DNA from: Actinomycetes bacterium
GTDB lineage: Bacteria; Actinomycetota; Acidimicrobiia; Acidimicrobiales; RAAP-2
Reading direction: 5' to 3'
Assembly (NCBI GenBank): GCA_021782915.1
Contig: JAJXUK010000012.1
Span: 1 to 48,906 of the forward strand
DNA length: 48,906 nucleotides
Shown here: piece after piece, positions 1 through 48,906 of the stretch
How the letters are laid out: the number at the start of each line of letters is the position of its first letter
Position numbering within the stretch: position 1 is the first letter of the stretch
Translations under genes and position numbers: made by a program
The notes under the pieces: model-generated
Told to the model about the DNA's origin: nothing
The model's database searches: none
What the model saw: only the letters and a program-made list of their open reading frames with translations

Positions 1-21
1 CTTGGTACTACTGGTCTTTCG

Positions 22-98
22 TGGTGGGCCGTACAGGACTTGAACCTGTGACCCCTTGCGTGTCATGCAAGTGCGCTACCAGACTGCGCCAACGGCCC
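22..98 (-). tRNA. tRNA-Val (anticodon GAC)
   Basis: On the minus strand the sequence folds as a full cloverleaf. The acceptor stem GGGCCGT (98-92) pairs with ACGGCCC (32-26), followed by discriminator A and an encoded CCA (24-22). The anticodon arm is CTTGC / GCAAG around the loop ATGACAC, giving anticodon GAC, which reads valine GUC codons. The T arm contains GGTTCAAGTCC. No integrase or duplicated 3' end lies nearby, so there is no sign that this tRNA serves as an attachment site. Confidence 0.95.
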
Positions 99-142
99 TT
101 GAGTCCTCCACCCTACCACCCGGGTCATGAGGTTTGGCCTCC

Positions 143-772
143 CTAGAGCAGGCGCAAGCTCAACTGACCCAGGTTGTTGAGGATCACCTGCTCCTTCAAG
201 ACCTCCACCGCCGCACGAGCGTCGGCGAGGGCGTCATGGCCGCCCGGAACGATCCCGTAGTGACGACAGAGCTGCTCGAGGCCCCTACGAGGGCGCAGAT
301 CGCGCTCGGGCTCTATGGCAAGGTCATGTTCGACGACGTCGATGATGCGCAGGCGCCCGAGGGCTAGCCCGTCGTCGGCGGGATCGCGCTCGAAGACCGA
401 CTGGTAGCTGCGCCGCAGCATCTCCAGGTCAAAGCGCGCAACGTTGGCACCCACGACGTAGGCGCCACGGGCGTGATAGGAGCTCAGCGCGGACACCGCC
501 CGGCTCAAGCCGGCCGACACGCTCAGGGCCTCACCACGGGCGTGGCGCATCTCCAGATCCTCCAGCGACACGCCGTGCACACGCTGGGCACCGGGACTGA
601 TTGGTCGGTCCGGCAGGACAAAGAACTGATACTCCTCGACCAGCTCGCCAAATCGATATTCGCAGAATCCGTAGGAAATGGCGCGCTCGGAGGTCACGCT
701 GAGGCCCGTAGTTTCGGTGTCAAAGCCCATCAGCAGCTCCGGAATGCGGGTCAGTTTCTTCACCGAATCCAC
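143..772 (-). CDS. DEDDh 3'-5' exonuclease (DnaQ / Pol III epsilon-like)
   Basis: Predicted 3'-5' exonuclease of the DnaQ superfamily, 209 residues. The three Exo motifs are visible: FDTETTG (D18 and E20), NVARFD in the middle, and HDALADA near the C-terminus, where the histidine before the last aspartate makes this a DEDDh enzyme. There is no polymerase, BRCT or GIY-YIG domain, so it is a stand-alone nuclease. It could be an epsilon-like proofreading subunit or a repair/RNA-trimming exonuclease; sequence alone does not separate these. It lies between tRNA-Val and the divergent SGNH hydrolase gene and appears monocistronic. Confidence 0.85.
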   Translation of the reverse strand: MDSVKKLTRIPELLMGFDTETTGLSVTSERAISYGFCEYRFGELVEEYQFFVLPDRPISPGAQRVHGVSLEDLEMRHARGEALSVSAGLSRAVSALSSYHARGAYVVGANVARFDLEMLRRSYQSVFERDPADDGLALGRLRIIDVVEHDLAIEPERDLRPRRGLEQLCRHYGIVPGGHDALADARAAVEVLKEQVILNNLGQLSLRLL

Positions 773-856
773 TCTCTCAGGCCCGTCTCACACACCGGGC
801 ACACTGTACCGAAGGCCCTGACCACACTGAGCCGAGAATTCAAGGGAAGATTGAGT

Positions 857-881
857 GACTCTTAGCATCCTGTTAAGAGTC
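857..881. promoter_or_regulatory. Inverted repeat upstream of SGNH hydrolase gene
   Basis: GACTCTTA (857-864) is mirrored by TAAGAGTC (874-881) around a 9-nt spacer, about 43 nt upstream of the SGNH hydrolase start. An operator or a 5' leader hairpin are both possible. No matching regulator is identifiable. Confidence 0.3.
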
Positions 882-923
882 GTCCGCTACTCTCGAAGCC
901 CGACCCCCCAGTCAAGGACAGTG

Positions 924-1808
924 ATGCGCCGAACTTCCCGATACCTCTGGAGCGCTGGAGTCGTCGCCGCGGCGCTCGCGCTGAGCAGCGCCCTGGCCGG
1001 CGCCGCCGGCGCGGCCACGTCGGGCGCGCCCGTCTCAGCTTTCTACCTGGTCATCGGGGCCTCCGACTCACTCGGGGTCCAGCCCCAGTCCCAAGCCCTC
1101 GGTGGGGCGCGCACGCACGCCGGCTACGCCAACGATGTCGTGCTGGCCGAGGCCGCACGCGGGGTCAACCTGGACATGACCCAGGTGGGCTGCCCAGGCG
1201 AGACGACGTACACGGCGATCAACGGCGGAGACCGCTGCTACAGCGGAACCACGACTCAGCTGTCGCTGGCCCTGGACTTCCTGCACGCGCACTACAGCGA
1301 CACGGGTCTGGTGACGATCGACCTCGGCTTTAACAACCTGCTGCCCTGCCTGCGCGGTGGCGCACTGGATCCGACCTGCGTGGACGCGGCGCTGCCCCAA
1401 CTGCGCCTGGACATGACGACCATCCTCACGGCCCTCAAGGCGGCTGCCGGTCCCCACGTGACCATCGTGGGACTCACGCACTTCAATCCCTACCTCGCCT
1501 CGGCCCTGGCGGGCAGCACCGGCAAGGTGATCGCCTCAGACTCGGTCGAGCCGCTCGCCAACCTGAACAAGGAGCTGGCCGACGTCTATGGCTCCTTCGG
1601 CGTCGCGGTGGCCAACGAGGTCGCCGCGTTCCAGTTGGACGCCACGACGCACCACCACACGGCCCAGTTCGGCCTGGCGACTCACATCTGCTCGCTCACC
1701 TACATGTGTCGGACGTCGCACGCGCCCAACTTCCACCCCGACAGCCACGGCTACCACCTGATCGCCGAGGCCATCATTGACGCCCTCGGCCCCCACTGGC
1801 CCAGTTGA
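924..1808 (+). CDS. Secreted SGNH/GDSL-type hydrolase
   Basis: A 294-residue secreted hydrolase of the SGNH (GDSL) esterase/lipase fold. ATG at 924 is chosen because AAGGA (914-918) sits 5 nt before it; an upstream start at 855 would run through that site. The N-terminus has a basic start, an Ala/Leu-rich core and A-G-A type cleavage region near residues 25-32. Block I is GASDSLG (nucleophile S47), then GCPGETT at 89-95, GFNN at about 135-138 (GxN block), and HPDSHGYH at the C-terminus. Several cysteines suggest disulfides outside the cell. Substrate is unknown: extracellular lipid, acylated glycan or small ester. A paralogue lies inverted at 6855-7814, sharing the GAR-T-x-x-GYANDV and GCPGETTY blocks. 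Confidence 0.8.
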   Translation: MRRTSRYLWSAGVVAAALALSSALAGAAGAATSGAPVSAFYLVIGASDSLGVQPQSQALGGARTHAGYANDVVLAEAARGVNLDMTQVGCPGETTYTAINGGDRCYSGTTTQLSLALDFLHAHYSDTGLVTIDLGFNNLLPCLRGGALDPTCVDAALPQLRLDMTTILTALKAAAGPHVTIVGLTHFNPYLASALAGSTGKVIASDSVEPLANLNKELADVYGSFGVAVANEVAAFQLDATTHHHTAQFGLATHICSLTYMCRTSHAPNFHPDSHGYHLIAEAIIDALGPHWPS

Positions 1809-1830
1809 AGGGACGCACCCGTAGGGTGAC

Positions 1831-2400
1831 GTGGTGCGCGTGACGACTCTCTCCCTCGTGCGCCACGGTGAGAGCACGTGGAACGTGGCGGCTCTCCTGC
1901 AGGGCCACAACGACGAGGCGCGCCTGACGGACCTGGGACGCGACCAGGTGCGCGCGACCGCCACGTCGCTTCGCGACGCCGGCGCGGTGGGCATCGTCTC
2001 GAGCGACCTGGCCCGCACGCGCGAGAGCGCCGAGGTCATCGCCGAGGTCCTGGGGCTGCCGGTCTCTCTTGACGCCGGGCTGCGCGAGAGGAACCTGGGC
2101 GTCTTCGAGGGCCGCCCGGCCAGCGAACTGGACCCCCTTCTCATCGGCGTGCGCGACGGGGTCATCGTCGACACCGAGGCTGCCACGCCCGGCGGCGAGA
2201 CCGTGACCGCCTTCGCCCGACGTGCCCAAGCGGCCGTCGAGCGCATCGCGAACGCGTACCCGGATCAGCACGTCATCGTGGTCACTCACGGCGGTGTCTT
2301 CCGCGTCCTGAGGGCCCTGGAGTCCGGCAGTCTGCTCGGCGCGGCGTGGTTCGCGGTGGCCAACGCCGCCCTCTACGAGCTGCGAGTCCCTGCTCCCTAG
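1831..2400 (+). CDS. Histidine phosphatase family protein (PGM-like)
   Basis: A 189-residue member of the histidine phosphatase / phosphoglycerate mutase superfamily. The phosphoacceptor motif is LVRHGES (H12), with R62 in SDLARTR, E87 in LRERNLG and the second catalytic histidine H153 in VVTHGG. The length fits cofactor-independent broad phosphatases such as CobC/GpmB-like proteins. The start is a GTG. It is convergent with, and overlaps by 4 nt, the acyltransferase gene that ends the ComA-type operon. A role removing phosphate from a product of that operon is conceivable but rests only on adjacency. It could equally be a general phosphatase. Confidence 0.85.
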   Translation: MVRVTTLSLVRHGESTWNVAALLQGHNDEARLTDLGRDQVRATATSLRDAGAVGIVSSDLARTRESAEVIAEVLGLPVSLDAGLRERNLGVFEGRPASELDPLLIGVRDGVIVDTEAATPGGETVTAFARRAQAAVERIANAYPDQHVIVVTHGGVFRVLRALESGSLLGAAWFAVANAALYELRVPAP

Positions 2401-3614
2401 TCGGCCGCGACCTCCAGGGGCCCGTCCCCACGATCCGGGTGCCAGTGCGCCGTGCGCACGCGGTGTGGCCGCAACGTGGCCCAGCTGACCCGCGAGCGAC
2501 CCACGACGGCCTTGGACACCGGCGTGCGCGCGAGGATCGTGCTCAGGAGCAGACCCATCGAGTAGACGATCACCAGCGCCAGTGGCGCGCGCAGCTCCCA
2601 GGGCCAGTTCAGGTGCAGCGCCCCGAAGACCCGGCCGAGTATCGGGATCCAGATCATCTGAGACAGGTACACCCCGTAGGAGTTGTCGGAGCCGGACTGC
2701 ACGAGTGAGCGCGTCAGCGGCCCCCGTCGCGGCGCGACCAGGAAGACGCCGAGCAGGTAGACGCACAGGATGGCCCCGATGTTGTAGGGCAGTATGAAGG
2801 GCGCGAACACGTTCGAGCCCGTCCACAGCAGCGACGGCAGTCCCACGTGTCGACCCAGAACGAGGAGGCCCTCGCCGAGGGCCACGCCTCCCAACGTGGC
2901 CGCGACGAGCCCTCGCGCGTGGCGCACGATCCAGTCGTGCACGTCGTCCAGGTGCAGGGCGACGATGACTCCACCGACGAGGTAGACGGGATAGGAGATG
3001 ATCAGACGCGTCTGGACCATCCCCGGCACGTGCAGGCCCAGCGGGTGCGCGACCAGCGCCCAGCCGTAGAGGACCTGCCAGATGACCGAGGCCCACATGA
3101 TCTTCACGTGCCAGCGCGCCGCACGGCGAAGGGCGAAGAGCAGGAGCGGAAAGATCGCGTAGAACTCGAGAATGACGAGCAGGTAGTACAGGTGGAAGTA
3201 GCCCGTTGCCAACAGGTGCCAGAAGTAGTGCGCACCGTGCAGTGAGAGCACCGCGTGTGCGCTCAGGGAGTAGTACGGGAAGCCCGAGGTCGGCGTGGCC
3301 GAGGTGAAGAGGAAGTAGAGCACCGTCCACACGACGTAGGGCAGGCCCACCGAGATGAGGCGTCGCTTCGCGTAGATCCCGTAGTCGATGCGCGCGCTCT
3401 CGCGATAGCTGTAGGCCAGCATGCTGGCCGAGACGAAGAGAAAGGCGTCGCGGCTAAAGCGCGTCAGCATGATCACGCCGGTGGCCAGGGTGCTGGTCGC
3501 GAGCGGGGCGAAGAAGATGAGGGCGTGGGTCGAGATGACCGCGGCCTGCTTGATGGGCCGCATCGCGTCGATGTGATCGAGTCGCTTGCGCGTGCCCTGG
3601 GGCGGCGTGCTCAC
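2397..3614 (-). CDS. Acyltransferase 3 family membrane protein
   Basis: A 405-residue polytopic membrane protein of the acyltransferase-3 (OafA/WecH/IcaC-like) family. The N-terminus carries the family signature region RLDHIDAMRP followed by a helix with H30, the position of the conserved histidine. About ten hydrophobic helices follow. Known members transfer acetyl or other acyl groups onto sugars, peptidoglycan or small molecules at the inner membrane. It is the last gene of the comA-like / VOC / AMP ligase operon, overlapping the ligase stop by 4 nt (3611-3614), so it is probably translated by coupling. The context suggests it uses or receives an acyl group activated by the upstream ligase. 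The acceptor is unknown. Confidence 0.8.
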   Translation of the reverse strand: MSTPPQGTRKRLDHIDAMRPIKQAAVISTHALIFFAPLATSTLATGVIMLTRFSRDAFLFVSASMLAYSYRESARIDYGIYAKRRLISVGLPYVVWTVLYFLFTSATPTSGFPYYSLSAHAVLSLHGAHYFWHLLATGYFHLYYLLVILEFYAIFPLLLFALRRAARWHVKIMWASVIWQVLYGWALVAHPLGLHVPGMVQTRLIISYPVYLVGGVIVALHLDDVHDWIVRHARGLVAATLGGVALGEGLLVLGRHVGLPSLLWTGSNVFAPFILPYNIGAILCVYLLGVFLVAPRRGPLTRSLVQSGSDNSYGVYLSQMIWIPILGRVFGALHLNWPWELRAPLALVIVYSMGLLLSTILARTPVSKAVVGRSRVSWATLRPHRVRTAHWHPDRGDGPLEVAAD

Positions 3615-5089
3615 CGCAGGCGCTCCACGTGTAGGACTCTCACGGCGTCGAGCTCGCGTGTGCGCAGCTTGCCCGTGGCGTGGCGGGGCAACTGGCCCAC
3701 CACACGGATCTCCGCCGGACGACGCACGCGGGCCAGCTCGGCGATCAGACTCGCGCGCAACTCAGTCAGCACCCCACCTCGATCGACGTCACCCAGCTCC
3801 ACGTAGAGAACCGGCACCTGGCCGAAGACGTCATCGGCGACGCCCACGACCGCCGCTCCCAGCACGCCGGGCAGCTCCAGGGCGATCTCCTCGATCTCGC
3901 GCGGGTAGATCTTCTCTCCTCCCCGGTTGATGACGTCGTCGCTGCGTCCGACTAGGTAGAGATTCCCCCGAGCGTCAAGGTAGCCGAGGTCCCCCGTGAC
4001 CAGCCAGCCACCTTCGCCAAATCGCGCCTCGTAGCCCGGTGACTCGTAGTGATCGATGACCGATCGCCCACGGATCTCGACGGACCCGACCTCACCGCTT
4101 TCGCCACGCCCGCCAGTGTTCACCCGCACCTCCACACCCACACCCGGGCCCACCGAGCCGGCCGGACGCTCAGCGTCCAGAGACGTCGCACAGATCTGAC
4201 TGGCGGCCTCGGTCATGCCGTAGGACTCGATGACGCGTACACCGGTTCGCGCCTCGAAGCGCGCCAGCAGACTCGCCGACAGGGGCGCCGAGGCCGAGCG
4301 CACGAATCGCAGGCTCGCCGGCACCTCATCGTCATCGCCCAGCTCGACCAGCCGAGCGATGATGGCCGGCACCGCGTTGATCCACGTCACCTCGCGCTCG
4401 GCTGCTCGCGCCCAGAAGCCCGTTCGACGGAAGCGCTCCTCGAGCACCAGCGACGCCCCGGCGCTCAGGCTGGCGAGCACCGCCACGACTTCGGCGTTGA
4501 CGTGCCACAGCGGCAGGGGGTTCAGCCCGCGATCACGCGGTCCCAGGCGGTGGTGCTGGGCGATCTGGCGCGCGGCGGCGAGGAGTCGGGCCTCGTCGAG
4601 GGCCATCACCTTTGGCACCCCCGTCGTGCCGGAGGAGGCCAGGATCACGCCACCGGACCCGGTGACCCGCTCGCCGCGACTCCACGGACCTGAGAGTTCG
4701 TGCCAGGGCAGAGTCACCCCGGCGGGAGCGGGCCGATCGGCCAGGACACGCTGGAGCCGGAGGGTGCTGAGAAGACGCGCCCGGGCCCCCGGGGTCGGTG
4801 CGCTGTTCGTCGGATCGAGGGGCGCGACCCAGAAGCCAGCGGCCAGCAGCCCGAGGAAGCTCTGCACGAAAGCCAGCGGATCCGAGACCATCAGGCCCAC
4901 GCGCTCGCCCGGGGACCAGCCCGCGCAGCGCTCGGCCCACACGCTCACGGCCTCCTGCAAGTCGGCGAAGCGCACGTGGTCCGCTCCCGGCGCACCCAAC
5001 AAGAAGGTCTCCCCGGCGCGCGTGGTGGCGTGCCAGGCAATCACCTCACGCAGGGTCGTCTCGGCCGGGGCCGATGCCGTAGACGTCAT
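3611..5089 (-). CDS. AMP-forming acyl-CoA synthetase / acyl-AMP ligase
   Basis: A 492-residue ANL-superfamily adenylate-forming enzyme that activates a carboxylic acid with ATP, usually then transferring it to CoA. Motifs in order: the P-loop ASSGTTGVPK at 151-160, YGMTEAASQ at about residue 285, TGDLGYLD and GRSDDVINRGGEKIYP in the hinge and A8 region, and the C-terminal catalytic lysine in ATGKLR. The length is typical of medium-size acid:CoA ligases. No carrier-protein domain is fused. It follows the VOC gene by 4 nt and overlaps the acyltransferase gene by 4 nt. The substrate cannot be read from the sequence; the ComA-family neighbour raises the possibility of a small sulfonated or hydroxy acid, which is inference. 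Confidence 0.88.
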   Translation of the reverse strand: MTSTASAPAETTLREVIAWHATTRAGETFLLGAPGADHVRFADLQEAVSVWAERCAGWSPGERVGLMVSDPLAFVQSFLGLLAAGFWVAPLDPTNSAPTPGARARLLSTLRLQRVLADRPAPAGVTLPWHELSGPWSRGERVTGSGGVILASSGTTGVPKVMALDEARLLAAARQIAQHHRLGPRDRGLNPLPLWHVNAEVVAVLASLSAGASLVLEERFRRTGFWARAAEREVTWINAVPAIIARLVELGDDDEVPASLRFVRSASAPLSASLLARFEARTGVRVIESYGMTEAASQICATSLDAERPAGSVGPGVGVEVRVNTGGRGESGEVGSVEIRGRSVIDHYESPGYEARFGEGGWLVTGDLGYLDARGNLYLVGRSDDVINRGGEKIYPREIEEIALELPGVLGAAVVGVADDVFGQVPVLYVELGDVDRGGVLTELRASLIAELARVRRPAEIRVVGQLPRHATGKLRTRELDAVRVLHVERLR

Positions 5090-5093
5090 CGAC

Positions 5094-5504
5094 TCAGTAC
5101 ATCATCCGATGATCGGCGTAGTGCTTGAACTCCAGCAGGTTGAGCGCCGGGTCGTGCACGACGAACGCCGAGTGCACCTCGACCAGGCCCTGAAAGCGTT
5201 CGCACACCTCGGCGAAGAACGGCACGTTGCGCTGGTGGCACAGAGAGTACAGGGCCTCGAAGTCGACCCGCTCACGAAAGGTCACACCGAAGTGTCGCGG
5301 ATACATCGCGACGTCCTGGATCGCCAGACGCTCTGGACGCGGCGAGAGGTGACAGACCAGCTGGTCCCCGAAGAAGTCGAAGGTCACCCGATCCTCGTAG
5401 CGTCGCGCCAGCCCACAGCCGAGCTGGGTGACGTAGAAGTCGACGGTCTCGTCCAGGTCGTACGCCGGCACGGCCAGATGGAAGACGTCGCGCGACTCTC
5501 TCAT
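5094..5504 (-). CDS. VOC-family (glyoxalase/dioxygenase fold) protein
   Basis: A 136-residue single-domain vicinal-oxygen-chelate protein. The metal ligands expected for the fold are present: H9 in FHLAVP, H71 in RHFGV and E125 in LEFKHY, so it is probably a metal-dependent enzyme rather than a binding protein. Family reactions include dioxygenation, isomerisation, epimerisation and glutathione or bacillithiol addition. The start codon overlaps the stop of the comA-like gene (5501-5504, ATGA), showing a translationally coupled operon. Its role with the ComA-like enzyme and the AMP ligase is unknown, and the specific reaction cannot be named. Confidence 0.82.
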   Translation of the reverse strand: MRESRDVFHLAVPAYDLDETVDFYVTQLGCGLARRYEDRVTFDFFGDQLVCHLSPRPERLAIQDVAMYPRHFGVTFRERVDFEALYSLCHQRNVPFFAEVCERFQGLVEVHSAFVVHDPALNLLEFKHYADHRMMY

Positions 5505-6289
5505 CGCTCGGATTCAGCCGGGTGGGCGGTCTCGAAGGCGAAGAGCGTGTCGCTGCGCAGGCCCAGTCGCAGCGTCTCGACGTTGACGACGTCGGACATG
5601 GCCACGTTTGCCAGGTTGACCCCGGCACCCACCCGACGCACGAAGTAGCCCTGCAGGTCCATCGTCGGGGCCTCGAAGATCAAGCGCTCCTCGGGCACCG
5701 GGCCGTCCAGGATCTCCTCGACCAGCCCGTAGCGCAGCTCGCCGCTGGGCCGGCAGATGCCACCCTTGCCGCTCTCTCGCGTCTCCAGCGTCACCAAGTG
5801 CGCACCCGCCGCCAGGTCGGCCTGGATCGAACTGATCCACGTGAGCGGGGACATCGTCTCGCTCTTGACGTTGTCCTTCGAGCCCACCTCGGAGATCACC
5901 TTGAAGTCTCGACTGAGCTCAGCCACGTAGCGCGCCTTGTCGGCGTCGGACAGCTCGATGGTGCCGTTGGAGACCTCGACGTACTCGCAGGAGAACTCCT
6001 CGGCCAGGTTCTTGAAGTCGTCCAGTCGCCCCTGCAGCAGGAACTTCTCAAAGAGCGTTCCGCCGAAGTAGTAGCCGACCTGCTCGCGACGCAGCGCGTC
6101 GGTCTTGACTTTGAGATCGTGGGTGACCAGCGCGGTGCCCCAGCCGAACTTGACGAAGTCAATGAAGCCTCCGTGGCTCTCGATCACGTCGACGAAGTAC
6201 GCGGTCGGCAATCCGCCGTCAATCGCCATCGTGAGTCCGGCCTGACGTGGCTTGCTCGTACGCTCGGGCAGTTCCAGCGCGATGCTCAC
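5501..6289 (-). CDS. comA: Phosphosulfolactate synthase (ComA) family protein
   Basis: A 262-residue TIM-barrel protein clearly related to ComA, the enzyme that adds sulfite to phosphoenolpyruvate to make phosphosulfolactate in coenzyme M and sulfolactate synthesis. The family blocks are all present: DGGLP, IDFVKFGWGT (43-52), GGTLFE (76-81), EVGSK (134-138), RESGKGG (171-177), IFEAP (204-208), VNLANV (224-229) and ETLRLGLRSDT (238-248). The start is GTG at 6289 with a perfect AAGGAGG Shine-Dalgarno (6302-6296). It heads a four-gene operon. No ComB phosphatase or ComC dehydrogenase is next to it, and the family also contains proteins of unclear activity (for example plant HSA32), so the exact reaction is not proven. 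Confidence 0.88.
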   Translation of the reverse strand: MSIALELPERTSKPRQAGLTMAIDGGLPTAYFVDVIESHGGFIDFVKFGWGTALVTHDLKVKTDALRREQVGYYFGGTLFEKFLLQGRLDDFKNLAEEFSCEYVEVSNGTIELSDADKARYVAELSRDFKVISEVGSKDNVKSETMSPLTWISSIQADLAAGAHLVTLETRESGKGGICRPSGELRYGLVEEILDGPVPEERLIFEAPTMDLQGYFVRRVGAGVNLANVAMSDVVNVETLRLGLRSDTLFAFETAHPAESER

Positions 6290-6402
6290 GACGATCCTCC
6301 TTCGACGACGTCGCCCCGCGAGTGGCGGTGATCAAGCCCAGGCTACCGAGCGAGTATTTGACGATCCTGTGACGAATGCGCCTGGTCGCATTGTCCGCTG
6401 AA

Positions 6403-6440
6403 GTGATTCACTTGACTACGGAGTTATGCAGTGAAATCAC
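6403..6440. promoter_or_regulatory. Imperfect inverted repeat between comA-like operon and divergent gene
   Basis: GTGATTCACT (6403-6412) is mirrored by AGTGAAATCAC (6430-6440) with one bulged base. It lies in the 256-nt divergent region between the comA-like operon and the small membrane protein gene, a natural place for an operator. No regulator gene adjoins it. This is a pattern seen by eye only. Confidence 0.25.
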
Positions 6441-6545
6441 GGAGTCTGGTGGTGCACAACGGCGCAGGAGGCGACCAGCGCAGCGCGTGTGCGTCGAGCA
6501 AGATGGCGATCAGAGTCGTACGTGTCCGCTCGAGGAAGGGGACTC

Positions 6546-6836
6546 ATGGGCCTGTGGATCGGCGCGATCGTTCTGCTCGTGGTCCTGGTCCTCGTCGTCG
6601 CTCTGAACGTCACGATGCGACGGCGCGGCTACTCCATTCCGGGGCGCACCGTCGTGCGCTGCTCACGCGGACACCTCTTTCGCACCACGTGGATAGAGGG
6701 GGGCTCCTTCACGGCCGTGCGCCTCGGGCCGACGACGCGCTATCAGCGCTGCCCGACGTGCCGGCGCTTTCGCATCGTGCACCCGGTCAAGGACGCCGAG
6801 CTCAGCGACGAGGAGCGCTCTCAGGTCGCCGAGTGA
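6546..6836 (+). CDS. Small membrane-anchored protein with zinc-ribbon-like cysteines
   Basis: A 96-residue protein not recognised as a named family. ATG at 6546 is chosen because a GAGGAAGGG Shine-Dalgarno ends 5 nt upstream. Residues about 3-22 form one hydrophobic helix (WIGAIVLLVVLVLVV), followed by basic MRRRGY. The soluble part has a cysteine/histidine pattern VRCSRGHLF and RCPTCRR that could bind zinc. The orientation is probably N-out with a cytoplasmic domain, judged from the basic residues after the helix. It is divergent from the comA-like operon and convergent with the second SGNH hydrolase. Confidence 0.65.
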   Translation: MGLWIGAIVLLVVLVLVVALNVTMRRRGYSIPGRTVVRCSRGHLFRTTWIEGGSFTAVRLGPTTRYQRCPTCRRFRIVHPVKDAELSDEERSQVAE

Positions 6837-6854
6837 GACCCGAGGCACGGTGAA

Positions 6855-7814
6855 CTAGAACCACCCGCTCGCCGCGGCGACGATCGTGTTGGCGATCGCG
6901 CGGTAGCCGTCGTTGTTCGGGTGGTCGTCGGGCCCAAAGGGCGCCGGCGTGCACATCCAGGTCCACGAGCAGGCGTAGAGAACGTTCACCGGCACTCGTG
7001 TGGCTCCCCACGTCGTGAGGGTCGTGTCGTCGATCCGGTACGCCCCGGGCACGTTGGCCACCGCCACGTCGGCTGCCCGATAGATCGCCGTCAGCTCGGT
7101 GTCGAGCTGAATGATCACCCGACGCGTCGCCTCGGCATCAGCGAGACTCGAGCGCGGGTTCACCACGTCCGAGAGGAACGGATCGGCGTACAGCAGGCCC
7201 ACGAAGTGCACGCGGGGCCCGGCCGCCGACTTGAGCAGGGAGATCACCCCGGGCAGGTTGGCCCGCACCTGGGCCAGGCCCGCGCTGGTGCACGCCAGGT
7301 CCGGCGGCTGCTTCCACAGGCAGGCGCGCACGTCGTTAAAGCCCAGGTCGATGCTGACCAGGCCGACCTCGTCGTGGTGCGAGGCCAGGAAGATCGTCGC
7401 CGCGCGGCGCTGGGAGCCATCGCCCAGGTAGCAGTGATCTCCCGTGTGCAGCATGGAGTAGGTCGTCTCGCCGGGACAGCCCACCTGGCGCAGGCTCAGG
7501 TTGACGCCGCGGCGGGCCAGCATCGCCACGACGTCATTGGCGTAGCCGGTCTGGGTCCGTGCACCGTTGTGGTGCACGACCCCCGTGGGCTGAAAGCCCA
7601 GCGACGCCGAGGCACCGACGTCCAAGTAGAAGCCCGCGGACGCCGCGTTGGCCCCCGAGGCGGCCGGCGCGCCCCACTGAGCGGCGTCCGCCGCGCCGAG
7701 CAGGCCCACCAGGCCCAGGCTGATCACCCAGAAGGCCGCGTCACGCAGGCGTCGAACGCCGGTGGGCCCGTGACGGGTGCGCCCCTCTAGCTGTTCAGCC
7801 CCTGACGTGGACAC
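6855..7814 (-). CDS. Secreted SGNH/GDSL-type hydrolase (paralogue)
   Basis: A 319-residue secreted SGNH-fold hydrolase. An N-terminal stretch with basic residues is followed by a hydrophobic helix (FWVISLGLVGLLG, about 28-40) and a small-residue linker. Block I is GASASLG (nucleophile S69), then GART-x-x-GYANDV, GCPGETTY, DLGFND and a C-terminal DDHPNNDGYR containing the catalytic histidine. It has six or more cysteines. The shared blocks with the protein at 924-1808 show recent or retained paralogy, and the two genes lie in opposite orientation on either side of the ComA-type operon. The GTG start at 7814 has a weak upstream purine run. Substrate unknown. Confidence 0.8.
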   Translation of the reverse strand: MSTSGAEQLEGRTRHGPTGVRRLRDAAFWVISLGLVGLLGAADAAQWGAPAASGANAASAGFYLDVGASASLGFQPTGVVHHNGARTQTGYANDVVAMLARRGVNLSLRQVGCPGETTYSMLHTGDHCYLGDGSQRRAATIFLASHHDEVGLVSIDLGFNDVRACLWKQPPDLACTSAGLAQVRANLPGVISLLKSAAGPRVHFVGLLYADPFLSDVVNPRSSLADAEATRRVIIQLDTELTAIYRAADVAVANVPGAYRIDDTTLTTWGATRVPVNVLYACSWTWMCTPAPFGPDDHPNNDGYRAIANTIVAAASGWF

Positions 7815-7922
7815 GTGCTCGACCCCCGACGCGCTCTGGGAGAGACCCAGACTACCGCCGCCCTCGCGCCGTTAGCCCTCTAGCTGTCGAGTACACAGGA
7901 CACGACCAGGTGCAACGCCGCC

Positions 7923-8708
7923 TCAGCCCTGCGCCAGGGCACGCTCTTCGGCCAGGGAGTTCCCGCCGTCGACGACGAGGCACTGACCCGTCAGGTAGCT
8001 CGCCGCCGGCGAGACGAGAAAGGCGATGACCGCGGCGATCTCCTCGGCTCGTCCACTGCGACCCATCGGACTCGCACGCCCCTGACGGGCCTCGTGCTCG
8101 GTCTGAGAGTCCGTGGCGATCCAGCCGGGGGCGACCGCGTTGACGGTGACGCCCTGATCGGCCGCGTCGAGGGCCAGCGCGCGAGTGAGCCCGACCAGGC
8201 CGGCCTTGGCCGCGGCGTAGATCGGCTCGTGGCGCATGGCCATGACCGGGCCGGTGACCGAGGAGACGAACACCAGGCGCCCGGCGCCAGAGTGCACCAG
8301 TTCGGGCATCGCGGCCTGGGCCATGTAGAAGGCCGCGTCGAGGTTGCGAGCCAGACCGGCCCGCCACATCGACGCGTCGACCTGCTCGAGGGCCGCGGTG
8401 GGCAGGCCCGGCTCACTCACCGAGGTCATTCCGGCGCTGTGCACCAGCACGTCGAGTCGCCCGTAGCGCTCGAGCGCGAGACGCACCAGACTCGCAGCCG
8501 TCGACGGCTCGGTCAGATCGCCCACGAGGCTGCTCACACTGGCCCCCCGGCGCGCCAAGTCACGGGCGCGCTCCTCGATGCGCGAGGTCGTCGACGTGAG
8601 CACGAGGTGATGGCCCGCCTCGGCCAGGGCCTGGGCCGTCGCGAAGCCGATCCCGTTCGCGGCTCCCGCCCCGGTGATCAGGGCTACTCGCGCGTCGCCC
8701 GGTGCCAT
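7923..8708 (-). CDS. SDR family NAD(P)-dependent oxidoreductase
   Basis: A 261-residue classical short-chain dehydrogenase/reductase. The Rossmann glycine motif is TGAGAANGIG (12-21); the catalytic serine is in VSSVTG and the Tyr/Lys pair in YAAAK. The C-terminal YLTGQCLVVDGG is typical of FabG-like and 3-hydroxyacyl or sugar/steroid SDRs. ATG at 8708 is preferred over an upstream in-frame start at 8762 because the extra 18 residues are basic and not homologous to the fold. The substrate cannot be assigned. The gene stands alone between the SGNH gene and a gap of about 360 nt. Confidence 0.85.
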   Translation of the reverse strand: MAPGDARVALITGAGAANGIGFATAQALAEAGHHLVLTSTTSRIEERARDLARRGASVSSLVGDLTEPSTAASLVRLALERYGRLDVLVHSAGMTSVSEPGLPTAALEQVDASMWRAGLARNLDAAFYMAQAAMPELVHSGAGRLVFVSSVTGPVMAMRHEPIYAAAKAGLVGLTRALALDAADQGVTVNAVAPGWIATDSQTEHEARQGRASPMGRSGRAEEIAAVIAFLVSPAASYLTGQCLVVDGGNSLAEERALAQG

Positions 8709-9067
8709 CAGGGCCCCGTAACGCGCGAGCGCACGGCGCACCGGTCGGCCCCGTGCCCGCACGCGATCATCTGCGCAACCACCTGCGCCATCCGAGACGC
8801 TCGCCGCGCACCCGCACCAGTGACGTGGGTCCGGTCCCGGTCACGCGCGCACCCCACGTGGCGTCTCGGGCTCACGACGCGGGCGTCAGGGGCCGAGGCG
8901 AGACTCGAGGAGCCTCGTGGAGGCTCGATGCATCCCCCGTACAGACTGTGCCCCACGCGCTTCCCTTCACGCGGCCGAACTGGCGCAGCCGCCGCGATCT
9001 GGCACGAGACTAGTTCGACTCGCTCAAGATCAGCCGACGTCGCGGGTGCTTCTCGCACCACAGCTGA
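8709..9067. other. Intergenic stretch without a convincing gene
   Basis: About 360 nt upstream of the SDR gene. The open frames here (for example minus 8708-9061) have no recognisable domain, are arginine-rich as expected of GC-rich shadow frames and lack a good ribosome site. I see no clear hairpin with a T tract. It may contain the SDR promoter. Confidence 0.5.
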
Positions 9068-9553
9068 CTAGTGGTCGCTGCTCACGGAGCCCTCGGCCTC
9101 GTGGGACGTGGACGGCAGAATGCCCACGGAGACGGCGAGGCTCGGGTTGCTCGTCGAGGGAACCACGATCACCCGCTCGCCCACGCGCAGGCTCGAGCGG
9201 CTGATCGTGAGCTTGCCACTCATCACGACGCTCGACGGGCCCAGCGTGTAGGTGCTGGTGCCCGCCGCGCTGCTCACCGTCAGCGAGTTGGCCGAGACCG
9301 CGACGATCGTGCGCGCCGTCGGCGACACGCTGAGCGCCGCGGTGCGCACCAGCGAGGCACTCGTACTGACCGTGGCGGGCGCGCTGGCGGTGCGCGCGGT
9401 GCCGGCGCGGCTCGAGGAGCCGGCCGCGGTGACGGGAGCCGGGTTGTGGCGAGCGACCAACTTCGCGGCGGTGACGCCGGCGCCGACGGCCAGGACAGCG
9501 CTGAGCGTCCAGGTGGCCGCGTGCTGAGTCCGCTTGGCGGAGGTGCGATACAT
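9068..9553 (-). CDS. Secreted Ser/Thr/Ala-rich protein, DUF5666-like
   Basis: A 161-residue predicted exported protein. ATG at 9553 is chosen over 9586 because a GAAGGGAG Shine-Dalgarno lies just upstream of it. Residues about 8-28 are a signal peptide or membrane anchor after a basic start. A low-complexity Ala/Ser/Thr linker follows. The C-terminal half, with patterns TIVAVSANSLTV, TSTYTLGPSS and LRVGERVIVVP, resembles the small beta-barrel repeats annotated as DUF5666. No catalytic motif is visible. Probably an extracellular or envelope protein of unknown role. Confidence 0.65.
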   Translation of the reverse strand: MYRTSAKRTQHAATWTLSAVLAVGAGVTAAKLVARHNPAPVTAAGSSSRAGTARTASAPATVSTSASLVRTAALSVSPTARTIVAVSANSLTVSSAAGTSTYTLGPSSVVMSGKLTISRSSLRVGERVIVVPSTSNPSLAVSVGILPSTSHEAEGSVSSDH

Positions 9554-9668
9554 CGGTGCTCCCTTCGTGCAGGTGGGTGACTCCACCCTGCCCGACGAGT
9601 CTGGGTCGGGCGTGTGGGAGCCCTAATGGGGCCCTAAGAATCCGAGCCGCGTGCGCTGAAGGACGCCC

Positions 9669-10952
9669 CTACAGCGCCGCGTGCAGGACGCCGACGCCGC
9701 TGAGCAGGCCGTAGAGGGCCAGCGCGCCCACGATGAGCGTGACGACGCGGCGCGAGAGCCCACGCAACTGCTCCGTCGGCGAGAGCGCGCGACGCTCGAG
9801 CACGAGCAGCGTCACCAGCACGAGGGGAAGCAGGAGGGCGTTGAGGACCTCGACGTCGACGGCCAAGGAGACGATGTTGACGCGAGCCAGCACCAGCGCG
9901 GCGCCGAGAACGTGGCTGAGGATGTAGGTCGCATAGAAGCCGGCGCTGGATCGAGAGGGGGCGTCGTTGAGGCTGTGCGACCAGCCGAAGACTTCGCTGA
10001 GACCCCAGGAGGCCGCGAGGGAGACCACCAGCGCGGCGAGCAGCGAGGCGCCGAGCACCGCCGCACCGACCAGGACTCGTGCCAGTCCGGCGCCGATCGT
10101 GGCGCCGAGGGCGCTGACCATCTGGGACACGGTGCGCAGCGCGTAGGCGTGCTCGCGCCCGTGCGAGCTCGCCGCGAAGGCGACGATGACGGCGATCATG
10201 ATCGCCTGGGTGCTCAACGCGCCAACCAGCGTGTCGCGCCGCTCAGAGCGAAGACTCGACGGGCCCAGTCCCTTGTCGACGATCGCGCCCTGCTGGTAGA
10301 AGATCATCCACGGCATGATCACGGCACCGACGTTGGCCGCCAGCAGGATCAGGTACGAGCGGTCCGCGAGGGGCACGCGTGTCAGACCGTGGGCCACGTC
10401 CGCCCAGCGCGGGCGAGCCGCGAGCATGGCGGGAATGAAGGCGAGCTCGGCCAGGCCCAGTCCCAGGGCGACGCGCTCGACGCGCCGGTAGCTGCGCGTG
10501 AAGGCCAGCGTCACCAGGAAGGCCGTGGCGACGGGGATGCTGAGCCACTTGGAGACTCCGAAGGCCTCCCCCGCCCCGGCCACGCCGACGAACTCACTCA
10601 GCAGTGCGCCCAGGGACGAGGCGAACAGGGCGAGGCCGGCGATGACGCCCCAGGAGCGCCCGAGGTGTCGACGGATGAGCGCGCCCTGTCCGAGACCCGT
10701 GAAGAGGCCCAGGCGCACGACGATCTCCTGGACCACAAACAGCGCGGGCACCAGGGCCAGCTGCGCCAGGACCAACCCGTAGCCGAACTGCCAGCCCGAC
10801 TGGGCCGCGGTGACGAGGCTGCCGGCGTCGGTGTCGGCCAGCATCACGACGAGGCCCGGACCCCACACTGCCAGCGCTCCCAGCGCGGCGCCGCGACGGC
10901 GCGCCGCGAACGCCCCCGCCGGGGTGCTCGCGTCATCGCGCGCCACACCCAT
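9669..10952 (-). CDS. NRAMP-family-like metal ion transporter
   Basis: A 427-residue polytopic membrane protein with about 11 helices, related to NRAMP divalent metal transporters. ATG at 10952 is used; the longer frame back to 11120 would overlap the divergent GNAT gene and adds non-homologous residues. The TM1 block is GPGLVVMLADTDAGS (31-45), where the canonical D-P-G-N reads D-A-G-S. The TM6 block is AVIMPW, keeping the A-x-x-M of the metal site but with Trp where MPH is usual. This marks a divergent NRAMP-related clade, so the ion (Mn, Fe, Mg or other) is uncertain. It is divergently transcribed from the acetyltransferase gene. Confidence 0.8.
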   Translation of the reverse strand: MGVARDDASTPAGAFAARRRGAALGALAVWGPGLVVMLADTDAGSLVTAAQSGWQFGYGLVLAQLALVPALFVVQEIVVRLGLFTGLGQGALIRRHLGRSWGVIAGLALFASSLGALLSEFVGVAGAGEAFGVSKWLSIPVATAFLVTLAFTRSYRRVERVALGLGLAELAFIPAMLAARPRWADVAHGLTRVPLADRSYLILLAANVGAVIMPWMIFYQQGAIVDKGLGPSSLRSERRDTLVGALSTQAIMIAVIVAFAASSHGREHAYALRTVSQMVSALGATIGAGLARVLVGAAVLGASLLAALVVSLAASWGLSEVFGWSHSLNDAPSRSSAGFYATYILSHVLGAALVLARVNIVSLAVDVEVLNALLLPLVLVTLLVLERRALSPTEQLRGLSRRVVTLIVGALALYGLLSGVGVLHAAL

Positions 10953-11076
10953 CGTCCTCACGCTAGGAACCGCCTCGCTGAGCCCCCAGGGGCCTTGGTC
11001 ACAAGACGTCCACCCCCGAACGTGAGCCGCGCTGCACAGCGCGTCACGACGGCACCCCCTCGGCCAGACTGGGCCC

Positions 11077-11706
11077 ATGCAGCTGCGCCCGGCATATCCG
11101 CTCACCACGACACGGCTCATCCTGCGACCCCTGACGGGCGAGGACGCCGACGCGGTCCTCGCCTACCGCTCACGCCCCGACGTGTGTCGCTACGTGCCCT
11201 TCGAGCCCATGGATCTAGCCGGCGTCACGGCGAGGATTGGAGAACAGTGGGCCGCCCACGAGATCACCCGAGAGGGTCAAGCACTCGTGCTCGGCGTCGC
11301 GCTCAAGGCGTCCAACACGGTCATCGGTGACCTCACGCTCATGTTTCACAGCGCCACGCACCAGAGCGGCGAGATCGGCTGGGTGCTCAGTCCCGAACAG
11401 TCCGGTCGAGGTTACGCGACCGAGGCCGCCCACCGACTCTTGCACCTGGCCCTGGACGAGCTCGGCCTGCGTCGAGTGAGCGCGCGCGTCGACGCGCGCA
11501 ACGAGGCCTCGCTTCGACTGGCGGCGCGCCTGGGCATGCGTCGCGAGGCCCACCTCATTGAGAACGAGTGGTTCAAGGGCGAGTGGACCGACGAGATCGA
11601 CTTCGCCCTGCTGAGCCACGAGTGGCGCCTCATGCATGGACCGAGCGCGGGGCCCGACTGCTCCGGGCCCGTTCTCGTGCGTCCACTGAAGCCCACCACG
11701 AACTGA
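11077..11706 (+). CDS. GNAT family N-acetyltransferase (RimJ/RimL-like)
   Basis: A 209-residue acetyl-CoA-dependent N-acetyltransferase. The beginning TTTRLILRPLTGEDADAV and the pyrophosphate-binding loop SPEQSGRGYATEA are characteristic of the RimJ/RimL/Acetyltransf_3 group, which acetylates protein N-termini, amines or antibiotics. The domain fills residues about 8-185; the last 25 residues are a Pro-rich tail without homology. The target is unknown. It is convergent with the desaturase gene and a hairpin lies between them. Confidence 0.82.
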   Translation: MQLRPAYPLTTTRLILRPLTGEDADAVLAYRSRPDVCRYVPFEPMDLAGVTARIGEQWAAHEITREGQALVLGVALKASNTVIGDLTLMFHSATHQSGEIGWVLSPEQSGRGYATEAAHRLLHLALDELGLRRVSARVDARNEASLRLAARLGMRREAHLIENEWFKGEWTDEIDFALLSHEWRLMHGPSAGPDCSGPVLVRPLKPTTN

Positions 11707-11719
11707 CCCCCCAGGTGTG

Positions 11720-11740
11720 CGAGGCCCCCCGGCGGCCTCG
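11720..11740. terminator. Hairpin between convergent genes
   Basis: CGAGGCC (11720-11726) pairs with GGCCTCG (11734-11740) across a 7-nt loop, 14 nt after the GNAT stop and before the desaturase stop. There is no T tract, so this is a candidate bidirectional terminator of the GC-hairpin kind only. Confidence 0.4.
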
Positions 11741-11765
11741 ACGCGCGCGACGCGCGGACTTCGCC

Positions 11766-12872
11766 TCAGGCGAGGTTCGCGCCCGCGTGGGGACCGGGTC
11801 GGCCCATCGCGCGCAGGTGTCGAAAGTGTGACGCCACGGCCGCGCGAAACGAGGGCTGGACGTGCCGTGGAATGCCGTAGTCAGCACAGAGCGAGCTCAC
11901 GACCGGGGCGATGATCGGGTAGGCCGTGTGCGGGAGACGCGGAAAGAGGTGGTGCTCGGTCTGGTGGTCGAGGCCACCGGCGTACCAGCGAAAGAGCCGG
12001 CTCAGGGGACCCGAGCCGTGGGAGAAGTCGATGCTCGATCGCACCTGCCACTCGTGCCACTGATAGGGCGGACGCGAGCCGGCCTCGGCAAACTCCGCGC
12101 CCTCGACGACGTGGGCGGACTGAAAGACGACGCCGAGCACGAAGCCGACCACGAGCACGACCCCGAGGGCGCCCAGGGCGACGACCCACAGTGGGTGGGT
12201 GAGCACCGGCAGGCCCAGCATCAAAGCAAGGAAGCCCACCTTGGTGAGGACGGCGACGACGGCCTCGGAGAGGCGCGAGCGCGATCGACGGTGGTGCCGC
12301 GACACGCCGACCAGGGTCGCGACGTCGTTGAACATGATCTCCAGCACGGTGACGCTGTAGAGGGGCCACAGGTACAGGTGCTGGATGCGGTGCCAGAAGT
12401 AGCGACGCTGAAACGGCGCGAGTCGTGCGAGTGGTCCTAAGTTGATGTCCGAGTCAAGGCCGACCACGTTGGGCGAGCCGTGGTGCAGGGTGTTGTGCCG
12501 ATAGAGCCAGCGGTTCGCGTCGGCCCCCAGGGCGAACATGCTCCAGCCGACGAGGCGGTTAGCTCGCGAGAGGCGCTTACTCGACGTCGCGAAGAAGGCG
12601 TTGTGGTTGGCGTCGTGCTGGATGTTGAAGCCGACCGCCGCGAAGGCCAGCGCGAGCGAGAACGCGGCGAGCAGAGTCACGGCCCAGCCCGAGGCGACGA
12701 TGACGCCGACGAAGCTACCCAGGTACCACGTGGCGATGATCACGGCCTTGACGTGTAGGCGACGACGCGCGTCGCGCAACGTCGCCGCGTCCAGTCGCTC
12801 GGTGACCGCTCGGTTCAGCGCTCCAGCAAATCCCCCAGTTGATGTCGGTGGGGTTCCGACGGCAATGCTCAC
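11766..12872 (-). CDS. Membrane fatty acid desaturase
   Basis: A 368-residue di-iron membrane fatty acid desaturase. The three histidine boxes are HDANHN, HNTLHHG and HQTEHHLFP; the Q at the start of the third box is typical of front-end and DesA3-like acyl-lipid/acyl-CoA desaturases. Four or more hydrophobic helices separate them. No cytochrome b5 domain is fused. The GTG at 12872 is preceded by GAGGACACAAGG; a TTG at 12893 preceded by GGAG is an equally possible start, adding 7 residues. It probably introduces a double bond into membrane lipid acyl chains. It is adjacent to, but divergent from, the cold-shock gene, and both could serve cold adaptation; that link is inference. Confidence 0.9.
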   Translation of the reverse strand: MSIAVGTPPTSTGGFAGALNRAVTERLDAATLRDARRRLHVKAVIIATWYLGSFVGVIVASGWAVTLLAAFSLALAFAAVGFNIQHDANHNAFFATSSKRLSRANRLVGWSMFALGADANRWLYRHNTLHHGSPNVVGLDSDINLGPLARLAPFQRRYFWHRIQHLYLWPLYSVTVLEIMFNDVATLVGVSRHHRRSRSRLSEAVVAVLTKVGFLALMLGLPVLTHPLWVVALGALGVVLVVGFVLGVVFQSAHVVEGAEFAEAGSRPPYQWHEWQVRSSIDFSHGSGPLSRLFRWYAGGLDHQTEHHLFPRLPHTAYPIIAPVVSSLCADYGIPRHVQPSFRAAVASHFRHLRAMGRPGPHAGANLA

Positions 12873-13144
12873 GCGCCTTGTGTCCTCGATCAACGACGAG
12901 ACTCCAGCCTATGACCCGTCCCGGGCCATCTGACCCGAACCTCCAGAGCCGTGAACGAGACGGCGCGCGGACGGGCCCCGCCAGGGCCACGCTCAATCCC
13001 CGCACCGCGCATCGAGCACCCCTCGTCACCTTCACGCTGCCCTCTCGAACCCAGCCCGAGGTGCCGGATGAGGCCCCGGGCGAGTCAGATCTCACTAGGT
13101 GCCCGCACACCCAGTCAGGGCGAGTAGACTGTCCATGGCGACTT
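12873..13144. other. Divergent intergenic region, desaturase / cold-shock protein
   Basis: With the csp leader, this makes a 313-nt gap between the desaturase start and the csp start. No gene is supported in it. It should contain both promoters and the beginning of a csp 5' leader; I could not identify -35/-10 boxes with confidence. Confidence 0.5.
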
Positions 13145-13170
13145 GGCCGAATTGGTCGGCCGATCGTTTT
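13145..13170 (+). promoter_or_regulatory. Leader hairpin upstream of csp
   Basis: GGCCGA (13145-13150) pairs with TCGGCC (13156-13161) over a 5-nt loop, followed by GATCGTTTT. It ends about 15 nt before the csp start codon. It could be a small attenuator or a temperature-responsive leader structure of the kind known for csp mRNAs. Function is not shown. Confidence 0.35.
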
Positions 13171-13185
13171 CAGAATTGAGTATTC

Positions 13186-13386
13186 GTGGCACAAGGGACT
13201 GTGAAGTTCTTCAACGCAGAGAAGGGATACGGCTTCATCTCGCGCGAGCAGGGTGATGACGTCTTCGTTCACTTCTCCAACATCCAGGGTGAGGGCTACC
13301 GGAGCCTCCAAGAAGGTCAGCGCGTCGAATTCGACGCCGCGCCGGGCAAGAAGGGCGAGGAAGCCCAGAACGTCCGCGTCATCTAG
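13186..13386 (+). CDS. Cold-shock protein, CspA family
   Basis: A 66-residue single cold-shock domain. The RNA-binding motifs RNP1 (KGYGFIS) and RNP2 (DVFVHFS) are intact, and the length is the family norm. It binds single-stranded RNA/DNA and acts as an RNA chaperone. The start is GTG at 13186 with only a poor Shine-Dalgarno (TTGAG), and translation may depend on the leader structure just upstream. It is monocistronic and followed by a strong hairpin. Confidence 0.95.
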
Positions 13387-13402
13387 GCCCTCGGCGACTG
13401 GC

Positions 13403-13438
13403 TGTCGTCCCTGGGCCCGAGCGGCACCAGGGACGACA
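13403..13438 (+). terminator. Strong hairpin after csp
   Basis: TGTCGTCCCTGG (13403-13414) pairs perfectly with CCAGGGACGACA (13427-13438), a 12-bp stem with a 12-nt loop, starting 17 nt after the csp stop. No T tract follows. Position and stability suit a transcription terminator. Confidence 0.6.
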
Positions 13439-13458
13439 CCGTCGCCACCTTCTCAGAC

Positions 13459-13491
13459 CGAGAGTGCGACGCGTCAGTCGTCGCACTCTCG
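13459..13491 (-). terminator. Strong hairpin downstream of tRNA-Cys
   Basis: CGAGAGTGCGACG (13459-13471) pairs with CGTCGCACTCTCG (13479-13491), a 13-bp stem with a 7-nt loop, directly beyond the 3' end of the minus-strand tRNA-Cys. It is probably the tRNA terminator and could also back up the csp terminator from the other side. Confidence 0.55.
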
Positions 13492-13496
13492 CTGTG

Positions 13497-13567
13497 AGGC
13501 GGCGTCCGGATTCGAACCGGAGTACGGGGCTTTGCAGGCCCCTGCCTAACCACTCGGCCACGCCGCC
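13497..13567 (-). tRNA. tRNA-Cys (anticodon GCA)
   Basis: The acceptor stem GGCGGCG (13567-13561) pairs with CGCCGCC (13504-13498), followed by discriminator U, the identity base of tRNA-Cys. The anticodon stem GGGGC / GCCCC encloses the loop CTGCAAA, giving anticodon GCA. The T arm carries GGTTCGAATCC. CCA is not encoded, unlike the tRNA-Val in this window. Confidence 0.95.
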
Positions 13568-13792
13568 AGGAACGACCATCCTACAGGTCCGCTGGTGGCT
13601 CACCGCCCACTTCGCCGGACGTTCACGACCGAGAGCAACGCCTCGGTCCGCGTCTTGGCGTGTGCGAATCGCGCTGCTCCCTTCGTGTGGCGCCGCGTGA
13701 GGGCGACGAGCGCGGCGTCGAGCAGTGAGGACCGAGCCACCTGAGTGCGGCTCTGGCCAGATCAGGCGTGACGGCGCGACGTTGAGGCTCAC

Positions 13793-15130
13793 TCACCGTG
13801 CACGTGACGGGCCGAAGGCGTGAGCACCGCGCTGGCGCGCCAGGGCGGTGCCGAGCTCGCTGACGCGCGTCAGTGCCCCTTGGCCGAAGCGACGTCGGAT
13901 CTCGTCCACGGCGTCACGCAGAGCCTCGCGCTCGACCTGGGCGTCTTGGGCCGAGCTCGCTGCGCCGGGCGGCGCCGCAGCCTCAGCGTCATCGACGTCC
14001 AAGCGAAGCTGGATCTGGCTCTGGCCGCGCAGAAGCAGCGACGACGCGTGCAGGCCCAAGAGACGCACGCTGCGCGCGAGGTCCACGCTGCCCAGCAGCG
14101 CCTCGGCCAGCGCGTAGAGCGCCTCCTCGTCGTCCAGGCCGAAGGCCAGGGTCTGTGAGCGACGCACCTCGTCGCGCTCGTCGTAGCGCACGATCACGCT
14201 CAACGTGCGTGCCAGCAGGCCACGCTCTCGCAGCGTGCGTGCCAGCACCCCCGCGTGCGTGCGCGCCGCGTCGAGCACGTCGGAGCCCACGAGCGAGCGC
14301 CCAAAGGTCTGCTCGTGACCTAGTGACTTGACCGGCCGGTCACTCAGCACCTCACGCGGGTCCTCCCCGCGCGCGAAGCTGACCAACGTGCTGGCCATGG
14401 CCGAGCCCAGGTGCGCCGAGAGGTCGGCCTCGCTCACGCGAGCCAGATCTCGCACGAAGCCAAGACCCAGCTGGTCCAGCTTGGCCGCCGTGGCCGGGCC
14501 CACCCCCCACAGGGCGCGCACCGGCAGCTCGGCCAGCCAGCGCGTCTCGGTGCCCGGGTCCACGTAGAAGACTCCCGGGCCAGGCACGAGTCGCCCGGCG
14601 AGGACCTTGGACTTGGCCTCGCGCGACGCGAGCTTGGCGAAGAGCTTGTTGCGCGCCACGCCAACGCCACACTCCAGGGACATCACGCTGCGAATGCGCT
14701 CGGCCAGCTCGTGCGCGGCCGGCACCGGACGCACGCCGTGGCGCTGCAGGCCCCGCAAATCGCAGAAGGCCTCGTCGAGACCTAGGGGCTCGTAGCGACT
14801 CGTCAGTTCGCCGATCAGTCCGTGGAACTGAGCCGAGAGCTCCTCGTAGCGCTCGAATCGCCCCGGCAGGATGATCAGCCCCGGACAGCGGCGCAGGGCC
14901 GTCACCGAGGCCATGGCGCTGCGCACCCCGTAGCGACGCGCCTCGTAGCTGGCGCTGGCGATCACCCCGCGCTCGCCCGCTCCGCCGACCGCGACGGGCC
15001 TGCCGACCAGGCGTGGGTCGTCCAGGATCTCGACGCTGGCGAAGAAGGCGTCGAGGTCGACGTGCAGAATCGGCGCCTCGACGAGCGAGGGGTCCTCAGA
15101 GGGAGAGTTCGAGGTGGCGGAAGGCCTCAC
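13793..15130 (-). CDS. dinB: DNA polymerase IV (Y-family translesion polymerase)
   Basis: A 445-residue Y-family polymerase. Catalytic carboxylates are in HVDLDAFFASVE (D25) and GLDEAFCD (D119, E120; the usual S-I-D-E reads G-L-D-E). The helix-hairpin-helix LWGVGPATAAKL and the little-finger domain follow, with QIQLRL near residue 380 as a possible sliding-clamp motif and an actinobacterial-style C-terminal tail ending in RRRFGQGALTRVSELG. It performs error-prone synthesis past DNA lesions. Its start overlaps the end of the LmbE-like gene by 35 nt, and it is the last gene of a run that begins at the LexA-box-controlled LysM gene, so SOS induction is likely. Confidence 0.93.
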   Translation of the reverse strand: MRPSATSNSPSEDPSLVEAPILHVDLDAFFASVEILDDPRLVGRPVAVGGAGERGVIASASYEARRYGVRSAMASVTALRRCPGLIILPGRFERYEELSAQFHGLIGELTSRYEPLGLDEAFCDLRGLQRHGVRPVPAAHELAERIRSVMSLECGVGVARNKLFAKLASREAKSKVLAGRLVPGPGVFYVDPGTETRWLAELPVRALWGVGPATAAKLDQLGLGFVRDLARVSEADLSAHLGSAMASTLVSFARGEDPREVLSDRPVKSLGHEQTFGRSLVGSDVLDAARTHAGVLARTLRERGLLARTLSVIVRYDERDEVRRSQTLAFGLDDEEALYALAEALLGSVDLARSVRLLGLHASSLLLRGQSQIQLRLDVDDAEAAAPPGAASSAQDAQVEREALRDAVDEIRRRFGQGALTRVSELGTALARQRGAHAFGPSRAR

Positions 15131-15800
15131 CGAAGCCCACTCCGATCTCGCGACCCGCGTGCGCCGCGCGCGCGTACACCATCTCGCGCACCCCCTCGGT
15201 GTCCGCGCCGAGCTGGGAGACGTGCGCGAGCACCGCCTCGACCTTCACCTCGATGCTGGGCGTCACGTCCAGCACCACGTCGGGCTCGTGAGTGCCCGAG
15301 AGCAGCACGTGGCTGACGGCGTGGGCCTCGCCGGCACTCGGAAAGTACAGCGGCATCGCCGCGGCGGGCGCCACGGCGTCCAGCAGGGCCCAACCGGTCT
15401 CGCGGTGGTCGCGATGATTCACGTAGACACCATCAAAGAACACGGCGGTGGGGTCCGGTCCGACCACCACCTCGGGCCGCAGACGGCGCACGTGGCCCAC
15501 GAGGACCTCGCGCAGCGCCGCGTCGTTGATCACCTCGCCGTCGGGTTGGTTCAGGCTGGTGGCCGACGCCAGACCCATGACGCTCGCTGCCAGATCGAGC
15601 TCACCGCGGCGCGCGGTGCGCAGGTGCGACGGATCACCCTCGCCGTGCGAACCCTTCGAGCCGTCACAGACCACCACCAGGTGCACCGCGGCACCACGGC
15701 TCGCCCACCTAGCCAGCAGGCCACCCGCGGCGACGTCGGCGTCGTCAGGGTGCGCGTAGACCGCCAGAACACTCGTGGGCCGCAGGTCGAGCTCGCGCAT
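15096..15800 (-). CDS. LmbE-family N-acetylglucosaminyl deacetylase-like protein
   Basis: A 234-residue zinc-dependent deacetylase of the LmbE/PIG-L fold. The metal and catalytic motif AHPDDAD is at 16-22 and the HRDHRETG block at 129-136 (third zinc ligand H132). Relatives deacetylate GlcNAc-inositol (MshB), bacillithiol precursors (BshB) or mycothiol S-conjugates (Mca). At 234 residues it is shorter than MshB and Mca (near 290-300) and closer to BshB in size. Its start overlaps the nrdR stop by 1 nt and its end overlaps dinB by 35 nt. An SOS-linked thiol-conjugate or sugar deacetylase is possible; the substrate is unknown. Confidence 0.85.
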   Translation of the reverse strand: MRELDLRPTSVLAVYAHPDDADVAAGGLLARWASRGAAVHLVVVCDGSKGSHGEGDPSHLRTARRGELDLAASVMGLASATSLNQPDGEVINDAALREVLVGHVRRLRPEVVVGPDPTAVFFDGVYVNHRDHRETGWALLDAVAPAAAMPLYFPSAGEAHAVSHVLLSGTHEPDVVLDVTPSIEVKVEAVLAHVSQLGADTEGVREMVYARAAHAGREIGVGFGEAFRHLELSL

Positions 15801-16270
15801 CAGCCCCGTGACTTGGGAGCCGTGGACTTGACCAGCATTCCGATCTCGCGGGCGAAGTCCTCAGAGTTCTCGAACCCTTTGTAGACCGAGGCGAAGCGCA
15901 CGTAGGCGACCTCATCGACGTGGCGCAAAGCCTCCAGGGTGGCCATGCCGACCTCCTCGCTGCTCACGTCGCGCCCGAGCAGACGCATCGCATCCTCAAC
16001 GTCGCTGACCACCCGCTGCAGAGCCCCCTCGTCCACCGGGCGGTTCTTGCAGGCCGCGCGAACCCCGGCCAGGATCTTGGCCCGATCAAAGGGCTCACGG
16101 TCCCCCGAGCGCTTGAGCACCGCGGGGGCAAACTCCTCGACGCGCTCAAAGGTCGTGAAGCGCTGCCCGCACGCGGCGCACTCGCGCCGACGCCGAATCG
16201 CCCCGCCATCTTCGGCGAGGCGCGAGTCCACTACGCGGTCCTCATCGGCCGCACAGTAGGGGCATCGCAT
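15800..16270 (-). CDS. nrdR: Transcriptional repressor NrdR
   Basis: A 156-residue regulator of ribonucleotide reductase genes. It begins with MRCPYC; the zinc ribbon cysteines are C3, C6, C31 and C34 (CAAC), followed by an ATP-cone domain from about residue 47 with the PFDRAKILAGV pattern. It senses dNTP/ATP state and represses nrd genes. ATG at 16270 is chosen because family members start exactly at M-R/H-C-P-x-C; the frame extends upstream to 16285. It lies 34 nt after the LysM gene and overlaps the LmbE-like gene by 1 nt. The LysM-nrdR order matches the lexA/nrdR region known in mycobacteria. Confidence 0.95.
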   Translation of the reverse strand: MRCPYCAADEDRVVDSRLAEDGGAIRRRRECAACGQRFTTFERVEEFAPAVLKRSGDREPFDRAKILAGVRAACKNRPVDEGALQRVVSDVEDAMRLLGRDVSSEEVGMATLEALRHVDEVAYVRFASVYKGFENSEDFAREIGMLVKSTAPKSRG

Positions 16271-16304
16271 GTAGGCAGGATACACCGGGGAATTCCTTGA
16301 AAAA

Positions 16305-16727
16305 TTACGGGATCAGGACGTGCTCTCCCGGCACGACGACGTCGCTGCGCAGCTCGCGCACCAGGTCGCGACGGGCCAGAGTCGGCTCGACCGGGTTGAT
16401 GAGTCGGGCGATCGAAGCCACGCTGTCGCCCGGCTGGACCACGTACACCATGCCCGCGGCCAGACTCGACGAGTCGGCGAGGTCGGTCGACAGTCCCGCC
16501 GCCGTTGAGCCGCCCATGGCCAGACCGGGCCACGCGATCACGATCGCCGCGACCACTAAGACGCTGAGGGCCAGGCCCGCCCGGCGCCGCTGGCGCAGGC
16601 GCGCGCGGCGCGCACGACGTAGCGCCAGGGCCGGTCCCTCGCGCATGACGCGCGGCTCGCTCACCACACGCAGCACCGGGCGCGCGGTGCTCGTCTCGTC
16701 GAAGTAGCACTGTTCCAAGGCCGACAT
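16305..16727 (-). CDS. LysM-domain membrane protein, candidate SOS cell-division suppressor
   Basis: A 140-residue protein with a basic cytoplasmic N-terminus, one membrane helix (about 51-71) and a C-terminal LysM-type domain (94-140: VYVVQPGDSVASIARLI ... VVPGEHVLIP). ATG at 16727 follows a CAGAGGAG Shine-Dalgarno. This architecture, plus twin LexA boxes directly upstream and nrdR directly downstream, matches YneA/DivS/ChiZ-type proteins that delay septation after DNA damage. LysM would hold it at peptidoglycan. The family function is inferred from architecture, promoter and neighbours, since sequence similarity between these suppressors is low. Confidence 0.8.
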   Translation of the reverse strand: MSALEQCYFDETSTARPVLRVVSEPRVMREGPALALRRARRARLRQRRRAGLALSVLVVAAIVIAWPGLAMGGSTAAGLSTDLADSSSLAAGMVYVVQPGDSVASIARLINPVEPTLARRDLVRELRSDVVVPGEHVLIP

Positions 16728-16739
16728 GGAGCTCCTCTG

Positions 16740-16753
16740 CGAACGTCTGTTCG
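16740..16753 (-). promoter_or_regulatory. LexA (SOS) box, proximal, one mismatch
   Basis: CGAACGTCTGTTCG matches the actinobacterial/Gram-positive consensus CGAACRNRYGTTYG at all positions but one (C where R is expected at position 8). It lies 13 nt upstream of the LysM gene start, next to its Shine-Dalgarno. Confidence 0.75.
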
Positions 16754-16765
16754 TATAGTGTACGG

Positions 16766-16779
16766 CGAACACATGTTCG
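16766..16779 (-). promoter_or_regulatory. LexA (SOS) box, distal, perfect consensus
   Basis: CGAACACATGTTCG matches CGAACRNRYGTTYG at every position. Together with the box at 16740-16753 it gives two LexA sites spaced 26 nt start to start. The nearest reading on the other side (VWA gene end) points the same way, so the boxes belong to the LysM-nrdR-LmbE-dinB operon. Confidence 0.88.
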
Positions 16780-16816
16780 ATGCAAGGGTAAACGCCCGGT
16801 GTGACAGTGCCCTTAT

Positions 16817-18148
16817 CTACCTCCTGATCAGGAAGGCTCGTCCGAGACGCCCGAAGGCCCCCCACTCGTTGCGCCACCGGGTGGCGGCCAGCGCCGCCGG
16901 CACCTCCTCGAGTCGGCGCACCAGGCGCACCTGGTGGGCCGCCACCAGCTGCGCCACCCGGGCGGCCAGCTCCGCGCTGGGGTGATCGTGCGAATCGGTC
17001 ACCTGGCCGTCGGTGACCATCACCATCACCTCGCCGCGCCGGCGCAGTGAGAGCGCCCACTCCAGGGCCGGCCCGTCCACCCCGTTGCCCACGTTGCCGG
17101 GTGCACTCGCCACCTTCACGCGTCCGGGGCTGACGAGGACCCACGCGTTGGGCGTGCCTCCCTGGTCCCCCGGTCGATGGCTGTAGCCCACCACGACGCA
17201 CTGCGGCCAGCGGGCAAGCCAGCGCGACAGCTCCTCCGGCTCTACGCCCATCGACCCGGACTGATCCACCAGTACCACGCCGCCACTTCCGCGCCGAGCA
17301 CGCGCGAAGCCCGCCCGTCGATCATCGGTGAGCAGACGTCCGGGCCACACCAGGCAGGTGCCCGTCGTGCTGGGGCGTCGGTATCGCTCCGCGCCCGAAC
17401 GGCGCCGCAGGCCCAGGGCAGCCTCCGAGAGCACCAGCGGCGCGAAGTGTCCGGTCGGCAGGCGGCGTGCACCCGGAGCGAGGGAGCGACGAAAGGCCCG
17501 CAGCGCATCCTCGCCCTGGGGCGCGGGGGCGTGCATGACTTGACTCGCCAAGCGGGCCAGGACGATCGTGACGCGCGCGTAGCCCTCCGGGGCGCCGGAC
17601 GCGTCCAGCTGCGTCGAAGCGAGGGCGCGGTTGTCGAGTCGCTCTACGTGGACGAGGGCGCGACGGCGCAGCGCACGCAGCCCGGGCATCCACTCGGGCC
17701 TCTCCCGACGAAGCCCGGCCAGGAACGGCTTCTCCGCCCCGGTGCCCAGCACGGCAAAGAGAAAGCACACGGCCTCGTCCCAGCGGCCCTCGCGGGCTAG
17801 TTGCAGCGCCCCCGGCTTCTCCGTGCCGTCACAGAGCAGCGCGACGTTGAAGCCGAGGCGCCCCAGCAGAGCGTTCACGCGAAACTCCTCCACGCACTCC
17901 AGGGCACGCGTTGACACGTCGAAGAGAGACCCGAGGAAGTCGGTGGCCACCGGGCTGATGCGCAGGTGCATGAGTTCGTGCGCGCGTACGACACGTGAGG
18001 CCGCGTCCGGGCCGAGGGGCACTTCGATCACCCGGCCGAGCAGGTCACAGCTGGCCCCGCCACGCAGGGAGGTACCCGGACGCACCCGCCAGCGCCCCGA
18101 CTCGGCCCCGTCGGTGCGACCGGTGACGAGCTCCGGATAGACGCTCAC
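16817..18148 (-). CDS. VWA-domain protein with N-terminal HELMH metallopeptidase-like motif
   Basis: A 443-residue soluble protein. The N-terminal part has RAHELMHLR (HELMH at 57-61) and a possible third zinc ligand in ECVEEFR about 25 residues later, a gluzincin-like spacing. The C-terminal part is a von Willebrand A domain with MIDAS motif VDQSGSM (D295, S297, S299) and VTDG around residue 373. This arrangement fits the DUF2201-type putative metallopeptidase plus VWA-like proteins that pair with MoxR ATPases. The GTG start at 18148 overlaps the stop of the ATPase gene (GTGA), which fixes the start; a longer frame to 18373 is a shadow. Probably an ATPase-partnered chaperone or protease; the target is unknown. 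Confidence 0.82.
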   Translation of the reverse strand: MSVYPELVTGRTDGAESGRWRVRPGTSLRGGASCDLLGRVIEVPLGPDAASRVVRAHELMHLRISPVATDFLGSLFDVSTRALECVEEFRVNALLGRLGFNVALLCDGTEKPGALQLAREGRWDEAVCFLFAVLGTGAEKPFLAGLRRERPEWMPGLRALRRRALVHVERLDNRALASTQLDASGAPEGYARVTIVLARLASQVMHAPAPQGEDALRAFRRSLAPGARRLPTGHFAPLVLSEAALGLRRRSGAERYRRPSTTGTCLVWPGRLLTDDRRAGFARARRGSGGVVLVDQSGSMGVEPEELSRWLARWPQCVVVGYSHRPGDQGGTPNAWVLVSPGRVKVASAPGNVGNGVDGPALEWALSLRRRGEVMVMVTDGQVTDSHDHPSAELAARVAQLVAAHQVRLVRRLEEVPAALAATRWRNEWGAFGRLGRAFLIRR

Positions 18149-18867
18149 AGCGCGCTGACGCTCAACGCGTCCAAGACCCCCAGTGCTCGCTCTGCACCAA
18201 AGACGAGGCTCGCCGCCCGCTCGGGCCCGTGACGCCGGCGCAACTGATCGAAGGCGTAGAAGCGACGCAACGAGACGCGTCGCCCCTGCTCGGCGAGGCT
18301 GCCGGCCAGTGCCGGGCCGCGCAGGTCTTCGCTGAGACGCTCGACCGCGGCGGGATGCGGCCGATCGATGCACAGCGCCACGGGAAAGCGATCCCGCAGC
18401 GCATCCGGCAGCTCGTCAAGTCCCTCGAGGTTCGTGGTCATCACCACGCTGTAGGCCTCGCCGGGGTGCCACCACTCTCCCGTGGCGGGATGGCGCCAAC
18501 GCGCCGACTCACTCGAGTCCGTCATGGCCAAGAGCACGGAGAGCGCGTCGCCGCTGGCCCGGTCCACCTCATCGACGACCAGGCGCGTTCCGCGCCCGTC
18601 CGTCCCGCGCCAGGCCCGCAACGCGGGACCCTCGACGAAGCGCCAGGCGCTCGCACCGGCGGGCATCCACGTGCCCGTCACGTCGCCACTGGCCAAGTCC
18701 TCCGTACACACGAGGCGCTCGGCCACACCCGAGGTCCCCTCGTGCAGTGCGGCGTAGGTCTTTCCGGTGCCGGGCGGTCCGTAGAGCAGGATGCGGTCGA
18801 TGCCCGCGGCCAGGACGTCCTCGAGGTCCTGCCAACAGGCTCCGACGTGGGCGGTGCTGAGGTCCAT
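18145..18867 (-). CDS. MoxR-type AAA+ ATPase
   Basis: A 240-residue AAA+ ATPase. Walker A is GPPGTGKT (30-37), Walker B LVVDEVD (D99, E100), sensor 1 MTTN and an arginine region in DALRDRFP. It is shorter than typical MoxR proteins (near 310-330), because it lacks much of the C-terminal lid. ATG at 18867 is preceded by an AAGGAGAG Shine-Dalgarno. It is coupled by a 4-nt overlap to the HELMH/VWA gene, the classic MoxR-VWA pairing in which ATP hydrolysis remodels or activates a target, often inserting metal or cofactor. No obvious client gene lies next to the pair. Confidence 0.87.
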   Translation of the reverse strand: MDLSTAHVGACWQDLEDVLAAGIDRILLYGPPGTGKTYAALHEGTSGVAERLVCTEDLASGDVTGTWMPAGASAWRFVEGPALRAWRGTDGRGTRLVVDEVDRASGDALSVLLAMTDSSESARWRHPATGEWWHPGEAYSVVMTTNLEGLDELPDALRDRFPVALCIDRPHPAAVERLSEDLRGPALAGSLAEQGRRVSLRRFYAFDQLRRRHGPERAASLVFGAERALGVLDALSVSAL

Positions 18868-18946
18868 GTCTCTCCTTGGTCGGCCCCACAACGGTCGCGG
18901 GCGCAACCGAGTGCGTAAGAGACCGCTCGAGAGACCAAGCGGAGGT

Positions 18947-19399
18947 TCAGGACGAGGGCGGGGACTCCTCGCGGCACAGCTTTTCCAGCACGGGCATCAC
19001 CGTCTCGAGCAGCGTGCGCTCGCGCGGGCTCAAGACGGCGAGATTCGCGCTGAGACCCGAGGTGCGTTCTTCGCGCAGCGAGTCGAGCGTGCGCTCTCCA
19101 CGCGGGGTCAGTCCGACCAGGCAGGCCCGCTTGTCCGCCGGGTCGTCGTGTCGCTGAACCAGGCCGAGGTCCTCCAGGGAGGCGACCACGCGCGTAGCCG
19201 CCGGTGCGCCCACGGACTCAAGCGCGGCCAGCTGGCTGACGCGCAAGGGTCCGCTGGCGTCCACGGCGGCCAGCGCCGAGATCTGCGAGGGCGTCAGACC
19301 CGCCGCGGCGTGCTGGCGAATGGCGCGCATCAGACGAGCGACCACCACCTGCAGACGAGCGGCCAGGGCGGCCTCGCCCACATCTCGATCCGTGCCCAT
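18947..19399 (-). CDS. MarR-family transcriptional regulator
   Basis: A 150-residue winged helix-turn-helix repressor. The HTH runs through LTPSQISAL and LRVSQLAALESVGAPAATRVVASLEDLGLV, with the wing in DPADKRACLVGLTPRG. ATG at 19399 overlaps the stop of the MFS gene by 1 nt, so the two are cotranscribed with the exporter first. It probably represses its own operon by binding the palindrome at 21179-21204 and releases DNA on binding a drug-like ligand. Confidence 0.9.
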   Translation of the reverse strand: MGTDRDVGEAALAARLQVVVARLMRAIRQHAAAGLTPSQISALAAVDASGPLRVSQLAALESVGAPAATRVVASLEDLGLVQRHDDPADKRACLVGLTPRGERTLDSLREERTSGLSANLAVLSPRERTLLETVMPVLEKLCREESPPSS

Positions 19400-21165
19400 C
19401 AGCGCACCACGTCCGTCTCGATGGCGAGCTCGCCGGGCACCGCACCCGCACCGAGGTCGAGCTCTTCGAGACGCTCGGCCGCGGTGTGCTCCTGGAAGAC
19501 GAAGCGCTTGCCGCGTAGGGCCGAGGCCAGCGCGCCGATCACCGACATCGCGACCGCCATGCCGAAGACGATGTAGAGACCGTGGTGGAAGGGCGACTCG
19601 ATCAGGCTCGGGAAGAACCGCTTGCCCGTCAGGGCGGCCCACTGGGCGGCACTGACGTGCGCCGCGCTCGCACTGTGCAGCAGCGTACCCAACGGGTTGT
19701 AGCCGAGGAATGACGAGAAGAGCGTCGCTACCGCCGGTAGGTGGGCGATTCCGTTCGCCATGTCAACGGACACGCCGTGCGCGAGCAGACCCGCGCGCAA
19801 CGAGGCCGGCAGAGAGTTGGACAGCCCCACGATCATGAGCGAGAAGAACAGTCCGATGGACAAGACCATGCCGGAGTTCATGAACGCCGCTTGGATGCCC
19901 GCGGCGCCGCCACGCTGGTCGGCCGGGACCGAGTTCATGATGGCCGTCGTGTTGGGTGCCGAGAACATCCCACCGCCGACGCCGTTGAGCGCCACGAGCA
20001 GGGCGAAGGTCCAGTACGGGAAGTCGGTGGGGATGGCCAGCAGTCCGAGGAACGAGCCACCGAAGATCAGTAGGCCGCTCGTGGACAGGATGCGTGCGCC
20101 GTGCCGGTCCGACAGGTACCCCGACAGCGGCCCGGCGACGAGGAAGCCGAGCGTCAGGGGCAGCAGGTAGATGCCCGCCCACAGCGGCGTGGCGCTGTAG
20201 GCGTAGCCGTGCAAGGGCAGCCAGAGGCCCTGCAGCCAGATGATGAGCATGAACTGCAGTCCGCCGCGCGCGATCGCGGCGAGCAGTCCCGCGATCGAGC
20301 CCGTCGAGAATGCCCGGATCTTGAAGAGGCGCAGGTTGAACATCGGCGAGGCCACCCGCAGCTCGATGACGAAGAAGACCCCGAGCAGAATGAGGCCAAC
20401 GGCCCCGAAGGCGAGCACTCGCGGCGACGTCCAGCCCATGGAGCTCGACCCGTACGGCTGGATCCCGTAGACGATCGTGGCCAGCAGCGACGTGAGCCCG
20501 AGGGCAAAGGTGAGATTGCCCCACCAGTCGATGCGGGCCTGGGCCCGCACGCCGTTGTCGCGCAGGCTGTGATAACTCCAGAACGTGCCGATCAGCCCGA
20601 AGGGCACCGATACCCAGAAGACCAGTCGCCAGTCGCCGATTGAGAGCAGGCCACCCAGGATGAGTCCGACGAAGGACCCGCCGATCGCGGCCACCTGGTT
20701 GATGCCCATCGCCAAGCCGCGCTGCTCGGGCGGAAACGCATCCACCAGGATCGCGCTGGAGTTAGCGAAGAGCATCGCACCACCCACTCCCTGAACGAGA
20801 CGGATGAGCACCAGCCACATGGCGCCCGGGCCACCTCGCAACGGGTCGAGGGCCAGGGCGATTGAGGCCACGGAGAAGACCGCGAAGCCCACGTTGAAGA
20901 TCCGCACTCGGCCCATAATGTCGCCCAGGCGCCCGAGGCTGATCACCAGCACCGCGGTCACGAGCAGATAGCCCTGCAGCAGCCAGAGCAGGTAGCCGAC
21001 GTTGCCCGGGCTCAGCGGGTTGATCCCGATGCCCTTGAAGATCGCCGGCAGTGAGATGAGGATGATCGACGAGTTGATGGTCGCCATGAAGATGCCCAGT
21101 GTGGTGTTCGTCAGGGCAATCCACTTGTAGCGGTCAGGATGAGCGAGTAGCGCGCCAGCCGGCAC
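19399..21165 (-). CDS. MFS transporter, DHA2 / EmrB-QacA type multidrug exporter
   Basis: A 588-residue membrane protein with about 14 helices, the size and topology of DHA2-family proton antiporters. The loop 2-3 motif A is present as [13 protein letters not shown]. There is an extended external segment near residues 440-490 before the last helix and a Glu-rich cytoplasmic tail. GTG at 21165 is preceded by GGAGG 8 nt upstream. It likely exports drugs or hydrophobic metabolites, and is coregulated with the adjoining marR gene. No biosynthetic gene adjoins it, so the substrate is open. Confidence 0.88.
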
Positions 21166-21178
21166 GGTGTGAGCCTCC

Positions 21179-21204
21179 AGTTACTTGCTTAGTTACAAGC
21201 AACT
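21179..21204 (-). promoter_or_regulatory. Palindromic operator candidate for MarR regulator
   Basis: AGTTACTTG (21179-21187) is mirrored by CAAGCAACT (21196-21204), with one mismatch between arms and an 8-nt spacer. It starts about 14 nt upstream of the MFS gene start, overlapping the region next to its ribosome site. It is AT-rich against a GC-rich background. Position and symmetry fit a MarR operator. Confidence 0.65.
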
Positions 21205-21356
21205 ATAGCGTCGCACTCACTGCTGAGCGCCCGTCAGCGCACAGCAATTCGGCAACCACCCCGTAGATCTCCTCCCGCTTCTCCCGTGCGCGATCGACCG
21301 AGACTTGGCCCGTCATGCGCCTTCACCCTGCTAGTGGGACACCGACGCGACGATGA

Positions 21357-22064
21357 CTACACGGCCTCGCCCAGGTACACCGCGCGAACGCGCGGGTCCA
21401 CGAGAAGTTTGTCAGCAGTGTCGGTGAAGACAATGCGACCATTCTCCATTACGTAGCCACGGTCGGCCAGGCGTAGTGCTTGCGCTGCGTTCTGCTCCAC
21501 GAGGAACACCGTGGTGCCGGCATCACGAATCTCCCCGATGATGCGGAAGATGGCCTCAACGATCATCGGTGCCAGACCCATCGAGGGCTCATCGAGCAGC
21601 AGCAATCGTGGATGACTCATCAGCGCACGAGCGATGGCCAGCATCTGCTGCTCACCACCAGACAAGTTGCCGCCCAGCTGCTTACGCCGCTCCTTCAGAA
21701 TCGGGAATGTCTCATACATTCGGTCGATGTCCTCAGAGATTGATCCCCGTCGACGAAACGCACCCATTTCTAGGTTCTCCTCTACCGACATCTGAGGAAA
21801 GATTCGACGTCCCTCCGGCACGTGACTTATGCCCAGTGACGTGAACTGATGCGCCTTCGTCCGCGTCACGTCTCGACCATCGAACGTGATCGTGCCCGCC
21901 ACAGGGGCGTGCAAACCCGAGAGCATCCGCAGCGTCGTCGTCTTGCCCGCTCCGTTCGCGCCGAGCAACGTAACGATCTCACCCGCGCTCACCTCGAAGC
22001 TGACTCCGTGCAGGGCCTCAATTGCGCCGTAGCGCACGACGGCGTTTGACACCTCCAACATCAT
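21357..22064 (-). CDS. livF: ABC transporter ATP-binding protein, branched-chain amino acid type
   Basis: A 235-residue ATPase of the LivF group. Walker A is GANGAGKT (35-42), the signature NLSGGEQQ, Walker B LLLLDEPSMGLAP and the H-loop region VFLVEQN (LivF-type Q-N after E). It energises import of branched-chain amino acids or related amides. It overlaps livG by 4 nt and is the last gene of the livJHMGF operon. Confidence 0.93.
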   Translation of the reverse strand: MMLEVSNAVVRYGAIEALHGVSFEVSAGEIVTLLGANGAGKTTTLRMLSGLHAPVAGTITFDGRDVTRTKAHQFTSLGISHVPEGRRIFPQMSVEENLEMGAFRRRGSISEDIDRMYETFPILKERRKQLGGNLSGGEQQMLAIARALMSHPRLLLLDEPSMGLAPMIVEAIFRIIGEIRDAGTTVFLVEQNAAQALRLADRGYVMENGRIVFTDTADKLLVDPRVRAVYLGEAV

Positions 22065-22864
22065 GAGTCTCCCGCCGTGCTGGCCGCGCCGAGATAAGCC
22101 TCAATGACCGCCTCGTTCGCCCGAATCTCCTCCGGCGTACCCTCGGCGATCACGCTGCCGAAGTTGAGCACGTACAGGCGCTCCGCCAGAGCCATCACGA
22201 GCTTCATGTCGTGCTCGATGAGCAGGATCGATACGCCACGTTCGTCGCGCACCTTGCGGATGAGCTCGGTCAACTCAAGCTTCTCTGAGGGGTTCGTGCC
22301 AGCAGCCGGCTCATCCAACAGGAGCACTTGAGGTCGAGTTGCCAGAGCCCGCGCGATCTCCAGGCGTCGCCGGTCACCATAGGACAGTGACGACGCCAAG
22401 AGATTCGCCTTGCTGCGCAGGCCCACGAAGTCCAGCAAGTCGACGGCGAGCTCGTCCGACTCACGTTCACCGTGCCGAGTTCGCGGACCGCGCACCATGG
22501 CCCCGGCGATCCCGATGCCACGATGAGACTCCGCGCCGATCTTCACATTCTCGAACGTCGTCAACGCCCCGAAGATTCGAGATGCCTGGAAAGTCCGCGC
22601 GACGCCCAGCGAGCTGACCCTGTGAGCCTTCATTCCAATCACGGACACGGACCGACCACTCTTTGCTGACAGCGTGATGCGGCCCTCTTGGGGCTGATAG
22701 ACGCCGGTCAGGGAGTTGAACAAGGAGGTCTTACCCGCGCCATTCGGGCCGATGACAGCCAGAATCTCCCCTCGACGCATCTCGAGCGAGACGTTGTTAA
22801 GAGAGACCACGCCACCGAAGCGAAGAGTTATGTTCTCGACGTTGAAGATGAGTTCGTCGATCAT
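22061..22864 (-). CDS. livG: ABC transporter ATP-binding protein, branched-chain amino acid type
   Basis: A 267-residue ATPase of the LivG group. Walker A is GPNGAGKT (39-46); the signature reads SLSYGDRRRLEIA, the LivG-type variant of LSGGQ; Walker B is LLLDEPAAGTNPSE and the H-loop LLIEHDMKLV. It pairs with LivF on the LivH/LivM membrane dimer. Both ends overlap neighbours by 4 nt. Confidence 0.93.
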   Translation of the reverse strand: MIDELIFNVENITLRFGGVVSLNNVSLEMRRGEILAVIGPNGAGKTSLFNSLTGVYQPQEGRITLSAKSGRSVSVIGMKAHRVSSLGVARTFQASRIFGALTTFENVKIGAESHRGIGIAGAMVRGPRTRHGERESDELAVDLLDFVGLRSKANLLASSLSYGDRRRLEIARALATRPQVLLLDEPAAGTNPSEKLELTELIRKVRDERGVSILLIEHDMKLVMALAERLYVLNFGSVIAEGTPEEIRANEAVIEAYLGAASTAGDS

Positions 22865-24207
22865 GGGACGTCTCCCGTCAACACCTCATCCATGTGCCCC
22901 TGGCCCGACTCAGCCAGACCAATCTCGCGCTGACGTCGCTTCGACGGAACCAGCCCCGACGGACGAAAGATCATCATGATGATGAGTAGTGCCCCAAGGT
23001 AGATGTAGAGATCCTGGGGCTGATAGCCGGCCGGCGGCGTGTGGATGAGATACATCGAGACGGTCTGGATGACGACCGCACCCACCACGGCACCCGCGAT
23101 GGACCCCATTCCGCCGAAGATCACGAGAACCAGAATGTTGATCGAGAAGTAGATGGTGAACACCGAAGGATTGACGAAGTTTGTCTGTGCCGCCGTCACC
23201 ACTCCCGCGAAGCCGGCGCTCGCCGCACCGATGGAGAATGCCATGACCTTGTACTTCAACGGATTGATGCCCAGCGACTCGGCCGCCACTTCATCTTCAC
23301 GGATCGCCGTCCACGATCGGCCCACCCGTGAGTGCTCCAGGAGCGAGAACGCCACGACGAAGAGAATCACGAAGGCAAGGGTGAGGTAGTAGTAGGGCAC
23401 CGGGGCAAGCCCCCACACATACTTGAGGGGCCCTACGTCGACCGAGAAATGAGGAACCTGACCCGAACCGGCAGAACCTCCCGTGATGCCATTGAGATTG
23501 TCCACGAAGAGGAAGATGATCTCTCCGAAGCCGAGCGTGACGATGGCCAGGTAGTCACCACGCAAGCGCAGGGTTGGAGTGCCGAGGAGGACTCCCGCCA
23601 GCATTGCGAGGAAGATGGCGATGGGAATCGCGAAGAACGGGTTCAGATGCACGCCGAACAGTGGCGGCAACGGCAGAGCCCCCGTGACCCACGCAGTCGC
23701 GTACGCGCCCACCGCGTAGAACGCCACGAATCCGAGGTCCAGCAGCCCAGCGAATCCGACGACGACGTTCAGACCAAGTGCCAAGAGTACGTACACCGCG
23801 ATCTGCTCGACCATTGCCGTCTGCCAGAAGGGATCCGTGACAAATCGAGGCAGGAGCGCTCCAATCACCACGAGCGCCGCTGCAACGCCCCATCGCACCG
23901 AGCCCTTGTTCGCGACGGCCCGTGGTCTTTCTGTCAGCGACCGCACACCATCCCGGAGACGATCACCGTACGAGCGCCACAGCGAGATAAGGAAGTAAAT
24001 GATGACGGTGAAAGCGAGAAACTGCACGATTCGCGGAACAGGGAACAACCCAAAGAACGAGACCTTCTCACCAAAGGAGCCGCTGAAGCCCGCGGTCGGC
24101 GTCTCGTTGCTTCCCGGAGGTCCGGTCACTAGTTCGACGACGGCCATCGCGAGCGCTAGAGAGAAGAAGCGCCCCAGGGCCTTGTGCTTCAGCCACCGAG
24201 GCATCAC
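22861..24207 (-). CDS. livM: ABC transporter permease, branched-chain amino acid type
   Basis: A 448-residue inner-membrane permease of the LivM group. The core, from about residue 125, has the family pattern YVLLALGLNVVVGFAGLLDLG and the cytoplasmic coupling region RSWTAIREDEVAAESLGIN. The N-terminal ~110 residues add two further hydrophobic segments and a basic loop, longer than the ~320-residue minimal LivM but seen in some homologues. The C-terminus is a charged tail. Overlaps livH and livG by 4 nt each. Confidence 0.92.
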   Translation of the reverse strand: MMPRWLKHKALGRFFSLALAMAVVELVTGPPGSNETPTAGFSGSFGEKVSFFGLFPVPRIVQFLAFTVIIYFLISLWRSYGDRLRDGVRSLTERPRAVANKGSVRWGVAAALVVIGALLPRFVTDPFWQTAMVEQIAVYVLLALGLNVVVGFAGLLDLGFVAFYAVGAYATAWVTGALPLPPLFGVHLNPFFAIPIAIFLAMLAGVLLGTPTLRLRGDYLAIVTLGFGEIIFLFVDNLNGITGGSAGSGQVPHFSVDVGPLKYVWGLAPVPYYYLTLAFVILFVVAFSLLEHSRVGRSWTAIREDEVAAESLGINPLKYKVMAFSIGAASAGFAGVVTAAQTNFVNPSVFTIYFSINILVLVIFGGMGSIAGAVVGAVVIQTVSMYLIHTPPAGYQPQDLYIYLGALLIIMMIFRPSGLVPSKRRQREIGLAESGQGHMDEVLTGDVP

Positions 24208-25157
24208 GCGGCCCTCCCCAGTCGCTCACCCAGAATCCCTGTGGGCCGAAAGAGCAGTACCGCAACGAGAACGCTGAAGGCAACCACATCGATGTAGGCG
24301 CCCGATACGAAGGCCACGGAGAGACTCTCGACAACGCCGAGCAGGAGCCCCCCCAACACCGCACCGCGGATGTTGCCAATGCCACCCAACACCGCCGCCG
24401 TGAAGGCCTTGAGAGCAGGAGTGAATCCCATCGTGTAGATGACACCGCTCTGGATTCCGTAGAGGAACGCGGCCGCACCGCCCAGCGCCCCGCCGATGAG
24501 GAACGTAAGCACGATCGTGCGATCGATGTTCACGCCCATGAGAGACGCGGTCTCAGCATCCTGGGCAACGGCACGAATCCCGCGACCAAGACGCGACTTC
24601 GCGACAACTCGGTCCAGGAGGACCAGCATGGCCGCGCCGGCTCCCGCCACGACGAGGTAGTACAGCTGTACGGAAGCCCCGAAGATGCTGAAGACGGGCC
24701 TATTGATGAAGAGGATCGGGAGCGTGTAGTAGTTGCGACCGAACTCCTTGCCAGCGAGATTGAAGAGAAAGTACGAGGCACCGATCGCGCTGATGAGGTA
24801 GGCGAGGGCGGGAGCCCGCCTCCTGCGCAGGGGACGATACGCAACGCGCTCAACGAGAACCGCGACGAGCCCTCCTGCAACAGCCCCCGCCAGCACCCCG
24901 AGACCAACGAGGAGAACCGACTCGAATCCAGACGGCTGCGAATTGCCGACCACGGCCCGCAGCAGGAACAGGCTGGCGAAGCCGCCTGACATGAAGATCT
25001 CCGAGTGTGCGAAGTTGATCAGCCGCAAGACGCCGTAGACCAGGGTGTAGCCAATGGCGACCATCGAATAGATGAAGCCAGACGCGAGTCCCCCAACCAA
25101 CAGGGGCCAGAACTCCAGCCGAAGCGTCGCGAAGTGGCTTGTGAAGTAGTGAATCAT
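24204..25157 (-). CDS. livH: ABC transporter permease, branched-chain amino acid type
   Basis: A 317-residue permease of the LivH group with about eight helices. Family hallmarks are GYTLVYGVLRLINFAHSEIFM near residue 35 and the coupling loop GIRAVAQDAETASLMGVN. It forms the translocation channel with LivM. A perfect 19-bp hairpin lies in the 105-nt gap between livJ and this gene, suggesting lower expression of the membrane components than of the binding protein. Confidence 0.93.
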   Translation of the reverse strand: MIHYFTSHFATLRLEFWPLLVGGLASGFIYSMVAIGYTLVYGVLRLINFAHSEIFMSGGFASLFLLRAVVGNSQPSGFESVLLVGLGVLAGAVAGGLVAVLVERVAYRPLRRRRAPALAYLISAIGASYFLFNLAGKEFGRNYYTLPILFINRPVFSIFGASVQLYYLVVAGAGAAMLVLLDRVVAKSRLGRGIRAVAQDAETASLMGVNIDRTIVLTFLIGGALGGAAAFLYGIQSGVIYTMGFTPALKAFTAAVLGGIGNIRGAVLGGLLLGVVESLSVAFVSGAYIDVVAFSVLVAVLLFRPTGILGERLGRAA

Positions 25158-25205
25158 CGAGGTGCTTCCCGTAAAGTCCGCTAGTACCGCACGACAGTAG
25201 ACGGA

Positions 25206-25247
25206 AAATGGTGATGCCGGGAGCAGTAGCTCCCGGCATCACCATTT
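25206..25247 (-). terminator. Perfect 19-bp hairpin between livJ and livH
   Basis: The arm at 25206-25224 is exactly complementary to 25229-25247 with a 4-nt loop (AGTA). Read on the minus strand the stem starts AAATGGTGATGCC and ends in ATTT followed by TCC, so a very short U run is present. In the operon it would act as a partial terminator or an mRNA-stabilising 3' end for livJ. Confidence 0.75.
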
Positions 25248-25262
25248 ACGAGACTCTAACGA

Positions 25263-26468
25263 TCAACTGTGACCGATGGAGTTGATCACACCATTCTGAA
25301 CCTGCGAGAAGTCCACAATGGTCTTGGCATTCAGGTCGCCGTTGGACTGGAACGACAGCGTCCCCGTCACACCCTTGAACGTCAGCTTGTGCAGCGCGGT
25401 GATGAGACCCGGTCGCAGCGACTTGACCGTCGACTTGCTTCTGAAGATCTTCTTCAGCGCTGCGATGATCATGTTCGTCGCGTCGTAGGACTGAGCAGCG
25501 TACGTAGCGTTCGCCGCCGGGAAGTGGGCCAAGGCCTTGTAGGCCGACGCCAGCTTCCCAGTCAGGGTCGCACTGCCGCCACCGGCGACACTGAGGTACA
25601 CGTTGTTCGCAGCGGCAGCGGGCGACGTGCCCTGAACCAAAGCGGGTGAGAGTGAACCATCGCCGGACATGATGACACCCTTGTACCCAGCGCTGTAGAG
25701 TGCGCCCAGGAACAGTCCGAAGTCACAGTAGTAACCGCCGTAGAACAGCCCGGTAGCTCCGCTGGCAACGATCTGGGTCGCGGCGGCGGTGTACTCGCTC
25801 ACCGAGGCCGTGCCGCCACAGGAGCCCGTCTCCGGGTACGTGTTCGAGGTAACAGTCGCACCGAGGGTCTTGGCCTCCGACGCGACCACCGCGGCCAGGC
25901 CCGCTCCGTAGAAGGAGCCATCGTCAACCACGTAGAGGCTCTTGACGCTCTTCGTCTTGACGAGGAACTTCGCGTCAGCGGCACCCTGGACGTCATCGCC
26001 CGCGACAACTCGCATGAAGTTGTTGTTCTTCTTGCCAGTTGCCAGTGCAGCAGCGGTCGCTGATGGGCTCACCGTCGCGATGTGCGCCGCCGAGTAGTAG
26101 GGCTCCGCGGCGCGCGTGGCTCCCGAGAACGCTGGGCCAACAACGGCAACCAATGACTTGTTGTGAATCGCCGATTGAGCCTGTGCCGGAGACAGTGTCG
26201 GGCTCCCCTGGTCGTCATAGGTAGCCATGCGCAGGTTGAACGGAAGCTTGTGCGTGGCGTTCGCATTGTTGATCGCCAACTGGACGGCGAACACCATGTT
26301 CAACCCAAGCTGCGCATTGGACCCAGTCAACGGGCCCTCATACCCAATGGTGAAGGTCGGCTTACCGGCCGCCCCCGACGACGACGCTAGACCAACCGCC
26401 GGCACCGTCAGGGCCAGCATGGCCCCCGACGCGGCAATCGCCACCGTCCTGTTCAAACGAAGCTTCAC
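25263..26468 (-). CDS. livJ: Branched-chain amino acid type ABC transporter substrate-binding protein
   Basis: A 401-residue extracellular binding protein of the LivJ/Leu-Ile-Val family (periplasmic-binding-protein fold type I). Typical elements are IGYEGPLTGSNAQLG after the signal sequence, VAVVGPAFSGATRAAEP, and the ligand-binding LYVVDDGSFYGAGLA segment. Signal peptide: residues 1-28, ending PAVGLASSSG. No lipobox cysteine follows, so it is not an obvious lipoprotein. GTG at 26468 has an AGGAGG Shine-Dalgarno. It probably binds a branched-chain amino acid or amide; the exact ligand is not readable. Confidence 0.9.
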   Translation of the reverse strand: MKLRLNRTVAIAASGAMLALTVPAVGLASSSGAAGKPTFTIGYEGPLTGSNAQLGLNMVFAVQLAINNANATHKLPFNLRMATYDDQGSPTLSPAQAQSAIHNKSLVAVVGPAFSGATRAAEPYYSAAHIATVSPSATAAALATGKKNNNFMRVVAGDDVQGAADAKFLVKTKSVKSLYVVDDGSFYGAGLAAVVASEAKTLGATVTSNTYPETGSCGGTASVSEYTAAATQIVASGATGLFYGGYYCDFGLFLGALYSAGYKGVIMSGDGSLSPALVQGTSPAAAANNVYLSVAGGGSATLTGKLASAYKALAHFPAANATYAAQSYDATNMIIAALKKIFRSKSTVKSLRPGLITALHKLTFKGVTGTLSFQSNGDLNAKTIVDFSQVQNGVINSIGHS

Positions 26469-26656
26469 TTCGTCCTCCTCAACTGTTTTGACTCACTCCC
26501 CCCCACCGTCACCCGTCTGTCACCGAAGACTTCGTCGAGCACTACCGCGGCGGAGAAACCTAGGCCACCGTGGCCATCGCGCAAGAGTAGCAGTGGACCC
26601 TGAGTGCCATTACTCAGAGCACGCTTGGTCGCGTGAAGATCCTGTGACCAAGACGG

Positions 26657-26670
26657 CGAACGAATGTTTG
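26657..26670 (+). promoter_or_regulatory. LexA (SOS) box, perfect consensus, upstream of lexA
   Basis: CGAACGAATGTTTG matches CGAACRNRYGTTYG at every position, 53 nt before the lexA start. It indicates autoregulation of lexA. The divergent livJ gene starts about 190 nt away and could in principle be affected. Confidence 0.85.
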
Positions 26671-26697
26671 ATTCTTCACCCGGCGTGAAGTAGTCTA

Positions 26698-26711
26698 CGA
26701 ACAACTGTTCG
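26698..26711 (+). promoter_or_regulatory. LexA (SOS) box, proximal, one mismatch, upstream of lexA
   Basis: CGAACAACTGTTCG, within the longer near-palindrome TACGAACAACTGTTCGTA, deviates from the consensus only at position 8 (C for R). It ends 11 nt before the lexA start, adjoining the GTAGGAG Shine-Dalgarno. The pairing of one perfect and one variant box mirrors the arrangement at 16740-16779. Confidence 0.8.
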
Positions 26712-26722
26712 TAGGAGACGCC

Positions 26723-27346
26723 ATGGCCGAAGTCCTCACCCCGATGCGACGACAGATCCTGGAATTCATCGTCGCCTGCCAGCGAGAGCGCAATTTCCCC
26801 CCGACGATCCGTGAGATCGGCGACCACGTAGGGCTGCGCTCGCCCGCCACCGTGGCCAATCACATCGAAGTGCTCAAGCGCGCCGGCTACATCGAGAAGA
26901 ACCCTCAGCAGCCGCGCACCCTGACCGTTCGCCTCGATGTCGAGAGCACCGTGAGACGTCTCGGCGTGCGCGACGTGACCTTCGTGGGTGACGTGGCCGC
27001 CGGCGTCGGCGTCCTGGCGCAGGAGACCGAGAGCGAAACATGGTCGATACCCGAGCAGTTCGCGGGCCGTGGCGAGAGTTTCGTTCTCCAGGTGCGCGGT
27101 GACTCCATGGTCGAGGCCGGCATCCTGCCGGGTGACTTCGTGGTCGTGCAGCGCCAGGAGAGCGCCAACACCGGTGAGATCGTCGTCGTCGGCGTTCCCG
27201 GCGAGGAGGCCACCGTGAAGCGCTTTTTCGCCCAGGGGAGCCGGATCGTGCTCAAGCCAGAGAACTCAGCTCTCGAGCCGATGGAGTTTGGCGCCGATGA
27301 GGTCACGATCTACGGGCGCGTCATCTCCGTTCTGCGCCGCTACTAA
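26723..27346 (+). CDS. lexA: SOS repressor LexA
   Basis: A 207-residue repressor/autoprotease. The winged HTH occupies residues 1-65 (PTIREIGDHVGLRSPATVANHI). The self-cleavage site is A93-G94 in DVAAGVG; the catalytic dyad is S128 (GDSM) and K166 (TVKRF). RecA filament formation triggers cleavage and derepression. Two LexA boxes lie in its own promoter and two more before the LysM-nrdR-LmbE-dinB operon 10 kb away. It ends 9 nt before the convergent dapE stop. Confidence 0.97.
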   Translation: MAEVLTPMRRQILEFIVACQRERNFPPTIREIGDHVGLRSPATVANHIEVLKRAGYIEKNPQQPRTLTVRLDVESTVRRLGVRDVTFVGDVAAGVGVLAQETESETWSIPEQFAGRGESFVLQVRGDSMVEAGILPGDFVVVQRQESANTGEIVVVGVPGEEATVKRFFAQGSRIVLKPENSALEPMEFGADEVTIYGRVISVLRRY

Positions 27347-27355
27347 GCACGCCGA

Positions 27356-28399
27356 TCAGCCGAGCCACTCGCCGAGCACGCGCGCGTACTCGTCGAGCTC
27401 GCCAGCGCTGACCACCTCATGCGCCGTGTGGGCGAGCAAGGGATCTCCGGCGCCGAAGTTGGCGGCCGGGACTCCCCGTTCGGCGAAGGTAGCCACGTCG
27501 GTCCAGCCGACCTTCGCGCGAGGCGGACAACCGGTCAAGGCCACCAGATGGGCCAGGCGCTCGTTGGCGAGGGAGGGGGACGCGGGCGGAGCCCAGTCGA
27601 GGAATTCCACGTGGTCGTCCGACTCGAGCACCACCGCCAGGTACTCGCGCAGCCAGGTCTCAGCATTTGCCCGATCCCGGTCGGGCGCCACGCGGTGGTT
27701 GAGCACCACGATGGCCTCATCGGGCACCACGTTGTTGGCGACGCCGCCCTCGACTCGCACGGCCTGGAGCTGCTCGACGAAGTCCACGCCATCCAGGTGC
27801 ACCACTCGCGGTTCGTACGCCGCGACTCGCTCCAGCAGAGGCGCGAGCCGGTGAATCGCGTTACGTCCCTGATGGGGACGGGCGCTGTGGGCGCGCGCAC
27901 CCGTGAGACGAACCATCGCGCGCAACGTACCCTGACAGCCAGCCTCCACGACACCGCCGGTGGGCTCACCCAGGATGGCCACGTCGCCTTCGAGCAGGTC
28001 GGGGCGCAGCTCGGCGAGCTCGAGCAGACCCGACTCGCGCCGCGCGATCTCCTCACGCGCGTAGAAGACCCAGGTGACCTCGACGGGCCGATGGGCCACC
28101 TCGGCGAGCTCGAGCATCACGGAGAGCGAGGCCTTCATGTCGGCGGCGCCCAGGCCGTAGACGGCCCCGCTCTCGACGCGCGCGTCGTTGTCCCCCGGCA
28201 CCGTGTCGAGGTGTCCAGCCACGATGACCCGATGAGAGTGCAGGCCCGTGGTTCGCGCCACCACGTTGTCGCCCACCCTCTCGACGTCCAGATGTTCGCT
28301 GGCGCGCAGGCGCCGCGCGACCAGGTTCGCCAACTCGGATTCGTGACCGCTCACCGAGCCCACGCGCACCAGCGCCAGCGCGTCCTCCAGACGGCTCAC
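27356..28399 (-). CDS. dapE: Succinyl-diaminopimelate desuccinylase
   Basis: A 347-residue M20-family di-zinc amidohydrolase releasing LL-diaminopimelate and succinate. Metal motifs: AGHLDTVPG, GAADMKASL, and the catalytic Glu pair in YAREEIA; a further LGEPTGG and the C-terminal HTAHEVV with the last histidine ligand. The dimerisation lid domain is in the middle. It overlaps dapD by 4 nt and closes the dapC-dapD-dapE block, which supports the DapE assignment over other M20 peptidases. Confidence 0.9.
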   Translation of the reverse strand: MSRLEDALALVRVGSVSGHESELANLVARRLRASEHLDVERVGDNVVARTTGLHSHRVIVAGHLDTVPGDNDARVESGAVYGLGAADMKASLSVMLELAEVAHRPVEVTWVFYAREEIARRESGLLELAELRPDLLEGDVAILGEPTGGVVEAGCQGTLRAMVRLTGARAHSARPHQGRNAIHRLAPLLERVAAYEPRVVHLDGVDFVEQLQAVRVEGGVANNVVPDEAIVVLNHRVAPDRDRANAETWLREYLAVVLESDDHVEFLDWAPPASPSLANERLAHLVALTGCPPRAKVGWTDVATFAERGVPAANFGAGDPLLAHTAHEVVSAGELDEYARVLGEWLG

Positions 28400-29217
28400 G
28401 TCGCGACGCCGTGCTCGCGAAGGATGTCATTGAGGGCCACCTTGTTGTGCCGCTCTCCCTCCTCGAGGCGGCGCAGCACCAGCACGCACGGCAGGAAGAA
28501 CTCCCCGCCGGCGAACTCGCGACGTCGACTGGCCGACACCGCGACGCTGTAGTCGGGCACGTAGCCGCGTGAGATCTCGGCGCCGCTCTGCGCGTCGATC
28601 ACCGGTATCGAGGGGTTCAAGATGGTTCCCGCGCCCAGCACCGCGCCCCGTCCAACCCGGGCGCCCTCGACCACCATGCATCGACTTCCGATGAACGCAT
28701 CGTCCTCGATCACCACGGGCACCGCGTTGGCCGGCTCCAGCACTCCCCCGATGCCCACGCCGCCCGCCAGGTGCACGTTCGCGCCGATCTGCGCGCAGCT
28801 GCCCACGGTGGCCCAGGTGTCGACCATGGAGTTCTCCCCCACCCAGGCGCCGATGTTGACGTAGCTCGGCATGAGGATCACGCCCCGGCTGAGAAAGCTG
28901 CCCCGACGCGCGGACGCACCGGGAACGACCCGCACCCCACGGCGCTCGTAGTCTCGTTTGAGCTCGAGCTTGTCGAGATACTCGAAGGGACCCACTTCGA
29001 GACGCTCCATGGCGCGTACGCGAAAGAGCAGCAGGATCGCCTGGCGCACCCACTCGTTCACCTGCACGGTGCCCGCGACAATCTCGGCCACGCGGATCTG
29101 GCCGTCGTCGAGCTTCGTGATCGCCAGCTCGACGTCCCGGCGCGCCTCGATGCTCTGCGGGCCAACGTCGCCGATCTGCTCAAACCACTTCTCGATGCGC
29201 GTCTCGAGACTCGTCAT
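28396..29217 (-). CDS. dapD: Tetrahydrodipicolinate N-succinyltransferase (proteobacterial type)
   Basis: A 273-residue left-handed beta-helix succinyltransferase that acylates tetrahydrodipicolinate in lysine synthesis. The N-terminal helical domain is followed by hexapeptide repeats with ILMPSYVNIGAWVGENSMV, DTWATVGSCAQIGANVHL and GGVGIGGVLEP, which read almost identically to the E. coli enzyme. This is the short, E. coli-like form, not the longer type described from mycobacteria. It is flanked 2 nt after dapC and overlaps dapE. Confidence 0.94.
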   Translation of the reverse strand: MTSLETRIEKWFEQIGDVGPQSIEARRDVELAITKLDDGQIRVAEIVAGTVQVNEWVRQAILLLFRVRAMERLEVGPFEYLDKLELKRDYERRGVRVVPGASARRGSFLSRGVILMPSYVNIGAWVGENSMVDTWATVGSCAQIGANVHLAGGVGIGGVLEPANAVPVVIEDDAFIGSRCMVVEGARVGRGAVLGAGTILNPSIPVIDAQSGAEISRGYVPDYSVAVSASRRREFAGGEFFLPCVLVLRRLEEGERHNKVALNDILREHGVAT

Positions 29218-29219
29218 GC

Positions 29220-30326
29220 TCAGATGCTACGAGAACGCAGTCGCGCCGCGGCCAGCTCGAGACGCTCGTCGGTCTGCACCACGGCCAGGCGCACGTGCTC
29301 GGGGGCGTCGCCGTAGAGCTCGCCCGGACTCACCACCAGTCCACTGAGCTCCGCCAGGGCCCGGGCCAGTTCCCAGGCGTCCAGTCCCTCGCGCCGGCAC
29401 CACAGGTAGAAGCCGCCCTCGGGCATGGGCGCCTCCACTCCCGCCGCGCGGAGCGCCTCTGACAGCGTGGCCAGTCGCGCGTGGTAGCGCGAGCGCTGAG
29501 CTTGCACGTGCGCGTCGTCGCCGTAGGCGAGGGCCACGGCCGACTGCACGGGACCGGGCACCATCAGCCCGGCGTGCTGGCGCACCTGGGCCAGGTACGC
29601 AACCGCCTCCGGATCTCCCGCGTAGAAGCCGGCGCGCAGCCCAGCGAGATTCGAGCGCTTGGAGATCGAGTGCAGGGCGAGCACGCCCGTCACGCCCTCC
29701 TGCAGGACGCTGCGCGCCGGGCCGGACCAGGTGAAGTCGCTGTAGCACTCGTCACTGATCACGAGCACCCCGCGCTCGCGGGCCCAGGCCGCCACGCCCG
29801 CCAGGTCGTCGAGGTGCCCGGTGGGATTCGACGGCGAGTTCGACCAGATCAGCAGGGCCCGCTCGGCGTCGTCGACCCGCACGCTGGCCAGGTCCAGACG
29901 GCCAGCCTCGACGCGCACGGGCACCGCGCGCAGCCCGGCCAGCGTCGCGCCCATCGCGTAGGTCGGATAGCTCACCGCGGGATAGAGCACGGTGTCACGC
30001 TCGGGGTACCGCAGGTGCCAGTAGCCGGCCACGGAGGCGACGAACTCCTTCGTGCCCACGCAGGCCGCCACCTGCTCGCTCGCAACGCTCACGCCAAAGC
30101 GCCACGTCAGCCAGGCCGAGGCCGCCGCCCGATACTCCGGCGAGCCGATCGAGCTCGGATAGCCCCGCACACCCGCCGCGCGGGCTAGCTCCTCGATCAC
30201 GAAGTCCGGGGGCGCGTCGATCGGAGTGCCGATCGAGCAGTCAATCGGGCCGCCCTCGTGGTGTGCCGCGCGACGCTTCAGCTCGTCCAGGCGCTCGTAC
30301 GGGTACGGCGGCGGGGCGAAGCTCAC
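29220..30326 (-). CDS. dapC: Succinyldiaminopimelate transaminase
   Basis: A 368-residue PLP-dependent class I/II aminotransferase. The Schiff-base lysine is in HSISKRSNLAGLR; ISDECYSDF and SNSPSNPTG contribute PLP contacts. The length and N-terminal PPYPYERL match actinobacterial DapC. GTG at 30326 is chosen since GGAGG lies 5 nt upstream and it overlaps the hflX stop as GTGA; an upstream GTG (30338) has no site. Position directly before dapD and dapE fixes the role in the succinylase pathway. Confidence 0.88.
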   Translation of the reverse strand: MSFAPPPYPYERLDELKRRAAHHEGGPIDCSIGTPIDAPPDFVIEELARAAGVRGYPSSIGSPEYRAAASAWLTWRFGVSVASEQVAACVGTKEFVASVAGYWHLRYPERDTVLYPAVSYPTYAMGATLAGLRAVPVRVEAGRLDLASVRVDDAERALLIWSNSPSNPTGHLDDLAGVAAWARERGVLVISDECYSDFTWSGPARSVLQEGVTGVLALHSISKRSNLAGLRAGFYAGDPEAVAYLAQVRQHAGLMVPGPVQSAVALAYGDDAHVQAQRSRYHARLATLSEALRAAGVEAPMPEGGFYLWCRREGLDAWELARALAELSGLVVSPGELYGDAPEHVRLAVVQTDERLELAAARLRSRSI

Positions 30327-31600
30327 GGCATCCTCCACTGCGCGAAGCGCGCCGCGCCCGCCTCGTCGAGCGCGACCGTGAGAACGATCGCGTCCTCCGT
30401 GGTGCTCGTCTCGAGGACCTCGCCCTCGCGATGCGCGGCGGCAATCACGTCTCCACGCTCCAGGGGAACGCGCAGGATCACCGTGCGGTCGTTGCTGCGC
30501 AGCGCCTCGCCAACGGCCCCGACGAGCGCGTCGAGGTTCTCGTGGGTCAGCGCCGAGACCCAGACGCTGCCGGCGTGGCGCTCGGCGAGCTCGCGCGCTC
30601 GCGAGCCCGCCACGTCAGCCTTGTTAAAGACCAGCAGTTCGGGCACCTCGCGGGCGCCGATCTCGCTGAGCACGTCGTGCACGGCCGCGATCTGGCGTTC
30701 GGCGTGCTCGCTCGAGCCGTCCACCACGTGCACGAGTAAGTCGGCCAGCTGCACTGACTTCAACGTGGACATGAAGGCCTCGACCAGCTCGTGGGGCAGA
30801 TTGGAGATGAAGCCGACGGTGTCGGTGACGAGGACCGTCTCGCCACCGGGCAGCGAGCACTGGCGGGTGCGCGGATCCAGGGTCGCGAAGAGACGGTTCT
30901 CGGCCACTACACCGGCGTTGGTCAGTGCATTGAGCATCGAGGACTTGCCCGAGTTGGTGTAGCCGACCAGGGTCACCTCGCGAAGTCGGCCCCGCTCGCG
31001 TCCTCGGCGCTGGGTGCCACGGGTGCGATCGATGTGGCGCAGTTCGGCACGGATGCGGTGGATGCGCTGAACGAGTCGGCGCCGGTCCACCTCGAGCTGG
31101 GTCTCACCCGGTCCGCGCGTGCCGATGCCACCGGCCTGCTGAGAGAGTGATCCGCCCGCTCGGCGCAGTCGTGGCAGGCGATACTCGAGCAGGGCCAGCT
31201 CCACCTGGGCCTTGCCCTCGGGAGTGCGCGCGTTCTGAGCGAAGATGTCCAGGATCACGGCCGTCCGGTCGATGGCGGTGCGCCCGAGGATCTTCTCGAG
31301 GTTGCGCTGCTGGGCCGGGCTCAGGGCGTGCTCGAAGACGACCGTGTCGGCGTCCAGCGCCAGGCAGATCTCGCGCAACTCGTCCACCTTGCCCGAGCCG
31401 AGGAACGTGGCGGGATCCGGTACGTCACGACGCTGCACGACGCGGGCGACCACGTCAGCACCCGCGGTGTCCACCAGCAGCGCCAGCTCGTCCATCTGAC
31501 GGTCGAGAGACTCGGCCGTGTCGCCCGGAAAGATCACGCCAACGAGGACGATCTTCTCGCGGAATGTGCGCTCGATCAGCGTCGAGGGAATGTACGTCAC
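30323..31600 (-). CDS. hflX: GTPase HflX
   Basis: A 425-residue ribosome-associated GTPase that can split stalled ribosomes. The N-terminal domain contains GGIGTRGPGE (about 157-166) before a basic helical linker; the G domain has G1 GYTNSGKS (213-220), G3 DTVGF and G4 NKAD. GTG at 31600 overlaps the dapF stop (GTGA), so the much longer frame to 31876 is not used. It follows miaB-miaA-dapF, an arrangement common in actinobacteria. Confidence 0.94.
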   Translation of the reverse strand: MTYIPSTLIERTFREKIVLVGVIFPGDTAESLDRQMDELALLVDTAGADVVARVVQRRDVPDPATFLGSGKVDELREICLALDADTVVFEHALSPAQQRNLEKILGRTAIDRTAVILDIFAQNARTPEGKAQVELALLEYRLPRLRRAGGSLSQQAGGIGTRGPGETQLEVDRRRLVQRIHRIRAELRHIDRTRGTQRRGRERGRLREVTLVGYTNSGKSSMLNALTNAGVVAENRLFATLDPRTRQCSLPGGETVLVTDTVGFISNLPHELVEAFMSTLKSVQLADLLVHVVDGSSEHAERQIAAVHDVLSEIGAREVPELLVFNKADVAGSRARELAERHAGSVWVSALTHENLDALVGAVGEALRSNDRTVILRVPLERGDVIAAAHREGEVLETSTTEDAIVLTVALDEAGAARFAQWRMP

Positions 31601-32361
31601 TCGTGATCCCACTCGAGAGCGCCCACGTACTGCATCGGACCGGCGAGGCGGGCCCCGTCCGGGCCGAGCGTCACCCGGAGCGCTCCTCCGGGATTGAACA
31701 CCTCGACGGGGCTGGAGACCTCGCCGCGCGCGGCGAGCGTGGCCGCGACCGCGCACGAGCCGGTCCCGCAGGCCAGCGTCCATCCCACGCCACGCTCGAT
31801 CACTCGCAGGCGCACACGACTCTCGTCGAGGACCTCGATGAACTCGACGTTGGCCCCGCCCACCCGCGCAGCCCACGCGGCCGCTCGCTGCTCGCGCTCG
31901 CGATCGTCCCAGTCGGCGTCGTCGCGCACCACCACGTGGGGATTGCCGACCCGGGCCAAGCCCAGGGTGCCGCTCGGGCCCTCCGAGAGCTCCACCGGTC
32001 CCATGGAGACCTCGGCGCGACCGATCGCGCCGTCCAGGTCGAAGTCGACGTCGCGGCGCCCGGCGTCGGTCAGCACCGTCATGATGCCACGGACCAGGCC
32101 TCGGGTGCGCGCCACCGCTCCCACGAGACAGCGAACGCCGTTGCCCGACATCTCGGCTCGCGTGCCGTCGGCGTTGAACAGTCGCATCACCACCGGCTCG
32201 GTCAGCTCGGCCACGAGCACACCGTCCGCGCCCAGTCCCCGATGCCGATCACAGGCCGCGGCCGCGCGCGCCGCGTTCCACCAGGCGCCCTCGTCCGGGC
32301 CCACCACGTCCACCAGGAAGTCGTTGCCCGCCCCGTGCCACTTCTGCAGTCGGCGTGCCAT
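31597..32361 (-). CDS. dapF: Diaminopimelate epimerase
   Basis: A 254-residue cofactor-free epimerase converting LL- to meso-diaminopimelate with two catalytic cysteines, one in MSGNGVRC and the other in ACGTGSC. It begins MARRLQKWHGAGNDF, the family start. ATG at 32361 with GAGGA upstream is preferred; a TTG at 32394 would instead overlap the miaA stop. Final enzyme of the DAP branch, feeding peptidoglycan and lysine. Confidence 0.94.
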   Translation of the reverse strand: MARRLQKWHGAGNDFLVDVVGPDEGAWWNAARAAAACDRHRGLGADGVLVAELTEPVVMRLFNADGTRAEMSGNGVRCLVGAVARTRGLVRGIMTVLTDAGRRDVDFDLDGAIGRAEVSMGPVELSEGPSGTLGLARVGNPHVVVRDDADWDDREREQRAAAWAARVGGANVEFIEVLDESRVRLRVIERGVGWTLACGTGSCAVAATLAARGEVSSPVEVFNPGGALRVTLGPDGARLAGPMQYVGALEWDHE

Positions 32362-32390
32362 CACGTCCTCAGTCTTCCAGACCGCTTCAC

Positions 32391-33284
32391 TCAACGCAGC
32401 ACCTGATCAAGGCGCTCGAGGGCCGCAGACGGCTCGTCGAACCACTCGATGCGAGGATCACGTCGGAACCAGCGCAACTGGCGACGTGCGAGACGGCGGG
32501 TCTTCGCGATCGCCGCCTCGACGCAGGTCTCGAGGTCGACTCCGTGCTCCACGTGCTCGAGGATCTCACGGTATCCCACCGCCTGGCGCGCGGTGCGGCT
32601 CAGTCCACGCGCCGAGAGGCGCGCCACCTCCTCGACAAGACCAGCGTCGAGGAATCGTCGAAAACGCGCCTCGATGCGCGCGTCGAGCTCGTCCAGGCCC
32701 ACGCGCAGGCCGACCTGGACCACGCGCACGTGGCCGTAGGTGCCCAGCCCGGGACCGTAGGACGAGAACGGCCGGCCCGATCCCAGCGTGACCTCGAGGG
32801 CGCGCACGAGACGCCGGTCGTTGCTCGGCTCGATGCGCGCAGCCGCCACGGGGTCGAGGGCGACCAGGCGCTCAAAGAGCGCCTGGCGCTGCGTCGCTAC
32901 TCGTTCGGCCAGATCCGCGGCGATCTGCGGGTAGCGGCCGGGTATCTCGAGCTCGTCCAGGATCACCCGCGCGTACAGACCGGTGCCACCGACGTAGAGA
33001 GCGCCGTGCCCGCGCGCCGCGAGAGCCTCGGCCGCCTGACGCGCGCCGGCCTGATACGGCGCCACCGCGAACTCCTCGGTCGGCTCGATCAGGTCCAGCA
33101 GGTGATAGGCCACCTCGGCGCGCTCGGACGCGGTGGGCTTGGCCGTGGCCACGTCCATGCCGCGATAGACCGTCAGCGCGTCCAGGACGATGATCTCGAC
33201 GTCCCCGCGACTGAGAGCCAATTCGTGGGCCAGGCGTGACTTGCCCGATGCCGTGGCCCCGACGAGGGCGACGGCCCGCCTCAC
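32391..33284 (-). CDS. miaA: tRNA dimethylallyltransferase
   Basis: A 297-residue enzyme that prenylates A37 of tRNAs reading U-codons. The P-loop is GATASGKS (9-16), followed by the DALTVYRGMDVATAKPT block and the tRNA-contacting YVGGTGLY region; the C-terminus has the WFRRDPRIEWF signature. GTG start overlaps the miaB stop (GTGA), so the two tRNA-modification genes are coupled: MiaA makes the substrate for MiaB. Confidence 0.95.
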   Translation of the reverse strand: MRRAVALVGATASGKSRLAHELALSRGDVEIIVLDALTVYRGMDVATAKPTASERAEVAYHLLDLIEPTEEFAVAPYQAGARQAAEALAARGHGALYVGGTGLYARVILDELEIPGRYPQIAADLAERVATQRQALFERLVALDPVAAARIEPSNDRRLVRALEVTLGSGRPFSSYGPGLGTYGHVRVVQVGLRVGLDELDARIEARFRRFLDAGLVEEVARLSARGLSRTARQAVGYREILEHVEHGVDLETCVEAAIAKTRRLARRQLRWFRRDPRIEWFDEPSAALERLDQVLR

Positions 33285-34675
33285 GCGCTGGTGACGGCCA
33301 GGCGCGTGCGGTGACGCGGCCCGCGCAGGACCCTGACCAGCTCAGCGCGCAAGTAGTAGGGCGCACCGTAGGTGACGTCGACCTCCACGAGAGCCCCCGG
33401 ACGTGGAGCCAGCTCCCCGGGTGCGAAGTGGGTGAGCTTGCCCTGGCGCGTGCGACCCGAGAGCACCCCCGGGTTGCGCTTGGACGGTCCTTCGACCAGG
33501 ACTTCCTCACGCCGACCGACACGTGCCTCGTGACGCCGCAGGCTCGAGCGATCCAGCACCTCCTTGAGGCGCGCGAAGCGCTCCTTGACGACCTCGGCGT
33601 CGACGAACTGTTCGGTCATCTGCGCGGCCCGCGTGCCCTCGCGGGGCGAGAAGATGAACGTGTAGGCCGAGTCGAACTCGGCCTCGGCGACCGCGGCGAG
33701 GGTCTCGTCGAACTCGGCATCACTTTCACCCGGAAAGCCCACGATGAGATCCGTCGTCACCGCCAGGTCCGGCACGACGGCCCGCGCGCTGGCCAGGCGC
33801 TCCAGGTAGCGCTCGATCCGGTACCCGCGGCGCATCGCGGCGAGCACCCGGTTCGAGCCCGACTGCATCGGCAGGTGCAGCTGCGGACAGACCGCGGGGG
33901 TCTCGGCCATGGCCTCAATGGTCTCGGGGCGCAGGTCCTTGGGGTGCGGACTGGTGAAGCGGATCCGCTCGATTCCCTCGATCGCGCCCAGCTCGCGCAG
34001 CAGGGTGCCAAAGAGGGGGGCCCGGCCGGTGATGTCGCGCCCGTACGAGTTCACGTTCTGGCCCAGCACCGTGATCTCGCTGACGCCCGCCGCCGCCAGC
34101 ATGCGCCCCTCCTCGACGAGGTCAGCGAGGGGCCGGCTGATCTCTTCGCCGCGCACCGCGGGCACGATGCAGTACGCACAGCTGTTGTCACAGCCGGTCT
34201 GGATGGTCATCCAGGCCGACCAGGCCACGTCGCGCACCGCGTAGAGCGCCGGCGCCATGTCGCGGCTGGCCTCGGGACTCGGGGCGTCCCAGACCTGCAC
34301 GAGGGGTCCCTCGGCCCGCGCCCGGGCCAGCAGGCCCGGCGCTTCGGCCAGGTTGTGCGTGCCGAAGACCACGTCGACCCACTCGGCGCGCTCGCGGATG
34401 AGGCCCCGATCCTTCTGGGCCATGCAGCCGCCGACGGCGATCTGCATGTCGGGGCGCTGGGCCTTGAGGGCCTTGAGGTGCCCGAGGGCGCTGTAGAGCT
34501 TCAAGTCGGCATTCTCGCGAATTGTGCAGGTGTTGAAGACCACCACGTCGGCGTCCTGGCCCTCGCCCACCGGCACCAAGCCGTCGGCCACAAGCAGTCC
34601 CGCCAAGCGTTCGGCGTCGTGCTCATTCATCTGGCAGCCGAAGGTACGAATGGAGAAGGTGCGTGGCTCGCCCAC
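33281..34675 (-). CDS. miaB: tRNA-2-methylthio-N6-dimethylallyladenosine synthase
   Basis: A 464-residue radical-SAM methylthiotransferase. The N-terminal UPF0004 domain has TFGCQMNEHD, FNTCTIREN and GGCMAQ cysteines for one 4Fe-4S cluster; the radical SAM cysteines are in CDNSCAYC; a TRAM domain ends the protein. It methylthiolates isopentenyl-A37 in tRNA. It starts 30 nt after the EamA gene and is coupled to miaA. Confidence 0.95.
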   Translation of the reverse strand: MGEPRTFSIRTFGCQMNEHDAERLAGLLVADGLVPVGEGQDADVVVFNTCTIRENADLKLYSALGHLKALKAQRPDMQIAVGGCMAQKDRGLIRERAEWVDVVFGTHNLAEAPGLLARARAEGPLVQVWDAPSPEASRDMAPALYAVRDVAWSAWMTIQTGCDNSCAYCIVPAVRGEEISRPLADLVEEGRMLAAAGVSEITVLGQNVNSYGRDITGRAPLFGTLLRELGAIEGIERIRFTSPHPKDLRPETIEAMAETPAVCPQLHLPMQSGSNRVLAAMRRGYRIERYLERLASARAVVPDLAVTTDLIVGFPGESDAEFDETLAAVAEAEFDSAYTFIFSPREGTRAAQMTEQFVDAEVVKERFARLKEVLDRSSLRRHEARVGRREEVLVEGPSKRNPGVLSGRTRQGKLTHFAPGELAPRPGALVEVDVTYGAPYYLRAELVRVLRGPRHRTRLAVTSA

Positions 34676-34705
34676 CCAACCAGCCTAACGGGGCGATCTG
34701 TCGGC

Positions 34706-35581
34706 TCAGAGGGCCAGGGAGACGTCGCTCGTGGCCACGTCCAGGGTGACACCCACGCCCGCGCCCACCACGCACGCCACGCCGAGCAGATCAGTCAGGC
34801 TCACGTGCTGGCCGAGGAAGGCCCAGCCCACCGCGAAGGCCACCGCCGGATCCAGGGCCAGCAGCACGCTCACGATGGAGGGCTTGATCCGCCGCAGCGC
34901 CTGCATCTCGGCGGCGAAGCCGACCACGATGGCCATCACCGCCGCGGCCGCGGCGCGCGCGAGCAGGCCCGGGTGCGTGGCGAGCGTGGACCCCTGCGCG
35001 ACGCCGGCCGGCAGGGTGAGGATCGCGGAGATCGTCATCGCGACCGCCAAACCGCCGAAACCCTTGGTCGCTCCGCCCACGCGATGCGAGGCCAGCGCGT
35101 ACGTCGCCCAGCCCAGGCCCGAGCCGGCCGCGAAGAGCGCGCCCAGCCAGGTGATCCCCGTGCCGGGCCGGGTCAGGGCCAGCACGCCGATCGCGGCGAG
35201 AATGAGCAGTGCGACGTGACGCCAGCTGCGCTTGCCGAAGGCGGCCAGCAGAAACGGCCCGAGGTACTCGATGGCCACGGCGGTGCCCAGGGGGATGCGC
35301 GCGATGGCGTGGTAGAAGCACTGATTCATGAAGGCCGTGGCCACGCCGAGCACGACCACGCCGCCCCACTGCTCACGCGTCCAGGCCCCCACGCGCGGTC
35401 GGGCCAGCACGAGCAGGATCAGCGCGCCGAACTCGAAGCGAAACGCGCTGGCCGCGCCGGGTCCAACGACGCCAAAGAGCGGGCTGATGATCGCGGCCGA
35501 CCACTGGGTCAGCACCGCTCCGATGAGGATGAAACCGCTGCCGGCGGCGGCCCGGCGTCGCGAGGAGACGGGACCGCTCAA
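34706..35581 (-). CDS. EamA/DMT-family permease, RhtA-like
   Basis: A 291-residue transporter with ten predicted helices in two EamA repeats. The first repeat includes FRFEFGALILLVL and AIEYLGPFLLA, as in RhtA/YddG-like amino acid exporters. It overlaps the homoserine kinase stop by 4 nt, so export of threonine or homoserine is a reasonable guess. Substrate specificity in this family is not predictable from sequence. Confidence 0.83.
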   Translation of the reverse strand: MSGPVSSRRRAAAGSGFILIGAVLTQWSAAIISPLFGVVGPGAASAFRFEFGALILLVLARPRVGAWTREQWGGVVVLGVATAFMNQCFYHAIARIPLGTAVAIEYLGPFLLAAFGKRSWRHVALLILAAIGVLALTRPGTGITWLGALFAAGSGLGWATYALASHRVGGATKGFGGLAVAMTISAILTLPAGVAQGSTLATHPGLLARAAAAAVMAIVVGFAAEMQALRRIKPSIVSVLLALDPAVAFAVGWAFLGQHVSLTDLLGVACVVGAGVGVTLDVATSDVSLAL

Positions 35582-36423
35582 CTCGTGACCAGGCCCGTGC
35601 GGTCCGCCTCGAGGACCTGCGCCGTGCCCGCCACGCCCGTCTCACTGAGGAACTCTCGCGCCGCGCCCGCCACGTCCTCGGCCACGTCCTCGCCGGCCAG
35701 GCCGAGCATGGTCGAGCCGGCCCCGGACCAGCACGAGCCGGCGGCCCCGGCCTCGCGCAGTCGCGCCAGCAACGTCGCCGCAAAGGGCAGCAGTCCCATG
35801 CGATACGGCTGGTGCAGGGCGTCATCCATCGAACCCGGCACGAACTGCTCGCGCTGGGCCAGGCCCGCCACCAACAGGCCCATCGCGTTGAGATTGAAGA
35901 TCGCGTCGGCGAAGCTCACGGTGGCCGGCAACACGCGGCGAGCGTCCGCGGTGGCCAAGGGCTCATCGGGCACGACCACCACGAAGCGCCACGAGGGATC
36001 CAGGGGCAACGAGCGCGCCACCGGCCCCGCGTCGCGTACCGCGGCCACGACCAGTCCGCCGAGCAGGGACGCGGCGGCGTTCTCGGCGTGACCATCCACC
36101 CGCGTGGCCACGCCCAGCGGGTCCGGCGCCCCGGCGGCGGCCGCCGCCGCCAGGGCGAGGGCCGCCGAGGAGCCCAGGCCGCGTGAGAGGGGGATGTCCG
36201 AGTGCACGCGCAGCGCGAAGTGCGAGTGTCCGAGGACCTCGTGGGCCACGCGCGCGCCGAGGTGGGCCTCGTCGTCGAAGCGCCCGGCGCCCTCACCGCT
36301 GGTCTCGATGGAAAAGGACGCGGCGGGCTCCACGCTCACCTCCACGTAGCGCGTCAGGGCCACGGCGAGGGTGTCAAAGCCCGGCCCGAGGTTGGCCGAA
36401 GAGGCGGGAACGCGCGCGCGCAC
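35578..36423 (-). CDS. thrB: Homoserine kinase
   Basis: A 281-residue GHMP-family kinase phosphorylating homoserine in threonine synthesis. N-terminal RVPASSANLGPGFDTLAVAL and the phosphate loop PLSRGLGSSAALALAAAA identify ThrB. The C-terminal glycine-rich GAAGSCWSGAGSTMLGL is the third GHMP motif. No hom or thrC adjoins it here. It lies 4 nt after the D,D-carboxypeptidase gene and overlaps the EamA gene. Confidence 0.9.
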   Translation of the reverse strand: MRARVPASSANLGPGFDTLAVALTRYVEVSVEPAASFSIETSGEGAGRFDDEAHLGARVAHEVLGHSHFALRVHSDIPLSRGLGSSAALALAAAAAAGAPDPLGVATRVDGHAENAAASLLGGLVVAAVRDAGPVARSLPLDPSWRFVVVVPDEPLATADARRVLPATVSFADAIFNLNAMGLLVAGLAQREQFVPGSMDDALHQPYRMGLLPFAATLLARLREAGAAGSCWSGAGSTMLGLAGEDVAEDVAGAAREFLSETGVAGTAQVLEADRTGLVTS

Positions 36424-36427
36424 CGTC

Positions 36428-37639
36428 TCAGCGTAGGCGTTGCCAGATGCTGGGCGGGGTGGCCGCGTGGCCGGCCACGAGTTGCACCCGTGCTCTCACC
36501 GGGCCCGAGATCAGCACCTCGCCCACGATCTGACCCGCGTGGAGCGCCGAACGCTCGACCCTCAGTCGGCTCGTGAAGGTGAGCGGGCCACGAGGGGCCC
36601 ACCAGCTCAGGCTCAGAGAGTGCGCGGCGTGCACCGGCGTCGTCGAGTCGGCCCACCCCACGCGTCCGAGCACCCGATCGCGCCCCAGGCTCCACGTGCG
36701 CACCTGGGCGCCCGCCGAACGGGCCAGGGCCAGGGCCGCCTGTCCGGCGGGGCCGAGCAGGTCGCCTCCGCGCTGGCCGAGCACGACCGCGTAGATCACC
36801 CGCGTCGACGCGCCGCTCGTGAGGTTCATCGCCAGCACGTCGCAGCCCCCAGCCGCGCTCGTGCGTCCCGACTTGACCCCGATCACGTGACGGGTGCCGA
36901 CGTAGGGCGTGTAGCTGTCCTCGACTCCGCCCACCGGCAGGCTCACCTGGGACAGGCGCACGATCGAGCGCACCAGCGCCGAGCGCATGAGCAGCGCGGC
37001 CAGGCGCGCTTGGTCCAGCGCACTCGACACCGAGGCCGGGTCGTAGCCCGAGGCGTCCGCGTAGTGGGTCTGACGCAGACCCATGGCGCGCGCGGTCTGG
37101 TTCATCAGATCGACGAAGTTCGCCTGATCGCCCGCGACCACGTCGGCGAGCATCACCGCGTAGTTGTCCGCTGAGTGCACGAGCAGGCCCTGTAGGAGTT
37201 GCAGCTCGCAGAGGCTCTCACCAATCTGCACCGGGACGCTGGACTGGTCCGTGGACTGCATGTACTGATAGCTCGCCACGTCAGAGCCCGTAACGCTGAG
37301 GCACGGTCCACTCTGTCCGGGCGCCAGCGGCAGGCGCTGCAGGACGACGTACGCGGTCATCATCTTGGTCAGGCTCGCAATCGGCACCGTCGCGTCGCGC
37401 ACGCTCTCGCTCACCCCGAGCGACGGGATCAGCACGGCCGCGCTGCCCGCACTCGGCCACACCACGCGCGCGCGGGGCGCGCTCAGGCGCGGCAGGTGCA
37501 CCTGGGCCTGGGCCGGCTGGCCCAGCAGGGGCACCTGCATGCCGACGATGAGAGACAGGGCCAGGCCCGCGCCGACGAGCGTCGCGCCCAGGCGCGCGCC
37601 GAGACCACGCCAGGGGCTCGTCACTCCTCTCCGGCGCAT
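36428..37639 (-). CDS. D-alanyl-D-alanine carboxypeptidase (S11, DacA-like)
   Basis: A 403-residue secreted or anchored penicillin-binding protein of the S11 family. The N-terminal helix (about 18-36) and Ala-rich linker are followed by SLTK (S89, K92), SADN at 156-159 where SxN is usual, and KSGRTS for the KTG box. It trims the terminal D-Ala from peptidoglycan stems. ATG at 37639 lies 1 nt after the ftsK stop. A C-terminal beta domain of ~100 residues without a clear membrane helix ends the protein. Confidence 0.87.
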   Translation of the reverse strand: MRRRGVTSPWRGLGARLGATLVGAGLALSLIVGMQVPLLGQPAQAQVHLPRLSAPRARVVWPSAGSAAVLIPSLGVSESVRDATVPIASLTKMMTAYVVLQRLPLAPGQSGPCLSVTGSDVASYQYMQSTDQSSVPVQIGESLCELQLLQGLLVHSADNYAVMLADVVAGDQANFVDLMNQTARAMGLRQTHYADASGYDPASVSSALDQARLAALLMRSALVRSIVRLSQVSLPVGGVEDSYTPYVGTRHVIGVKSGRTSAAGGCDVLAMNLTSGASTRVIYAVVLGQRGGDLLGPAGQAALALARSAGAQVRTWSLGRDRVLGRVGWADSTTPVHAAHSLSLSWWAPRGPLTFTSRLRVERSALHAGQIVGEVLISGPVRARVQLVAGHAATPPSIWQRLR

Positions 37640-37640
37640 C

Positions 37641-40028
37641 TCAGAGCGAGCGCTCGCGGAAGTACTCCTCGTAGCTCTTGAGGACCTTGCGGGCCTTGGA
37701 GCCCTCACCCGGGGCCACGATGCCCTCTTCTTCGAGTTGGTCCATCAGGCGTCCCGCACGGGCGAAGCCCACGCGCAGCTTGCGCTGGAGCATCGAGGTC
37801 GAGCCCAGCTGGTTGCGCAGGACCAGCTCACGAGCCCGAGCCAGCACCTCGTCGTCGTCGTCGGCTCCCGCGGCGCTCGTGCCCGCGCCGCTGGGAACGT
37901 CCAGGGCCACCACGCTCTCGCGCTGGCCGCCCTGGGAGCGCCAGAACTCCACGACGCGACGCACCTCGTCCTCGCTGACCCAGGGCGACTGAAGCCGGTG
38001 TGCGACGCTCGAGCTCGCCGTCACCAGCAGCATGTCGCCCTTGCCGATGAGTCGCTCGGCCCCGGCCTGATCCAGGATCACTCGGCTGTCGGCCAGGGAG
38101 GAGACGGCAAAGGCCATGCGACTCGGCACGTTGGCCTTGATCACTCCGGTGATGACGTCGACGCTGGGTCGCTGCGTGGCCAGGACCAGGTGAATCCCGA
38201 CCGCGCGCGCCATCTGGGCGATGCGCACGACCGACTCTTCGACGTCGCGCGCGGCCACCATCATCAGGTCGTTGAGCTCATCGACGACGATCACGATGTA
38301 CGGCAGGCTCTCCGGGCCCTCGTCCAGCTCCTCGTCGCCCAGACCGGCCGTGCGCTCCAGGACGTCGGCGACCATCTGGCGCGAGCTGGGCGCCGGGACG
38401 ATCTCACCGCGCGAGAGCATCTGCTGGTAGCTGGTGATGTCGCGCGCCCCGCACGCGGCGAGCACGTCGTAGCGCCGCTCCATCTCCCGGACGGCCCAGG
38501 CCAGAGCACCGGCGGCCTTCTTCGGGTCCACGACCACCGGCGCGAGCAGGTGCGGCAGGTCGTTGTACTGACCCATCTCCACGCGCTTGGGGTCCACCAG
38601 GATGAGTCGCAACTGGTCCGGCGTCGCGCGCATCACCAGTGAGGTGATCAGTGAGTTGATGCACGAGCTCTTGCCCGAGCCCGTGGCCCCGGATATCAGC
38701 ACGTGGGGCATCTCGCCGAGATTGACGATCTCGACCTTGCCCGCGATGTCGCGACCGACGGGCACGTCCAGGGGATCCTGCGCCGCCTGGGCCTCCGGGG
38801 TGTGCAGAAGATCTCCCAGGGCCACCAGGGCGCGCTGGCGGTTCGGCACCTCGACCCCGATGGCGCTGCGACCCGGGATCGGGGCCACGATGCGCACGTC
38901 CGGCGTCGCCATGGCGTAGGCGATGTCGCGGTTGAGCGAGGTGACGCGCGCGACCTTGACGCCGGGGCCCAGCTCGAGCTCGAAGCGGGTCACGGTGGGA
39001 CCCATCGTGTAGCCCACCAGCGAGGTCTCCACGCCGTGTGCCGCGAGGGCCTCGACCAGGTCCGCCCCGGCAGCCTCGAGCACACGCGGGTCCGCGCGTT
39101 GCTCGCGCGAGGTCCCGAGCAGCCCGAGGGGGGGCAGGTCCCAGTGACTGATCGCGTGGCCGAGCACGCGCGGGCGGCTGACGGGCGGCTCACTCGGCGC
39201 CGGGGTCACCTCGTCGTCGTGGGCGCTGGGCGCTGGGCCTTGCTCGACGTCGCCGGCGCCGACGTCGCCATCATCGCCGTAGTAGTCCCGCGCCTCGTCG
39301 TCGACGGACGCGGACTCATCCTCGAACTCATCCCACGCCGGCTCGGGCGTCGGCGTCACCCGGGAGCGGCGCGTGCGGCTCACGGGCTCCTCGAGCGGGC
39401 TCTCGTCGACCTCCTCCGAGGCGTGCTCGCGCCAGCGGTCCTTCACCTTGCGCCCGACCAGTCGCGCCAGGCGCGCGCCGAGGCTCGCCAGGCCCCGCAG
39501 CCCGATTCCCGTCAACACGATGGTCGCCACGAGGAGCAGGGCCCCCAGCACGATGAGGGCTCCAGCCGTGCCCAGCGCGCGATTCAGCCCCCCGCCGACG
39601 AGGGCGCCGACCCAGCCGCCACCGTGGGCGAGCTGATCGCTGCCGGCGTGCAGTCCCGGCCGGCCACCGACGACGTAGCCGACACCGCACAGACCCACCA
39701 GGGCCAGTCCCAGACCCCAGCCGATGCGTCGCCGGTCCACTTCCAGGCGTCCGAGCAGCAGGCCCAGGCCCAGGCCCAGCACCACCGCGGCCAGGGCGAA
39801 TCGGCCCACGCCCAGCAGCTCTGACAACGTCCGTGACAGGCCGCGACCGACCGGGCCCAGGGCGTGGGCCTCGGCCAGGACGACGAAGAGGCCCACCACC
39901 AGGAGCACCACGATCCACACGTCGCGCTCGTGGCGGCGCCACAGCGAGTCGCGGGCCGGCGCTGCCGGCGCGCGTCGCGCCGGCTTGGTCGCCCTCACTG
40001 GCTTCTTCTGGTGCCGCCCGCTCGCCAC
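37641..40028 (-). CDS. ftsK: DNA translocase FtsK/SpoIIIE
   Basis: A 795-residue chromosome-segregation motor. About four to five N-terminal membrane helices (residues ~30-175) are followed by a charged linker rich in Asp/Glu and Ser (~190-290), the FtsK alpha/beta motor with Walker A GATGSGKSS and Walker B YIVIVVDELNDL, and a C-terminal winged-helix gamma domain (KLRVGFARAGRLMDQLE ... VLKSYEEYF) that reads KOPS-like sites. It couples division and DNA translocation at the septum. Starts about 57 nt from the divergent SIP gene. Confidence 0.96.
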   Translation of the reverse strand: MASGRHQKKPVRATKPARRAPAAPARDSLWRRHERDVWIVVLLVVGLFVVLAEAHALGPVGRGLSRTLSELLGVGRFALAAVVLGLGLGLLLGRLEVDRRRIGWGLGLALVGLCGVGYVVGGRPGLHAGSDQLAHGGGWVGALVGGGLNRALGTAGALIVLGALLLVATIVLTGIGLRGLASLGARLARLVGRKVKDRWREHASEEVDESPLEEPVSRTRRSRVTPTPEPAWDEFEDESASVDDEARDYYGDDGDVGAGDVEQGPAPSAHDDEVTPAPSEPPVSRPRVLGHAISHWDLPPLGLLGTSREQRADPRVLEAAGADLVEALAAHGVETSLVGYTMGPTVTRFELELGPGVKVARVTSLNRDIAYAMATPDVRIVAPIPGRSAIGVEVPNRQRALVALGDLLHTPEAQAAQDPLDVPVGRDIAGKVEIVNLGEMPHVLISGATGSGKSSCINSLITSLVMRATPDQLRLILVDPKRVEMGQYNDLPHLLAPVVVDPKKAAGALAWAVREMERRYDVLAACGARDITSYQQMLSRGEIVPAPSSRQMVADVLERTAGLGDEELDEGPESLPYIVIVVDELNDLMMVAARDVEESVVRIAQMARAVGIHLVLATQRPSVDVITGVIKANVPSRMAFAVSSLADSRVILDQAGAERLIGKGDMLLVTASSSVAHRLQSPWVSEDEVRRVVEFWRSQGGQRESVVALDVPSGAGTSAAGADDDDEVLARARELVLRNQLGSTSMLQRKLRVGFARAGRLMDQLEEEGIVAPGEGSKARKVLKSYEEYFRERSL

Positions 40029-40085
40029 AACCCTCCAACCTAGTTTTCACTTCTTCGTCACCGGTGCCATCACTAGGCTGACGCG

Positions 40086-40859
40086 GTGACCACCAGCCCC
40101 CGTGCGAACTCGCTCGAACTCGCCCAGCGCCTGGGCGCCTCCGCCGCGCTCTGTCACGTCGTGAGGGCCCAGTCAGTGAGCCCCTCGCTGACGGCCCTGA
40201 CGCTCTCGGGGCCCGCACGCGCTCTGGGCGGAGAGCCGGGCAACGACGTGATGCTCCTCGTGGATGAGACCGACACGCACGTCGTGCGCCGGCGCTACAG
40301 CGTGCGCTCCCTGGAGCCCGAGCGTGACGAGCTGACGCTCTGGGTCAGCACCGGACACGACGGCGCAGGCGCACGCTTCGCGCGAAGCGCCCAGGCGGGC
40401 CAGGGCGTCGACGTGATCGGCCCGCGCGGCAAGATCCTGATCGAGCCGGGGGTCGACTGGCACCTCTTCGTGGGCGACGTCAGCGCCCTCGGCGCCTTCT
40501 ACCGGATGGCCGAGTCCCTCGCCCCCGGAGCCCAGGCCCTCTTCGTGCTCGAGATCCCCACCCCCGAGGACCTGCTGACGCCGCGCCTGCACGAGGGAGT
40601 CGCGGTGACCGGCGTCTTCGTCGATCGGGCCGAACGAGCCCCCCGTGACCCGACCGGCCTGCTCGAGGCCCTGGGGGCCCTCGAGCTGCCCGGCGGGGCG
40701 GGCCACGCCTACCTCTTCGGCGAGTTCGGGGTGATCCGCTCCCTCGGCGCCGCCCTCGCCGAGCGCGGCATGGCGCGCGAGGCGGTCTCCTCCAAGGCGT
40801 ACTGGCGAGCGGGTCGAGCCAACGCCGATCACGGCGAGCCGGTCAAGACCGAGGAGTGA
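40086..40859 (+). CDS. Siderophore-interacting FAD-binding protein (SIP-like)
   Basis: A 257-residue flavoprotein of the ViuB/SIP ferric-siderophore reductase family. FAD binding is indicated by RRRYSVRS, the NAD(P)/SIP C-terminal domain by HLFVGDVSALGAFYRMAE, and the family C-terminus by KAYWRAGRANADHGE. It would reduce Fe(III)-siderophore to release iron. It is the only plus-strand gene in this region, inserted between ftsK and RNase J; no siderophore transporter adjoins it. Starts with GTG. Confidence 0.83.
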   Translation: MTTSPRANSLELAQRLGASAALCHVVRAQSVSPSLTALTLSGPARALGGEPGNDVMLLVDETDTHVVRRRYSVRSLEPERDELTLWVSTGHDGAGARFARSAQAGQGVDVIGPRGKILIEPGVDWHLFVGDVSALGAFYRMAESLAPGAQALFVLEIPTPEDLLTPRLHEGVAVTGVFVDRAERAPRDPTGLLEALGALELPGGAGHAYLFGEFGVIRSLGAALAERGMAREAVSSKAYWRAGRANADHGEPVKTEE

Positions 40860-40860
40860 G

Positions 40861-42507
40861 TCAGAAGACCGCGATCGCGCACAGGACCACCGACTGGCGC
40901 CGGAAGCGCTGGCCCAGCATGCGCCCCGCGGCACGCTGGGCGAGCTTGTTGAGCGCGGCCTCGTCGCGCTCGCCCGCCTCGAGCCCCTTCTCCAGGGCCT
41001 CGCGGATCTCCTCGCCCAGGGCCGCGAGCAGCTTGCGGTCACTCTCGGTGTCGAACCAGCCGCGCGCGCTCACGCGCACCGGGCTGACCAGCACCCCGCG
41101 CTGGGCGTCCACGCCGGCACTCACCTGGACGGCGCCGTGCTCGGCGAGCATCCGGCGCTCCTCGATCGGTCGGTCGTCGATCTCGCCGGCCTCGCCCACG
41201 ATGTAGTGCAGCCCGGCCGGCACCTCGCCCGCGCGGCGGATGGCGCCCCCGCTGACCTCGATCTGATCCCCGTCCTCGCACAGCAGGGTGTGCCGGGGTG
41301 TGAGGCCCATCGAGTGGGCCAGGTTGCGGTGGTGCACCATGTGGCGATATTCGCCGTGGATCGGCACGAAGTTGGCCGGTCGCACGAGTTGCTGGAGCGT
41401 GCGCAGCTCGCCCTGACGCGCGTGTCCCGAGGCGTGCACCGGCTCGACGCCCGAGTGGATGACCTCGGCACCGGCGCGGTGCAGATCGTCGATCACTCGG
41501 CCGACCGACCACTCGTTGCCCGGGATCGGGTGCGAGCTCAGCACGACCGTGTCCTCGTCGGCCACCTTCATGAAGCGCTGGTCACCGCGGGAGAGTTTGG
41601 CCAGCGCCGCGAGGGGCTCGCCCTGAGATCCGGTGCAGACGACGCAGACCTCGCCGGGCTGGTAGCGCACGATGTTCTCGACGTCGATGAAGTGCGCACT
41701 GTCCACGTGCAGCAGGTTGAGCTTGCGCGCGAGCTTGACGTTGGCCTCCATCGAACGACCCATGAGCGCGATGCGCCGACCCTGCTCAAGGGCCACGTCG
41801 ATGATCTGCTGGACTCGGTGGATGTGGCTGGCGAAGCAGGCGACCACCATGCGACGCTCGGGCCGCTCGAGGAACACCCGGCGCAGGGCGGCGCCCACCG
41901 AGCTCTCCGAGGGCGTGAAGCCCGGCTCCTCGGCGTTGGTCGAGTCGGCCAGCAACAGCACGACCCCCTCGTCGCCGAGCGCGGCGAGGCGCGAGAGGTC
42001 GCTGCGACGCCCGTCGATGGGCATCAGATCGAACTTGAAGTCTCCCGAGTGCACGATGATCCCGGCCGCGCTGTGAATGGCGAGCGCGTGAGCACTGGGC
42101 ACCGAGTGGGTCACCGGAATGAACTCGACGTCAAAGGGCCCGATGCGACGGCGCTCGCCGTCGGCGACCTCGATGAAGCTCAGCTCTCGCGCCAGGCGCG
42201 CCTCGCTCAGACGATGCCGGGCGAAGCCGAGCGTCAGGGCCGATCCGTAGATCGGGACGTTCACGTTGCCGACCAGGTAGCGCAGGGCTCCAGTGTGGTC
42301 TTCGTGGCCGTGGGTCAGCACGATGGCGTCCACCCGGTCTCGGCGCTCGAGCAGCCAGGTGAAGTCCGGCAGGATCAGGTCGACGCCGTACATCTCGGGC
42401 TCGGGGAACATGAGGCCCGCGTCGACGATGACGATGCGCCCGTCCTGCTCGAGGGCCATGCAGTTGCGACCGATCTCACCCAGTCCGCCCAGGAAGGTGA
42501 TGCGCAC
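40861..42507 (-). CDS. rnj: Ribonuclease J
   Basis: A 548-residue metallo-beta-lactamase/beta-CASP RNase with 5'-exo- and endonuclease activity in mRNA decay and rRNA maturation. The zinc motif is LTHGHEDH, followed by VHSGDFKFD, the beta-CASP motifs and GHARQGEL. GTG at 42507 gives RITFLGGLGEIGRN at the N-terminus as in relatives and is preceded by GAGGGG; GTGs at 42522 and 42540 are alternatives. The start overlaps dapA by 8 nt or more. Confidence 0.94.
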   Translation of the reverse strand: MRITFLGGLGEIGRNCMALEQDGRIVIVDAGLMFPEPEMYGVDLILPDFTWLLERRDRVDAIVLTHGHEDHTGALRYLVGNVNVPIYGSALTLGFARHRLSEARLARELSFIEVADGERRRIGPFDVEFIPVTHSVPSAHALAIHSAAGIIVHSGDFKFDLMPIDGRRSDLSRLAALGDEGVVLLLADSTNAEEPGFTPSESSVGAALRRVFLERPERRMVVACFASHIHRVQQIIDVALEQGRRIALMGRSMEANVKLARKLNLLHVDSAHFIDVENIVRYQPGEVCVVCTGSQGEPLAALAKLSRGDQRFMKVADEDTVVLSSHPIPGNEWSVGRVIDDLHRAGAEVIHSGVEPVHASGHARQGELRTLQQLVRPANFVPIHGEYRHMVHHRNLAHSMGLTPRHTLLCEDGDQIEVSGGAIRRAGEVPAGLHYIVGEAGEIDDRPIEERRMLAEHGAVQVSAGVDAQRGVLVSPVRVSARGWFDTESDRKLLAALGEEIREALEKGLEAGERDEAALNKLAQRAAGRMLGQRFRRQSVVLCAIAVF

Positions 42508-42514
42508 GCGCCCC

Positions 42515-43411
42515 TCAGCCACGCGGGGCGCCCAGCTCACCGACCAGCGCCCGGGCGCGCCCGTCGATCTGCGCGTCGGCCTCGCCCAGGGGCAGTCGAC
42601 ACTGGCCCACGTCCAGTCCCAGGGCGCGCATGGCCGCCTTGGCCGGCACGGGGTTCGGGTGAGCCTCCGAGGACTCGAAGGCGCAGCTCGGGGCGAGGAC
42701 CTCGTTGAGGCGTCGCGCCTCGTCCCAGCGTCCGGCCGCGGCCGCGGCGACCATCGCGGCGAACTGCTCGCCGGCCCAGTGCGCGGCCACCGACACGATC
42801 CCCTCGGCGCCGATGGCCATGAAGGGCAGCGTCAGCGCGTCGTCACCGCTGTAGAGGTCCAGGCGCGAACCCAGCACGGCCTTGACGTGCGCGGCGCTCG
42901 GCAGGTCGGCCGAGGCGTCCTTCAGGGCCACGACGTTCGCGTGGGACCCGACCAGCTCGATGGTGGTCGTGGCGGCGATCTTGCGCCCGGTGCGCGAGGG
43001 GATGTCGTAGAGCATCACGGGCAGGGGCGTGGCCGCGGCGACCGCGCCCAGGTGCGCGGCGATGCCCGCCTGGCTGGGGCGCGCGTAGGCCGGCGTCGTG
43101 GCCAGGATGCCGGCGATGCCGAGCTGCGAGGCCCGGGCCGTCAACTCGACGGAGCGACGCGTGTCCGAGCCCGTCGTGCCGGCCAGAACCGGCACGCTCA
43201 CCGCCGCCACGACGGCCTCGAGGAGCGCGAGCTTCTCCTCGTCGCTCAGTGCCGTGCCCTCGCCGGTCGAGCCGGCGACCACCAGCGCGTCGCTGCCGTG
43301 GGCCACCAGGTAGCGCGCCAACTCAGCCGCGGCGACGAGGTTGAGCGCGCCGGTGGCATCAAAGGGCGTCACCATGGCCGTCAGAACCCGGCCGAAGCGC
43401 GCGCTGGTCAT
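42515..43411 (-). CDS. dapA: 4-hydroxy-tetrahydrodipicolinate synthase
   Basis: A 298-residue TIM-barrel lyase condensing pyruvate with aspartate semialdehyde. GSTGEGTALSDEEKLAL, the Tyr in PVMLYDIPSRTG and the Schiff-base lysine in NVVALKDAS are all present. First committed step toward diaminopimelate. It lies 29 nt after dapB and just before RNase J, an order widely conserved in actinobacteria. Confidence 0.96.
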   Translation of the reverse strand: MTSARFGRVLTAMVTPFDATGALNLVAAAELARYLVAHGSDALVVAGSTGEGTALSDEEKLALLEAVVAAVSVPVLAGTTGSDTRRSVELTARASQLGIAGILATTPAYARPSQAGIAAHLGAVAAATPLPVMLYDIPSRTGRKIAATTTIELVGSHANVVALKDASADLPSAAHVKAVLGSRLDLYSGDDALTLPFMAIGAEGIVSVAAHWAGEQFAAMVAAAAAGRWDEARRLNEVLAPSCAFESSEAHPNPVPAKAAMRALGLDVGQCRLPLGEADAQIDGRARALVGELGAPRG

Positions 43412-43440
43412 GGCCCCGAACCTACCAGCGTCGCCGTCTT

Positions 43441-44205
43441 TCAGAGAAACGAGCCCAGTCCGACGCTGAGGCCCGCCTCGGAACCCATGGCGCGCAGCGC
43501 CACCAACACCCCGGGCACGAAGCTCGCCCGATCGTAGGAGTCGTGGCGGATCGTCAAGCCCTCGCCCGGTCCGCCCAGGAGGATCTCCTCGTGCGCGACG
43601 AGTCCCGGCAGTCGCACCGCGTGCACGCGCACCCCTTCGACGTCCGCGCCGCGCGAGCCGGCAACGCTGTGGCGCTGGGTGACGTCAGCCGGCAGCGCGC
43701 GACCCGCCGCCGCACGAGCTGCCGCCACGGCGCGTGCGGTCGCCAGCGCCGTGCCCGAGGGCGCGTCCACCTTGCGGTCGTGGTGCAGCTCGATGATCTC
43801 CACGCGCTCGAAGTACGGCGCGGCCATCGCCGCGAAGCGCTCGGCCAGTGCCGCGCCCAGGGCGAAGTTGGCGCTGACCACGACGCGCGTGCGCCGCGCG
43901 GCCCGCTCGAGCTCGTCACGCTCGGCCTCGCCCATGCCGGTCGCGCCCACCAGGAGGCCCACGCCGTGCGCAGCACACCAGCGCGCGGAGTCGACCACGC
44001 CCTCGGGTGAGGAGAAGTCCACCACGACGTCCACGCTCGCCGGATCCAGCTCGCTCAGGCTCGTCGCGATGATCGCCCCGAAGTCCCGGGCCGGAGTGTG
44101 GGCGTCGACCAGGGCGACCACGGAGTGCTCGGGATCGGCGCCCAGGCCCTCGGCCATCACCTGGCCCATCCGACCGGCCCCACCGACGATCGCGAGACGT
44201 CTCAC
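43441..44205 (-). CDS. dapB: 4-hydroxy-tetrahydrodipicolinate reductase
   Basis: A 254-residue NAD(P)H-dependent reductase. The Rossmann motif is GGAGRMGQ (8-15); the substrate-binding ELHHDRKVDAPSGTA block is the DapB signature. It overlaps the stop of the YfhO-like gene by 4 nt (44202-44205) and precedes dapA. Confidence 0.96.
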   Translation of the reverse strand: MRRLAIVGGAGRMGQVMAEGLGADPEHSVVALVDAHTPARDFGAIIATSLSELDPASVDVVVDFSSPEGVVDSARWCAAHGVGLLVGATGMGEAERDELERAARRTRVVVSANFALGAALAERFAAMAAPYFERVEIIELHHDRKVDAPSGTALATARAVAAARAAAGRALPADVTQRHSVAGSRGADVEGVRVHAVRLPGLVAHEEILLGGPGEGLTIRHDSYDRASFVPGVLVALRAMGSEAGLSVGLGSFL

Positions 44206-46841
44206 GCCTCGACCCTAGGGCGTCGCGAGCGCCACAGCAGCCCGAGCGCACCGAGGAAGCCCACGCCACCCACGCCCGTGCCCAGCAGGCCGAGCTCGAT
44301 GTGCGGGGCGTGGTAGTGAAAGTGCACGATCCACGCGCCCGGCGGCAGGTTCACGGACTGAATGAGCCCGTTGCGATGTACGGTCAGCGCGATCACCCGC
44401 GAGGTGCCGAGCTCGCTGGCCGTGGCCCGCCAGCCCGGGATCCACTCCATCGAGTGCAGGAGGGTCGTGGCGCGCCGTGCGTTGACGCGCACCCAGGTGT
44501 CACCCCAGACCGCGTTGCGCACGCTGAGCACGCGCCCGGTCGAGAGCGAGGCCACCCAGGCGCTGGGCAGCTGGGACGTGGCGTGAAAGTACGCCAGGTT
44601 CGCATTCGTCTCGCTGAGGTGCCAGTACGAAGTGGCGACGGCCTGCTGGAACGTGGTGCTCGCCTGGTAGGCGCGCCCGTGCGTGGTGCGCAGAATCGTC
44701 GAGCCCGCCCGCAGCGCGCTGGTCGAGCTCAGCGTGAAGCCCGCCGCCTCTTGTCCCGCGGTGTGGAAGGTGACGCTCGTGCCCGACGGAGCCGTGCGCG
44801 GCGGGCCCACCGGCTGGCCGTGGGCGCCGAGCAGCTGAAGGCTCAGCGCCGAGGCGCTGAGGGCCGCGCCGTCGTAGCCGCTCACGCTCACGGCCGACAG
44901 CGCCTCAAGGCGCCCGAAGTAGCGGTACAGCGTGTACGTCCAGCGCGGCGTCTCGCAGAAGCGCGGGCCCACGCTGGCCGGGTTGAGCAGCTGACCGCTG
45001 GCGACCACCAGCGAGGCCAGACGCAGGGTGCGGAACTGGCCGCGCACGAGGTTGCACGCGTTGAGCGAGAAGAGCGGGTGCGTGCCGGTCTCGGTGCCGT
45101 AGTAGGCGTCGATCAGGGATCCGTAGCCCTGGATCGAGGGCAGTTGGGTGAAGACGTTCGTGTTGGGCAGACCCAGGCGGATGAACTGGTCCCCGGCCGC
45201 CCCCGTGGGATCCACGAGCGCGAAGCGCCCGGTCAGGCCCAGGTGCGCGACCGCGTACGTGCGCGACGGGCTCACCGGCACGTTGCCCGGGCTCAGTCCC
45301 GTGGAACAGAAGGCGAAGAAGAGAATCGCGTCAGCGGCGATGACGCTCAGCAGAGCGCGGACCTGGTTGCGCCGCACGTAGAGCAGCCACAGGCCCACCA
45401 GGGCGATCGCGAGATGGACCACCAGCGTGGGGCGCTCGTAGCTGGCCCAGCGCGACGCGCGTGCCGAGACTCCGAGCCAGCGCACGAGCGCGGGGCCCGC
45501 GAGGAGTGCGCTCACGCTCAGCAGCGCCGTCACCAGCGCCGGTGCGCCCGTGACCAGGCGCCGCCAGCCCACCAGCGAGGCGCCGTCACGATCGCGCTCG
45601 ATCAGCCGATCGAGCCACCAGGCGAGCAGCACGCTGGCCGCCAAGTCCACCAGGATCACGTTGCGGCTCTGCAGGCGCGTGGAGTGAAAGAGCGGGATGA
45701 GCGCGAAGACGTGCCCCACCGGCGTGTAGTTGCCCCAGGTCGCCCACACGCCCACGAAGCCCATCACGCCGTAGAGGCTGAACTCGCGCACGGCCCAGCG
45801 CCGCACGCGCCCGACCAGTTGAGCCGCGTAGGCGCACGCTGCCATCAGGGCCACCACGCCGGCGTAGCCGGTGACCTCCGGCAGGTTGTACGTGGCGAAG
45901 TAGTGCGGCTGATGCAGGATGCCGTTGCCACCGAAGAGGTCGGGCACGAACCACAGGGCCGACCAGCGCACCGCGAGCGAGCCGGAGCCGAAGAAGGCGT
46001 AGGACAGGTTCGTGCGCTGGGAGACGGCGATGTAGCTCCAGCCGGTGATGATCTGCGCGAAGCCGATCAGCACTCCCCAGCCCAGTCCGATCAGGACCGC
46101 GAGAACGTAGCGCGCACGCTGGGCCCACGAGCTGGGCCGCCAGCGCCCCGGCGCGAGCAGCACGACCGCGCCCACCAGCATGCCCACCAGCTCCATCTCG
46201 CCGATCGCGCGCGGCTCACCGCTCAGCCACGTCAGCGCCCACAAGGCGGAGAGGCCCATCACGGGTGGCACCAGGCGGACCCATCGCGCGTGCGTTCGCA
46301 CCCGCTCGGCCAGCACCAGCATGACGAGCACGGCCCACGGCAGCAGGGCGAAGCCCTGAACGACCCCGAGGTGCACGAGCTGTCCGGTCATGGCCCCGAC
46401 GTAGGCGTAGACGAGCGAGCCGGTGAGCGCTGCGCTCGGGCGCAGGCCGTGATAGCGCGCCAGGGCGTACACGCCGATGCCCGCCGCGGCGTACACCGCG
46501 ACGAGGTTGATCACCCAGGCGAGGATCCCGGGCACGAGCGCGAAGAGGAACGTCAGAGGAAAGAACGAGCCGGCGTTCATCCCGCCGAGCAGGGGTGTGC
46601 CCGAGTCGGCGAGCGGATTGATCAGCGGCAGGTGCGCACTGGCCAGCTGGCGACCCGTGAGCACCCGGAGCGGGTAGTTCTGGATCAGGTTGTCCGCGGC
46701 CACCGCCGGATGCCCGAAGGCCGCCGGCACTCCGAAGAGGAGCGCCGGCAGCGCGAGCAGGACGAGGAGGGCGTAGCGGTCAGCTCGTCCGAGCGGGCGC
46801 CACCAGGGCGTCGGCGTGGAGAGCGTGAAGGCTACGCTCAC
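44202..46841 (-). CDS. Large YfhO-like membrane protein
   Basis: An 879-residue membrane protein with about 12-13 N-terminal helices, then a long extracytoplasmic part (roughly residues 500-840), and a final helix before a basic C-terminus (LLGTGVGGVGFLGALGLLWRSRR). This resembles the YfhO / GT-C-fold glycosyltransferase-like group. An acidic residue cluster after the first helix, the usual GT-C catalytic site, is not clear: AADNLIQNYPL at ~48-58 is the candidate. It may act on cell-wall polymers. It sits between pnp and dapB and is translationally coupled to dapB, which is not the usual gene order. Confidence 0.75.
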   Translation of the reverse strand: MSVAFTLSTPTPWWRPLGRADRYALLVLLALPALLFGVPAAFGHPAVAADNLIQNYPLRVLTGRQLASAHLPLINPLADSGTPLLGGMNAGSFFPLTFLFALVPGILAWVINLVAVYAAAGIGVYALARYHGLRPSAALTGSLVYAYVGAMTGQLVHLGVVQGFALLPWAVLVMLVLAERVRTHARWVRLVPPVMGLSALWALTWLSGEPRAIGEMELVGMLVGAVVLLAPGRWRPSSWAQRARYVLAVLIGLGWGVLIGFAQIITGWSYIAVSQRTNLSYAFFGSGSLAVRWSALWFVPDLFGGNGILHQPHYFATYNLPEVTGYAGVVALMAACAYAAQLVGRVRRWAVREFSLYGVMGFVGVWATWGNYTPVGHVFALIPLFHSTRLQSRNVILVDLAASVLLAWWLDRLIERDRDGASLVGWRRLVTGAPALVTALLSVSALLAGPALVRWLGVSARASRWASYERPTLVVHLAIALVGLWLLYVRRNQVRALLSVIAADAILFFAFCSTGLSPGNVPVSPSRTYAVAHLGLTGRFALVDPTGAAGDQFIRLGLPNTNVFTQLPSIQGYGSLIDAYYGTETGTHPLFSLNACNLVRGQFRTLRLASLVVASGQLLNPASVGPRFCETPRWTYTLYRYFGRLEALSAVSVSGYDGAALSASALSLQLLGAHGQPVGPPRTAPSGTSVTFHTAGQEAAGFTLSSTSALRAGSTILRTTHGRAYQASTTFQQAVATSYWHLSETNANLAYFHATSQLPSAWVASLSTGRVLSVRNAVWGDTWVRVNARRATTLLHSMEWIPGWRATASELGTSRVIALTVHRNGLIQSVNLPPGAWIVHFHYHAPHIELGLLGTGVGGVGFLGALGLLWRSRRPRVEA

Positions 46842-46847
46842 GCGGGC

Positions 46848-48906
46848 CTAGCGGCGACGAGACCGCGTACGACCCCCGCGACCGCGATCACCGCGATCAC
46901 CGCGATCGGCCCGATCGGCCCGCTCGGCCCGCTCGCCCTCGGAGAAGCTCGGACCACCGGGACCCAGGTCGCCGATCTCCCCGGCGAGTTCGGCCTCGAA
47001 GTCGCTCTCGAAGCTCGAGGGGCGCTCTCGACGCGGCTCACTCTCTGATTGCGCCTCGCGCTCGAATCGCGGCTCGCGCTCGCGGCGCGGCTCACGCTCG
47101 CGGCGCGGCTCGCGGTCGCGCTCACGCTCGGCCAGCTCGGCCGCCGCCTCGGCGTACTCACCGGCCAGCGAGAGCGAGACCTTGCCCTGAGGGTCGATAT
47201 CATCCACGCGCACCTCAATGGGCTGACCCAGCTCGAGGACGTCCTCGACCTGTCCGATGCGACGTCCCTCGTTGAGCGGGGACATCTTCGAGATGTGCAA
47301 CAGCCCGTCACGCCCCGGCATGATCGAGACAAACGCGCCGAACTTGGCGATGTTGACCACGCGCCCGCTGTAGACGGCACCCACCTCGGGGGTGGGCGGG
47401 TCCAGGATCAGCTGGATGCGTCGCTTGGCCTCCTCGACCGCCCGGCCGTCCTTGGCGCCAATGGTCACGGTGCCCACGACGCCGTCGTCGTCGACCGCGA
47501 TGTCCGCGCCGGTCTCTTGCTGCAGGGTGTTGATGACCTTGCCCTTGGGACCGATGACCTCGCCGATCTTGTCAATCGGGATCTCCAGGGAGACGATCTT
47601 GGGCGCCACGCTGGAGACCTCGGCGCGCGGCGCGGGGATCGTGGACGTGATCACGTCCAGGATCGCCAAGCGAGCCTCCTTGGCCTGGTGCAGGGCGCGA
47701 GCCAGCACGTCGGCCGGCAGTCCGTCGATCTTGGTGTCCAGCTGCAGCGCCGTCACCGCGTCGGCGGTGCCGGCCACCTTGAAGTCCATATCCCCGAAGG
47801 CGTCCTCGGCCCCCAGGATGTCGGTCAGGGTGACGTAGTTGCCGCCCTCGAGAACCAGACCCATCGCGATGCCCGCAACCGGAGCCTTGATCGGCACGCC
47901 GGCCGCCATCAGCGACAGGGTCGAGCCACAGACCGAGGCCATCGACGTCGAACCGTTGGACTGCATGACGTCCGACACCACGCGAAGGGCGTAGGCGAAC
48001 TCCTGCTCGCTCGGCAGCACCGGCACGAGCGCTCGCTCGGCCAGCATGCCGTGACCAACCTCGCGTCGCTTGGGTGCGCCGACGCGACCGGTCTCGCCAA
48101 CGGAGTACGGCGGGAAGTTGTAGTGGTGCATGTAGCGCCGCCACTCGTCCGGCGTGATCGAGTCGATCTGCTGGCGCATGCGCGGCATGCCGAGCGTGGT
48201 CACGTTGACCACCTGGGTCTCGCCGCGCTGGAAGAGCGCCGAGCCGTGGGTCATCGGGAACAGGTCGATCTCGGCCGACAGCGGGCGGATGTCGCTCACG
48301 CCACGCCCGTCGATGCGAACGCCCTCCTCGACGATGCGCTGGCGCACCAGCTTCTTGGTCATTGACTTGACCGCGGCCTTGACCTCGGCGTTTCGTCCCG
48401 GGAACTCGTCGGCCAGGGCGACCTCGATCTCGGCCGTGACCGCGCCCAGGGCGTCGCTGCGCGCCTGCTTGCCGTCGACCTTGTTGGCCTCGGCCAGCTT
48501 GGCGAATCCAATCTTCTCGACCGCGGCGAAGACGTCGTCCTGGTAGTCGGCGAAGACCGAGTAGAGCATCGTCTCGATCGGTCCGCGCGCGGCCACGAAC
48601 TGACGCACGAGCTCGCGCTGCAGGTTGATGGACTCACGGATCCAGAGCTTGGAGGCCTCCAGGCCCGCCGCGAGGGTCTCCTCGTCGACCTTGGGCGCAC
48701 CATCGGCGTACTTCTCGAACGAACCCTCCGTGCCACCGGCCTCGACCATCATGATGGCGACGTCGGCCTCGACCGAGTCGCTCAGCGCGCGGCCGGCGAC
48801 GACCAGCTCGAAGACGGACTCGTCGCCCTGGGCGTAGGTCGGGTGCGCGATCCACTCACCGTCAGTGGTGTAGGCCATGCGCACCGCGCCGATCGGGCCG
48901 TCGAAG
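46848..48906 (-). CDS. pnp: Polyribonucleotide nucleotidyltransferase (PNPase), 5' end outside window
   Basis: A 3'-5' phosphorolytic exoribonuclease. The first readable residues (FDGPIGAVRMAYTTDG) lie inside the first RNase PH domain, so roughly the first 120 codons are beyond the right edge. Then follow the all-helical linker, the second RNase PH domain with the catalytic block FGDMDFKVAGTAD, a KH domain (IGEVIGPKGKVINTLQ) and an S1 domain (VYSGRVVNIAKFGAFVSIMPG). The C-terminus is an unusual ~100-residue tail rich in Arg/Glu and Arg/Gly/Asp repeats. It acts in mRNA decay, possibly with the nearby RNase J. Confidence 0.95.
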   Translation of the reverse strand, partial: FDGPIGAVRMAYTTDGEWIAHPTYAQGDESVFELVVAGRALSDSVEADVAIMMVEAGGTEGSFEKYADGAPKVDEETLAAGLEASKLWIRESINLQRELVRQFVAARGPIETMLYSVFADYQDDVFAAVEKIGFAKLAEANKVDGKQARSDALGAVTAEIEVALADEFPGRNAEVKAAVKSMTKKLVRQRIVEEGVRIDGRGVSDIRPLSAEIDLFPMTHGSALFQRGETQVVNVTTLGMPRMRQQIDSITPDEWRRYMHHYNFPPYSVGETGRVGAPKRREVGHGMLAERALVPVLPSEQEFAYALRVVSDVMQSNGSTSMASVCGSTLSLMAAGVPIKAPVAGIAMGLVLEGGNYVTLTDILGAEDAFGDMDFKVAGTADAVTALQLDTKIDGLPADVLARALHQAKEARLAILDVITSTIPAPRAEVSSVAPKIVSLEIPIDKIGEVIGPKGKVINTLQQETGADIAVDDDGVVGTVTIGAKDGRAVEEAKRRIQLILDPPTPEVGAVYSGRVVNIAKFGAFVSIMPGRDGLLHISKMSPLNEGRRIGQVEDVLELGQPIEVRVDDIDPQGKVSLSLAGEYAEAAAELAERERDREPRREREPRREREPRFEREAQSESEPRRERPSSFESDFEAELAGEIGDLGPGGPSFSEGERAERADRADRGDRGDRGRGGRTRSRRR
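46881..46934. repeat. 9-nt tandem repeats in the pnp 3' end
   Basis: Six consecutive 9-nt units: three of ACCGCGATC, one of GGCCCGATC, two of GGCCCGCTC. They encode the DRG/DRA/ERA run in the PNPase tail. Slippage of such repeats would change tail length without a frameshift. Confidence 0.85.
47068..47121. repeat. 18-nt direct repeats in the pnp tail
   Basis: Two full and one partial copies of an 18-nt unit beginning CGCGGCTCGCGCTCGCGG, encoding the REPRRE repeats. In frame with the PNPase tail. Confidence 0.75.

Follow-up and report, generated by a model that had tools for sequence, protein, structure and literature searches.

The yitCD operon of Bacillus subtilis has been inferred to take part in phosphosulfolactate synthesis, and the spores of this organism hold sulfolactate (PMC517825, accessible part). 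comA has also been noted in Alicyclobacillus genomes, where the accessible part of the report makes no mention of a module of the kind described here (PMC10562698). Membrane acyltransferases of the AT3 family, which carry an R-X10-H motif in TMH1 (PMC9833829, accessible part), are able to transfer succinyl groups, which are charged, and to act together with SGNH partners (PMC9558356, accessible part). A search of the open-licence literature on sulfolactate or phosphosulfolactate, AT3/SGNH proteins and ligases gave no description of the present operon or of sulfolactyl esters among the matches listed, and the term "sulfolactyl" did not occur in the five papers searched for it. Judging from sequence, we propose with moderate confidence that the product of this operon is sulfolactate, which is then attached as an acyl group to an extracytoplasmic acceptor.

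Layout and conservation of the operon

The window (the whole 48,906-nucleotide stretch that was analysed) contains the following genes.

5501-6289, minus strand: comA, ComA-like phosphosulfolactate synthase (PF02679), 262 aa; predicted first enzyme (PEP + sulfite)
5094-5504, minus strand: VOC-fold protein, 136 aa; putative ComA partner and probable metal enzyme
3611-5089, minus strand: AMP-forming acyl-CoA ligase, 492 aa; predicted activator of a small acid
2397-3614, minus strand: AT3 membrane acyltransferase, 405 aa; predicted transmembrane acyl transfer
1831-2400, plus strand: histidine phosphatase (HisP); predicted phosphosulfolactate phosphatase
855-1808, plus strand: SGNH/GDSL-like protein with a signal-like N-terminus; possible partner of AT3
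6855-7814, minus strand: second SGNH/GDSL-like protein, upstream of comA

The open reading frame coordinates confirmed the preliminary description of a comA-VOC-ligase-AT3 operon with two 4-nt overlaps (5501-5504 between comA and VOC, 3611-3614 between ligase and AT3), one 4-nt gap (5090-5093, between VOC and ligase) and a convergent histidine phosphatase gene, which overlaps the end of the AT3 gene by 4 nt. Third-position GC of comA, VOC, ligase, AT3 and HisP was 0.84-0.91, typical of the coding sequence of this genome. The two SGNH-like genes flank the block and lay outside the four-gene set first described; close relatives (L062 and L064) have a counterpart of the 6855-7814 gene upstream of comA in the same place and on the same strand.

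A lack of linkage in relatives had been set beforehand as the outcome that would count against joint action of the four genes. Linkage held: all four were found in 29 of 34 ComA loci from relatives, and this conservation shows that the arrangement is not due to chance. The same order was seen in 28 of these 34 loci but was not fixed in other lineages, the four-gene set recurring in rearranged form among other Actinomycetota and in Alicyclobacillaceae. Among 100 genomes, ComA and the ligase occurred together in 32, ComA alone in 2, the ligase alone in 2 and neither in 64 (Fisher p = 2e-21, or 9.5e-13 for the 61 genomes of the genus, both values ignoring shared ancestry); these counts include the ComA and VOC pieces of G042, which are short fragments. 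The VOC orthologue was never found without ComA among the 100 genomes, in a table that left out weak VOC paralogues of 36-64 bits (G016, G066, G076, G077, G085, G086 and G099). VOC was present without ComA in three genomes titled Neisseriales, Neisseriaceae and Proteobacteria. Conservation, the rearranged gene order and the phyletic profile together strongly support the claim that the four genes act jointly. Many soil and acid-loving bacteria keep these genes together.

Loci anchored on the VOC gene (n = 80) were examined with queries that came partly from the counted loci, some matches therefore being self-matches. ComA lay within 7 kb in 75 of them. Matches within 5 kb, as against 5-10 kb, numbered 58 and 2 for the ligase, 62 and 1 for AT3, 42 and 2 for HisP, and 27 and 3 for SGNH. 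Thirty-nine "genus group" loci were selected by titles and similarity. Among 14 loci where an operon-type ligase is encoded away from ComA-VOC, 11 had AT3 within 3 kb and 9 had SGNH, as compared with none of 21 for either gene around paralogous ligases (20 stretches in six hand-picked genomes, in which AT3 and SGNH were sought with our own queries, not with Pfam). The 14 loci are 13 plus L204, a second Trebonia ligase (308.6 bits, against 309.3 for the operon ligase) with neither AT3 nor SGNH; L207 and L208 belong to genomes that lack ComA, and the L198 and L199 stretches begin at a contig edge. No operon-type ligase was found in 2 of the 11 ComA-VOC genomes searched for it (Streptomyces physcomitrii and YS1.bin19).

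ComA itself was present in 38 of 396 genomes of an Actinomycetota sample. Omitting four genomes of the genus and two with fragmented matches (G176 and G195) left 35 loci from 32 genomes, and only L304 (whose contig is that of L143) and L306 carry the module, so "ComA means this operon" was rejected as a general rule. After ComA, these 35 loci showed a weak ComB match in four cases and a weak HisP match in two; two showed no ComA above 35 bits with the query used.

The encoded proteins

The ComA-like protein matched Pfam ComA (PF02679) over profile positions 1-243 of 243 with 258.5 bits (cut-off 25.2), but at 205.8 bits it did not reach the cut-off of 280 for the archaeal ComA equivalog (NCBIfam TIGR03849). 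Its best solved relative was 1u83, which we take to be YitD of B. subtilis. Both belong to a VOC-linked ComA clade distinct from 1qwg (presumably ComA of Methanocaldococcus jannaschii) and from a Xanthobacter ComA-family protein that we assume to be the characterised XcbB1. The active-site comparison called for in the preliminary description was carried out as a conservation analysis over 54 ComA rows, 53 of them different (L176 duplicates L138), passing over gaps in two typed rows. 1qwg and the Xanthobacter protein have the same residue in 98 columns, of which 48 are conserved to at least 85% across the rows. The window protein agreed with them in 47 of those 48 but differed in 41 of the full 98. 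No test was drawn from the 19 columns without variation among the 54 rows, because the window protein is itself one of those rows. A possible source of sulfite is offered by two PAPS-reductase-family matches in the same genome.

The VOC protein matched Pfam Glyoxalase (PF00903) with 30.4 bits (cut-off 20.6), and its predicted model had a pLDDT of 93.5. The nearest relative in fold was 3rri of Alicyclobacillus acidocaldarius (Z 22.2, rmsd 1.6, 132 aligned). His-9, His-52, His-71 and Glu-125 were invariant in all 31 rows, and we presume from related enzymes that they have a metal role. After 3rri the nearest folds were those of the Fos family (FosA, FosB and FosX; Z 12.3-14.2). However, identity to these was 10-22%, the operon VOC gene adjoins biosynthesis genes and other VOC proteins scored up to 13.2. 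With comparable scores for other VOC proteins, the fold does not reveal the reaction, and an assignment of function from it was rejected.

The ligase matched Pfam AMP-binding (PF00501) with 140.6 bits (cut-off 29.9) and AMP-binding_C (PF13193) with 50.9 bits (cut-off 24.5). Lys-474, which we take to be the C-terminal catalytic lysine, and Arg-264 were invariant in 14 of 14 sequences, and 38 of 39 operon-type ligases formed one clade (100/98). By sequence search the nearest solved proteins were oxalate-CoA ligases, which have in common with it the RSxSA stretch holding Arg-264; the ligase tree was built without them. No NCBIfam substrate class was reached, the best 25 of 109 matched families all lying far below cut-off, with FadD7 and long-chain fatty-acid ligase models at the top.

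The AT3 protein matched Pfam Acyl_transf_3 (PF01757) with 91.3 bits (cut-off 31) and has the R-X10-H motif at Arg-19 to His-30. RXXR patterns occur at 52, 164, 231 and 382, and KRRLIS lies near the expected TMH3 place. A regular expression for R-X10-H matched 60 of 65 AT3 reading frames, including spurious upstream matches, and this tally was not used. The two SGNH-like proteins scored 26.3 bits (855-1808) and 30.2 bits (6855-7814) against PF13472, both below the cut-off of 32.9. GASxS, GFN and HP blocks were found, with no DxxH before HP; in the 855-1808 protein the first block reads GASDS.

The histidine phosphatase belongs to branch 1 (PF00300, His_Phos_1; 144.6 bits, cut-off 21.7) and was the best match in its genome to the HisP of the Trebonia operon (138.2 bits, against 44.5 for the next). 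ComB (PF04029) had no match in this genome (G000). HisP stays with ComA at loci lacking an adjacent ligase and AT3 (L052, L056, L100 and L101), and directly before ComA-VOC there is a ComB in Ferroacidibacillus and one Bacillota MAG, and a HAD domain in two Humibacter. The occurrence of HisP, HAD or true ComB with ComA in different lineages therefore points to phosphosulfolactate, and the proposal that the histidine phosphatase could supply the phosphatase step has thereby gained support. No HisP, HAD or ComB match was found within 7 kb at 21 of the 36 ComA-VOC loci outside the genus group.

Proposed pathway and alternatives

In the pathway that we favour, ComA would add sulfite to PEP to give 2-phospho-3-sulfolactate, as suggested by its family and clade. 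The convergent histidine phosphatase would then remove the phosphate in place of ComB, a role assigned because three phosphatase families occur with this ComA clade. The VOC protein may act on the C3 sulfonate either ahead of activation or in the course of it, with C2 epimerase or isomerase activity as one candidate; this is the least certain step. The ligase is predicted to make sulfolactyl-CoA, and AT3, perhaps aided by an SGNH protein, would carry the acyl group across the membrane and transfer it to a glycan, wall polymer or lipid head. The mechanism of this last step is known for AT3/SGNH systems, and its substrate and acceptor are predicted. The neighbours of an Alicyclobacillus ligase-AT3-SGNH cluster (Nramp, fumarase, PLP decarboxylase, PPIase, GGDEF/HD and cellulase) gave no acceptor. 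The preliminary suggestion that a small acid is activated and attached fits the ligase-AT3-SGNH gene set; that this acid is sulfolactate, we infer.

The two halves of the operon might instead serve different ends, with ComA, VOC and the phosphatase making free sulfolactate as a solute, as in Bacillus spores, and ligase, AT3 and SGNH attaching a different small acid, so that the parts would be linked without having the acyl group in common. Such a division would account for genomes with ligase-AT3-SGNH but no ComA (G036 and G052), for ComA and HisP without VOC or ligase in G002, and for the separation of the two parts in several Alicyclobacillus species, Ferroacidibacillus and Humibacter. An aldehyde dehydrogenase gene precedes the ligase in G027 and G052, which together with the ComA-less clusters indicates that the transfer part may use other acids. 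These dehydrogenases are generic and BADH/StyD-like, the best 25 models for each all falling below cut-off, so no substrate can be named. Nevertheless, co-occurrence in 32 of 100 genomes with two exceptions on either side, and repeated joining in different orders and different phyla, fit one shared intermediate better, and we consider the division unlikely, though deserving of some weight. That sulfolactate serves as acceptor rather than acyl donor is decidedly improbable. The ligase would then activate a fatty or other acid and AT3 would acylate the sulfolactate hydroxyl to form a sulfonolipid, as the fatty-acid models among the top NCBIfam matches might suggest; the likeness to oxalate-CoA ligases speaks against this. 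So do the known AT3 acceptors, which are extracytoplasmic sugars, with SGNH partners (PMC9558356, accessible part), and SGNH genes recur here.

The score below the equivalog cut-off, the 41 differing columns and the separation of the VOC-linked clade from both 1qwg and the Xanthobacter protein would be consistent with addition of a nucleophile other than sulfite to PEP, giving a product that is not a sulfonate. The agreement in 47 of 48 family-conserved columns, the presence of a true ComB next to ComA-VOC at two loci within this clade and the nesting of 1u83 there make this distinctly unlikely. ComA is the first enzyme of the coenzyme M pathway, and a part in coenzyme M synthesis was therefore weighed. 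It was rejected as scarcely credible, because the lyase-type and PLP-enzyme genes that follow ComA on the comparator plasmids of Xanthobacter (L187) and Mycolicibacterium (L186), which we take to be bacterial coenzyme M operons, are missing here, where VOC, ligase and AT3 follow comA, and because no ComB was found in the genome.

Returning to the sulfolactyl pathway, we suggest in its widest form, and only tentatively, that sulfolactyl esters derived from sulfite and PEP via sulfolactyl-CoA are exported by AT3/SGNH onto an envelope polymer as a widespread, previously undescribed surface modification, with VOC as a new sulfonate enzyme. Such esters could endow Actinomycetota and the acid-loving Alicyclobacillaceae with a negative charge of the strong-acid type, which would not be titrated away at low pH.

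Significance and comparison with known systems

If correct, the pathway would be a route for building organosulfonates into the bacterial envelope in Alicyclobacillus, Trebonia, Actinomycetospora, Humibacter and Frankia, and soils and acid waters would have an additional source of sulfolactate. It would also provide a function for the so far unassigned VOC family of solved structure 3rri and name histidine phosphatase and HAD proteins as alternatives to ComB. The role of ComA homologues in bacteria that show no coenzyme M pathway becomes testable.

The operon resembles archaeal and bacterial coenzyme M synthesis in its ComA-family enzyme but differs in the clade of that enzyme and in all the genes found after ComA in L186 and L187. 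With yitCD (ComB-ComA) of B. subtilis it would have in common the ComA clade, if 1u83 is indeed YitD, a phosphatase partner and the predicted sulfolactate product. The operon in the accessible part of PMC517825 is, however, yitCD alone. The likeness to AT3/SGNH surface acylation (OafA, OafB and OatA) lies in an AT3 protein with R-X10-H and SGNH genes nearby, and the succinyltransferases ExoH and OpgC are a precedent for charged acyl groups. Unlike those systems, the present operon has its own ligase and acid-synthesis genes, its SGNH proteins are encoded by separate genes and its acyl group is predicted to be sulfonated.

The operon and its conservation in close relatives

The preliminary description proposed a four-gene operon with two 4-nt overlaps and a 4-nt gap. 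Open reading frames, Pfam matches, and comparison with relatives confirm that it is real, conserved, and modular. The genes and their neighbors in the window are as follows.

5501-6289, minus strand, comA (Pfam cut-off reached)
5094-5504, minus strand, VOC gene (Pfam cut-off reached)
3611-5089, minus strand, AMP-forming ligase (Pfam cut-off reached)
2397-3614, minus strand, AT3 membrane acyltransferase (Pfam cut-off reached)
1831-2400, plus strand, histidine phosphatase, HisP (Pfam cut-off reached)
855-1808, plus strand, SGNH-like gene (under Pfam cut-off; GASxS, GFN, and HP blocks)
6855-7814, minus strand, SGNH-like gene (under Pfam cut-off; GASxS, GFN, and HP blocks)

The junctions from comA through the VOC and ligase genes to the AT3 gene are a 4-nt overlap, a 4-nt gap, and a 4-nt overlap. 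HisP is convergent with the operon, overlapping the AT3 end by 4 nt, and GC content by codon position gave a coding pattern for these five genes. The SGNH-like genes flank the operon on either side. A single ComA copy is present in the window's genome, whose 2.1-Mb assembly comprises 84 contigs. Elsewhere, the window holds a branched-chain-amino-acid-type ABC transporter cluster (21357-26468; two ATPases, two permeases, and a binding protein) and an 879-aa open reading frame (44202-46841) whose coding signal is strong and which matched nothing in Pfam at E 1e-6, adjoining a polyribonucleotide nucleotidyltransferase-like gene (46848-48884).

ComA was present in 34 of 100 genomes, the window's own included. 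We fetched 34 ComA loci from 32 of these genomes, omitting the window's own locus and a fragment in G042. VOC and ligase genes occurred in 30 of these loci and all four genes in 29. Six of these four-gene loci have an AT3 gene cut by a contig end, and locus L047 breaks off within the ligase gene at the end of its contig. One gene was split into two pieces in two four-gene loci (AT3 in L035, ComA in L065). In L065, from genome G014, a stop or frameshift breaks ComA in an otherwise complete operon, reflecting either sequencing error or decay. ComA lacked a VOC gene in L043, L052, L056, and L063. Gene order was identical in 28 of the 29 four-gene loci, the exception being L061 (ligase-AT3-comA-VOC). 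The four genes are linked in these relatives, as the preliminary description required, and beyond the genus their order varies.

A VOC orthologue was found in 32 of the 100 genomes, every one with ComA, and the ligase (E ≤ 1e-60) in 34, of which 32 had ComA and two did not (G036 and G052). ComA occurred without the ligase in G002 and in G042, the genome with the ComA fragment, and 64 genomes had neither. Within the genus (61 genomes), 30 had both, two and two had one alone, and 27 had neither; phyletic-profile p-values are too small because the genomes share ancestry. It is nearly certain that comA, VOC, ligase, and AT3 function together. No account of this operon was found in the open-licence literature among the matches listed.

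Distribution beyond the genus

The VOC alignment, run against a species-genome collection, gave 286 relatives, and the best 80 of 286 loci were kept. ComA lay at most 7 kb from VOC in 75 of the 80, which we divided into 39 genus-group loci (ComA 39, ligase 37, AT3 34, HisP 32, SGNH 14) and 41 outside loci (within 7 kb of VOC: ComA 36, ligase 21, AT3 19, HisP 10, SGNH 8, HAD 3, and the phosphosulfolactate phosphatase ComB 2). From the phosphatase counts, 21 of the 36 ComA-bearing outside loci are therefore without a searched phosphatase within 7 kb. Ligase matches numbered 58 within 5 kb of VOC versus two at 5-10 kb, and AT3 matches 62 versus one, some of these being self-matches because the queries were taken from counted loci.

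The order is HisP-ComA-VOC-ligase-AT3 in Trebonia (L120), ligase-AT3-ComA-VOC in Nocardia (L128) and Actinomycetospora (L117), and AT3-ligase-ComA-VOC-HisP in L121; in Alicyclobacillus fastidiosus (L125) an opposite-strand ligase and AT3 stand ahead of SGNH-ComA-VOC. ComA was present in 38 of 396 sampled Actinomycetota genomes, and two of the 35 ComA loci fetched outside the genus from this sample carried the module, which counts against the module as a rule. Further actinobacterial ComA genes (L287-L292, L294, L296, and L299) scored 192-215 bits to the window protein, and our own queries found no partner families near them. Three MAGs carry a ComA-type VOC, 57-61% identical.

L139:10001-10402, VOC, MAG titled Neisseriales
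L145:10001-10402, VOC, MAG titled Neisseriaceae
L124:9268-9669, VOC, MAG titled Proteobacteria

ComA, ComB, and the operon-type ligase were not found in the genomes of these carriers, which is counter-evidence.

Ligases apart from ComA-VOC

We searched 18 genomes with the ligase of A. fastidiosus, and the operon ligase was the top match in those having one. It scored 238.7 bits in the window's genome (next, 140.1), and a second ligase tied with it in Trebonia (308.6 versus 309.3 bits). Alicyclobacillus tengchongensis, mali, acidiphilus, and cellulosilyticus, Ferroacidibacillus, and two Bacillota MAGs, whose ligase and ComA-VOC lie apart, each gave a well separated match at another site in the genome; the lead was narrower in Humibacter (243 versus 202). 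Among 14 ligases apart from ComA-VOC (two from genomes without ComA), 11 had AT3 and nine had SGNH within 3 kb; for paralogous ligases both counts were 0 of 21. When a ligase profile was run on 15 further genomes, nine of the 11 with ComA-VOC had the ligase, scoring 545-643 bits, and no other ligase exceeded 395 bits. This search found no operon-type ligase in Streptomyces physcomitrii, YS1.bin19, G002, or three VOC genomes without ComA. In the ligase tree one clade (100/98) holds 38 of 39 operon-type ligases, separate from 21 paralogues; the Streptomyces ligase is a long branch outside it.

Genome G027 has ComA-HisP at one site and SGNH-aldehyde dehydrogenase-ligase-AT3-SGNH at another, and VOC was not found in it. 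The latter set occurs without ComA in G052, and G036 has SGNH-ligase-AT3-SGNH alone. The aldehyde dehydrogenase (BADH/StyD-like) takes two positions.

L201:5508-7058 and L208:4542-6041, ahead of the ligase, ComA-VOC not adjacent
L074:7413-8936, L085:2142-3671, and L086:6161-7699, between SGNH and ComA

The ligase-AT3-SGNH transfer part may therefore be able to take other acids; alternatively, the same acid may also be reached by way of the aldehyde dehydrogenase.

Predicted ComA chemistry and the proposed role of the operon

One supported ComA clade (98/82), 43 rows in size, takes in every VOC-linked row (38, including one duplicate) plus five rows that have no VOC. One of those five is the solved structure 1u83, which we take to be B. 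subtilis YitD. Outside it fall the Alicyclobacillus second copies, the plasmid-encoded Xanthobacter protein, and the structure 1qwg. Beside the second, distant Alicyclobacillus copies (L170-L173 and L177), the searched partner families were not found. At 48 columns 1qwg matches the Xanthobacter protein and conservation is at least 85%, and the window ComA agrees at 47 of these; over all columns common to the two it differs at 41 of 98. A role in phosphosulfolactate synthesis is inferred for yitCD, and sulfolactate is present in B. subtilis spores (PMC517825).

In L127 (Ferroacidibacillus) and L144 (a Bacillota MAG), ComA-VOC is immediately preceded by true ComB (PF04029), and in Humibacter (L131 and L142) by a HAD domain. 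HisP adjoins ComA, with ligase and AT3 not adjacent, in L100, L101, and the VOC-less L052 and L056. Weak HisP matches (42-49 bits) directly follow more distant ComA genes at L303:7605-8387 and L293:2-1087, the latter running off the contig. Among 37 genomes searched in the genus, ComB was not found in the window's genome and 33 others; G015 has the operon with ComB on another contig. Seven of 23 outside genomes gave a ComB match, five not beside ComA-VOC. That three unrelated phosphatases stand beside one ComA clade points to phosphosulfolactate as the intermediate. The crystal structure 1vr0 is presumably ComB. It is listed with (2R)-3-sulfolactic acid in a table of PMC2954221.

Most likely, the operon would synthesize sulfolactate, convert it to a CoA ester, and export the acyl group for placement on an envelope component; the balance tilts slightly toward sulfolactate as the acyl group. 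AT3 carries R-X10-H (R19-H30), and its RXXR at TMH3 is ambiguous. AT3 proteins that carry acyl groups from acyl-CoA onto extracytoplasmic sugars, partnered by SGNH domains and with succinyl among the groups they transfer, are described in a review (PMC9558356) and a structural study (PMC9833829).

The closest solved sequences to the ligase are oxalate-CoA ligases, which share its RSxSA stretch containing R264. This residue occurs in 97% of operon-type ligases but rarely in paralogues. The likeness at most hints at a small acidic substrate. The AlphaFold model of VOC (pLDDT 93.5) matched the structure 3rri first (Z 22.2), then FosA, FosB, and FosX (Z 12.3-14.2, other VOC proteins reaching 13.2). 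Residues H9, H52, H71, and E125, which from related enzymes we take to be metal ligands or catalytic groups, were invariant in 31 of 31 rows chosen for diversity from 81 VOC sequences. Fos proteins use a small phosphonate as substrate, which by analogy makes a small sulfonate plausible for VOC.
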